Positions 1 to 43,659 of a stretch of 43,659 bases of DNA are shown piece after piece (position 1 is the first letter of the stretch; every line of letters starts with the position of its first letter). Origin of the DNA: an uncultured Bacteroidales bacterium (GTDB lineage: Bacteria; Bacteroidota; Bacteroidia; Bacteroidales; UBA4417); assembly GCA_903946925.1 (NCBI GenBank), contig CAJAXK010000164.1, positions 1 through 43,659 on the forward strand. The letters run 5' to 3'. A program made the translations under genes and the position numbers. The notes beneath the pieces are model-generated. The model was not told where the DNA came from. It ran no database searches and saw only the letters and a list, made by a program, of their open reading frames with translations.

Positions 1-2
1 TT

Positions 3-80
3 GCCCAAATTGTAACGAATATTAATGATGTTGAAGCTTATCTAAAAGATACCCCTTTTTATTTTATGACAAAAGACTAA
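3..80 (+). CDS. C-terminal end of an upstream gene (partial)
   Basis: One frame is open from the window edge to a TAA at 78-80 and encodes 25 residues ending in PFYFMTKD. The other two forward frames hit stops within the first 30 bases. This is probably the tail of a gene that continues to the left, but it is too short to assign a family. The 113 bases that follow, up to the first glycosyltransferase, show no clear promoter or terminator. Confidence 0.45.
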   Translation, partial: AQIVTNINDVEAYLKDTPFYFMTKD

Positions 81-193
81 TCGATTTCAAAGATTAGTTC
101 CAAAACATTTAAATTTTCAGCGCATCACAAAAAGCATTAAAATGGATCATCACTTGTCCATTTACATATGCTTAACCAAAAAATATCAGGAAA

Positions 194-1228
194 ATGGCTT
201 TATATAATGCCTCATTTATAAAGGTAACAGTAATTGTTCCTGTATACAATGTTGAAAATTATCTTCGACAATGTCTGGATTCATTGAAGAATCAGACTTT
301 AAAAGAAATTGAATTTATTATTGTAAATGATTGTAGTACAGATGGTTGTGGATCTATTTGCGATGAATATGCAAAAAATGATAAACGATTTAAAGTATTA
401 AATAATCAACAGAACATAAAGCAAGGTTTATCAAGAAACAAAGGAATTGAAATCGCAAAAGGAGAATATGTAGGATTTGTAGATGCGGATGATTATATAG
501 ATTATGATTATTACGAAAAACTTTATAATTCGGCCATATTGAAAAATTCGGATATTGCTAAAACCGAGTCAATATTGATCTATAAAAATGGCGATCAGAT
601 TCTACAACCAGAACTCAATTTAAGGATTAGGAATGGTGTTAAATTGGGAAAACCTCTTTTTTTATTATTTGGATGTGAACACTGGACAGCAATTTATAAA
701 AGGGAATTGCTTATTAAAAACAATATTCGCTATCCGGATATCAGAAATGCGCAGGATGATGTGTTTTTATTAAGATATACTTTTTACGCCAAAAGTATTA
801 CATTGATTTCAAATACATATTATTATTATAGGCAACTGGACACATCAACTATTTCTGTTAGAAAAAAACCATATTATGAAAGTATTATGTTGTGTTTTGA
901 ATTACAACTTGAATTTTTAAACCAACATCCTATTGAAGAAGCGGATTATAAAGAAGCAGTAAATAGAGTATTTTGGTCAGTTTGGCATAGATTTCTTGAA
1001 ATGGAGAAAGATGCTGCTTGGGATGATTATAGAAAGGAATATGTTCTAAAAATTATTAAAATAATGTTGGAATACAAATTTGACCCAGGTCTCATTCTTG
1101 ATTCGATCTATAATGGGTTTTCCAAACAACAATATACGCAACAAACTATTTTAAGTAAGAAGGAATGTATTCGTAAAATTGTTTTATTTATCCCAAAACA
1201 AATATTGAGATTAATAAAATCTTTTTGA
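194..1228 (+). CDS. GT2 glycosyltransferase, first of three tandem paralogues
   Basis: Family 2 (GT-A fold) glycosyltransferase, 344 aa, probably cytoplasmic, adding one sugar from a nucleotide-sugar donor to the growing glycan. The N-terminal strand VTVIVPVYNVE (residues 11-21), the nucleotide-binding VNDCSTD (about 44-50) and the metal-binding DADD (about 97-100) are all present. The C-terminal third is rich in aromatic and charged residues and has no clear membrane helix. The ATG at 194 places the GT2 core at the usual distance from the N-terminus. The next two genes are close paralogues with the same layout, so the three probably add similar sugars in series. Donor and acceptor cannot be read from the sequence. 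Confidence 0.9.
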   Translation: MALYNASFIKVTVIVPVYNVENYLRQCLDSLKNQTLKEIEFIIVNDCSTDGCGSICDEYAKNDKRFKVLNNQQNIKQGLSRNKGIEIAKGEYVGFVDADDYIDYDYYEKLYNSAILKNSDIAKTESILIYKNGDQILQPELNLRIRNGVKLGKPLFLLFGCEHWTAIYKRELLIKNNIRYPDIRNAQDDVFLLRYTFYAKSITLISNTYYYYRQLDTSTISVRKKPYYESIMLCFELQLEFLNQHPIEEADYKEAVNRVFWSVWHRFLEMEKDAAWDDYRKEYVLKIIKIMLEYKFDPGLILDSIYNGFSKQQYTQQTILSKKECIRKIVLFIPKQILRLIKSF

Positions 1229-1236
1229 AATCAATT

Positions 1237-2286
1237 ATGATAGCCCAAAATATACCGAAAATATCTGTAATATTACCTGTTTTCAATGTTGACACTAATA
1301 TTCGCCAATGTCTGGATTCGATCAAGACACAAACGTTGGCAGAAATTGAGGTTATTATTGTAAATGATTGTAGTACTGATATGTCGGGTAATATTTGTGA
1401 AGAATACGCTTTAAAGGATAAAAGGTTTCATGTTATCGGAAATGAAATAAATATTGGTCAGGGATTATCCCGTAATAAAGGTATTGATCAAGCAAAAGGC
1501 GAGTATATTGGGTTTGTTGACCCTGATGATTGGATTGACAATGATTATTATGAAAGATTATATAAAGCTGCTAAAGCTAACCAGTCGGATATTACTAAAA
1601 CAGAACAAATTTTAATTAATTCAGAAGGCATAAAAGAAAGACAACCTAAACAAAACCGAAGTATTAAAAATGGAATAAAAAATAAAATACCTCTATTCCT
1701 TCTCTTTTGTTATGAGCATTGTACGGCAATATACAAAAGAGAATTGTTGGTCAAAAATGACATAAAGTACCCTAATATCAGAAATGCTGAGGACGATATT
1801 TTTTTATTGCAACTAACCTATTATGCAAATTCAATATCAATTATTTCCGATACATACTATTACTACAGACAACATTCTTCATCAACAGTTTCGATTAGGG
1901 AAATCCCATATTATAAAAGCATTTTAAATTGTTTTGATTTAAAAATAGATTTTCTGAATACTCATGAGATGGAAAAGAAATACTATGAAGCTGCATTCCA
2001 ATACGTATATCATACAGTAAATAAATCAATTGATGAAATTGCTTTGAAACCAGGTTTATATGATTTTGAGGACGAATATGTGAAGGAAGCTATATTAATT
2101 TTAAAAAAATACAAGTATAAAGAAGACTTATTAAAAACTTTTTGTAAAGGTTTTAAAGGCGATGAAGAGTTAGAAATTCAAATAAAAAAAGGTAATACAT
2201 ATAAAATCTATATTGTATTAAGTAAGCTTAAGTCAGCATTTGGTAAGTTTTTTAAACCATCCTATAAAACAAATCCACATGAATAA
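1237..2286 (+). CDS. GT2 glycosyltransferase, second tandem paralogue
   Basis: Family 2 glycosyltransferase of about 349 aa and a clear paralogue of its neighbours. It has ISVILPVFNVD, VNDCSTD and a DPDDW acidic motif. It shares the downstream blocks CTAIYKRELLVKND, NAEDDIFLLQ and TYYYYRQH with the other two copies. The frame also allows a TTG start at 1225 that would overlap the previous stop by 4 bases. I prefer the ATG at 1237 because it begins just before the GT2 core and TTG is the weaker start. DPDD replaces the DADD of the first copy, so the copies have diverged at the metal and donor site. Confidence 0.88.
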   Translation: MIAQNIPKISVILPVFNVDTNIRQCLDSIKTQTLAEIEVIIVNDCSTDMSGNICEEYALKDKRFHVIGNEINIGQGLSRNKGIDQAKGEYIGFVDPDDWIDNDYYERLYKAAKANQSDITKTEQILINSEGIKERQPKQNRSIKNGIKNKIPLFLLFCYEHCTAIYKRELLVKNDIKYPNIRNAEDDIFLLQLTYYANSISIISDTYYYYRQHSSSTVSIREIPYYKSILNCFDLKIDFLNTHEMEKKYYEAAFQYVYHTVNKSIDEIALKPGLYDFEDEYVKEAILILKKYKYKEDLLKTFCKGFKGDEELEIQIKKGNTYKIYIVLSKLKSAFGKFFKPSYKTNPHE

Positions 2287-3310
2287 TATTCAGAATGTTA
2301 AAGTTTCTGTAATTGTTCCTGTGTATAACGTAGAAAATTATTTGCGGGTCTGTCTCGATTCATTAACCAACCAAACTTTAAGGGATATTGAAATTATATT
2401 GATAAACGATTGTTCAACAGATAATTCTGCTAAAATATGCGGTGAATATTCAATCAAGGACAATAGGATAATTTTATTCAACAACAAAACAAATATTAAA
2501 CAAGGCTTTTCCAGAAATATTGGGATTGGAATTGCAAGTGGCGAGTTTATAGGGTTCGTTGACCCTGATGATTGGGTTGACTTAGACTATTATGAAAAAT
2601 TATATCTGTCAGCAAAAGTCAATAAGACTGATATAGCCAAAGCAGAGGAGATTAAAGTACATGAGGAAGGTAGCAAACATAGACAACTTGACTTGAACAA
2701 AAGGATTCAAAGTGGTATTAAAGAAGGCATCCCTCTTTGTTTGTTATTTGATTATGAACACTGTACCGGGTTGTATAGGAAAGAAATATTGCTTAATAAT
2801 GGGGTTAGGTATGGGATTGTAAGGAATGCTGAAGATATTATCTTTCTTCTACAAGCAACTTTTTTCTCAAACACAATATCGTTAGTCCCCAATACCTACT
2901 ATTATTACAGAAAACATGACAATTCTACTGAAGCAGTGCGCGAAAAAGTATATTACGAAAGCATATTGGAATGTTTTAAATTTCATGTGGAATTTATCAA
3001 TAATCAAACTATCGAAAAAGAATTATATGACAAAATCTTTCTCAAGGGATTTGAATTTGCAAAAGCGAGGCTTTCAGAAATACAAGAAAACCCAGTGTTA
3101 AGAAGTTATGAAAATGAATATATAAATCAAATAATTGATATTATGCTATTGTATAAATTCGATAAAAAATATTTATTATCAAGCTATTATCAAGGATATT
3201 CAGCTAATAGTAATTACGAAAAAATAATTAACAGCAAACTTTATTTTGTTGCAAGAGTATTGACTTGGCTACCAAGAAAAATTTTAAGCCCTTTTATAAA
3301 AAGCTCTTGA
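2279..3310 (+). CDS. GT2 glycosyltransferase, third tandem paralogue
   Basis: Third copy of the tandem GT2 set, about 343 aa. VSVIVPVYNVENYL at the N-terminus, INDCSTD, and VDPDDWVD form the nucleotide and metal site. The blocks YEHCTGLYRKEILL, RNAEDIIFLLQ and NTYYYYRKH match the two preceding genes. A longer version starting at a TTG at 2240 is open, but the ATG at 2279 overlaps the preceding stop by 8 bases and starts right before the fold, so it is the likelier start. The overlap suggests translational coupling. Function beyond sugar transfer is not resolvable. Confidence 0.88.
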   Translation: MNNIQNVKVSVIVPVYNVENYLRVCLDSLTNQTLRDIEIILINDCSTDNSAKICGEYSIKDNRIILFNNKTNIKQGFSRNIGIGIASGEFIGFVDPDDWVDLDYYEKLYLSAKVNKTDIAKAEEIKVHEEGSKHRQLDLNKRIQSGIKEGIPLCLLFDYEHCTGLYRKEILLNNGVRYGIVRNAEDIIFLLQATFFSNTISLVPNTYYYYRKHDNSTEAVREKVYYESILECFKFHVEFINNQTIEKELYDKIFLKGFEFAKARLSEIQENPVLRSYENEYINQIIDIMLLYKFDKKYLLSSYYQGYSANSNYEKIINSKLYFVARVLTWLPRKILSPFIKSS

Positions 3311-3330
3311 GACTGGAAAACAAATAACAA

Positions 3331-4335
3331 ATGAAAGGCATTTCAATTATAGTTTGTTGCTACAACAGCGCGTTGCGTCTGCCAGAAACACTCAGGCATC
3401 TTGCAACTCAAGAGGTATCTAGTATGATACCATGGGAAGTAATTGTTGTTAACAATGCTTCAAAAGACAACACTTCAGGTATTGCAAAGTTAGAATGGGA
3501 AAAATATCATTGTAAAGCAGCTTTCAAGGTAATAGACCAGCCAATCCCTGGTTTATCGGCAGCCCGCGAAAAAGGGATTGAAACATCAAATTTTGAATAT
3601 TTGATATTTTGTGATGACGACAATTGGCTGGCTCCAAACTGGGCACAAAGGGTTTGTGAAATATTTGAATTAAATCCTGAAATTGGAATAATAGGAGGGA
3701 AAAATGAAGCTGTTTTTGAGATTCAACCCCCTGTTTGGTTTGAAAAACTAAAAGGTTCTTTCGCCGTAGGCGAACAAAACAGCAATACAGCCGATATAAC
3801 CGATACCCGAGGTTATGTATGGGGTGCTGGTTTATCATTTCGCAAATCGGTATATTTGAAAGCAAAAAATGCCGGATTCAAACCTTTATTATCAGGAAGG
3901 AAGGGAAATAAATTAACAGCAGGTGAAGATACAGAATTTTGTTATATATTCAGGATGGCAGGATATAGGATATGGTATTTCGAAGACTTAAAACTGCAAC
4001 ATTTTATACCAACTGCAAGACTGAATGAACAAGTATTACCTAAAATGTATAAAGGATTTGGTGAGAGTTTATACTATTTTGAACTTTACAATCATACCAT
4101 AAAAAGCTCTAAAAACCCTTTTTTTTTAATCTATTCTCAATCTTTTAGAGATTTCTCTAATTTCATGATTTGGGCGAGGCCATATTTATTTGAATCGAAT
4201 AGAAATACAAATATGACATATCTTCTGTTTTTGTGTATGAGAAGGAAATTAAGTACTTCATTAATCCACATTTTGAATTTTAACAGACTTTACAAAAGAA
4301 CAATAATGCTTTCAGAAAACATCAAGAAATTTTAA
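3331..4335 (+). CDS. GT2 glycosyltransferase (CDDDNW type)
   Basis: Family 2 glycosyltransferase, 334 aa. ISIIVCCYNS starts the fold, VVNNASKDNT is the nucleotide-binding loop, and FCDDDNWLAPNW carries the metal-binding acidic cluster. VWGAGLSFRKSVY and GEDTEFCYIFRMAGY match the acceptor-side region and catalytic acidic residue usual for this subfamily. It starts 20 bases after the previous gene. The gene at 13137 is a paralogue of the same subtype, with CDDDNWLQPNY and a WGAG block at equivalent places. This subtype is distinct from the three tandem copies upstream. Confidence 0.88.
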   Translation: MKGISIIVCCYNSALRLPETLRHLATQEVSSMIPWEVIVVNNASKDNTSGIAKLEWEKYHCKAAFKVIDQPIPGLSAAREKGIETSNFEYLIFCDDDNWLAPNWAQRVCEIFELNPEIGIIGGKNEAVFEIQPPVWFEKLKGSFAVGEQNSNTADITDTRGYVWGAGLSFRKSVYLKAKNAGFKPLLSGRKGNKLTAGEDTEFCYIFRMAGYRIWYFEDLKLQHFIPTARLNEQVLPKMYKGFGESLYYFELYNHTIKSSKNPFFLIYSQSFRDFSNFMIWARPYLFESNRNTNMTYLLFLCMRRKLSTSLIHILNFNRLYKRTIMLSENIKKF

Positions 4336-4398
4336 AATGCACATTTATCTTATGATTAATGGAATAGTTTTAACCGAATAGGTAAGGTTAAATTTTAG

Positions 4399-5244
4399 AT
4401 GATAGAAAAATCAAAAATTACGATTATTACACCCACTCTCAATTCTGCAGCGACAATTGAAGCTTGTTTGTTAAGTGTATCTAACCAAACATATTTAAAT
4501 ATTGAGCACCTGATAATAGATGGACTTTCTTCAGACCAGACATTAGAAATAATTAATAAGTTTCAGAATAATTATAATCATATCAAGCTTATTTCCGAAA
4601 AAGATCGAGGTGTATATGACGCAATGAATAAAGGTATTAAAAACGCTAAGGGTGATTGGATTTACTTTTTAGGAAGTGATGATAAAATGTTTGATAATAA
4701 TGTAATAACCAAGGTGGTAACATTTATTGAACAAGATAAATACGATGTAATATATGGAGATATTTTGAGCAAAGCATTTAATGGAAGATATGACGGAGAA
4801 TTTGATGCAAGCAAGTTTTATTTTCAGAATATTTGTCATCAGTCTATTTTTTTTAAGTCTTATATTTTTAAAACAATAGGTCTTTATAACCTCAAATATA
4901 AAATTAATGCTGATTGGGATTTTAATCTGAAATGGTTCTTTTCACCTAAAGTTAGTCGAATACACATTGATGAGATTATTGCTGAATATGGGGAGACAGG
5001 AATAAGCACATTGAACAAAGATGAACTTTTTCATAAAGACAAAATACTGAACTATCTGTCGTATGGGAATTTACAGTTACCACTCAGATTTCGTTTGAGT
5101 TTATTAAAAAAAGAAATCGAGAAATGTTTTATCAATGGGTTGGATATATCTTTTTTGGTCAGGGTAATTTCAAGGTTTCCATGGATTTTTTTTAATATCA
5201 GGATTCATTTGGGGAACAAGCATGGTTTTCTAACTATTTTTTAA
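4399..5244 (+). CDS. GT2 glycosyltransferase, WcaE/WcaA-like
   Basis: Compact 281-aa family 2 glycosyltransferase. ITIITPTLNSAATIEACLLS begins the fold, followed by IIDGLSSDQT, EKDRGVYDAMNKGI and FLGSDD. The DRGVYDAMNKGI plus LGSDD pattern is typical of colanic-acid-type enzymes such as WcaE and related short GT2 proteins. The C-terminal part, with VIYGDIL and INADWDFNLKWF, also fits that group. The start is an ATG with a 63-base gap from the gene before. The sugar transferred is unknown. Confidence 0.88.
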   Translation: MIEKSKITIITPTLNSAATIEACLLSVSNQTYLNIEHLIIDGLSSDQTLEIINKFQNNYNHIKLISEKDRGVYDAMNKGIKNAKGDWIYFLGSDDKMFDNNVITKVVTFIEQDKYDVIYGDILSKAFNGRYDGEFDASKFYFQNICHQSIFFKSYIFKTIGLYNLKYKINADWDFNLKWFFSPKVSRIHIDEIIAEYGETGISTLNKDELFHKDKILNYLSYGNLQLPLRFRLSLLKKEIEKCFINGLDISFLVRVISRFPWIFFNIRIHLGNKHGFLTIF

Positions 5245-5290
5245 AAGTTGAATTTGTCTCTTTTCTTCAACATAGATTGATTTACCCACA

Positions 5291-6145
5291 ATGAATAAAT
5301 TAGCTGTAATAATTCCTTGTTATAAAAAAGCAGCAGAGTTACTTCCGTATGAATCCATTTCAATCATTAATACAATACAAAAACTTAAATTAATCTCACC
5401 TATATATATAGTTGGGCCAAAAGGCCTCAACATTAAGGCATACAATGAAGCATTCTCCCATTCATTTTCGTTTATCGACTTCGATTCAAGGTTTTTCAGT
5501 TCCATATATAGTTATAACCTGTTATTGAAAGACGTTAAATTTTACCAGGAATTTTCGGCTTATGAATACATCCTGATTGTTCAGACTGACGCATTCATTT
5601 TCAACCCTGATTACAAAGAATTCTTTGATGCGGCTGTTGACTATGCTGGATCTCCCTGGTTTACAAATCCAATCAATCATTCAGACAACACAATACATGT
5701 TGGGAATGGTGGTTATTCATTGCGCAAAACATCTTCATGCATAAAAGTATTAAGGTGTAACAAACCAATATTTACATTTAAAGAAACACATAGGTTGGTT
5801 AAAGAAAGTGAATTTCATTCCGGGAAATTTTTTCTAACGCAAATTCTATATGCACTGTGGTATTATTATTTTCAAAATAATTTTTTATCCGGTAGGAACA
5901 CTATGCCAATGATTTATGAAGATGTATTCTGGAGCATAGTTGTGCCATCTGTATTCAAGAATTTCAAAGTGGCCACCCCAGAAATGGCTATCAGGTTTGG
6001 TTTTGAGACTTATCCATCAAAGATATTCGAATTAAACAATTTTAAACTTCCAACCGGATGTCATGGATTTCATAAGCATGAACCTGAATTCTGGAGGAAT
6101 TATATACCGTTAGATGAAGTTGAAAATCAGTTAACGGATAAATAA
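5291..6145 (+). CDS. DUF5672 family protein, probable glycosyltransferase
   Basis: 284-aa protein with the hallmarks of the DUF5672 family: a Rossmann-like start LAVIIPCYK, then YILIVQTDAFIF, an AGSPWF block and HVGNGGYSLRKT. The acidic TDAF segment sits where GT-A enzymes bind metal and nucleotide sugar. Members of this family are common in polysaccharide loci and are thought to transfer sugars, but their reaction is generally not established. The C-terminal segment FGFETYPSKIFE with CHGFHKHEPEFW is also typical. Placement among GT genes supports a role in the same glycan. Confidence 0.78.
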   Translation: MNKLAVIIPCYKKAAELLPYESISIINTIQKLKLISPIYIVGPKGLNIKAYNEAFSHSFSFIDFDSRFFSSIYSYNLLLKDVKFYQEFSAYEYILIVQTDAFIFNPDYKEFFDAAVDYAGSPWFTNPINHSDNTIHVGNGGYSLRKTSSCIKVLRCNKPIFTFKETHRLVKESEFHSGKFFLTQILYALWYYYFQNNFLSGRNTMPMIYEDVFWSIVVPSVFKNFKVATPEMAIRFGFETYPSKIFELNNFKLPTGCHGFHKHEPEFWRNYIPLDEVENQLTDK

Positions 6146-6289
6146 TTTCATTGTTTTTTGATGAATTTCACCTTCTGTAATAGATAATTTGTTGGGTCTC
6201 ATTCACAAAGTTTACAAATAGATCAGGCTCAAAAGCAGATCCGACAGGATAAAAATTCTTCAAAATATAAATCCCACATCAATACAAAA

Positions 6290-7333
6290 ATGGATAATTT
6301 CAACATATTCAGGTTTTTAAAAAACTTATTGAATAGGATATTATCCATTTTCGATCTGAAAATTGAGAGAAAGTCAATTTCGTTGAATAATTACCGGCAG
6401 CAAAAAGTAGGTAGTACACTGATACAGTTTTTAACATCTCCTGAAGGCAATTTAAAAAAGGATCAAAATGAATGCATTGTATTTTCGATGGATCGAGCCA
6501 TGCAGTTGCATGCACTACTGGGTTCCTACTTGCATCATGTGAAAGACCCCGCTCCAATTCATTTACTTTACAGGGCTTCAAATGATGTCCACCATCGGGC
6601 TTATTTGGAAGTGCTGGAAGAATTTAAGTTAATAATATTATCTGTTTCTCTACAGGATTCAAAAAAAACGTTTAGAAAACAACTATTGGAAATTTTAAGA
6701 AACATACACTCCAATAAGCTTTTTTTTCTGGTTGATGATAATGTTTTTATAGAAAAAACTGATTTGAGTTTGTTTGCAACCATAGATTCAAAGTTTCTTA
6801 TCCCAAGCCTGAGGTTGGGTGCAAACCTAAAAAGAAGTTACACCGTAAATAAAGATCAGCCATTGCCTCCATTTTATTCTAATTCGATGCATCAAAATTT
6901 CGAAAATACTGTTCCTGTACTAAATTTGCCGGCAGAAAAAGATGAGCTGGTTTACTGGTTTTGGAAGGAGGGTAGTTTCGACTGGGCTTACCCATTATCG
7001 GTTGATGGCCATATGTTTAACACAAGCGAAATACTTTGTCTAGCTGAAAATACCGAATTTAACTCACCCAACACCTTTGAAAGCAACCTACAACAGTATA
7101 ACGATTTCTTTAAACACCGCTTGGGAGTGTGTCACAAAAAATCGAGATTGATTAATGTTCCCTGCAACCGCATCCAATCGGATTATGAAAATCTCCATGG
7201 CAGTTTACATCAGGAAGATCTTCTAAAGTTATGGAATAGCGGAAAACGCATCGACTTTCTTGCCCTTCAAAATTATCAGAATATAAGTGCGCATGAGGAC
7301 TTGTCACTCAATTTTATCGATCGCATCCATTGA
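6290..7333 (+). CDS. Uncharacterised protein, possible GT-A-fold transferase
   Basis: 347 aa, not confidently assigned to a family. After a basic, amphipathic N-terminus (residues 1-30), a strand-like CIVFSMDRAMQLHALLGSYL is followed by HLLYRASND and later LFFLVDDNVFIEK. This order (an N-terminal strand and helix, then a hydrophobic strand ending in an acidic pair) resembles the layout of GT-A glycosyltransferases, with VDDN as a candidate metal site. The C-terminal half contains CNRIQSDY. It lies between two glycosyltransferase-type genes. The gaps on both sides (about 145 bases each) show no gene. A sugar transferase is the most likely role, by inference only. Confidence 0.6.
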   Translation: MDNFNIFRFLKNLLNRILSIFDLKIERKSISLNNYRQQKVGSTLIQFLTSPEGNLKKDQNECIVFSMDRAMQLHALLGSYLHHVKDPAPIHLLYRASNDVHHRAYLEVLEEFKLIILSVSLQDSKKTFRKQLLEILRNIHSNKLFFLVDDNVFIEKTDLSLFATIDSKFLIPSLRLGANLKRSYTVNKDQPLPPFYSNSMHQNFENTVPVLNLPAEKDELVYWFWKEGSFDWAYPLSVDGHMFNTSEILCLAENTEFNSPNTFESNLQQYNDFFKHRLGVCHKKSRLINVPCNRIQSDYENLHGSLHQEDLLKLWNSGKRIDFLALQNYQNISAHEDLSLNFIDRIH

Positions 7334-7478
7334 AAATGATGATCCTGAAAGTTTTACTTTTTATGGCAGATAACAATGGCGAGTTTGCAAAATGAAGCAA
7401 TTCAGGATTTAGTAAAAGAAACATTTACTGATTTGTTTAAGTGTTCTGGCCTGTTTCAAATAATCTTAATATAGACGC

Positions 7479-8576
7479 ATGAATTTCATGCAAGAGATAT
7501 TTTCAGCAAATAGTTTTCCTGTAAGTTTGAAACTAACTATTGCCATACCAACCCGAAACAGATACGGGTCGTTTAAAAAAGTTGTAGATGAAGTTTGCTG
7601 GCGGATTCTTGAAGCAGGTGCAATTTCTGAAATTCAACTGATAATAGTTGACGACTACACTTCAGGGATTGAAACGGAGAATCATGTTAAATACTTGATG
7701 AAGGAATATGGTTTCGTTTCATATTACCGTTGTGAGGATGGTTTAGGTCTTGACAAAACTGTACTCAGATGCCTTGAATTGGCAGTTACAAAATATGTAT
7801 GGATTATCAATGATCATAGTTCAATGCCTGAGGGTGTCTTAAGCAGAATTTTAAAATACTTGCAAGATGAGTTTATTTATATTTTTGCTCCTGATAGCGG
7901 AAATCTGAAACATGCTTTTCGCACTTATGCTATTTCCAAAACTGGCTTGGGCTTTATAAATACCCTGATTAATACCAGTATTTTTAACAAGGAAATGCTA
8001 CTACCCTATTTCAAGTATCATTTGGCTGAATACGATGGTTCATGGCTGGTATTTCAGGTAGCGAACCTTGATATGATATTTGATAATCAGAATTTGGACA
8101 TTTTACTTCTGCCCTTTGAATGTTCTCTTTATGGCAAATATATGGATGCTGAGAGGCAAAAAACATCGTGGAACAGCAATTGGGACAGCTATGTTACCAT
8201 AGGTTATCAAGGTGCCAAAATACTTGCTTATATCAAAAACAAGCACAATCTAAGCGATTCCTTTTACAAGGAAATTTTCAATAATCGAGAATGGGGTCTT
8301 GCGGCTTGCAATGCATATATGAGGCTGAGAAAAACCGGAAAACGAAAAGCAGAAGAAATAGCAAATGTGATTTCAGGGCACCCTACTTATAATTATATTG
8401 AACGGAAGATTATTACAAAGGCAATTACAACAGGAGACAAAGCATTACTATTCTATGAGGTTATTTTGTTGGTTTATGGGATTTTCTATGGAAAATTCTA
8501 CGATCACAGTATTAAACAGGTTATCAGGCAAAAACTAAGCCATATCTACAGAAACATAATACTTAGAATTTTTTAG
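7479..8576 (+). CDS. Divergent GT2 glycosyltransferase
   Basis: 365-aa family 2-like glycosyltransferase. LTIAIPTRNRYGSFKKVV opens the fold, IIVDDYTSG replaces the usual DDGSTD loop, and WIINDHSSMPEG stands where the DxD motif normally lies. The metal motif is thus atypical (NDHS). It may still bind metal through a single aspartate, or may be impaired. The 145-base gap upstream contains no recognisable gene. Another ATG lies four codons downstream of the chosen start at 7479 and cannot be excluded. The C-terminus is basic and hydrophobic, which may let it sit on the membrane. Confidence 0.78.
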   Translation: MNFMQEIFSANSFPVSLKLTIAIPTRNRYGSFKKVVDEVCWRILEAGAISEIQLIIVDDYTSGIETENHVKYLMKEYGFVSYYRCEDGLGLDKTVLRCLELAVTKYVWIINDHSSMPEGVLSRILKYLQDEFIYIFAPDSGNLKHAFRTYAISKTGLGFINTLINTSIFNKEMLLPYFKYHLAEYDGSWLVFQVANLDMIFDNQNLDILLLPFECSLYGKYMDAERQKTSWNSNWDSYVTIGYQGAKILAYIKNKHNLSDSFYKEIFNNREWGLAACNAYMRLRKTGKRKAEEIANVISGHPTYNYIERKIITKAITTGDKALLFYEVILLVYGIFYGKFYDHSIKQVIRQKLSHIYRNIILRIF

Positions 8577-8587
8577 AAAAACCGGCT

Positions 8588-9817
8588 ATGTATAATGAAA
8601 TTAAAAGATGCAGGATATCAGGAAGCAGCAACTTAATTACGGTTCTCTCACTTGGTGAACAATATCTTACTGGTATTTTTCCAAAATCAGTAGATGAAAA
8701 TCTCAGCAAAGGCCCATTAGACTTAGTTTGGTGTCCTGATAGTGGCTTGCTCCAAATGAAACAATCCTACAGCCTCGACGAAATGTATGGGGATAATTAC
8801 GGTTATCGCTCAGGTCTGAATAACTCAATGGTACGTCATCTCACACAAAAGGTACATTGGCTTGAGGAATTTGTTAAATTAAATGAAAACGATTTAGTAG
8901 TCGACATTGGAAGTAATGATGCTACCCTATTAAAATCATATCATGGGCAATATAAAAAGCTAGGGATTGATCCAACAGGAAAAAAATTCTCCAGCTTCTA
9001 TACAGACGACATTGATTTAATAGCTGATTTTTTTTCGGCAGATGTGTTTTTTAATTTTTCGCCCAATAAAAAGGCTAAAATTATAACTTCAATTGCCATG
9101 TTCTATGATCTGGAAAACCCTGTAAATTTTGTTAAAGACATTGAAGATTGTCTTGCCGATGATGGTATTTGGCATTTCGAACAAAGTTATATGCCTTCAA
9201 TGCTCCGATCAAATGCTTATGATACTGTATGTCATGAACATTTGGAATTTTATTCGTTCAAAGTTGTAAAAGCACTACTTGAAAGCTGCAGGCTCAGGAT
9301 TGTGGATGTGCAGATGAATTCAATCAATGGTGGTAGTTTTGCGGTAACCGCATGTAAAAAAGAGGCAAAATACAAGTCGAACCAACCAATTATTGATTGG
9401 ATGTTGAGACAAGAGAATGATATGAAGCTTGATACACCAAAACCTTACCGCGAATTTGAAGAGAGGGTTTTTATACACCGGAAGAATTTAAAGGAATTGA
9501 TACAAGCCCTAACAAATGATGGCAAGAAAGTATTCGGTTACGGAGCATCCACAAAAGGTAATGTGCTTTTGCAGTTTTGCGGAATCACACCAAATGAAAT
9601 CCCCTTTATTGCTGAAGTAAATGAAACAAAATTCGGATCGTTTACACCCGGTACCCATATACCAATAATCTCTGAAAATGAAGCAAAGGCAATGCGGCCT
9701 GATTATTTTTTAGTGTTCCCCTGGCATTTCAAAAATTCGATTATTGAAAGGGAGCAGGACTTCTTGAAACAAGGAGGCAAATTAATTTTTCCGTTGCCGG
9801 AAATTGAGATTTATTAA
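8588..9817 (+). CDS. SAM-dependent sugar C-methyltransferase-like protein
   Basis: 409-aa protein with the three-part layout of NDP-ketosugar C-methyltransferases (TylCIII/TcaB9 type): an N-terminal zinc-binding domain (about 1-60), a class I SAM-binding domain with VVDIGSND (about 104-111), and a C-terminal domain with GYGASTKGNVLLQF. The catalytic-region motif CHEHLEFYS is present. In this family the N-terminal domain normally carries two CxxC pairs. Here they read CRIS (C8, S11) and CPDS (C49, S52), so half of the usual zinc ligands are replaced by serine. The gene precedes a GMD-like dehydratase, which could supply the 4-keto sugar nucleotide it would methylate. C-methylation is inferred from family and context. 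Confidence 0.82.
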   Translation: MYNEIKRCRISGSSNLITVLSLGEQYLTGIFPKSVDENLSKGPLDLVWCPDSGLLQMKQSYSLDEMYGDNYGYRSGLNNSMVRHLTQKVHWLEEFVKLNENDLVVDIGSNDATLLKSYHGQYKKLGIDPTGKKFSSFYTDDIDLIADFFSADVFFNFSPNKKAKIITSIAMFYDLENPVNFVKDIEDCLADDGIWHFEQSYMPSMLRSNAYDTVCHEHLEFYSFKVVKALLESCRLRIVDVQMNSINGGSFAVTACKKEAKYKSNQPIIDWMLRQENDMKLDTPKPYREFEERVFIHRKNLKELIQALTNDGKKVFGYGASTKGNVLLQFCGITPNEIPFIAEVNETKFGSFTPGTHIPIISENEAKAMRPDYFLVFPWHFKNSIIEREQDFLKQGGKLIFPLPEIEIY

Positions 9818-9849
9818 GAAGTTAGGAATACAATCTGAAAAGCATAGAA

Positions 9850-10815
9850 ATGAAAAAAGCATTAATAACAGGGATTGCCGGACAAGATGGATCCTATTTG
9901 GCCGAATTGCTTTCAGGAAAGGGCTATAAAGTTTATGGAATTGATAAATCAGCACCAAACATCCCTGCTCAAAGCAAAGATAAAATAAACAATTTTTATG
10001 AAGTTGATCTTAATAAACCAACCACTATTAGAAAAATTGTTAAAGAAATATCTCCAGATGAAATTTATCATTTGGCAGCTTATCATTTTTCATCCCAAAA
10101 AGAAGGAAATAAAAACAAGTCGTTTAGGCAGTTCTATTTAATCAACCAATTCGCTACCAATGAGATTTTAGACACTATCCTTCATCATAACAATAAATGC
10201 AGAATATTTTATGCTTCGAGTTGCCAGATATTTGGCAAGGTTGAAAGTTTTCCCCAAAATGAACAAACAGCCTTTCGGCCTGATTCCCTCTATTCAATTT
10301 CAAAAGCGGCAGCTAGCAACCTTTGCCGGTTCTATCGGGATCATCATGGCATTTATGCCTCGGTTGGCATCTTGTATAATCATGAGTCTGTAAGACGGCC
10401 AAATAGTTTTGTTACCACCCAGATTGCAATGGCTGCAGCAAAAGCCAGCTTGGGGCAACCTGTCAAACTCATTCTCCGGGATCTTAATACCAAAGTTGAC
10501 TGGGGAGCCGCAGAGGATTATGTGAATGCAATGTGGCTCAGTTTGCAACAACCCGCTGGCGATGATTATATAATAGCTTCAGGCATAACACATAGTGTCG
10601 GTGAATTTGCCAGGATTGCTTTTACATCGGTTGGTCTTAACTCAGACGATTTTGTCTTTCAGGAATCAAAAATTAAAACCGTCGAAATGCTACCTTTAGT
10701 TGGAGATCCTTCAAAAATGAAAAATAAATGCAAATGGACGCCTTTGATCACTTTTGATAGCCTTGTAAAGAAAATGGTTGATTCTCAAATTGAAAGATTA
10801 ATCAATGTAGATTAA
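9850..10815 (+). CDS. GDP-mannose 4,6-dehydratase-like SDR enzyme
   Basis: 321-aa extended short-chain dehydrogenase/reductase. The N-terminal GIAGQDGSYLAELL is the NAD(P)-binding glycine motif in the form used by GDP-mannose 4,6-dehydratase. ASSCQIFG and YSISKAA supply the Ser and Tyr-x3-Lys catalytic positions. GILYNHESVRRPNSFVT and VDWGAAEDYVNAMWLSLQ match GMD landmarks. It is somewhat shorter than typical GMD, and the usual RDWGHAKDY reads VDWGAAEDY, so substrate or cofactor use may differ. The likely product is a 4-keto-6-deoxy sugar nucleotide, used by the C-methyltransferase upstream or the aminotransferase at 16619. No separate reductase (GDP-fucose or rhamnose type) is visible nearby. 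Confidence 0.82.
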   Translation: MKKALITGIAGQDGSYLAELLSGKGYKVYGIDKSAPNIPAQSKDKINNFYEVDLNKPTTIRKIVKEISPDEIYHLAAYHFSSQKEGNKNKSFRQFYLINQFATNEILDTILHHNNKCRIFYASSCQIFGKVESFPQNEQTAFRPDSLYSISKAAASNLCRFYRDHHGIYASVGILYNHESVRRPNSFVTTQIAMAAAKASLGQPVKLILRDLNTKVDWGAAEDYVNAMWLSLQQPAGDDYIIASGITHSVGEFARIAFTSVGLNSDDFVFQESKIKTVEMLPLVGDPSKMKNKCKWTPLITFDSLVKKMVDSQIERLINVD

Positions 10816-10909
10816 TTCTATTTGTAACACGTTATTATTGAGAACAATATATGGTATGCAATTCAACAATTCACTTCTTTTTATAAAAATCTTAGGATAT
10901 ATAAAATAA

Positions 10910-11941
10910 ATGAATAATCCGAAGATCAGTGTTTTGATGCCGGTATTTAATGGCGAAAAATTCATAGATGCTGCAATTAAAAGTATTCTCAATCAGTCTT
11001 TTACCGATTTTGAATTCCTTATTATTGATGATGGCTCAACTGATTCCAGCCTTAAAATTATTCAATCACATCAAGATATTCGGATAAGGCTTTTAAAAAA
11101 TACTTTAAATCAGGGATTAGCAGCCACTTTAAACAAAGGGATTATTGCTGCCAAGGGGGAGTTTATTGTCAGGATGGATTGTGATGATATCAGCCATGAT
11201 ACAAGGATTGAAAAACAATTGGTGTTTATGGGCCAAAATCCCGAGATTGGTATCAGTGGAACCTGGATGGTTTCTATGGAAACTAATGAAACCAATAAAT
11301 ATCCTCAAACAGATGAAGAATGTAGGACTTTCAAATTTTTCAATAGCCCATTGGCACATCCAACAGTTATAATAAAAAGAGAATTGTTGATCAGCAAAAA
11401 TTTAATGTTTTCGCTCAATTACCCTGTTTGCGAAGATTTTGAACTTTGGCGCAGGTGCATGCAACACACTAAACTAGGAAATTTGTGCGAACCACTTTTA
11501 TCGTATAGGGTACATGGTTCAAATTTATCAATCAAAAGCAAAACCCTTCAAACAAAAGCATTGATAAATTACTATAACGATGAATTATCAGTTTTGGGTA
11601 TCACTCCTGGATCAATTAATGAAGAATTACATTTTGCACTGATAAGACCAGAGATTTCTGATTTAATAAAGTCGAAATACACTTTCAGTGATTTTGAACT
11701 TTGGTCAAACGTATTAGTTGATCACAATACTAAAAACAAGGTTTTTGAGAAAACATATTTTGAGAACCTACTTAAAGAGAGGCTGACTATTGTTGCGTTA
11801 CATTATTTAAAAAGTTGGCCTACCTGGTATTATTATCATAAGTCAGTACTAACATCAGGTGATTTCTTTTTTAAAGAATTTTTCAGATTTGCAATAAAGG
11901 TCCTAATTGAAAAATTCAAGAAAAAGTTGGCCAAGAAGTAG
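10910..11941 (+). CDS. GT2 glycosyltransferase
   Basis: 343-aa family 2 glycosyltransferase. ISVLMPVFNGEKFIDAAI, IIDDGSTDSS (about 38-47), LNQGLAATLNKGI and VRMDCDDIS form a complete, canonical GT2 core. SPLAHPTVIIKRELL and VCEDFELWRRC match the acceptor-side region and catalytic acidic residue. The start ATG is followed directly by the fold. It belongs to the same canonical subgroup as the genes at 14249 and 15214. A 94-base gap separates it from the dehydratase gene. Confidence 0.9.
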   Translation: MNNPKISVLMPVFNGEKFIDAAIKSILNQSFTDFEFLIIDDGSTDSSLKIIQSHQDIRIRLLKNTLNQGLAATLNKGIIAAKGEFIVRMDCDDISHDTRIEKQLVFMGQNPEIGISGTWMVSMETNETNKYPQTDEECRTFKFFNSPLAHPTVIIKRELLISKNLMFSLNYPVCEDFELWRRCMQHTKLGNLCEPLLSYRVHGSNLSIKSKTLQTKALINYYNDELSVLGITPGSINEELHFALIRPEISDLIKSKYTFSDFELWSNVLVDHNTKNKVFEKTYFENLLKERLTIVALHYLKSWPTWYYYHKSVLTSGDFFFKEFFRFAIKVLIEKFKKKLAKK

Positions 11942-11961
11942 CTTCTTGAAGCTTTATCCAC

Positions 11962-13140
11962 ATGAAAAAAAAAGTATTGTTTATTCCTGAATTTATTGAA
12001 TCCGGAGGTGCAATGACTTATGCCCTTGAGGTTTTAAATTATTATGCGGAAGCGGGTTATGCTGTGAGTGTATGTTTGCCTCTTGAGAGCCAGTTTCCTG
12101 AAGTGATGAAAGTCATAAAAGCACTTAACATTAAGTGTTATACAATTAATAGGAGGTGGAAAGGCTTTAAAAATTTCTGGAGGATAAGTCCCTTTAACTA
12201 TGTATTAGATTTTATTTTGATATTTAAGGTTTATCAAAAAACTAAACCTGACTTGCTTATGGTTTCATCTATTTATCCTGAATCATTTCTTGGATTAGCA
12301 ATGCTCCCGAAACCTTTTATCGGTATAATACATACCTACCACATGTTTAACATACCGATTTTCGATAGATGGCCATATTTTCAACACACACACAACCTTT
12401 TAAATAATTTTATATTAAATAAAGTATTTAATGGTCCAAATAAAAAATTGATTGCAGTTTCTGAATTTGCAAAAAGCCAGCTTCTAAAATCATTTATTAT
12501 CCCATCAGATACTTTTTCATTAATTTATAATTTCGGAATAAAATCATTCAACAATTCCTGCAAAAGAACTAAAGATAATAAATTCCGCATTCTCACACTT
12601 GGACATGTGAGAGAGTATAAAAACCCATTTCTGTGGATTAAGGTAGCCGAAAAAGTAATACACAGTTTACCTGAAAAGGAAATCGAATTTATTTGGGGTG
12701 GCAATGGCGAATTATTGGAGGATTGCAAACAAACAGTTATGGGATCAGAACTAGAAAACAAAATTAGATTCACTGGCCATGTGGGAGATGTTGCCGAATA
12801 TTATTCAACGGCATCCATGTATTTTCAACCAAGCTTAATTGAAAGCCACGGAATAGCTGTTGTTGAAGCAATGGCTTATTCTTTGCCATGTGTGGTTGCA
12901 AATATTGGTGGATTGCCTGAATCTGTGGAACATGGGTTTAACGGATATATAGTACCGCCTTATGACATTGACGAAATGAGTAAGGCAATAATTTCAATCA
13001 TTACAAATCCCAGGTTATGCATCGAATTGGGAGAAAATTCTTTACAGGTTTATAAAAAGAAATTTTCATTTGAAATATGGAAAGCAAAGATGGATAGTCT
13101 ACACATAAATATACAATCAAGTTCAAATTACCGGAAATGA
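11962..13140 (+). CDS. GT4 glycosyltransferase (GT-B fold)
   Basis: 392-aa family 4 retaining glycosyltransferase. The N-terminal Rossmann domain starts KKVLFIPEFIESGGAMTYAL, with the glycine-rich acceptor loop. The C-terminal domain has TLGHVREYKNPFLWIK, FIWGGNGE and the E-x7-E motif ESHGIAVVE (E294 and E302), then AMAYSLPCVVANIGGLPE. These residues bind the nucleotide-sugar donor. Its stop overlaps the start of the next gene in an ATGA arrangement, which implies translational coupling. It is the only stand-alone classic GT4 in this stretch of mainly GT2 enzymes, so it probably forms an alpha linkage. The sugar is unknown. Confidence 0.9.
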   Translation: MKKKVLFIPEFIESGGAMTYALEVLNYYAEAGYAVSVCLPLESQFPEVMKVIKALNIKCYTINRRWKGFKNFWRISPFNYVLDFILIFKVYQKTKPDLLMVSSIYPESFLGLAMLPKPFIGIIHTYHMFNIPIFDRWPYFQHTHNLLNNFILNKVFNGPNKKLIAVSEFAKSQLLKSFIIPSDTFSLIYNFGIKSFNNSCKRTKDNKFRILTLGHVREYKNPFLWIKVAEKVIHSLPEKEIEFIWGGNGELLEDCKQTVMGSELENKIRFTGHVGDVAEYYSTASMYFQPSLIESHGIAVVEAMAYSLPCVVANIGGLPESVEHGFNGYIVPPYDIDEMSKAIISIITNPRLCIELGENSLQVYKKKFSFEIWKAKMDSLHINIQSSSNYRK

Positions 13141-14144
13141 ATCCTTTCGGCATTTCAATCATCATTTGCATACACAATGGAGCCTCAAAGATAACCCCAA
13201 CTTTGAAAGCCCTGAGCGAACAAACAATCCCATCAGGAATCCCAATCGAATTATTGATAATTGACAATGCTTCTACCGACAATACGGCCATTATTGCCCA
13301 AAAAACCTGGGAAATATCTGGCTCACCTTTTCCTATCAAAATACTTACGGAACCAAAATTAGGCAAGGCAAACGCATTGAAAAATGGCTACAGTTCTGCC
13401 AGCTACGAACTTATGTTGTTGTGCGACGATGACAACTGGTTACAGCCGAATTACTTGAACATTGTGATAGCACTTTTTAGGGAGCACCCCAATATTGGCC
13501 TTTTGGGAGGTTATGGAAAAGCATTTTTTGAAACCAGCGAAAAACCAGAATGGTTTGATAAATGGGAAAACTGCTATGTTTGCGGGAAACATCACAGGCA
13601 AAATGGTTTTTTGGCTAATCGTGATTATAGTATTTGGGGTGCGGGTTCAGTGATAACAAAAACTGTATGGAATTTCATCATTTCCAACGGGTTTTCTTTT
13701 CACAATAGCACCAAAGGGGGAAAAGCTATTGCTGAAGATGCTGAATTATCAATGGCTATTAGCTTTACGGGGTACAAATTATATTTTGACGACCGGCTTT
13801 GGTTTACTCACGACTTACGAGGAGGCAGGATAACATGGAAAAACCTGATAGCACAGCAAGCTGCAAATGGAAAGAACAATGCTATTTTGTGTATGTATGA
13901 GATTGCTTTAAACCTTAAAACAAATTCTAATGCTTACGCAAATTACTTGTTCATTAAAAAAACATTTGAAATTTCTTTTCGGCTTTTAAAATCATCACTG
14001 AAGAGGGAAAACAAACCAAGACAAATTTATTTTTCAAACATTCTTAAGGAACTCTTATTTAATGCAAATAAATATAAAAAAATTTCCTTGGAATCATTTA
14101 ATTGGATTAATAAGGTCAAAAATAACCCCAAAATATTGGATTAG
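13137..14144 (+). CDS. GT2 glycosyltransferase (CDDDNW type)
   Basis: 335-aa family 2 glycosyltransferase that overlaps the previous gene by 4 bases (ATGA). ISIIICIHNGASKITPTLKA, IIDNASTDNT, LLCDDDNWLQPNY, YSIWGAGSVITKTVW and IAEDAELSMAISFTGYKLYF are clear. It is a paralogue of the gene at 3331: both have the DDDNW metal motif, the WGAG block and the ED-E-plus-GY segment. The two copies are nearly 10 kb apart, so this looks like an older duplication than the tandem triplet at the left end. Confidence 0.88.
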   Translation: MNPFGISIIICIHNGASKITPTLKALSEQTIPSGIPIELLIIDNASTDNTAIIAQKTWEISGSPFPIKILTEPKLGKANALKNGYSSASYELMLLCDDDNWLQPNYLNIVIALFREHPNIGLLGGYGKAFFETSEKPEWFDKWENCYVCGKHHRQNGFLANRDYSIWGAGSVITKTVWNFIISNGFSFHNSTKGGKAIAEDAELSMAISFTGYKLYFDDRLWFTHDLRGGRITWKNLIAQQAANGKNNAILCMYEIALNLKTNSNAYANYLFIKKTFEISFRLLKSSLKRENKPRQIYFSNILKELLFNANKYKKISLESFNWINKVKNNPKILD

Positions 14145-14248
14145 ACTAAATTGTTGGGCTCAATAATAGTACCTAGTACATTTCAACCTCAAATCGTCTC
14201 ATACTTAGATCGCATATAAATATACTCTTCTGCTATAGATAGATAAAT

Positions 14249-15208
14249 ATGCCTGAACTTAGTATAATCATGCCACTTTTCAATAACGAAAGGTATGTAG
14301 GCCAGGCAATACAGAGCTTGTTATCTCAAAGCTACACTGATTTTGAGCTTATTGTTGTTGACGATGCATCAACCGATAAAAGTTTACAAATAGTAAAATC
14401 ATTCAGTGATAGTAGAATTAGAATTCTTCATAATCATCAAAATCAAGGTATAGTATATTCTAGAAACAAAGGGTTAGAAGTTGCAAAAGGCAGTTTTATA
14501 GCTCCGTTTGATTCGGATGATGTGGCCATGCCGGAGAAATTCGGGAAACAAATTGATTTTTTGAAAACGCACCCCGAATATGGAATGATTGGATCGTGGG
14601 CAAAACAGATAAATGAAGAAGGCAAGTTATTGAAAACAAAATGGAAATTAGATGCAGCTCCTCAAAATATTCCATCTATCCTTTTATTCAGGAACTATTT
14701 TGTTCAATCCGCCGTTGTCTTGCGTAGGGAATGTATACCAGAAGGTGGCTACAAACCCGGATATGATATAGTTGAAGATTATGCTATGTGGTTCGATGTT
14801 TCCCAGAAAAACAAAGTAGGTAATTTCCCTGAATATCTTATTCAATATCGCATCCATTCGCAGAGTTCAACAGCTTTGGATGATGAACGCCTAAAACGTT
14901 GTGAAGCAAAGGTGTTTCAGCATATCTACAATCAACTTGGCATTGAAATAAATGATAAAGCAAGCCTGCTTTTACAAAAAATCAAAATCGGAAAGAAAAT
15001 TCACAGTTTGATGGAACTGGGAGAAATTGAGGATTTCCTTATGTTGCTTTTGTCTCAAAACAAAAAACTTTTGAGGTATAATCAGCGGGAATTGGAAAAA
15101 GTGGTGTTCAACCGTTGGGTAAAATCCTGTTATAAAGCAGGGTTTCTAAGTGCTGGAATGTTAAATATATTTATGAAATCTTCATTGACCAAACTCTTTT
15201 TTAGTTGA
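14249..15208 (+). CDS. GT2 glycosyltransferase
   Basis: 319-aa canonical family 2 glycosyltransferase. LSIIMPLFNNERYVGQAI begins the fold, VVDDASTDKS is the nucleotide loop and APFDSDDVAMPEK the metal site. NYFVQSAVVLRREC and VEDYAMWFDVSQ match the acceptor and catalytic region. The 104 bases before it contain no gene. Its stop overlaps a possible TTG start of the next gene, and the next ATG lies a few bases on, so the two are probably co-translated. Donor and linkage unknown. Confidence 0.9.
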   Translation: MPELSIIMPLFNNERYVGQAIQSLLSQSYTDFELIVVDDASTDKSLQIVKSFSDSRIRILHNHQNQGIVYSRNKGLEVAKGSFIAPFDSDDVAMPEKFGKQIDFLKTHPEYGMIGSWAKQINEEGKLLKTKWKLDAAPQNIPSILLFRNYFVQSAVVLRRECIPEGGYKPGYDIVEDYAMWFDVSQKNKVGNFPEYLIQYRIHSQSSTALDDERLKRCEAKVFQHIYNQLGIEINDKASLLLQKIKIGKKIHSLMELGEIEDFLMLLLSQNKKLLRYNQRELEKVVFNRWVKSCYKAGFLSAGMLNIFMKSSLTKLFFS

Positions 15209-15213
15209 ATTTG

Positions 15214-16068
15214 ATGAACGGGAAAAGAATTGTAAGCGTTTCCATTATTGTACCTAATTATAACAATGGTAGGTTTTTGCATGATTTTATTCAAAGTGTC
15301 CTCAATTCATCCACTTACCCAACGGAATTGATTATTGTTGATGACGGCTCTACCGATGATAGCATACAACGAATAAGGGAATTCGGGAAATTGGATTTTT
15401 TAACCTTGATTTGTTTTAAAGAGAATAGGGGATTGACTGCCGCGCTCAATGCCGGATTGGATGTAGCAAGCTGTAAATATATTATGAGAGCCGATCCTGA
15501 TGACATATTGCTTCCGCAACGAATCGAAACGCAATTTGAACACATGGAAAAAAACCCTGAAATTGACGTTTTGGGGAGTAATGTGAGCTATTTTAAAAGT
15601 ACAAATGGTGCAGTCCTTAATATTTCAAATTTCCCTACCAACCATGCTCAAATTGAATCGACATATCGCAGCGGTGAACATGGCTTGCAGCATCCAACAG
15701 CCTTTGTTAGGGGTGATATATTTCGCAAATACAAATACCAGCGTATAAGTCCAGGCGAAGACTACGAATTGTTTGCACGGATGATAAAGGATGGTTTGAA
15801 ATTTGCAAACCTTACTTCACCTTTGTATCTTATGAGAGTTCATCCAAACAGTTCAACAAGCAACCTTAAGTTGGAATCAATCCGACAAACTTTTAAATTT
15901 AGGGATGAAATTTTCGGAACTAAGACAAAATCCTTATGGGTGCACATTTATTTCCTGCATATTAGCCATTATCGTAGTTATCAGTTGGCCGAAAACGGAA
16001 TTTTGAAATACTTGCATTTGGCAATTTCAGCAATAATGTATCCACGCAAAATTTGGAAACGGTTATAA
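15214..16068 (+). CDS. GT2 glycosyltransferase
   Basis: Family 2 glycosyltransferase of about 284 aa. VSIIVPNYNNGRFLHDFI, IVDDGSTDDS, ENRGLTAALNAGL and MRADPDDILLPQR form the GT2 core, followed by QHPTAFVRGDIF and SPGEDYELFARMI. A TTG at 15205 would overlap the previous stop by 4 bases. I chose the ATG at 15214 because it is the first ATG and leaves the fold intact. This is the last gene before a 550-base gap that holds a gene remnant, so the left-hand transcript may end near here. Confidence 0.88.
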   Translation: MNGKRIVSVSIIVPNYNNGRFLHDFIQSVLNSSTYPTELIIVDDGSTDDSIQRIREFGKLDFLTLICFKENRGLTAALNAGLDVASCKYIMRADPDDILLPQRIETQFEHMEKNPEIDVLGSNVSYFKSTNGAVLNISNFPTNHAQIESTYRSGEHGLQHPTAFVRGDIFRKYKYQRISPGEDYELFARMIKDGLKFANLTSPLYLMRVHPNSSTSNLKLESIRQTFKFRDEIFGTKTKSLWVHIYFLHISHYRSYQLAENGILKYLHLAISAIMYPRKIWKRL

Positions 16069-16168
16069 ACAATTTCACTATCTGATTAAACGTTTTTTAG
16101 TGGTCCCACCATTACAAGTTTTATAATAGCTTGAAAAAACAATAAGATTCACAAAAAACATCTGATTA

Positions 16169-16409
16169 ATGATTGAAAGCAGCTATATAAATATCGAATA
16201 CTTCATATTAAAAAACTGATTTTAAACTGTCAACCAGATCAGCTATGCAGCAGTACCTAATATTTGGTTGGATTGAGTAACTAAACCCATCGGAAAAAAT
16301 CCCATCGGAACTTTATCTCGATCAAAACCCTGACGTTATTAAATCCGGGATGAACCCATTAATCCATTATTTAAAGTTTGGGGAAAAGGAAGGTCGCTCA
16401 ACTCATTAA
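16169..16409 (+). pseudogene. Decayed remnant of an NPDV/HYL-repeat protein gene
   Basis: Translation gives pieces that line up in order with residues 542-618 of the 1124-aa protein encoded at 17876. Positions 16169-16216 read MIESSYINIEYFILKN, matching SQSSLFDKKYYVQNN. After an apparent loss of two bases, the frame from 16215 reads SAMQQYLIFGWIE, then a TAA at 16278-16280, then LNPSEKIPSELYLDQNPDV and SGMNPLIHYLKFGEKEGR, ending at 16407-16409. The intact protein has SATKHYLLYGGFEG, PSEKFDSQFYLEHNSDV and SGMNPLVHFLKYGKFEGR at these places. The frameshift and in-frame stop mark it as dead. The remaining sequence of the gap (16069-16168 and 16410-16618) shows no other gene that I can support. 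Confidence 0.72.
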
Positions 16410-16618
16410 TTGACTTCTCTTTTTGGTTAATTTCTTGGTTGTCAAACAAGATAATTATCGTGCCTTCGAAAATGAAGCTGAAAATACCTCCTTGTATTCT
16501 CAATATTCTTCTTGTATTAACACCAAAAACTGATACACTTGTAAATAAAACGGATGAAAATTTTATCTGCTCTTTATCTTGCACACTTTTCAAATTAGAG
16601 CTTTAAAAACAAAAAAAA

Positions 16619-17653
16619 ATGCCCTTTATTCCTTTTTGTGATCTTAGCAGGGCTTTGGCCCCAATTCGTGGTGATATTGACGCTGCTATTGTAGGTTGCC
16701 TTGACAGGTCTTCTTTTTTACATGGATTTCAAACCAAAGCTTTCGAAGAAGAATGGGCTGCCTTTTGTGGCCAAAAATATGCTGTATGCTGCAACAGCGG
16801 GACTGATGCCCTCACACTTGCTTCGACTGCACTTGGAATGACTTCAGCAACGATTCCGGCAAATACTCTTCCTCTTACAGGAATAGGGCTGCATCGCGGA
16901 GGATCAAAGGTACATATTGCAGAAATCAACCAAGAGGGTTGGATGTTAGAGCAAAATGACGATGCTGTACCTGTTTTAATTTATGGTCGCATACCAGACC
17001 AATCTTCTAAACAAGCTACACTTTACGATGCTGCCCATGCACATGGTTGGAAACCACCAATTGGTTCATCTGCAGCTTGGAGTTTTTATCCAACTAAAAC
17101 TCTTGGAGCCTTGGGTGATGCAGGTGCTGTAACTACCAATGATGCTGACCTCGCTACTTACATGCGCGAATTGAGCGGCAGGGACGATAAGCTACACGAT
17201 CGGCGCCAAATTACCTCCCGGATTGACGAAATACAAGCAGCCGTTTTAAGGGTCAAACTGCGGTATCTGGATTTATGGTTAGACCAACGAAAGGATATTG
17301 CCGATCAATACAATAAAAGATTTGATGGCATGGGAATAATCTTGAACGGTAAGTCATTGCATCACTTGTATGTTGTTAGGGTTCCCAAACGTGACGGTTT
17401 AATGGCTTTCCTCAACAAACGTGGTATTGGCTGCAAGATTCATTGGGCACAGCCTCTTCATAAAATGGCTGGTCCCTGGCAGAATTTCGAGAATTGTTCC
17501 GAAGCAGAAAATTGGTGCAACTCAATTCTCAGCCTGCCATGCTATCCTGGATTGAGAGCCGATGAAATAAGCATTATTTGCGATGCCGTTGAAGAATACT
17601 GTACTATCAATAATTCAGATATATTGGAGTCCCAATTTTCAAGGAATACCTGA
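16619..17653 (+). CDS. DegT/DnrJ/EryC1/StrS-family sugar aminotransferase
   Basis: 344-aa PLP-dependent aminotransferase of the sugar-nucleotide (SAT) family, which transfers an amino group, usually from glutamate, to a keto-sugar nucleotide. CNSGTDALTLAS binds the PLP phosphate, DAAHAHG (D137, H140) contacts the pyridine ring, and SFYPTKTLGALGDAGAV contains the PLP lysine at about K160. The R-x-D-E-I-Q block SRIDEIQAAVLRVKL is conserved. It is slightly shorter than the usual 360-400 aa. It could act on the 4-keto product of the GMD-like enzyme at 9850, or on a dTDP sugar made elsewhere. It stands alone between a pseudogene and a repeat, so it may have its own promoter. Confidence 0.87.
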   Translation: MPFIPFCDLSRALAPIRGDIDAAIVGCLDRSSFLHGFQTKAFEEEWAAFCGQKYAVCCNSGTDALTLASTALGMTSATIPANTLPLTGIGLHRGGSKVHIAEINQEGWMLEQNDDAVPVLIYGRIPDQSSKQATLYDAAHAHGWKPPIGSSAAWSFYPTKTLGALGDAGAVTTNDADLATYMRELSGRDDKLHDRRQITSRIDEIQAAVLRVKLRYLDLWLDQRKDIADQYNKRFDGMGIILNGKSLHHLYVVRVPKRDGLMAFLNKRGIGCKIHWAQPLHKMAGPWQNFENCSEAENWCNSILSLPCYPGLRADEISIICDAVEEYCTINNSDILESQFSRNT

Positions 17654-17675
17654 TTGAAAAGATATTAAAAGATAA

Positions 17676-17858
17676 AACGCTTAGTCCACTCCGAAAAGTC
17701 TTTTTTCTCCACAAAATGTTACCCTTAGCCTGCCGAAGTGGCACAAAGGCTCTAAGTTACATAAGCCTATAACGCTGATTAACAACACTCTGTGTACCTC
17801 TGTGTTCTCTGTGCCTCCGTGGTTTTTTTTAAGGTTATCGGAGTGGACTCAACGCTTA
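17676..17858. repeat. MITE-like intergenic repeat with terminal inverted repeats
   Basis: The gap between the aminotransferase and the 1124-aa gene is bracketed by a perfect 12-base inverted repeat, AGTCCACTCCGA at 17683-17694 and TCGGAGTGGACT at 17838-17849. Just outside, the same 8-mer AACGCTTA occurs in direct orientation at 17676-17683 and 17851-17858, as a target duplication would. Inside, 17788-17822 contains four degenerate units of about 9 bases (CTCTGTGTAC, CTCTGTGTT, CTCTGTGCC, TCCGTGG). No protein is encoded. A small non-autonomous element is the best reading. A hairpin-forming regulatory or mRNA-end structure is an alternative. Confidence 0.6.
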
Positions 17859-17875
17859 CACTCTAAAAAACTGAT

Positions 17876-20800
17876 ATGATTTTTGATTGGTTAAAACTAC
17901 CAGACAAATATTTTTCTGGCAGAGCAAATAAAGTCAAACCAACCTTGGCAGCTACTTTAGCTGCTGAAGATATGCAAGCCGATGCGGCGTGTATTGGCCG
18001 GCGTTTTTCTGTTGGCTCACGACCAGTCATACGCTGGATCAAGGGAGACGGGTTGGATGATATGGTAACCCGTGCAGCAATTGGACAGGCAACACGTCTT
18101 TTTGGTTCTGAAGTTGATTATTGCATTTGTACGCAAGGCATTGAAGCAGATCGGGTTAGACGTATTCTGGAATGGGCCTCCCAACCCGTTGAATGGTGGC
18201 CAGTCTCCGAAGAGGATAACCCGCAACTTGCCCAATTATTAATAGAAGCAGGGTGCGAACCTACTAATTTTGGTTATTGGTGGAAATGGTTCCCAGAAAG
18301 GGTAAGGCCAGATGCTCCTGAATGGATACTTGATGGGGATATGGTTATAACCGGTATACCGGATTGGTACCGTCAATGGCTTGAAGGCTTGGATTTTGTG
18401 AGGCTTTCGCAGGATGGCGGCGGCCACGACTTAATATACGGAAGATATGCCAGACTGATTGATAAAGACTTAAGATTCTACTCAGGTTTGGCATCACTTT
18501 CGCCAAAATGCAAATTCATGCCCAAGTTAATGGAAGTGGTGGTTGAACAGCCATTAGCAGCAGGGCATAATGGTAAAAACGACATGGATGAGCAAGGGAT
18601 TATTGCAGCTACATTTCAAAAATTGAACGCAAAACCAATTCCCTTGTATGAATTTCCTTTTTGCATTGCTTTCCAGGATTATATTAATTATGGATTAAAA
18701 GGTGAGCAGGGTAATGTATGGGGTTATCATTTTGGAAATGCTTTTGTTATGGAAAATCCCCATTTTGAACGGCTTACAACAGAAGAAGTAATTTTTTCTA
18801 AGCCTGAACCCAGCCTTATAGAAAAATTCCAGTGGCTCGGAAACCAAGGACAATGGGGTATTCCGGGCTGGTCAATGAATGAGCATTGTACGGAAATTAT
18901 TCTAAATCATGCCGCCCTATTTGCAGGAAAAGAAGTGTTGGAAATGGGAACTTCACGGGGCAGGCTCTCCGCCATGTTGGCGACTTTAGGATGTAATGTT
19001 ACTACTATTGATCATATAGATAGGAATGCTCGTAAAAACCTCCAAAACTTGACAGTGGAAGTCATAATTGATGATGCCATCCACTTTTTAGAAACAAATA
19101 ACCAAAACTTCGATCTTATTATTTGCGACCTGCATGGAAACTCAGCTACCGAGTGGAAGCAATTCTCCAAACCACTTATGAGGTGTGTTCACAGCGGCAG
19201 TACTTTGATTATCAGCAATGCATTACTTGGTAAAATTCCTGGATGGCACCAAGAAACTGGAGTTCAGTGGTTTTTGAAACAAATACCTAAGACTTGGCAG
19301 GTTCAAGTTTTCAGCCAATCCTTACCTGGTGTGGTTGTAGTGGCACGAAAAAGTAAAACAAGCAAAACCTTCGATAAGAAAAGTTTTATTGAAAGGTTTT
19401 CGATAATTCCTTTTTTCAAACTGCAAGCCTACAAGATAAAAGGTATTAGAAAAACATGGTTATGGGCCAAACTTTTCGCGCAAACCAGAATTATCAGCCA
19501 GAGTAGCCTTTTTGATAAGAAATATTATGTGCAAAACAATCCTGATGTAAAATCGTCAGGCATGTCAGCCACCAAACATTATCTTCTCTATGGTGGATTT
19601 GAAGGGAGGAAGCCTTCTGAAAAATTCGATAGTCAGTTTTATTTGGAGCATAATTCGGATGTAGCTAATAGCGGTATGAATCCGTTGGTTCATTTCCTTA
19701 AATATGGGAAATTTGAGGGGCGGCAAGTTTTTCCGGAACACGCTAAACCCAAACCATTGATTAACTGCTATTCAAATCCATTAAAGGAATATTTTTACAA
19801 CAACCGGAAAAATATCATCCACAAGTGGTTACATTATTTTGAAATTTATCATAAGCATTTTAACAGATTTGCAAATACCGAATGTGTTATCCTCGAAATC
19901 GGAGTCGGTCAGGGCGGAAGCCTGCAAATGTGGAAAAACTACTTTGGTGGCAGAGCGAAAATTTATGGTGTTGATATTGATCCAAATTGCAAAGACTTTG
20001 AAGAAGAAAACATTGAGATTTTCATAGGGTCACAAGCCGATAGGAATTTTCTTCAAAACTTGAAGCAAATACTGCCAAAAATTGATATCTTGATTGATGA
20101 TGGTGGCCATACTATGGATCAACAGATAACATGCTTTGAAGAACTGTTTGATCACATAAAAGAGGATGGGATTTACCTTTGTGAGGATACCCTTACATCC
20201 TATTGGGAAGAATTTGGCGGTGGATTGAAAAAACAAGGGTCCTTTATTGAATTTACAAAAAACCTAATAGACCATCTTCATGGATGGCACATCCGGAACA
20301 ATAGCCTTGAACCACAAAAACATGCTTGTAATATTGGATCATTACATTATTACGATAGCATTTTTATTATTGAGAAGGAGAAAAGATGCATGCCCCATCA
20401 TGAAAGAAGAGGCGAAAACATCCATGAGGTGTTTATTTATAATGACCAGTTTGAAATGAATATCTTACTTCTGAAGTTGAAAATACTTGGAGTCGAATTG
20501 CCTGATAATTATGAGCTTACTGCCCTTAAGAATAATTCCGGATTAATCCAATATATTTGCGGTGAAAAGTACGAAGGAACGATTTGGCCTTCAGAGGGTG
20601 AAACAATGATTGGCTACAAACGCCTTACAAATCTTGAATTTTGTATTATTGATACAATTAATAATCAAATTGAAGGAGATTTAATTGAAACCGGTGTATG
20701 GCGCGGTGGGTCTTGTATATTTATGAGAGCATTGTTAAAAGATCTGGGTGTTTTAGACAAAAAGGTTTGGCTGGCTGATTCGTTTTCGGGCCTTCCAGAA

Positions 20801-21250
20801 CCAAATGTGATTGTCTATCCACAGGACAAAGATTTGAACTTGCATCTTTTCAATGAACTGGCCATTTCATTGGAAGAGGTAAAAAACAACTTTGCAAAAT
20901 ATAATCTGCTTGACGATCAGGTTAAATTTTTAAAAGGTTGGTTCAAAGACACCATGCCGGTTGCACCAATAGAAAAACTATCAGTCCTTAGGTTGGATGG
21001 CGACCTGTATGAATCAACCATAGATGTTCTTTTATACCTCTATCCAAAACTTTCAATTGGGGGTTATTGCATCATTGATGACTGGGGCGCCATTGATGCC
21101 TGTCGAAATGCAGTTGAAGATTACCGAAAAGTATTCGGTTGCAATGAACCGATTCAAACAATTGATTGGACAGGAGTTTATTGGAAAAAGGAACAAGAAG
21201 TTACTCCGAAGCCCAAAGAATACTTTATCAAAATGATACAAACCAAGTAA
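17876..21250 (+). CDS. Five-part fusion: GT8-like, methyltransferase, repeats, MycE-like, TylF/MycF-like
   Basis: 1124-aa multidomain protein. Residues 1-300 resemble a GT-A/GT8-type transferase, with a DGD motif in EWILDGDMVI (about 149-157) and a later DMDEQGIIAATF. Residues 325-495 form a class I methyltransferase (VLEMGTSRGRLSAML). Residues 545-620 hold two NPDV...HYL..G..EGR repeats. Residues 620-840 resemble MycE-type sugar O-methyltransferases, with DDGGH (D741, D742, H745) and LCEDT (E770, D771) as likely metal and base residues. Residues 905-1105 match TylF/MycF macrocin O-methyltransferases, with LRLDGDLYEST (D1041, D1043) and IIDDWGA (D1068, D1069). Metal-site residues are kept in both C-terminal domains. 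It probably adds and O-methylates one sugar in a single chain. It lies 4 bases before the next fusion gene. Confidence 0.85.
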   Translation: MIFDWLKLPDKYFSGRANKVKPTLAATLAAEDMQADAACIGRRFSVGSRPVIRWIKGDGLDDMVTRAAIGQATRLFGSEVDYCICTQGIEADRVRRILEWASQPVEWWPVSEEDNPQLAQLLIEAGCEPTNFGYWWKWFPERVRPDAPEWILDGDMVITGIPDWYRQWLEGLDFVRLSQDGGGHDLIYGRYARLIDKDLRFYSGLASLSPKCKFMPKLMEVVVEQPLAAGHNGKNDMDEQGIIAATFQKLNAKPIPLYEFPFCIAFQDYINYGLKGEQGNVWGYHFGNAFVMENPHFERLTTEEVIFSKPEPSLIEKFQWLGNQGQWGIPGWSMNEHCTEIILNHAALFAGKEVLEMGTSRGRLSAMLATLGCNVTTIDHIDRNARKNLQNLTVEVIIDDAIHFLETNNQNFDLIICDLHGNSATEWKQFSKPLMRCVHSGSTLIISNALLGKIPGWHQETGVQWFLKQIPKTWQVQVFSQSLPGVVVVARKSKTSKTFDKKSFIERFSIIPFFKLQAYKIKGIRKTWLWAKLFAQTRIISQSSLFDKKYYVQNNPDVKSSGMSATKHYLLYGGFEGRKPSEKFDSQFYLEHNSDVANSGMNPLVHFLKYGKFEGRQVFPEHAKPKPLINCYSNPLKEYFYNNRKNIIHKWLHYFEIYHKHFNRFANTECVILEIGVGQGGSLQMWKNYFGGRAKIYGVDIDPNCKDFEEENIEIFIGSQADRNFLQNLKQILPKIDILIDDGGHTMDQQITCFEELFDHIKEDGIYLCEDTLTSYWEEFGGGLKKQGSFIEFTKNLIDHLHGWHIRNNSLEPQKHACNIGSLHYYDSIFIIEKEKRCMPHHERRGENIHEVFIYNDQFEMNILLLKLKILGVELPDNYELTALKNNSGLIQYICGEKYEGTIWPSEGETMIGYKRLTNLEFCIIDTINNQIEGDLIETGVWRGGSCIFMRALLKDLGVLDKKVWLADSFSGLPEPNVIVYPQDKDLNLHLFNELAISLEEVKNNFAKYNLLDDQVKFLKGWFKDTMPVAPIEKLSVLRLDGDLYESTIDVLLYLYPKLSIGGYCIIDDWGAIDACRNAVEDYRKVFGCNEPIQTIDWTGVYWKKEQEVTPKPKEYFIKMIQTK

Positions 21251-21254
21251 TCGT

Positions 21255-24200
21255 ATGGGAATAAGCAATTTTATTTTTACCAAACCAAGGTTTAACGAGA
21301 AACCCTCTGCATGGGTTGAACATATTCCGTTTGCATTTTTTTTGATCGAAAAAATTAAACCGCGGATATTTGTGGAGCTGGGAACTCACTTTGGAAATTC
21401 ATATTTCGCATTTTGTCAGGCAATCTCCGAAATAAAAATTAATTGCAAAGCTTATGCAGTTGATCAATGGACCGGCGATGAGCAAGCAGGCAATTATGGG
21501 GGTGAAGTATTCGAATATGTAGATAGCATCCATTCGAATCATTTTGCCGAATTCTCAGTTCTGCTAAAGATGACTTTTGATGAAGCTATTGCTAATTTCT
21601 CGAATCAAAGCATTGATCTTCTGCACATTGATGGATTGCATAGCTATGAGTCGGTAAAACATGATTTTGAAAACTGGTTACCCAAAATGAGTGATCAGGG
21701 AGTAATCGTTTTACACGACACAAATGTGCATGAAAAAGGGTTTGGGGTTTGGAAGCTCATGGAAGAAATCCGTGGGAAATATCCATCCCTGGAATTTGTC
21801 CATGGGCATGGATTAGGATTAATCTGTGTAGGGAATAATATTGCTCCTGAATTGCTTGAATTTGTCGGGAATGGGAAAAATGATTTTTTTACGTTGCAAT
21901 TATTTGCAGCACTCGGTCGAAGTATTTCACTTACAAGCCAATTCAACTCAAGAAAAGAAGAGCTTCAACAATTGAGCTTCCAGCTTCAGGAACAGAGCAA
22001 GCTTTTTAACCTGCAACAAGAGCAATTTATTAATAGCATTACTAATCTCCAAATTATTGAGGCAAATCATTTAATCCAATTGGATAAGTATGAAAGAGAA
22101 ATCCACCTACTTAATGAATCAAATCAGAAAAATCAGCTTGAAATCCAAAATAAACTATTGACAATAAATAGTTTAGAGGATGAGTTAATTAAAACCAAAA
22201 ATCAACTTGCAAATCGTGAGTTGGCTAACTTGCAAATTACCAATTCGATTTCATGGAAATATACCAAGCCTTTCCGAACTGTATCAGAAGCTTATCCTGG
22301 GTATAAACGATTTATACATAAGCTGCTCAAAAAACATGAGGTGGGTTTCGGAAAAAATATTGAATCGAATACCCATAGCAATTTACCGACCTTAAAAACT
22401 GACATACTGTTTGGAGAAGAAGTACTTCAAAAAAAACTTCAAGCTCCAAATTCAAAAATCCCATTTCATACTGTATCTGTTGATATTATTATATGCGTAC
22501 ACAATGCGCTTGAGGATGTAAAAAAATGCCTGTCTTCAATTCTTGAATATACGCATCCACCATATCAAATCTTACTGATAGATGATGGAAGCCAGACTGA
22601 TACACAAAAATTTCTGGAACAATTTAGTATTTCCCAGGGATGTAAATTGATCAGGAATGAAAAAGCTTTAGGTTATACCAAAGCAGCAAACCAAGGATTA
22701 AAGGCATCGGCGGGATCCATGTCAATGTTGCTCAATAGCGATACTATTATCGGAAATAACGAATGGCTTGATAGGATGATTTGTTGTGCGCTTTCCGAAC
22801 CCGAAATAGGAATCGTAAGTGTTTTGTCCAACACTGCATCATGGCAATCCGTTCCGCAAATATTTAATGGAGACGACTGGGCAGACAATTCCCTGCCTAA
22901 TAATTTCAGTATTGCACAGATGGCAAAGATGATTACGATCGACTCGATCAGTATTTATCCAAAATTACCTTTCCTTAATGGGTTCTGCCTGTTAATAAAA
23001 AAAGATTGCTTGCATGAAGTTGGCTATTTTGATGAAATATCCTTCCCTGAAGGATATGGTGAAGAAAATGATTTCTGCATGAGAAGTGCTTCCAAGAATT
23101 GGAAACTTGCGGTTGCAGATGATGTTTATATATACCACGCCCAGTCAAAAAGCTACTCAACCGAGAGAAGACAAAAAATTGCCAAGTTATCCGATGTTGC
23201 CCTAACCAAAAAACATTCTGCTGATCTGGTATCGAAAGGTGTTTTATTATGTAAAGAAAACCTTGTCCTTCATGGTATCCGATCACGGGTTGCACATTTT
23301 GTCAAACTGGCTCAAACTAAGCAAGAAAGCTTGAGCAAATACAGTACTAAGAAAATTTTATTCGTTTTGCCCGTTACTGCGTTGGGCGGGGGTGGAAATG
23401 TGGTGATTCAGGAAATCAGGGCACTCCGATCCATGCAGGTCGATTGCTATATTGCCAATAAATCTGAATACAGATTTTCGTTTGAGTCAGCTTATGAAAT
23501 CGATGATATACCAGTAGTATATTTTGATTCAATCGATTCTTTAGGTTTGCAATTAGATTATTTTGATGCCGTGATAGGAACTGCATGGACCTCGATTGAA
23601 TGGATCCGCGAAGCGATTCAAATTACAAAAAGCAATATCCTATCTGCTTATTATATACAGGATTACGAACCCTATTTTTATACTGAAGGAAGTAAAAACA
23701 GAAAAGAAGCACTATCTTCATATAGCCTCATTCAGGGGATGAAGCTTTTTACCAAAACGGAATGGAACAGAAATGAAGTATTCGTTAATACAGGTTTGGA
23801 ATCAACCATCATTCATCCAAGCCTAAATATGGATATTTTCCGGCCTTTGCTCGATAAATCCTTCACAAATAAAATTTATATCACAGCGATGGTCAGACCC
23901 GAAACCCCAAGAAGGGCACCCGAACTGACACTCCAGACTTTAAAAGAAATAAAAGGGCAGTTTAATAATGAGGTCGAAATCATAACTTTCGGTTGCGACC
24001 AGCAAGAACCACTTATCCTAAAATATAAGGATGAATTCGACTTTAATCATTTCGGGGTTTTAACTCCAGAACAACTGTCGATACTGTTCAATAAATCGCA
24101 TATTTTTATCGATATGTCTGAATTTCAAGCCATGGGGTTGACAGGCATGGAAGCAATGGCTTGTGGCAATTCAGTGATTTTACCAATACAAGGTGGTTCC

Positions 24201-24404
24201 GATAGCTTTATCAGGAACGAACTTAATGGCTTCCTCATTGATACATCAAACAGTACTGCATGTGTTTCAGTTGTAAATCTACTTGTAAAAAACAGAATAA
24301 CACTATCGAATGTTGCTTTTAGGGCTGTTTCCGATATTTGTCAATTTTCGCCCATATATTCCGCTAAAAATATCTTGTCCTGTTTATTTGATACCATGCA
24401 ATAA
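21255..24404 (+). CDS. Fusion: methyltransferase, coiled coil, GT2 and GT4 (WsaF-like)
   Basis: 1049-aa protein. Residues 1-200 are a class I methyltransferase (FVELGTHFGNSYF, LLHIDGLHSYESVKHDFE, VLHDTNVHE). Residues about 232-325 are rich in Gln, Leu, Glu and Lys with heptad spacing and look like a coiled coil. Residues about 408-640 are a GT2 domain (VDIIICVHNA, IDDGSQTD, LLNSDT, GYGEENDFCMRSA). Residues about 698-1049 are a GT-B/GT4 domain similar to rhamnosyltransferase WsaF (VLPVTALGGGGNVV, YYIQDYEPYFY, MGLTGMEAMACG). In the last motif the first Glu of the usual E-x7-E pair is Gln (Q958), with E966 kept. It probably adds two sugars and a methyl group, with the coiled coil as spacer or oligomer stalk. 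Confidence 0.85.
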   Translation: MGISNFIFTKPRFNEKPSAWVEHIPFAFFLIEKIKPRIFVELGTHFGNSYFAFCQAISEIKINCKAYAVDQWTGDEQAGNYGGEVFEYVDSIHSNHFAEFSVLLKMTFDEAIANFSNQSIDLLHIDGLHSYESVKHDFENWLPKMSDQGVIVLHDTNVHEKGFGVWKLMEEIRGKYPSLEFVHGHGLGLICVGNNIAPELLEFVGNGKNDFFTLQLFAALGRSISLTSQFNSRKEELQQLSFQLQEQSKLFNLQQEQFINSITNLQIIEANHLIQLDKYEREIHLLNESNQKNQLEIQNKLLTINSLEDELIKTKNQLANRELANLQITNSISWKYTKPFRTVSEAYPGYKRFIHKLLKKHEVGFGKNIESNTHSNLPTLKTDILFGEEVLQKKLQAPNSKIPFHTVSVDIIICVHNALEDVKKCLSSILEYTHPPYQILLIDDGSQTDTQKFLEQFSISQGCKLIRNEKALGYTKAANQGLKASAGSMSMLLNSDTIIGNNEWLDRMICCALSEPEIGIVSVLSNTASWQSVPQIFNGDDWADNSLPNNFSIAQMAKMITIDSISIYPKLPFLNGFCLLIKKDCLHEVGYFDEISFPEGYGEENDFCMRSASKNWKLAVADDVYIYHAQSKSYSTERRQKIAKLSDVALTKKHSADLVSKGVLLCKENLVLHGIRSRVAHFVKLAQTKQESLSKYSTKKILFVLPVTALGGGGNVVIQEIRALRSMQVDCYIANKSEYRFSFESAYEIDDIPVVYFDSIDSLGLQLDYFDAVIGTAWTSIEWIREAIQITKSNILSAYYIQDYEPYFYTEGSKNRKEALSSYSLIQGMKLFTKTEWNRNEVFVNTGLESTIIHPSLNMDIFRPLLDKSFTNKIYITAMVRPETPRRAPELTLQTLKEIKGQFNNEVEIITFGCDQQEPLILKYKDEFDFNHFGVLTPEQLSILFNKSHIFIDMSEFQAMGLTGMEAMACGNSVILPIQGGSDSFIRNELNGFLIDTSNSTACVSVVNLLVKNRITLSNVAFRAVSDICQFSPIYSAKNILSCLFDTMQ

Positions 24405-25429
24405 TGAAAGAAGTATATATACTACCAGAGTTTTGGGACAAGAGCCATATTGGAGCATGTGGATGGATCCGATTATTAAACCCATTGCTGGCCTCTACAT
24501 TCCAACCGTCGTTTCGTGTGCAATATGGCTATGATATTGATTTAACAAACCATCTGGATATTGTTATATTTGAGCGTTTATGGCATCCGATGGCTGTTGA
24601 CATAGATTATACCCGAAAATTATTAAAAGATTTAAAAGCAATAAAAACCAAAATCGTTTATAGCATAGATGATAATCTTTTTGACTACCACTATACTCAA
24701 AAGAGCGATTGGTTCAAATCTAAGCATTTATCCTTGCTTCATCTTTTTCTACATTATGCTGATTTGGTGGTTGTTTCAACTGAAGCTTTAAAGGAGAGAA
24801 TCTCCAATTACCATCCGAATATTGAAGTAATAAAGAATGTGATCCACATACCTGAACGTATTTATCCTCAACAAAAGCGAGAAAACAAAACCAAATTCGG
24901 ATATTTACTGTCACCAGACAATATAACTTATTTGTTTCAAATTATTGAACCTTTAAAAGAAGTGCTTTACCAATACAGAAAGGAAGTTGTATTTGAAATA
25001 ATAGGCCATCCGAGCCCACATCTCACCAAACAAATATTCAATGATTTACCCGTAGAGTTTCATTTTCCTCCAGATTCCGCTTATCGAAACTATATTAAAT
25101 GGATTGAAAGAGGCAGGTTATGGGATTTTGGCCTGGCACCAATAAGCAGCAATTCTTTTACAGTTTGTAAATCAGACATGAAATTCCTTGACTTTACACG
25201 TTTGGGAGTTCCAGGAATCTTTACTGATTTCACCCCATATAAAGATGTAAAACAACAATCTGCTGGATACTTGTCTAAAAATGATTGGGATACCAGCATC
25301 AGGTTCATGATTGAAAGCCCTGAAAAACGGGCAATTTTGTTGCACAACGCTGAACATTATGTTTCGTCAGAGCGAAACCCTCAGGTTCAAGCCCGTGAAT
25401 GGCTTGATGTTTTCGATTCTTTAGTCTAA
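24404..25429 (+). CDS. GT-B-type glycosyltransferase
   Basis: 341-aa protein starting at an ATG that shares a base with the previous stop (TAATG), so it is translationally coupled to the 1049-aa fusion. The N-terminal half, with VYILPEFWDKSHIGACGWIR and DIVIFERLWHP, and KIVYSIDDNLFDYHY followed by YADLVVVSTEALKERI, has the look of GT4-like glycosyltransferases in which the acceptor domain ends in a V-S-T segment and the chain crosses to the donor domain. The C-terminal half contains FEIIGHPSPHL, RLWDFGLAPISSNSFTVCKSDMKFLDF and GVPGIFTDFTPY, equivalent to the donor-binding region. The canonical E-x7-E motif is not evident. The sugar is unknown. Confidence 0.8.
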   Translation: MKEVYILPEFWDKSHIGACGWIRLLNPLLASTFQPSFRVQYGYDIDLTNHLDIVIFERLWHPMAVDIDYTRKLLKDLKAIKTKIVYSIDDNLFDYHYTQKSDWFKSKHLSLLHLFLHYADLVVVSTEALKERISNYHPNIEVIKNVIHIPERIYPQQKRENKTKFGYLLSPDNITYLFQIIEPLKEVLYQYRKEVVFEIIGHPSPHLTKQIFNDLPVEFHFPPDSAYRNYIKWIERGRLWDFGLAPISSNSFTVCKSDMKFLDFTRLGVPGIFTDFTPYKDVKQQSAGYLSKNDWDTSIRFMIESPEKRAILLHNAEHYVSSERNPQVQAREWLDVFDSLV

Positions 25430-25459
25430 TCAAACACAAATAACAAATACACAAATCAA

Positions 25460-25681
25460 ATGGAAGAAAAAATAAAAATGGTACAGGCAGTGTGTTCTGG
25501 TTTTAAGGTTGCCTATATTGAAATGCCTTTTGAACATGCAGGGATCGAAAGTTTTGACCTGGTAGTTCTAAGGGTTAATTTCGAAAAGAAATACAAGAAA
25601 GCCATTCCTGCCTCTGAATGGTTAAATTATACCTGCATGAAACAGATTTTCGATTTTTATACCAATATTCAGGCAGAATAA
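25460..25681 (+). CDS. Acyl carrier protein (LnmL-like)
   Basis: 73-aa protein with the size and layout of a phosphopantetheine-binding carrier protein. The segment FEHAGIESFDLVVLRV aligns with the carrier core normally written GxDSLdlvel, placing the prosthetic-group serine at S31. A Glu (E30) replaces the usual Asp before it. The following FEKKYKKAIPASEWLNY matches the helix II-III region (E-x-x-F/Y...IP..EW). Its stop overlaps the ATG of the next gene (TAATG). That gene encodes an LnmK-like enzyme, and in leinamycin biosynthesis LnmK works with the carrier LnmL, which supports the call. The acyl group carried is not shown by the sequence. Confidence 0.72.
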   Translation: MEEKIKMVQAVCSGFKVAYIEMPFEHAGIESFDLVVLRVNFEKKYKKAIPASEWLNYTCMKQIFDFYTNIQAE

Positions 25682-26568
25682 TGAATAGTTCGGCATCAAC
25701 ATTCAATAAAGAGTTGACGATAAATATGCCCCAGATGGCAATTGAAGCTCTTTCGGAGAACTGGTTATTCAAGGAAATCGGTGATGTGCATTGGGATTTA
25801 TTATGCAAAGGACTGAATATGAAGTCATCGGAAATAAAAGATGAACTTAACAACCGTCTTTATGCAACATTTGTTAGAATCCGTTTCACAGGAACCCATG
25901 ATTTATCATCGTATAACGAAAGTGAAAAAATACGATTACAGGCCGAAATAAAAAGATTTGGCCATAGTATGTACCACAGTAAAATTGAACTGGAGGCAAA
26001 GGATAAAAAAATTGAAGCTGAATTATTGACCAGTTTTTCGATTAGAAACGACTCCGACAACAGCAAACTTGTTAAAAGTCAACCAATTATAAGTGCCAAC
26101 CAAATTCCGGAGCATGAATCGCTCCCCGAATTTGCCAATCAATATCGTTTGCTCAAAAAAAAAGAAGTCCAGGCAATTGAACTAAACGAAACTGTGTTCG
26201 AACAAACTGACAATTCCATTGCGAGGATTGAATATGAACTTAACCCCTATTATGATTTGAATGGGGTTGGATTATTATACTTTGCTGCTTACCCCATCAT
26301 TAACGATGTTTGTGAAGCGAAGTATTTTAACAAACTGAATAATGATTCCTCGAACTGGGAACTTGCATACAGCACCAAAGCCAGGGATGTTTTCTATTTC
26401 GCGAATTGCAATATCCAGGACAGAATCGAATATGTGTTGCATGATTACCAGTTTTGGGGTCAGAAAATAAAATTGTCAAGTTCGTTGATACGGAAAAGAG
26501 ATGGGGCAATACTTTCAAAAATCTTCACTATCAAAGCACTACGACAAAATGGACAATTACATCGCTAA
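25681..26568 (+). CDS. LnmK/Pnap_2097-family acyltransferase/decarboxylase-like protein
   Basis: 295-aa protein starting at the ATG that overlaps the carrier-protein stop. A longer version from the ATG at 25618 is open, but it would run through the carrier gene. NKELTINMPQMAIEALSENW, then WLFKEIGDVHWDLL, NRLYATFVRIRFTG and a second half with KARDVFYFANCNIQDRIEY match what I recall of the LnmK/Pnap_2097 biosynthetic families, which have a double hot-dog fold. LnmK converts methylmalonyl-CoA to propionyl on its carrier protein. The pairing with a carrier protein is the same here. Whether this enzyme decarboxylates, only transfers, or uses another acyl-CoA is inference. It precedes a membrane acyltransferase system. 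Confidence 0.7.
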   Translation: MNSSASTFNKELTINMPQMAIEALSENWLFKEIGDVHWDLLCKGLNMKSSEIKDELNNRLYATFVRIRFTGTHDLSSYNESEKIRLQAEIKRFGHSMYHSKIELEAKDKKIEAELLTSFSIRNDSDNSKLVKSQPIISANQIPEHESLPEFANQYRLLKKKEVQAIELNETVFEQTDNSIARIEYELNPYYDLNGVGLLYFAAYPIINDVCEAKYFNKLNNDSSNWELAYSTKARDVFYFANCNIQDRIEYVLHDYQFWGQKIKLSSSLIRKRDGAILSKIFTIKALRQNGQLHR

Positions 26569-26657
26569 AAAGTGAAAATTATTAATCATTAAATGATATA
26601 ACATAATAAAATTGTTCAAAATACTGTGTTTACAGAAATAAGTGAGGGTATTACAAT

Positions 26658-28730
26658 ATGAAACTTAAAATTGGGATTTTACTCGCTTGCTTGGGCCTGA
26701 TAATTGGTTTTACTGGCTTGTACTATTATACAACACCTTTATCTGTCAACAAAGCACGAGAATCCAACAGACCAATCGGATTTATAACCAAAGGAAAGTT
26801 ATATGTTCAGAAGGCCCGTGTAAACCGGAATTACATATATGGTCTCGAGCTAAAATTAGCAACTTGGAACAGGGAAAACCATAATACCACACAATTGGTT
26901 GTTTTCAACAATCAAGATGAAATACTTTTTCAAAAATCCATCAAAGCTGAGGAAATTAAAGACAACCAATTTCATGAAATCAGTTTCGGAAAGAGTATTT
27001 TTTGCGGGAATGAAGACTACCTTTTCATAGGATTATACTCTGATGATGGAACAAATGAAAATAGTATCACAATGTGGTGCGATACCTTAGCTGATCAAGG
27101 TTCATTATCCGTAATGCATTATGATGGTGGCCGATTATCAACAGCAATTGAGCAAAACCATGAAACCATGCTACAGGGTAGTATGTGCTATAATATTCAT
27201 GAATCCTCATTACCATGGTCTTTGAAAAATATTTTGATATGCAGCGTTCTCATCATTCTACTGGCAAGCATTACCCTACTTTATTTTATAGTTATAAGAA
27301 GGTTCAGCCCTTTACAGAAATTAAAGCCGGAAATTGTATTTTTATGCATCGCCTTGCCTTTTGGGATTTCTTTTATGGTCTTTACCAAACCCTTCAGTGC
27401 ACCCGATGAACCTGGCCATTTTCTAAGGGCATATCAGGTTTCCGAACTCAATATCTTCAAAAAGGAGCAGGTGTTCCTTTCCTCAATCGGCAATTTTGTA
27501 ATTGATGCAAGAAAATTCCAATCGCATAAAATGGATTCCAGGATATTAAAAGAAATGTCAATGTATTATCCTGATTCAGGGAAAACCTTTAAATACTGGA
27601 CTTACGATTTGTATGTCCCTTATATTCCACAGACAATTGGAATTTCTATCGGAAAAATGCTCAACCTTTCTCCTTTGTGGCTTTACAACTTGGGGCGATT
27701 ATCAAATCTTCTTTTTGCAATAACATTGATATACTTTGCAATTAAAATAATCCCCACTACAAAATGGATGCTGGTTTTCATCGGATTGATGCCAATGTCC
27801 GTTTACTTATTCTCAACTATATCGCATGATGCATTTACGATTAGTTTTACATTTTTATTATTTTCCTACATTTTGTATTTAGCCTCTCCAAAAGTCGAAA
27901 AACTCAAGAAAAAGGATTTTGTAGTCCTTATTTTACTAATTCTGATGTCATCTTTGGGCAAGTTGCCGTATAACTTCATTGGATTACTATTTCTAATTAT
28001 CCCAATAATAAAAGCAGCCTCCAGGAAAAAGTATATTATATATTTTGCTGTACTGATTATCATGCTTATATGTGGTTATTCATCCTTCTATTTCATCCGT
28101 AATATGCTAAATTATGAGCCATTATTGGATTTACCGATGGTATATACCCAACTCGGGGATAAAAGCAAAAACCTGCCCATAATTTTGAATGACATCCCAC
28201 GATTTATCGGCCTAATTGCAGATGATATCCTTTTTCTTAGCACCAAATTATATCTGATTGGTTGTTATGGCACTTTCGGGAAACTTGAATATCCATTATC
28301 CTACTCAATGACAATATGCTTTTTTATTTGTCTGATCCTTTATACTTTAACCGGAAATGAAACATCTTTCCGACTTAAACCCTTTCAAAGAATGTTTATC
28401 CTGATGGTCTTTGTAATGTGTATAGGGCTAATAATGACCGCATCATATTTATACTTCACTCCAATCGGTTGCAATCGGATAGCAGGTATTCAGGGAAGGT
28501 ATTTCATCCCACTTTTACCGCTTGCAGGTCTAAGTATTTATGGATTATTACCTTTTTTTTCTTCAAAAGTAAACCAATTATCTGTTTTAAATAGGATTGG
28601 AATTGAAGGAAAATTGAAATTTATCGAATTCAATTCCAGATTAAATAAGTTTCTTCAATTCGTATTGATCTGTTTTTCGGTTTCTTCATTATTATTTTCC
28701 TTAGCAATCCTTTATGTAGCTTACTTCTAA
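26658..28730 (+). CDS. DUF2142 multi-pass membrane protein with extracytoplasmic N-domain
   Basis: 690 aa. An N-terminal membrane helix (about 5-25) is followed by a soluble domain (about 35-185) that should lie outside the inner membrane, then many hydrophobic helices from about 190 to the end. FSAPDEPGHFLRAYQVSE (from about 246) is the DUF2142 signature, a family of polytopic proteins in glycan loci that looks GT-C-like. The N-terminal domain has ELKLATWNREN, EIKDNQF and DDGTNENSITMWCDT, and the AlgX-like protein at 30249 has ELATWNRTN, SIKDNSF and EDGQDNNCITAWTDT at the same spacing. A membrane glycosyltransferase or flippase-like role is possible. The true activity is unknown. Confidence 0.78.
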   Translation: MKLKIGILLACLGLIIGFTGLYYYTTPLSVNKARESNRPIGFITKGKLYVQKARVNRNYIYGLELKLATWNRENHNTTQLVVFNNQDEILFQKSIKAEEIKDNQFHEISFGKSIFCGNEDYLFIGLYSDDGTNENSITMWCDTLADQGSLSVMHYDGGRLSTAIEQNHETMLQGSMCYNIHESSLPWSLKNILICSVLIILLASITLLYFIVIRRFSPLQKLKPEIVFLCIALPFGISFMVFTKPFSAPDEPGHFLRAYQVSELNIFKKEQVFLSSIGNFVIDARKFQSHKMDSRILKEMSMYYPDSGKTFKYWTYDLYVPYIPQTIGISIGKMLNLSPLWLYNLGRLSNLLFAITLIYFAIKIIPTTKWMLVFIGLMPMSVYLFSTISHDAFTISFTFLLFSYILYLASPKVEKLKKKDFVVLILLILMSSLGKLPYNFIGLLFLIIPIIKAASRKKYIIYFAVLIIMLICGYSSFYFIRNMLNYEPLLDLPMVYTQLGDKSKNLPIILNDIPRFIGLIADDILFLSTKLYLIGCYGTFGKLEYPLSYSMTICFFICLILYTLTGNETSFRLKPFQRMFILMVFVMCIGLIMTASYLYFTPIGCNRIAGIQGRYFIPLLPLAGLSIYGLLPFFSSKVNQLSVLNRIGIEGKLKFIEFNSRLNKFLQFVLICFSVSSLLFSLAILYVAYF

Positions 28731-28745
28731 GAAAACAGGATAAAG

Positions 28746-30227
28746 ATGCCTTTCAATTCTATCACTTTCATTTACTTTTTTCTACCACTTAGCCTAATTG
28801 CTTATTATCTTGTTCCCCCTAAATTCAGGAATACGATATTATTGATTTCAAGTCTGGTGTTTTATGCCTGGGCTGGAATAGCTTTTCTATTCTTATTGGT
28901 TTTCTCCTCTATCATCAACTTCATTTTTTTTGTTTCTATTAGCCGCAACCGAAACCCAAGAACGAGAAACAAACTTTTTGTCTTTGGAGTAATTTTCAAT
29001 GTTCTGTTTTTGTTCGTTTTTAAATATTTACCAGCTATCAATGTGGCAATTGGGCTTTCTGATGTTGGTACACATATTTTAGGGATAAATAGTATTGTTT
29101 TACCTTTAGGAATATCTTATTACACTTTCAAAGCTATCAGCAGTTTGGTCTATATCAATGGTTCTACTAATGATGATGGGGTTAATTTGATAGATTACTT
29201 GGTATATTTAACAATGTTTCAGCAAATTGCATCAGGCCCGATTGACCGATACCAAAAGTTAAACTCACAAATCTACCACCGGAACCCAACTGCTGGGCAA
29301 TTTATTTCAGGGATCAGAAGATTTGCCCTTGGCTTATTTAAAAAGGTCATTATTTCTGGTCCTTTAGGTATTATCTCAAGTCAGATATTTGCTATTTCAC
29401 CAGAGAATTTATCTACACCAATAGCTTGGTTAGGAGCAATTACTTTTGCACTTCAGGTTTATTATGATTTTTCTGGCTATACGGATATGGCCATTGGATT
29501 GGGGAAATTTTTTGGATTTGAGTTTTCCGAGAACTTCAATTTCCCTTTTGTATCCCGATCTATCAAAGAATTTTGGAGAAGATGGCATATCACCTTGTCT
29601 AACTGGTTGCGCGATTACATATTTCAACCATTGGCCTATTCGCTTAATTTAAAGTTAGATGCAGAATCGTACTTTTGGATTAGAAAATCAGATTTGATTT
29701 ATTACGCGACTACGGTATTGACTTTTCTTTTATGCGGTATTTGGCATGGTGCAACATGGCCGTTTATCATTTGGGGGTTGATACATGGTTTGCTTGTTTC
29801 ATTTGAAAAAACAAAAGCAGGGAAATGGGTATGTACACGCTACAAAATAGTCGGGCATATATATTTTCTTTTCTTTATAACAGTAAGTTTTGTGGTTTTT
29901 CAGGCAAAAACCATGGATTCAGCCGTACAATATCTTGGTACTATGCTTGGTTTTGGTTCAGGGGAGATTTATTGGCCTTCTTTAACACAATATATCGACC
30001 GTGAAACTTCCATCATTTATGTTTTGGCAATTTTGGGAGCAACCACAATTCTTGACAAAATAAATTCCAGCATACCTGTTTTTGATTTGAACAACAAAAG
30101 ATTACAGAAGATTTATAATTCATCCTATCATTTAATTATTTATTTCGGTATAGCAATGACAATACTTTTATCCACTATAATCATTATTTCAGGCACAAGT
30201 AATTCATTTCTTTATTTCCAGTTTTAA
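28746..30227 (+). CDS. MBOAT O-acyltransferase (AlgI/DltB-like)
   Basis: 493-aa integral membrane protein of the MBOAT family, which moves acyl groups across or at the inner membrane onto exported glycans. Landmarks are the N-terminal helices FNSITFIYFFLPLSLIAYYL and LISSLVFYAWAG, YYDFSGYTDMAIGLG, EFWRRWHITLSNWLRDY (H281) and LLCGIWHGATWPFIIWG. The histidine in WHGAT (H334) is the conserved catalytic one. AlgI is usually paired with AlgJ/AlgX, and DltB with the carrier DltC and with DltD. Here the next gene is AlgX-like, and a carrier protein lies about 3 kb upstream. Length and motifs look intact. Confidence 0.92.
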   Translation: MPFNSITFIYFFLPLSLIAYYLVPPKFRNTILLISSLVFYAWAGIAFLFLLVFSSIINFIFFVSISRNRNPRTRNKLFVFGVIFNVLFLFVFKYLPAINVAIGLSDVGTHILGINSIVLPLGISYYTFKAISSLVYINGSTNDDGVNLIDYLVYLTMFQQIASGPIDRYQKLNSQIYHRNPTAGQFISGIRRFALGLFKKVIISGPLGIISSQIFAISPENLSTPIAWLGAITFALQVYYDFSGYTDMAIGLGKFFGFEFSENFNFPFVSRSIKEFWRRWHITLSNWLRDYIFQPLAYSLNLKLDAESYFWIRKSDLIYYATTVLTFLLCGIWHGATWPFIIWGLIHGLLVSFEKTKAGKWVCTRYKIVGHIYFLFFITVSFVVFQAKTMDSAVQYLGTMLGFGSGEIYWPSLTQYIDRETSIIYVLAILGATTILDKINSSIPVFDLNNKRLQKIYNSSYHLIIYFGIAMTILLSTIIIISGTSNSFLYFQF

Positions 30228-30248
30228 GACACAAAAAACGTTTCATCA

Positions 30249-32045
30249 ATGGCCACACTTTTTAATCGTCGGTTTTTTATTTTCACTGCCTTCATCGCCG
30301 GGTACATTTGTATTGCACTGACATTTGCGTCTTTCCACAGGAATTACAACTTTAAACCTGTTCTTATACCCAAAGGAGAGCATAATAAACCTTTGGGTAG
30401 AATTATTGCCGGTACTGTATTTATTCAAGAGATACAAATGCATAACGACTTCCTGTGTGCTATTGAAATTGAACTGGCCACCTGGAACAGAACCAACAAA
30501 AATCGCAACAAACTGGTTATTTTAGACAATGGTTTTACTATTCTGCAAGAAATCGAATTTCAATCTGACAGTATCAAAGACAATAGTTTTCGTTCTTTCT
30601 TTTTTAAAAAACCAATTGAAATTGGCAAGGACAAGCATTTTTTCGTTTGTCTTTTATCTGAGGATGGACAAGATAACAATTGCATCACTGCGTGGACAGA
30701 TACAGTTGCTACAACAGGTAAACTCTATCAGGAATCAATTTCAAAATTAGGTCTTCAAGAAACAGTTAAAACAAGGAAAAACCTTTTAAAAGGAAGTTTA
30801 CAGATTAAAACCATTGAATCAGAAAAAACCGGTTTTATAATGGCTTTCTTATTTATGTTTTGCTTACTCGGTATATCCACGGTGCTAATCTATAAATTGA
30901 AAGGGGACCAAACAGTCAGAAGTATTGAATTAATCTTATTAATATTTTTTGTCATCTCACTTTTAACTCCGTCTTTGTACTTCATATTCATGCAAACTGA
31001 AAAAAAAGAAAAAAGTAATTGGGAAAAGAGGATGTTGGCAACAAAACCTGTATTTGATATCCGAAACTTGGGTGAGTATCTTCCACAAATGCAAAGCTTT
31101 ATAAATGACCATATCCCTTTCCGAGACGAAATTATATCGTATAAAGCAGGCTTTTACTATAAATATTTTAAAAAATCCAGTTTCCCAAATATCTCAGTGA
31201 TAGGAAAAGAGGGTTGGATTTTTAGAACAGGCGAAAAAGATGCGATAGAAGGAAACAGAGATATTTCTAAAGATGAAATTTTAGAGATTGTAAAAATTTT
31301 ACACACTCGAACCGAATACTACAAGAAAATTGGAATACATTTCTATGTTGCTCTTATACCCATGAAAACTGAATTATACAAAGAATTCTTACCTTCATAT
31401 TATTCGCAATCTGTGAAAGATAACTATGTAAATGAAATAAGAAGTGAAATAAAGAAGGATACTTTGGTCAGATTCATTGACCTTTTACCCTCATTAATGG
31501 ATGCGAAAGCAGAAGGCCAGATATACTATAAGAATGACATGCACTGGACTCCCTTTGGTGCTTTTTCCGCATATAAAGATATCATTAATCATATTAAAAA
31601 AGATTTCCCTCATGTTCAACCGATAGAAGGCAATCAAATTGAATTTCAATATGCAGGTAAAATTTCTTGGGGAGATGCTATTGAACTCTGCATTCAAGAT
31701 TATGTATCTGAACCATATTATTTTATCAAATTAAAAAAAATCCCTAACGCAAAAAACTGTAATAAGAAGGGGTATCTTCCTCAACCAAAATTTCATTTAC
31801 CAAATGAATACGAGATACATAGATGTAGTTCAAACGCGGCAATGCCTAATATTGTAATAATAAGAGATTCATTTTATCAAACATTGGTTGAATTGACAAG
31901 TGAAAATTTCAATAATTCTCTTTTTATATGGGATAATTGGGAATATGGAATTAATGAAGAAATCATCAAAAAAGAAAAACCTGACATCGTATTACTGGAG
32001 GCATATATCGGATTTCTGCCAAATATCTTAAAAGCGAACAAATAA
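30249..32045 (+). CDS. AlgX/AlgJ-like SGNH acyltransferase with extra N-terminal domain
   Basis: 598 aa. A signal-anchor helix (about 7-25) is followed by a soluble domain (about 40-185) shared with the DUF2142 protein, then two further hydrophobic helices (about 195-215 and 225-247), and a C-terminal SGNH-like domain (about 260-598). NDMHWTPFGAF gives the Asp-x-His pair (D430, H432) and IIRDSFYQ the serine (S541), matching the AlgX/AlgJ catalytic triad. AlgX transfers acetyl to alginate in the periplasm after AlgI and AlgJ. This protein is much longer than AlgJ because of the N-terminal domain and two extra helices. It follows the MBOAT gene by 21 bases and probably receives acyl groups from it. 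Confidence 0.85.
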   Translation: MATLFNRRFFIFTAFIAGYICIALTFASFHRNYNFKPVLIPKGEHNKPLGRIIAGTVFIQEIQMHNDFLCAIEIELATWNRTNKNRNKLVILDNGFTILQEIEFQSDSIKDNSFRSFFFKKPIEIGKDKHFFVCLLSEDGQDNNCITAWTDTVATTGKLYQESISKLGLQETVKTRKNLLKGSLQIKTIESEKTGFIMAFLFMFCLLGISTVLIYKLKGDQTVRSIELILLIFFVISLLTPSLYFIFMQTEKKEKSNWEKRMLATKPVFDIRNLGEYLPQMQSFINDHIPFRDEIISYKAGFYYKYFKKSSFPNISVIGKEGWIFRTGEKDAIEGNRDISKDEILEIVKILHTRTEYYKKIGIHFYVALIPMKTELYKEFLPSYYSQSVKDNYVNEIRSEIKKDTLVRFIDLLPSLMDAKAEGQIYYKNDMHWTPFGAFSAYKDIINHIKKDFPHVQPIEGNQIEFQYAGKISWGDAIELCIQDYVSEPYYFIKLKKIPNAKNCNKKGYLPQPKFHLPNEYEIHRCSSNAAMPNIVIIRDSFYQTLVELTSENFNNSLFIWDNWEYGINEEIIKKEKPDIVLLEAYIGFLPNILKANK

Positions 32046-32096
32046 AAAAGTGGAAATTTTACCTTTACCTATTTCAATAAAAAGAAACAACATAAA

Positions 32097-33266
32097 ATGG
32101 AACTCACCATATTAATGCCGTGTTTAAACGAAGCAGAAACTTTGTCGATTTGTATCCAAAAAGCCAGAACATTTCTTTCAAAATACAATATAGAAGGTGA
32201 AGTTCTGATTGCCGACAACGGAAGTACCGATGGATCGGTTGATATTGCTTTAAAAGAAGGTGCAAGAATCACCCATGTAAAGGAAAAAGGATACGGAAAT
32301 GCCTTGAAAGAAGGGATCAAAGAAGCCAAAGGAAAGTTTGTTATCATGGGCGATGCCGATGATAGTTATGACTTTTTACATCTCGAAGAAATTCTTGAAA
32401 AACTAAGGGAGGCAAACGATCTTGTTATGGGCGACCGTTTTGCGGGAGGAATAAAATCAGGGGCAATGCCTTGGTTACATAGGTATATTGGGAACCCAAT
32501 ACTTTCATTTATTGGAAGATTGTTTTTCAAAGCCCACATACATGATTTTCATTGTGGCCTCAGAGGCTTTAACCGTGAACGTATCATTAAACTCCGATTA
32601 ATTACACCAGGGATGGAATTTGCTTCTGAAATGGTTGTAAAAGCATGTATATCGAACTATGAAATCGCCGAAGTTCCAATAGTACTTTATAAGGATGGAC
32701 GAACAAAGCCACCTCATTTGAATACTTGGCGGGACGGTTGGCGACATCTTACATTTCTGCTCATGTATAGTCCAAAATGGCTTTTCTTTTTTCCTGCCTT
32801 AATTCTATTGCTACTATCAGGTACCGGAGTGATTGCGCTGCTGCCAGGAATAGTGAAAGTAAATGCTATTTCGTTTGATATTCATACACTTACAATTGCA
32901 GGATTTTTAATTGTACTCTCGTACCAACTATTTCTATTTGCTGCTTTCGTGCGTATATATTCCTTGAATCATGGATTGTATCCTGTTGGGGTTAAACATC
33001 TATACTTCTTTAAAATTTTTACTTTAGAAAGAGGTTTAGCAATGGGTTTCATCTTTTTTTTTATTGGTATAATATCTTTTTTTTATTTGCTAAATTTTTG
33101 GAGCAGTAAAAATTATGGGGAAATTGATAATATCAGGTTCACTTTCAGAATATTAATACCATCTATTACTTTGATCTCCATTGGCATTCAAACCATTTTT
33201 TCAAGCTTTATTCTTAGAATCATTGGCATCAACCCTAACGTAAACTACAAGAATGAAACACATTGA
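32097..33266 (+). CDS. Polyprenyl-phosphate sugar synthase (DPM1-like GT2) with C-terminal membrane helices
   Basis: 389-aa family 2 enzyme. LTILMPCLNEAETLSICI, IADNGSTDGS, GYGNALKEGI and VIMGDADDSYDF (the metal DADD) match polyprenol-phosphate mannose/glucose/GlcN synthases, as does HDFHCGLRGFNRERI. The last third contains about four membrane helices, as in ArnC/GtrB-type proteins. The product would be a polyprenyl-phosphate-linked sugar, used on the outer face by a GT-C transferase. The DUF2142 protein at 26658 is one candidate user in the window. Its last codons overlap the next gene's start by 14 bases. Confidence 0.87.
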   Translation: MELTILMPCLNEAETLSICIQKARTFLSKYNIEGEVLIADNGSTDGSVDIALKEGARITHVKEKGYGNALKEGIKEAKGKFVIMGDADDSYDFLHLEEILEKLREANDLVMGDRFAGGIKSGAMPWLHRYIGNPILSFIGRLFFKAHIHDFHCGLRGFNRERIIKLRLITPGMEFASEMVVKACISNYEIAEVPIVLYKDGRTKPPHLNTWRDGWRHLTFLLMYSPKWLFFFPALILLLLSGTGVIALLPGIVKVNAISFDIHTLTIAGFLIVLSYQLFLFAAFVRIYSLNHGLYPVGVKHLYFFKIFTLERGLAMGFIFFFIGIISFFYLLNFWSSKNYGEIDNIRFTFRILIPSITLISIGIQTIFSSFILRIIGINPNVNYKNETH

Positions 33267-33810
33267 CCGAATAATACAAAAACACAGATTTTTAGTTGCT
33301 TCCAACGAAATTAATTCAAACAGTAGCATACTGGATATTGGATGTCATCAAGGCGAACTCTTTGAATTCCTAGAAAAGAAAAACATTAGAGGCATCGGAC
33401 TTGATAATTTGCTTGAGGAGCCAAAAACCCTCAGAAATGGAGAAATCAGTTTGATAAAATCATATTTCCCTAATGAAAGTTTAAAAGGCTTACGGTTTGA
33501 TTACATAACAGCTTTAGCTGTATTCGAACATATTCAACTTAACGAACAAATCGTAATCGCTCAGTCATGCTATGAATTGCTGCATAAGGGAGGGAAATTG
33601 ATCATAACAATTCCCCATCCCTTTGTTGATTATATCCTTGATGCCCTGCTAAAATTTAGGCTTATTGATGGGATGAGTCTTGAGGAGCATCAAAACATCA
33701 AACCTAAGCAAGTTGTTGAAAATATTCTTGCATCAGGTTTAATTTTAGTCAAACATCAAAAATTCCAGTTAGGATTAAATAATTTGATCGTATTTGAAAA
33801 GCCTTTCTAA
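33253..33810 (+). CDS. Class I SAM-dependent methyltransferase
   Basis: Compact 185-aa methyltransferase. SILDIGCHQGELFEFL is motif I (SAM binding), GIGLD is motif II, and FDYITALAVFEHI together with LLHKGGKLIITIPHP complete the core. The start ATG lies inside the end of the previous gene. There is no acceptor-specific domain, so the substrate cannot be assigned from sequence. It sits close upstream of a sulfotransferase and of wzt, so it could methylate the glycan, possibly at the chain end. Confidence 0.85.
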   Translation: MKHIDRIIQKHRFLVASNEINSNSSILDIGCHQGELFEFLEKKNIRGIGLDNLLEEPKTLRNGEISLIKSYFPNESLKGLRFDYITALAVFEHIQLNEQIVIAQSCYELLHKGGKLIITIPHPFVDYILDALLKFRLIDGMSLEEHQNIKPKQVVENILASGLILVKHQKFQLGLNNLIVFEKPF

Positions 33811-33872
33811 CATGAATTATTGTAAGTTATTTTAAGAAATACTTCTCATTCATTTCGTTTACTGCCACAATA

Positions 33873-35369
33873 ATGACAACATTCTATTTTCACATTGGCC
33901 AGGCTAAAACAGGCACTAGTGCAATACAGAGTTTCTTAAATCACAACAGAAAATTGCTCGCCACCAAATATTCCGTACTATATCCAAATTTCGATCAGGA
34001 TGATTTTACAGAAGGTGATCTACATAACCATGGCCACTTTTTTGAACAAACCAAAGATGACCTTGATCTCTGCATTTTAAAGTTTAATAAATGTGCCCAA
34101 TATGCAAGTAACTGTGAAATGAACAGCGTTATCATTAGCTTTGAGGGGTTTGAATGGGAATGGTGGCCGTCTCTTATCGCAAAGATAGTTCAGGAACTTA
34201 AGTTGGAATATAAGATAATATTATATTTACGGCGACAAGATACATATCTTGAAGCAGCTTGGAAACAATGGGGACACAAAATTAAGGATTGCAAAAATAT
34301 CCATGAATTTAAAGCGATTTCTAATTTACAGTGGCTTGAAACAACACAAAGATGGCTTAACCACCTTGACATAAGGGCTTTCATTGTAAAGCCGTACGAA
34401 AAAAAAACAATTGGAACCGATGTAGTGAAAGATTTTCTCGCAACTTTAAATATTAATGACATTAGTACATTTTCAACTCCGGAATCATGTTTTAGAAATG
34501 AAAATCATGGACTAACTTCGGAAGTTATTGAAATATTGAGACTTTGTAGTATTTCGGTTGATAATCCCAACAACCATGGCTTATTAAGTTTTATTTATCT
34601 TTCGCTTTCCGAAAAATTCAAGAAAGCCCCGATGGAATCATATCAAATTCTTTCGCCAATTGAAAGGATTCAAATAATCGAAGAATTTACTCCTTCAAAC
34701 AACAAACTTGCTGAGATTTTCTGGGGAAAAGGGATACCTCTTTTTAGCGAACCTCTGCCAGACATCAACGCCCCCTGGGAAAAGAATTCTGAATTAACTC
34801 TTGAGAAAGTGATACCAATTTTGATGGAAATCCTTATTTCACAATCCAATCAGATAGAATTTCTTAAGCAACAGAACCAAAATATGCCAACATTGCTGGA
34901 AGACCATAAAATTCAATCCAATGAAGTGCTTATTTTGAAAAATCAAATAAAAGATTTGCAAAATTCGGTTTTTCACAATTTATTATTTTGTTCCTTTCCA
35001 AAAGAGATATTTCAAAAAAGTAAATTCAATCAGCAAATTTTAGTTACACGAAAAACAGATGACTTACTCGAAATTATTATAACAGGTGAAGATCCTCAGA
35101 TTATTCTTCCAGCTTTTAGATTATCAAAGCGCCCAATGATGCTCATCATTGATCTAACCTCATCAATTGCTGGAAAAGCACAAATATATTTTCTTACCTC
35201 CCGATGCAAGAATTATTCTGAGTCAAATTCTATTATTAGTCCATTTCCGGATGGCAGAAATCCTATCAGTTTTATTATCCATGAACACGATCTCCGGGGT
35301 AGATTAAGACTTGATTTTGAACAAAACGAAAGCGCAATACAAATCCATTCAATTTGCGGTAAAAATTGA
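33873..35369 (+). CDS. PAPS-dependent sulfotransferase-like protein with C-terminal domain
   Basis: 498 aa. The start FYFHIGQAKTGTSAIQSFLN contains the 5'-phosphosulfate-binding loop of sulfotransferases (AKTGTS, about 11-16). IILYLRRQDTYLEAAW (about 115-130) fits the 3'-phosphate-binding segment. The catalytic domain spans about 1-290. A Gln/Asn/Lys-rich linker that may form a short coil follows (about 310-365), then a C-terminal domain (about 370-498) of beta-strand character, with IIITGEDPQIILPAF and LRLDFEQNESAIQI. That C-domain is not recognised. No PAPS synthesis genes are present, so PAPS would come from elsewhere in the cell. The glycan is the likely acceptor because of the location just before the exporter. 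Confidence 0.78.
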   Translation: MTTFYFHIGQAKTGTSAIQSFLNHNRKLLATKYSVLYPNFDQDDFTEGDLHNHGHFFEQTKDDLDLCILKFNKCAQYASNCEMNSVIISFEGFEWEWWPSLIAKIVQELKLEYKIILYLRRQDTYLEAAWKQWGHKIKDCKNIHEFKAISNLQWLETTQRWLNHLDIRAFIVKPYEKKTIGTDVVKDFLATLNINDISTFSTPESCFRNENHGLTSEVIEILRLCSISVDNPNNHGLLSFIYLSLSEKFKKAPMESYQILSPIERIQIIEEFTPSNNKLAEIFWGKGIPLFSEPLPDINAPWEKNSELTLEKVIPILMEILISQSNQIEFLKQQNQNMPTLLEDHKIQSNEVLILKNQIKDLQNSVFHNLLFCSFPKEIFQKSKFNQQILVTRKTDDLLEIIITGEDPQIILPAFRLSKRPMMLIIDLTSSIAGKAQIYFLTSRCKNYSESNSIISPFPDGRNPISFIIHEHDLRGRLRLDFEQNESAIQIHSICGKN

Positions 35370-35390
35370 AATTAACAAAACTGATTTTTA

Positions 35391-36689
35391 ATGTCAAAAG
35401 AACCTGCCATCATCGTAAATTCCATATCAAAAACTTACAAGCTTTATCACTCCAGATATGATATTGTCAAGGAGTTAGTCAATCCTTTAGGGAGGAAATA
35501 TCACAAAAAGTTTGAAGCACTTAATGATATATCATTTGATGTCGAAAAAGGGGAAGTGCTCGGTATTATTGGACAGAACGGAAGCGGGAAATCTACACTC
35601 TTAAAAATTCTTGCTTCAGTTGTAACCCAAACTTCAGGGGAATATTTCTGCAACGGCAGGGTAACGGCCTTGCTGGAACTCGGAGGAGGGTTCAACATGG
35701 AACTTTCCGGAATCGAAAACATTTATTACTTGGGAGCAATACAAGGATATTCGAAAAAAGAAATGGCTGGTAAACTTAAGCAGATATTGGATTTTGCAGA
35801 TATTGGCGAGTATGCTTTTCAACCGGTGAACACCTATTCGAGCGGTATGTATGTGAGGCTGGCTTTTTCGATGGCCATAAATATTGAACCCGACATACTT
35901 ATCACCGACGAAGCCTTGTCTGTTGGCGACATCAGGTTTCAACAAAAATGTTTCAGGAAAATCAGGGAATTTAAAGATGCTGGAAAAACAATCCTGATCT
36001 GTACACATAGCCTATCAGCTATCAACGACTTTTGCACTAAAGCTATTTGGCTTCACGAAGGTAAAATAAAGGTTCAAGGCGATCCATATTTTGTTACCGA
36101 AAGCTATAATACATTTATGCTTTCGCAAAATGGACATGCAACCCTGACAGGTTCAAATAGAAAATCGGAAATAAGTAGCCTTCCAAATTATCCTATTGAA
36201 TATCCCACATTGATGTGGCAAAACTTGGGCAATTGCGAAAGTTACGGCATAGGAAATGTCGATCTGCAATATGCTGCTTTGGCCGAAAAAAGCACTTTGC
36301 AACATATAAAAGAATTTAAAGGCGGTGAGCAGCTTCGGCTTTTCTTAAAATTAAACATTGTTGATAAAATTGAAAAAGCAAGAATCAATCTGACCCTAAA
36401 TGGAAATTTTGGCGGTTCGGTGTTAAAAATCAACAGCCAAAATTATTCTCAAAATCTTACTTTACGGGGAGGAACTACCCATGTTATTTCCATTGATTTC
36501 GATTTCCCCCATATTGGCAACGGACGATATACTTTTTCGTTCGGTGTATTATCGATAGAAAATAAAATTGAGCAACATCTCCATTGGGTTCATGATGGAT
36601 TGATCATCGAAGTAAACAATCCTAGCATCCATTATAAAACCGGAGCACAAATTGTGGTTAAAGAAGCCACTTTTAAAGTTTTGGATTAG
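35391..36689 (+). CDS. wzt: Wzt: ABC-transporter ATPase with C-terminal glycan-binding domain
   Basis: 432-aa ATPase of the O-polysaccharide exporter. Walker A GQNGSGKST (about 61-69), signature TYSSGMYVRLAF (about 148-159), Walker B DILITDEA (about 168-175) and the switch histidine in ICTHSLSAIND are intact. Residues about 265-432 form the extra C-terminal domain, in E. coli O8/O9a a jelly-roll that recognises a terminal modification such as a methyl group on the finished chain. The extension here implies that the exported glycan must carry an end mark. It is encoded upstream of wzm, unlike the usual wzm-wzt order. Confidence 0.93.
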   Translation: MSKEPAIIVNSISKTYKLYHSRYDIVKELVNPLGRKYHKKFEALNDISFDVEKGEVLGIIGQNGSGKSTLLKILASVVTQTSGEYFCNGRVTALLELGGGFNMELSGIENIYYLGAIQGYSKKEMAGKLKQILDFADIGEYAFQPVNTYSSGMYVRLAFSMAINIEPDILITDEALSVGDIRFQQKCFRKIREFKDAGKTILICTHSLSAINDFCTKAIWLHEGKIKVQGDPYFVTESYNTFMLSQNGHATLTGSNRKSEISSLPNYPIEYPTLMWQNLGNCESYGIGNVDLQYAALAEKSTLQHIKEFKGGEQLRLFLKLNIVDKIEKARINLTLNGNFGGSVLKINSQNYSQNLTLRGGTTHVISIDFDFPHIGNGRYTFSFGVLSIENKIEQHLHWVHDGLIIEVNNPSIHYKTGAQIVVKEATFKVLD

Positions 36690-36739
36690 CTGCAAACTAT
36701 TACCTGCCACGAAATATTTATTGATAATAACAATTTCAA

Positions 36740-37555
36740 ATGCGCCTGATAAACAAAATTCATAGCTTCACTCACTCGATGCTTGAGCAGCGCACAGTAC
36801 TATACACCTTGGTGGTGCGCGATTTTAAAAGCCGTTACCTTTCTTCGTTTGTAGGCCTGCCATGGGCTTTTATACAACCTTCGGTTTATGTGTTTATTAT
36901 TTGGTTTGCTTTTACATTCGGACTTCGTACAGGGAACACCACAACCGGAGTTCCTTTTGCAGCATGGCTATTGGTTTCCATGATTCCTTGGTTGTTTATA
37001 GGGCAAACCATGATTGTAAGTTGCATGGCTTTGCCCGAATATTCGTATCTGATAAAAAAAACCAAGTTTAATGTAAGTTTCATCCCGATTATCAAAATAC
37101 TGTCGGGAATGGCTGTGCATTTAACAATGGTCTTGATAATAGTATTTATCCTTATTTTTAACTTTAAAATCTATCCTACCATATTTTGGATTCAGATTTT
37201 CTACTATCTATTTGCAACCTTTGTATTGCTTTCGGGCATAGCATGGTTTGTGGCTTCAGTAAATGTATATATCAAAGACATGGCACATATTGTGAACATA
37301 GTAGTTTCGATGCTGTTTTGGGCAACCCCTATAGTGTGGCCATACAGTATGCTCAACGGAAATTACCGCTATATCGCCCTGCTCAACCCTTTTTTTTATA
37401 TCACCGAAGGGTATCGTTATACCTTTATTGAAAACAGATGGTTTTTTGAATTCCCTGAAATGAATTTCTATTTCTGGACACTTACCGGAATAATTTTTAC
37501 TATTGGGGCTTTAACATTTAAAAGGTTAAGGCGAAATTTTGGAGATGTTCTGTAA
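36740..37555 (+). CDS. wzm: Wzm: ABC-2 type O-polysaccharide export permease
   Basis: 271-aa membrane component of the exporter, about six helices, ABC2_membrane type. VVRDFKSRYLSSFVGLPWAF is the N-terminal amphipathic interface helix and entry region, and SGIAWFVASVNVYIKDM and LFWATPIVWPYSML are typical of Wzm/TagG proteins. It works as a dimer with two Wzt chains to move a lipid-linked glycan across the inner membrane. It starts 50 bases after wzt. The following gene is an RgpF-type protein, a frequent neighbour of this transporter class. Confidence 0.92.
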   Translation: MRLINKIHSFTHSMLEQRTVLYTLVVRDFKSRYLSSFVGLPWAFIQPSVYVFIIWFAFTFGLRTGNTTTGVPFAAWLLVSMIPWLFIGQTMIVSCMALPEYSYLIKKTKFNVSFIPIIKILSGMAVHLTMVLIIVFILIFNFKIYPTIFWIQIFYYLFATFVLLSGIAWFVASVNVYIKDMAHIVNIVVSMLFWATPIVWPYSMLNGNYRYIALLNPFFYITEGYRYTFIENRWFFEFPEMNFYFWTLTGIIFTIGALTFKRLRRNFGDVL

Positions 37556-37615
37556 CACATACTCAGCTTGAAACCCAACCCCAATAATTTTAACAAAAAT
37601 TGAAGACCATTTAAA

Positions 37616-38641
37616 ATGGAAAAACCACCTATCATCCTCGATTTCGATAAGGTGTGGCGAATACTGCCTATCAGCCGTCCACGAAAGGAAATATTGAAAA
37701 GCATTCTGTTTTCAGCATTTCCTTTTATATTCAAAAGCTTAGCTGTATTTCAGAATTGGAAAAATGCACAAGTTTTCAGAGATAAATCACTGCCATTCTG
37801 GAGTTTGGTCTTTTGGAAACGGGGTTTCTCAAAATCATATCCTATTGCTGTCCATCCAGAAAAAGGGATCGTAAGGCTTCCCAATCCAAACCCAAAGCTT
37901 GCGATTGCAATCCATGCATTTTATCCTGAAATACTTGGTGAAATACTTCAAATGCTCGAACAATCGGAATATAAAAAATTATTCCTTTATGTATCGACAT
38001 CCTCCGATAAGTCAAAAAAAATAGAAGGGATTTTAAAATTATCTATGTTTCCATATCGGCTTATGGAAACAGAAAACAGGGGAAGGGATATTTTGCCTTT
38101 CCTAAAAATACTACCTCAAATTTTCGCCGATGGGAATGAACTTATTTTAAAAATCCATACTAAAAAGTCGAACCATCTGAACCGGCAAGATCTCTGGCGC
38201 AACGATCTGTTCAACAAACTGATAGGGAATGGGGCAATAAATAAAGCCCTCAGTATTCTCGAGAACAATCCATCCATAGGAATTATCGGCCCGGCAAATC
38301 ACATACTGCCAATGTATTATTATTACGGTGCCAATGCATTGAATGTGCTTAATTTAAGTAAAATGATGGGCGTGGAAAGTTGCTGTTTAAATGGCCTCAA
38401 TTTTGTGGCAGGCTCCATGTTCTATGCAACGAAAGAAGCACTTCTTCCAATTTTAAACCTAGGCTTGAATGTTGGAGACTTCGAGATTGAAAACAACCAA
38501 ACCGATGGCACAATGGCACATGCCGTTGAACGAGCTTTTGCTGTATCACTTTTAGCAGCAGGTATGCAACTATCTGATACAAATTACAATAATATCAACC
38601 CTGTTCTATCGGTTTCAAAAGATCATTATTTTACAATTTGA
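37616..38641 (+). CDS. RgpF-type rhamnan synthesis protein
   Basis: 341-aa protein matching the rhamnan synthesis F (RgpF) family. AIAIHAFYPEILGEIL begins the typical region, ENRGRDILPFLKIL carries the N-R-G-R-D motif, ILKIHTKKSNH is the conserved K-x-H-T-K-K block, and GIIGPANHILP and LNFVAGSMFYATKEALLPI follow. RgpF-type proteins act in rhamnose-containing polysaccharide assembly, often as side-chain transferases or fused to GT2 domains. Here it stands alone. It suggests that the glycan contains rhamnose or a related deoxy sugar. The gene is followed by a 382-base gap. Confidence 0.87.
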   Translation: MEKPPIILDFDKVWRILPISRPRKEILKSILFSAFPFIFKSLAVFQNWKNAQVFRDKSLPFWSLVFWKRGFSKSYPIAVHPEKGIVRLPNPNPKLAIAIHAFYPEILGEILQMLEQSEYKKLFLYVSTSSDKSKKIEGILKLSMFPYRLMETENRGRDILPFLKILPQIFADGNELILKIHTKKSNHLNRQDLWRNDLFNKLIGNGAINKALSILENNPSIGIIGPANHILPMYYYYGANALNVLNLSKMMGVESCCLNGLNFVAGSMFYATKEALLPILNLGLNVGDFEIENNQTDGTMAHAVERAFAVSLLAAGMQLSDTNYNNINPVLSVSKDHYFTI

Positions 38642-39023
38642 TTTACCAGAAAATCCCTAAGGACATACGAAACAAGTCTTTTACTTAGCTTAACCAACTA
38701 CCATCATAGATCAATAACAAATAAAATCCATAAAATATGGTATTTATGGTAATACAAGTACTTTCACTCATCCAAATACACCATAAATAATATCATTTAT
38801 GGATTCCTATGGCGCTCAAACTTTCAGAAAAACACCATAAAAATAATTTTATGGACCATCGACTAAACAATCAAGTGCAAAATTGAATCAAGTAACAATA
38901 CAGGCAGCCCCTTCAAAACCATCCTAACTCTAGCTTATTTCGGATAAACATGGGATATATGGTTTATTAAAATCTTTCCACTTGTTCAACCAATAAAAGC
39001 AGACAATTTAAAAGCAATTTTCA
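38642..39023. promoter_or_regulatory. 382-base gene-free region, candidate regulatory region of the ligase gene
   Basis: No protein-coding gene that I can support lies here. It is AT-rich and contains three related palindromes at 38728-38854, described separately, about 170 bases upstream of the ligase start. It is the natural place for a promoter for the ligase gene and a transcript end for the upstream genes. I see no strong Bacteroidota promoter (a TTTG box followed by TAnnTTTG) and no convincing GC-rich terminator hairpin, so the role remains inferred from position and repeats. Confidence 0.4.
38728..38854. repeat. Three regularly spaced CCATAAA-TTTATGG palindromes
   Basis: Palindromes occur at 38728-38749 (arms CCATAAA and TTTATGG, 8-base loop), 38781-38802 (arms CCATAAAT and ATTTATGG, 6-base loop) and 38835-38854 (arms CCATAAAA and TTTTATGG, 4-base loop). 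Their starts are 53 and 54 bases apart, close to five helical turns. The arms match across copies while the loops and the 31-32-base intervals differ. This fits binding sites for a dimeric regulator on one face of the DNA, or small hairpins. Confidence 0.6.
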
Positions 39024-41426
39024 ATGAAAAAGGCCTCTCCAACAAAACAAATTAATCACAGTAAACCTGTAAATGGCTCTTTAAAGCCAACCTATTCAAT
39101 CCTCCTGCTCGCCTACCTCCTCGCACCAGTATTCACCCCCAACTTTTTCACGCTCGATTCGGCGGGACCAAAGTTTGTAACTCTTGCACTGCTAAATCTG
39201 GTTTCATTTTTTGTCCTGCTATTTGATAAAGGTTTTAGGCATCGTCCCGAATTAAAATCAGGATTTGTCCTCAATTTAATCGGCTTAGCCTACTCTTTAT
39301 TTTTATTGGTTAGTTTATTGTCGTTTTTTCAGGCATACAACCTTTCGGAATCAGTGGTGAATTATTCTAAACTATCATCCGTTTTTGCCGCGACCTATAT
39401 ACTTTATGTGATTTTTAGCAGCAATAAAGCTTATTTACAATTAGTTGCACTTGCATTTTCTTTTTTATTGCTTTTGGATAGCCTAAGCGTTTTTTATCAT
39501 ATACTCGAATATGTAAACAAAAATGTTGATTCCATTTATGATATCAAATCGGTTTATTCGCATAAAAATATACTTTCGGCAGCTTTGTTTATTAAAATCC
39601 CAGCTGCATTATGGTTAATGTTCTTTAGCGAAAATTGGAAAAAGAAGATTGGCTATTTATCATTTTTGGCAGGTGCTTTGGCCATATTGTTTATGAGTGC
39701 CAGGGCATTTTATTTTGGATTAGCTTTGTTGGTTGCTGCCTTGGCCGTATTTTTTATCCTGAGGCGTATTGGGGCAAAACAGAATTTTTCTCTAAAAAAA
39801 GCAGCTCTTTTTGTTGGGCTTTTTGTTGTGGCATTAATTGTATTTTCATTGATACAACGCTATTTATACCCTGTAAATCAGGATACTAAAGAGAAATTTA
39901 ACACAGGGGTCCTTGAGCGCATGTCAACAATTAAAGCTAATGAATCCTCGACCAACGCCCGGCTGACCACGTGGAAAAGATCATTCAAATTAATCAAAGA
40001 AAATCCTTTGCTTGGCGTTGGCACAGGAAATTGGAAAATTGAAGTGCTTAAATACGAAGCCCCAATGGCCGACAACCATATTATCAGCTATAAAAACCAT
40101 AACGATTTTATTGAAGTTACTGTTGAAACAGGTTTAATAGGCGGACTTATCTACCTTTCCCTGTTCTTCCTAATACTCTTCAATTTCGCAAGATCAACCC
40201 TTATGCGCCCATTAAACGAGGATATGGTGAAACACCTTTTTCTTCCAGCTTTTGGTATTTTAGCCTACAGCGTTGATGCCTTTTTCAATTTCCCGAACGA
40301 CAGGCCGGAAATACAGGTACTTTTTGCCATGTATGTTGGAATGTACATTGCATCCTCAGGGTCAAGTTTTTCTGTTCCTAAAAAATGGGTTCCCCAGAAA
40401 CTTCTATCTCGACCAAATAACAAGGGAATTCCTTCAAATATCCTAAAAATTAGCCTATTCCTATCATTATCCATTTTTGCTATAATACTATATATGAACG
40501 CGGTATCGCTTCATTACCAAAGTTTGGTATCACAAGAAATTAAGGCGAACGAGTATTTACATTCTTCATCATTTTATAAAGCTGGTTTTCCCGTAATACC
40601 CAATTTAAGTTGTGAGGGCGATCCTATCTCAACATTTATTGCTCGTTACCTTATACATGAAAACCGCGCTGACGAAGCCGCTAAACTTTTGATAAACGAT
40701 AATCCCAGCCCTTACGACGGACGCCGGGAATATTATTTATGTCTGGCTTATGAAAAAATGGGGATTACTGATAGCGCAATATATTGGGGATTGAAATCTT
40801 GCGAACTAAAACCACGGTTTGCCAATATGGTGACCGTAACAAGTTCGAAGCTTTATGCTGTTGGTAGGCAAGAGGAAGCTGTACGAACCATGGATAATTA
40901 CTTAGCACTTGTAAAAACTAACCCATCTGCTTGGCTGCTTGCTGCCGATCAAAACTTAAAAATGGGAAATAAGCAGAAAGCAATCGTTTTAATGGATTCT
41001 GCAAAAAAATATTTGCCAGAAAATTGGAGGATAAAAAATAATTGGGCTTTTTTGCGTCAAACAAATGTAAACCAATCATTTGAAGATATATATAGTAAAG
41101 CAAAACAAGCCATGGATGCAAAACTCTACCCTAAAGCATTGCTTTTATTGAATCAATCCATCAGTAAAAATCCCGAAAATACCGAAGCCTATCAAAAGCG
41201 TGCTTTATGCCACTATTTTTTGCAACAATTCCAAAAAAGTTTGTCCGACATAAATATTGCTTTTCAAAGAAATGATGCAAACAAGGGTTTTCTGTTTAAC
41301 TTAAAAGGTGTCAACTTCATAAATTTAGGTGAAACGGATAAAGCTTGCCAGAATTTTAAAAAAGCCGTTGAAATCGGCGATGTTGATGGGCAAGCTAATT
41401 TTAAAAAGTTTTGCGAAAAGAAGTGA
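39024..41426 (+). CDS. O-antigen ligase/polymerase-type membrane protein with TPR tail
   Basis: 800 aa. About 10-12 membrane helices cover residues 25-500. The Wzy_C/WaaL signature region includes NARLTTWKRSFKLIKENPLLGVGTGNW (about 305-335) and HNDFIEVTVETGLIGGLIY (periplasmic loop and following helix). After the last helix (about 470-490) the C-terminal part contains tetratricopeptide-like repeats, such as AYEKMGITDSAIYWGLKSC and TEAYQKRALCHYFLQQFQKS. Because the locus has a Wzm/Wzt exporter, ligase (WaaL) activity joining the glycan to a carrier is more likely than Wzy polymerase activity. The TPR tail, probably periplasmic, may bind partners. It is separated from the upstream cluster by the palindrome region. 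Confidence 0.85.
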   Translation: MKKASPTKQINHSKPVNGSLKPTYSILLLAYLLAPVFTPNFFTLDSAGPKFVTLALLNLVSFFVLLFDKGFRHRPELKSGFVLNLIGLAYSLFLLVSLLSFFQAYNLSESVVNYSKLSSVFAATYILYVIFSSNKAYLQLVALAFSFLLLLDSLSVFYHILEYVNKNVDSIYDIKSVYSHKNILSAALFIKIPAALWLMFFSENWKKKIGYLSFLAGALAILFMSARAFYFGLALLVAALAVFFILRRIGAKQNFSLKKAALFVGLFVVALIVFSLIQRYLYPVNQDTKEKFNTGVLERMSTIKANESSTNARLTTWKRSFKLIKENPLLGVGTGNWKIEVLKYEAPMADNHIISYKNHNDFIEVTVETGLIGGLIYLSLFFLILFNFARSTLMRPLNEDMVKHLFLPAFGILAYSVDAFFNFPNDRPEIQVLFAMYVGMYIASSGSSFSVPKKWVPQKLLSRPNNKGIPSNILKISLFLSLSIFAIILYMNAVSLHYQSLVSQEIKANEYLHSSSFYKAGFPVIPNLSCEGDPISTFIARYLIHENRADEAAKLLINDNPSPYDGRREYYLCLAYEKMGITDSAIYWGLKSCELKPRFANMVTVTSSKLYAVGRQEEAVRTMDNYLALVKTNPSAWLLAADQNLKMGNKQKAIVLMDSAKKYLPENWRIKNNWAFLRQTNVNQSFEDIYSKAKQAMDAKLYPKALLLLNQSISKNPENTEAYQKRALCHYFLQQFQKSLSDINIAFQRNDANKGFLFNLKGVNFINLGETDKACQNFKKAVEIGDVDGQANFKKFCEKK

Positions 41427-41501
41427 TGGATTTAAGGGTTTGATTAAAAAAAATCCCTAATTTTACTTTCACAAAAGTTAAACTATAATCCCCAGCAATC
41501 C

Positions 41502-43403
41502 ATGAGCACACCCGAACCAGGATTAAACAACATTTACTACCCATCGAAAGAGGTAGTTAAAAAAGCTGCAGTCAAAGATTATGACTCGCTTTATCAAAAA
41601 TCAATTGACAACCGGGAGGATTTCTGGGCTGCCGAGGCAAAAAAGCTGGATTGGTTTAAAAAATGGGACAAAGTGCTTGACGACAGCGAAAAGCCGTTTT
41701 ACAAATGGTTTACAGGTGGGCAGATTAATATTATTCACAATGCCTTGGATAGGCACCAGAAAAATGCTACACGAAACAAACTGGCAATTATCTGGGAAGG
41801 GGAGCCTGGCGATGTACGCACATTTTCGTACCACGCTCTTAATAGGGAAGTTACCAAGTTTTCGAATGTGCTCAGGGCTATGGGTGCAAAAAAAGGCGAG
41901 GTGGTAACCATTTATATGCCACAAATACCTGAATTGGTGATTTCGATGCTGGCCTGTGCCAAAATTGGGGCTGTTCACAGCGTGGTTTATGGCGGTTATA
42001 GCGTTGAAGCACTGGCTGAACGTATCGAAGATGCAAAAAGCCGCATACTTATTACCGCCGATGGTGGTTTTAGGCGTGGCAAACCAACCAAACTAAAAAC
42101 CATAGCCAACGAAGCCATGCAACGCTCGGCAACTATAGAAGTATGTATTGCTGTAAAACGAACCGGTGAAGAATGTTATATGGAAAACGACCGTGATTTT
42201 TGGTATCATGATTTGATGGGAATGCCTTTAGCCAACACCAACTGTTGCACCGAAAAAACCAATGCCGAAGATCCGCTTTTCATTTTATATACATCCGGCA
42301 CAACCGGTAAACCAAAAGGCCTTGTTCATACTCATGGCGGTTATTCTGTTTATACTTCTACCACACACAGATATGTTTTCGATATAAAAGCCGAAGACCG
42401 TTGGTGGTGTGCCGCCGATCCAGGTTGGATTACCGGCCATAGCTACATTGTTTACGCCCCGTTAATTAATGGAGCCACCATAATGATGTACGAAGGAGCA
42501 CCAAACCATCCATACCCTAACCGTTGGTGGCAAATAGTGGAACGCTATGGAATAAATATTCTGTACACCTCCCCTACTGCCATCCGTGGGCTGATGCGTT
42601 TCGGTTCTTCGTGGGCCGACCGCCACGATTTGAGTTCGCTGCGTTTGTTAGGTTCGGTAGGCGAACCAATAAACCCGGAAGCGTGGAAATGGTATTACGA
42701 AGTAATTGGGAAAAGCCGTTGCCCAATCATGGATACATGGTGGCAAACCGAAACCGGGGGATTTATGATTTCACCAATCCCAACCATGCCACTTAAACCA
42801 GGTTCGGCTGCAAAACCGTTTTTTGGAAACGAAGTTGCCATTGTTGACGAAAACGGGACAGAAGTAAAAACCGGTGAAGAAGGCAACCTTGTTATTAAAA
42901 ACCCATGGCCAGGCATGGCACGTACCATTTTAGGGGATCCTGACAGGTATGTAGAAAAATATTGGGAAAAATATGCCACGCAAGGCTGGTATCTGGCAGG
43001 CGATTCGGCACGAAAAGATGAAGATGGGTATTACTGGATTATAGGGCGTATTGACGATGTGATAAAAGTAAGCGGATATCGCTTAGGTTCTGCCGAAATT
43101 GAAAGCGCTTTGGTAAGCCATCCCATGGTAACCGAAGCCGCCGCAATTGCCCTTCCTGATGATTTGCGTGGAAATATTATCCATACAACCGTAATTTTAA
43201 GGCAAGGTGCAACAGCAAGCCCCGCCTTGGCCGAAGAGTTGAAAACCCATGTAGAAAAAGAAATTGGCCCTATCGCCCGCCCTGCATTTGTTGAGTTTGC
43301 CGACACACTACCTAAAACCCGCTCAGGGAAAATCATGCGCAGGGTAATCAAAGCCAGGGTTTTAGGCTTAGATACAGGCGATATAACAGCTTTGGAAGAA
43401 TAG
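41502..43403 (+). CDS. acs: Acetyl-CoA synthetase (AMP-forming)
   Basis: 633-aa ANL-superfamily ligase that activates acetate with ATP and CoA to acetyl-CoA. LYTSGTTGKPKGLVHTHGGY is the P-loop region, WWCAADPGWITGHSYIVYAP and MDTWWQTETGGFM (the acetate-pocket tryptophan motif) are present, and the C-terminal LPKTRSGKIMRR contains the lysine needed for adenylation and open to acetylation control. Length matches the family (about 630-650). Its base composition is visibly less AT-rich than the glycan genes, and it looks like a housekeeping gene outside the locus. The acyl preference for acetate over propionate is inferred from the WW motif. Confidence 0.93.
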   Translation: MSTPEPGLNNIYYPSKEVVKKAAVKDYDSLYQKSIDNREDFWAAEAKKLDWFKKWDKVLDDSEKPFYKWFTGGQINIIHNALDRHQKNATRNKLAIIWEGEPGDVRTFSYHALNREVTKFSNVLRAMGAKKGEVVTIYMPQIPELVISMLACAKIGAVHSVVYGGYSVEALAERIEDAKSRILITADGGFRRGKPTKLKTIANEAMQRSATIEVCIAVKRTGEECYMENDRDFWYHDLMGMPLANTNCCTEKTNAEDPLFILYTSGTTGKPKGLVHTHGGYSVYTSTTHRYVFDIKAEDRWWCAADPGWITGHSYIVYAPLINGATIMMYEGAPNHPYPNRWWQIVERYGINILYTSPTAIRGLMRFGSSWADRHDLSSLRLLGSVGEPINPEAWKWYYEVIGKSRCPIMDTWWQTETGGFMISPIPTMPLKPGSAAKPFFGNEVAIVDENGTEVKTGEEGNLVIKNPWPGMARTILGDPDRYVEKYWEKYATQGWYLAGDSARKDEDGYYWIIGRIDDVIKVSGYRLGSAEIESALVSHPMVTEAAAIALPDDLRGNIIHTTVILRQGATASPALAEELKTHVEKEIGPIARPAFVEFADTLPKTRSGKIMRRVIKARVLGLDTGDITALEE

Positions 43404-43454
43404 GCTGACGCAAAAATCTGGACTTTTAAACGCAATTCTTAATAAAAAGAAGGC

Positions 43455-43659
43455 TGTCTATAATACTCCCCAAAAATCAGACCACGTGTTAAGCAATAAA
43501 ATGAACTACTTTTAACCGTGGATTATGAAAGCAACAAGAAGAAAATTTACATCCGGATTTAAAGCACAAGCAGCCATCGAGACGCTCAAAGAGCGGGACA
43601 CTCTGGCCGTATTATCAAAACGATTTGAAGTGCACCCTGCATTGCTCACTAAGTGGAAA
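43455..43659 (+). mobile_element. Left end of an IS3-family insertion sequence (partial)
   Basis: Starting near 43455, the sequence TGTCTATAATACTCCCCAAA resembles the left terminal inverted repeat of IS3-family (IS150-like) elements, which begin with TG and contain a C-rich block before the transposase. A transposase OrfA begins at 43525. The right end, second frame and target duplication are outside the window, so the element's completeness cannot be judged. It sits about 50 bases after the acs stop. Confidence 0.65.
43525..43659 (+). CDS. IS3-family transposase OrfA, N-terminal part
   Basis: Open to the window edge for 45 residues. MKATRRKFTSGFKAQAAIET and then VLSKRFEVHPALLTKWK match the helix-turn-helix N-terminal domain of IS3-family OrfA proteins (R-R-K-F-T...F-K...A...L...VHP...KW). 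This domain recognises the element's terminal repeats. The DDE catalytic part would lie in OrfB beyond the window, usually made by a programmed -1 frameshift. Confidence 0.88.
   Translation, partial: MKATRRKFTSGFKAQAAIETLKERDTLAVLSKRFEVHPALLTKWK

Follow-up and report, generated by a model that had tools for sequence, protein, structure and literature searches.

What acyl group do a carrier protein and an enzyme type from polyketide chemistry handle inside a polysaccharide locus, and which acceptor does it reach? The question is raised by a contig of 43,659 nucleotides from an uncultured Bacteroidales bacterium (hereafter, the window). Its cassette is formed by five genes on the forward strand, which encode an acyl carrier protein (25460..25681; 73 aa), an LnmK-family (Pnap_2097-type) acyltransferase/decarboxylase (25681..26568; 295 aa), a DUF2142 membrane protein (26658..28730), an MBOAT (28746..30227; 493 aa) and an AlgX/AlgJ-like SGNH protein (30249..32045; 598 aa). 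We consider it probable that the cassette serves to O-acylate a glycan with acyl groups supplied by a carrier: the LnmK-like enzyme would load the carrier and the carrier would feed the MBOAT, as the original prediction proposed. The features on which that proposal had been staked, namely a phosphopantetheine serine, an LnmK fold and a recurring genomic linkage, were all recovered, and its overall interpretation is supported. The predicted gene set was confirmed by open reading frames, all five of which were verified at the positions given, and by Pfam and NCBIfam matches; the residues S31, H334, D430, H432 and S541 that it had named are correct in the translations.

The stop codon of the carrier gene and the ATG of the LnmK-like gene have one base in common, and the intergenic gaps along the five genes are, in order, 0, 89, 15 and 21 bases. 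A longer open frame for the LnmK-like gene, from 25618, also exists. The cassette adjoins genes for a GT2 glycosyltransferase and a methyltransferase (32097..33810, forward strand), identified by Pfam and 51% and 41% identical to their relatives in another LnmK-type locus, L003. Further along the same strand, Pfam identifies a Wzt-type ATPase with a Wzt_C domain and an ABC-2 permease (35391..37555), whose relatives in L003 (36% and 29% identity) stand beside LnmK. This transporter would export the glycan that likely serves as the acceptor of the cassette.

The product of the gene at 25681 scores above the curated cut-offs of both TIGR04098 LnmK_bifunc (156.1 bits, cut-off 100) and TIGR04099 Pnap_2097 (127.6 bits, cut-off 125), and its profile matches solved LnmK structures with an E-value of 6e-17. 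Tyr61 (25861-25863) aligns with Tyr62, the active-site tyrosine of LnmK, and both Tyr61 and Asn194 (26260-26262) are invariant in all 27 aligned domains. Evidence for the fold comes from the fused relative in locus L008, the LnmK part of which is 53% identical to the window protein, itself included as an alignment row. The model of this relative (mean pLDDT 82.5) has LnmK entries as its seven best PDB matches (best E-value 6e-19, TM 0.73 by target) at about 15% identity to solved LnmK, which points to a double hot dog like that of LnmK. Structure prediction, proposed at the outset for the window protein and run on this relative, and the tyrosine check, likewise proposed, agree with the profile matches in upholding the LnmK-like identity. 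The LnmK-type fold carries a catalytic asparagine on a loop according to the available text of PMC8666670, and N194, judged by its place, may be that asparagine. By analogy with LnmK, the enzyme would transfer methylmalonyl from CoA to the carrier and decarboxylate it. Through such a route, the Pnap_2097 family, for which the NCBI type is hypothetical equivalog, would acquire a function.

The window carrier reaches 16.5 bits against PF00550, under the Pfam gathering cut-off of 20.8; it is closely similar to the fused carriers of L008 and L002, and the former passes the cut-off with 23.4 bits. Among the scanned relatives, those of L006, L007, L008, L060, L062 and L064 are over this cut-off and those of L061 and L063 under it, and the L021 carrier has no PF00550 match at 0.01. 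The phosphopantetheine serine of the DS/ES motif is at an identical position in all 13 aligned carriers, as well as in the carrier part of five three-domain relatives, and opens helix 31-45 in the predicted model of the L008 protein. This conservation bears out the proposed role of S31 (in GIESFD; codon 25550-25552) as the predicted attachment site.

The MBOAT is well over the PF03062 cut-off (81.5 bits against 27) and has His334 in the motif GIWHG (29745-29747). It matches the DltB structure 6bug with an E-value of 3e-27, and DltB chains lead its sequence matches to solved structures. At 178.3 bits, it falls under the cut-off of 375 of the DltB equivalog TIGR04091, and by this measure is DltB-like, not DltB; all the carrier-linked MBOATs, the group scored against this model, lie at 147-178 bits and likewise under the cut-off. 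Its C-terminal residues 488-493, FLYFQF, conform to the FXYXXF motif known from MBOAT-SGNH systems and include Tyr490 (30213-30215), a feature absent from the original prediction. This ending was dropped as a marker of carrier-linked MBOATs: the strict motif ends 6 of 6 of them and also 24 of 26 other MBOATs, the remaining two being one YIYFQF and one interrupted by a contig end.

The AlgX-like protein is over the cut-off of PF16822 ALGX (75.7 bits), and its structure matches include AlgJ (4o8v, E-value 7.5e-11), PatB1 and AlgX. Its Ser-His-Asp residues are S541 (31869-31871), H432 (31542-31544) and D430 (31536-31538). The DUF2142 protein is likewise over the cut-off of its model (PF09913, 167.4 bits). 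Sequence comparison revealed a common N-terminal ectodomain in these two proteins (26727..27215 and 30336..30833; E-value 7e-26), two copies of which were found in the genome; this, too, goes beyond the original prediction. Sharing this ectodomain, the DUF2142 protein likely belongs to the same acylation machinery. A model built from two sequences predicts a beta-sandwich for the copy in the AlgX-like protein (mean pLDDT 78; 30-47 for the remaining four models). The matches of the model are weak, the top one being a porphyran-binding CBM (E-value 1.4e-3), and one might guess that the ectodomain binds glycan.

The linkage of the cassette genes was surveyed across 20 LnmK-type loci in 19 genomes. 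A carrier is fused or adjacent by profile in 18 of them (13 of these 18 carriers had trained the profile); one more was recognized by eye, and one locus has none. An MBOAT partner is present in six loci, the window and five others. Loci L057 and L059 contain tight MBOAT-ACP-LnmK-SGNH-like runs, and L058 has the order SGNH-like-ACP-LnmK-MBOAT. In two loci that are close relatives, L003 and L006, the MBOAT is divergent beside ACP-LnmK, and the SGNH-like gene and the MBOAT lie on opposite strands with another gene in between. The SGNH-like label for the partners in L003, L006, L007 and L057-L059 stands for motif and position, as no library model scored over its cut-off for these partners; SGNH models gave no match over cut-off for the Saprospiraceae partner proteins. 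Six loci have neither an MBOAT nor a hexapeptide acyltransferase; four of these lie within 1 kb of the end of their contig, and another is a PKS locus. An O-acyltransferase is repeatedly the partner of the carrier/LnmK pair.

Association with a hexapeptide acyltransferase, fused or adjacent, was observed in eight further loci of the 20, which goes beyond the idea of the original prediction.

On the MBOAT tree, where the position of the window protein rests on a very long branch, the carrier-linked members require at least three changes, and the predicted linkage of the pair with MBOAT genes is borne out beyond the window. A point against the proposed system comes from the LnmK tree, where the loci with an MBOAT do not cluster: the label requires 5 changes against a shuffled mean of 5.5 (207 of 500 shuffles were as low). 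Nine of the 19 genomes contain 29 MBOATs in 41.3 Mb, which gives p ~0.003 for a random point to have an MBOAT no more than 2 kb away, a value that ignores the attraction of MBOATs to glycan loci and is uncorrected for the kinship of L003 and L006. A carrier ORF was found in none of the 26 other MBOAT regions from the same nine genomes. Chance association was set aside on the contrast between these control regions and the carrier linkage in the surveyed loci, profile-trained carriers included.

In the proposed route, a phosphopantetheinyl transferase would prime S31 of the carrier. The enzyme, a LnmK-family member by curated models, would move an acyl group from CoA, most probably (2R)-methylmalonyl-CoA, onto the carrier and decarboxylate it to propionyl-carrier. 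At the cytoplasmic face, the DltB-like MBOAT would draw the acyl group from this carrier; DltB receives its substrate from the carrier DltC in the available part of PMC12148441. By comparison with PatA and Dlt, the acyl group would pass via His334 to Tyr490 in the FLYFQF motif of the MBOAT itself at the outer face. The AlgX/AlgJ-like protein would accept it on Ser541 of its triad and deliver it to a hydroxyl of the polysaccharide of the locus, the putative acceptor.

The Dlt system for teichoic acid D-alanylation (DltA, DltB, DltC, DltX and DltD) similarly has a carrier, a DltB-like MBOAT and an SGNH protein. In contrast to Dlt, the loader in the cassette is of the LnmK type and the cassette has no adenylating DltA; the sole AMP-binding enzyme among the 32 scanned window genes (41502-43403) has an ACAS_N domain and is of the acetyl-CoA-synthetase type. 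Moreover, the proposed acceptor tyrosine lies on the MBOAT itself, whereas that of Dlt lies on DltX, and the cassette is located in a bacteroidote glycan locus. The PatA/PatB and AlgI/AlgJ/AlgX O-acetylation systems also pair an MBOAT that has a C-terminal FXYXXF with an SGNH partner. However, the acetyl source of PatA is acetyl-CoA (PMC12148441, available text), whereas the cassette has a dedicated carrier and loader beside the MBOAT. The cassette looks like a seemingly undescribed variant of MBOAT-SGNH glycan acylation.

As to the acyl group, we lean slightly towards propionyl. In the genome, both subunits of methylmalonyl-CoA mutase are matched by genes that lie side by side. PF01642 has a match of some kind in 17 of the 19 genomes, TIGR00642 matches 16 of 18 genomes and is over its cut-off in none, and no full-length mutase was found in genomes G799 (MBOAT-type) and G1315 (hexapeptide-type), which may lack part of their sequence or rely on propionyl-CoA carboxylase. 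Mutase presence was dropped as settling the acyl group, since PF01642 matches above 700 bits occur in just 12 of the 19 genomes. The same shortfall is consistent with a possible, though less favoured, variant of the route, in which malonyl-CoA or malonyl-carrier is converted to acetyl-carrier and the product of the MBOAT is an ordinary O-acetylated glycan. Glycans are usually acylated with acetyl. An acyl group other than propionyl or acetyl is also conceivable. Within the available text of PMC8666670, MadA and MadB are hot dog decarboxylases that produce acetyl-ACP, and the sugar N-acetyltransferase GlmU favours acetyl-ACP over acetyl-CoA, so that a decarboxylase likewise supplies a short acyl-ACP to a sugar acyltransferase. 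Unlike the cassette, MadA/MadB use a general ACP in housekeeping pathways, have a single hot dog domain per chain and come without a dedicated carrier, a carrier fusion or an MBOAT. Against acetyl, the curated family takes its name from the methylmalonyl-CoA enzyme LnmK, and distant members in L014 and L017 overlap a methylmalonyl-CoA mutase gene, although a third, in L016, does not. In addition, acetyl-CoA is abundant, which would make a decarboxylating loader for acetyl costly.

A route that separates the pair from the MBOAT appears unlikely. Here, the carrier and the LnmK-like enzyme would supply a cytoplasmic acyltransferase for N- or O-acylation of a nucleotide sugar, and the MBOAT and AlgX-like protein would be a neighbouring, acetyl-CoA-dependent O-acetylation unit. 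The presumably cytoplasmic hexapeptide partners in eight relatives fit this scheme, and the DegT-type aminotransferase of the window could make an amino sugar. However, Pfam shows no hexapeptide or GNAT acyltransferase among the 32 window genes scanned, three of which lack any Pfam match at 1e-3 (6290-7333, 24404-25429 and 33873-35369); in L057, L058 and L059 the MBOAT stands within the tight carrier/LnmK run, and MBOAT linkage is seen more than once. A role of the pair in polyketide or fatty-acid metabolism, with an accidental position in a glycan locus, is very improbable: LnmK-type genes do occur inside PKS clusters in L011, L012 and L055, the last of which groups with the window gene among 21 rows that the LnmK tree leaves unresolved, but ketosynthase and other PKS domains are absent from the 32 scanned window genes and the O-acyltransferase association recurs across loci. 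The leinamycin LnmK/LnmL and largimycin LrgK/LrgL pairs have the same family, fold, active-site tyrosine and carrier gene by the loader (PMC9396626, available text), whereas LnmK/LnmL stand with polyketide beta-alkylation genes and the cassette pair with a glycan acyltransferase.

Carrier-fed O-acylation, if true, would add to Dlt a second MBOAT route supplied by a carrier, one that needs no adenylating enzyme, and with a loader known from polyketides it would reveal that glycan acylation is modular on its donor side. It would predict propionylated surface glycans, a decoration detectable by mass spectrometry. We give an even chance to a broader reading, a general glycan-acylation module present in Bacteroidota and Alphaproteobacteria. 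In it, an LnmK-type enzyme would form a short acyl group, propionyl, on a dedicated carrier by decarboxylation, and the loaded carrier would feed interchangeable acyltransferases, either MBOAT-SGNH or cytoplasmic hexapeptide enzymes, even as three-domain proteins. In the relatives with hexapeptide partners, the carrier-LnmK module would feed enzymes acting in the cytoplasm. Five of these eight loci (L060-L064) encode hexapeptide-carrier-LnmK as one polypeptide, a single chain with no evident membrane part, and the carrier profile, trained on other sequences, found their middle domain.

The plus strand of the window carries a compact run of five genes, the reading frames of which were checked: a 73-aa carrier protein (25460-25681), an LnmK-family protein (25681-26568), a DUF2142 membrane protein (26658-28730), an MBOAT (28746-30227) and an AlgX-like protein (30249-32045), with intergenic gaps of 0, 89, 15 and 21 bases. 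The catalytic residues cited in the original prediction were all found in the translations. By that prediction, the LnmK-like enzyme would load an acyl group from CoA onto the carrier, which would feed the MBOAT in a Dlt-like route lacking an adenylating enzyme. A Pfam scan of 32 window genes places the cassette within a large glycan locus, which encodes many GT2 and GT4 enzymes, methyltransferases, a DegT aminotransferase and an O-antigen-ligase-type protein, as well as a Wzt-type ATPase with a Wzt_C domain and an ABC-2 permease. The related locus L003, from a Saprospiraceae record, also has relatives of the window GT2 (51%) and methyltransferase (41%), and of its Wzt-type ATPase (36%) and its permease (29%), which is consistent with modification of an ABC-exported glycan. 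A 498-aa protein encoded at 33873-35369 has, by eye, a sulfotransferase-like start (IGQAKTGTSAIQSFL) and no Pfam match at 1e-3.

The window LnmK-like protein scores over the cut-offs of both TIGR04098 (LnmK_bifunc; 156.1 bits, cut-off 100) and TIGR04099 (Pnap_2097; 127.6 bits, cut-off 125). A single-sequence search of the PDB matched LnmK weakly (E 0.043), whereas a 22-sequence profile matched it at E 6e-17, aligning Tyr61 with LnmK Tyr62 and Asn194 with an asparagine. Tyr61, Asn194 and His37 are kept in all 27 aligned LnmK domains, window included. The expected LnmK fold was recovered when a fused relative, L008, was modelled (mean pLDDT 82.5; five models range 54-82.5); the seven best PDB matches of the model are LnmK entries, followed by acyl-ACP thioesterases. 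According to PMC8666670, LnmK decarboxylates by means of an asparagine on a loop resembling that of MadB, which we infer to correspond to Asn194. The L008 record is titled as a Bifidobacterium breve MAG; its proteins look bacteroidotal by eye, and it is probably a misbinned contig.

In partly overlapping genome samples, a TIGR04098 match above the cut-off occurs in 2 of 395 genomes of the phylum, 2 of 295 of the order and 1 of 16 of the family, each count including the own genome (6.17 Mb), whose relatives point to a bacteroidote. The corresponding figures are 1 of 98 for the order of another genome, G358, 9 of 398 for the family of L003, and 6 of 397 for the Blastomonas family of L002 (22 of 397 at E 0.001). 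Together with L008 from a separate search, the samples gave 20 loci in 19 genomes, and neighbouring ORFs were inspected at all 20. Separately, 26 plasmid records contain a relative, and eight of these loci were inspected, one of them without annotation.

A carrier accompanies the LnmK-type domain in several architectures. It is a separate adjoining gene in eight of the 20 loci (window, L003, L004, L006, L007, L057, L058 and L059). In five (L002, L008, L020, L021 and L056) it is fused to LnmK as the N-terminal domain, and in another five (L060-L064) it is the middle domain of a longer polypeptide. A profile trained on the 13 separate and N-terminal carriers recovered the left-out middle domains at E 6e-10 to 6e-6; PF00550 scored three of these five over its cut-off and two below. 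All 13 aligned carriers have the carrier serine, as do the five middle domains (L063 by eye). At L055, an ACP follows LnmK inside a PKS protein (by eye), and no carrier was found at L005, where the contig begins 371 bases upstream.

Linkage of this pair to an MBOAT was borne out in relatives, an MBOAT being present in 6 of 20 loci (window, L003, L006, L057, L058 and L059). Besides the window's own arrangement there are three others: MBOAT-ACP-LnmK-SGNH-like (L057, L059), SGNH-like-ACP-LnmK-MBOAT (L058), and an MBOAT divergent from ACP-LnmK (L003, L006). A hexapeptide acyltransferase gene adjoins in three loci, namely L002 (21.1 bits, under the Pfam cut-off of 27), L008 (PglD type) and L056 (a 55-aa fragment where the contig begins), and in five (L060-L064) this enzyme forms one polypeptide with the carrier and LnmK. 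These three-domain proteins of the Blastomonas family carry hexapeptide domains of two or more kinds. Some of their genes lie beside housekeeping-looking genes, so their acceptor may be other than a surface polysaccharide. Outside the 20 loci, a Roseobacter litoralis plasmid has a hexapeptide-LnmK fusion within a glycan locus, in which the carrier profile found no carrier. No transferase was found in six loci (L004, L005, L007, L020, L021 and L055); a contig end lies less than 1 kb away in L004, L005, L007 and L020, an SGNH-like gene precedes the carrier in L007, and L055 is a PKS locus. One L055 frame at the contig end (4626-6659) combines, by eye, LnmK, ACP-like and ketosynthase-like stretches, and looks like a polyketide synthase loading module of the LnmK kind.

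The nine counted genomes of the 19 contain 29 MBOATs in a total of 41.3 Mb, so a random point would have an MBOAT within 2 kb with p ~0.003; by an estimate that disregards the attraction of MBOATs to glycan loci, six of 20 loci then give P ~2e-11, and just three independent cases P ~2e-5. As a control, 26 other MBOAT regions of these genomes (~1 kb either side where the contig permits) were searched for carrier ORFs at E 0.01, and none had one. In an MBOAT tree with 32 rows, carrier linkage requires three changes, likewise on well supported branches alone, and the linked groups are the window, L003/L006/L057/L059, and L058; the position of the window MBOAT is unsure because of its very long branch. 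On the LnmK tree (27 rows), the MBOAT label takes five changes, at least two by well supported branches, and shows no clustering beyond that of shuffled labels (207 of 500 shuffles need as few), whereas the hexapeptide label is clustered (two changes; 0 of 500 shuffles as low).

In the literature searched, which takes in a minority of subscription papers, we found no mention of Pnap_2097 and no description of a carrier-fed MBOAT/SGNH or hexapeptide gene set for glycan acylation. Among the matches listed, no title on LnmK and acyltransferases concerned a glycan, and no paper on MBOAT, AlgX and exopolysaccharide mentioned both MBOAT and acyl carrier protein. Such absence is not proof.

As to the acyl group, the own genome has two adjacent frames matching PF01642 (methylmalonyl-CoA mutase) at 470 and 789 bits, the former scoring 549 bits against the small-subunit model TIGR00642, short of the model's 617-bit cut-off. 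Twelve of the 19 genomes, including five of the six with an MBOAT-type locus, have a PF01642 match above 700 bits. Among the plasmid loci, a distant Pnap_2097-family gene overlaps scpA, encoding methylmalonyl-CoA mutase, in L014 (Caballeronia, 7971-10879) and L017 (Burkholderia anthina, 7971-10942), within clusters of MSMEG_0565-0572-type genes (Nit1C); L016 has a distant member without a following mutase. This overlap hints that methylmalonyl-CoA may be a substrate of the family. The family name and the precedent of LnmK/LrgK, associated with methylmalonyl-CoA and propionyl in PMC9396626, point the same way, and propionyl is a slightly favoured assignment; acetyl appears rather unlikely.

From the carrier, the acyl group would pass through MBOAT His334, the C-terminal Tyr490 (FLYFQF) and Ser541 of the AlgX-like protein to the glycan. 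Among solved chains, the window MBOAT is most similar in sequence to DltB (E 3e-27), and the AlgX-like protein to AlgJ (7.5e-11), PatB1 and AlgX. According to PMC12148441, DltB uses the carrier DltC, and PatA acetylates the tyrosine of such a C-terminal motif from acetyl-CoA and passes the acetyl to PatB through it. The same motif ends 24 of 26 other MBOATs in these genomes, and it therefore backs the relay, not carrier use. With respect to the hexapeptide branch, GlmU is reported to favour acetyl-ACP over acetyl-CoA (PMC8666670). The DUF2142 and AlgX-like proteins have in common an N-terminal ectodomain (26727-27215 and 30336-30833; 32% identity, E 7e-26), which ties the former to the cassette; no further copy turned up when the own genome was searched. 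The ectodomain is predicted to be a beta-sandwich, with weak structural matches that include CBMs. GlmU, LpxA and LpxD are all hexapeptide enzymes, and LpxA and LpxD take acyl-ACP as donor.
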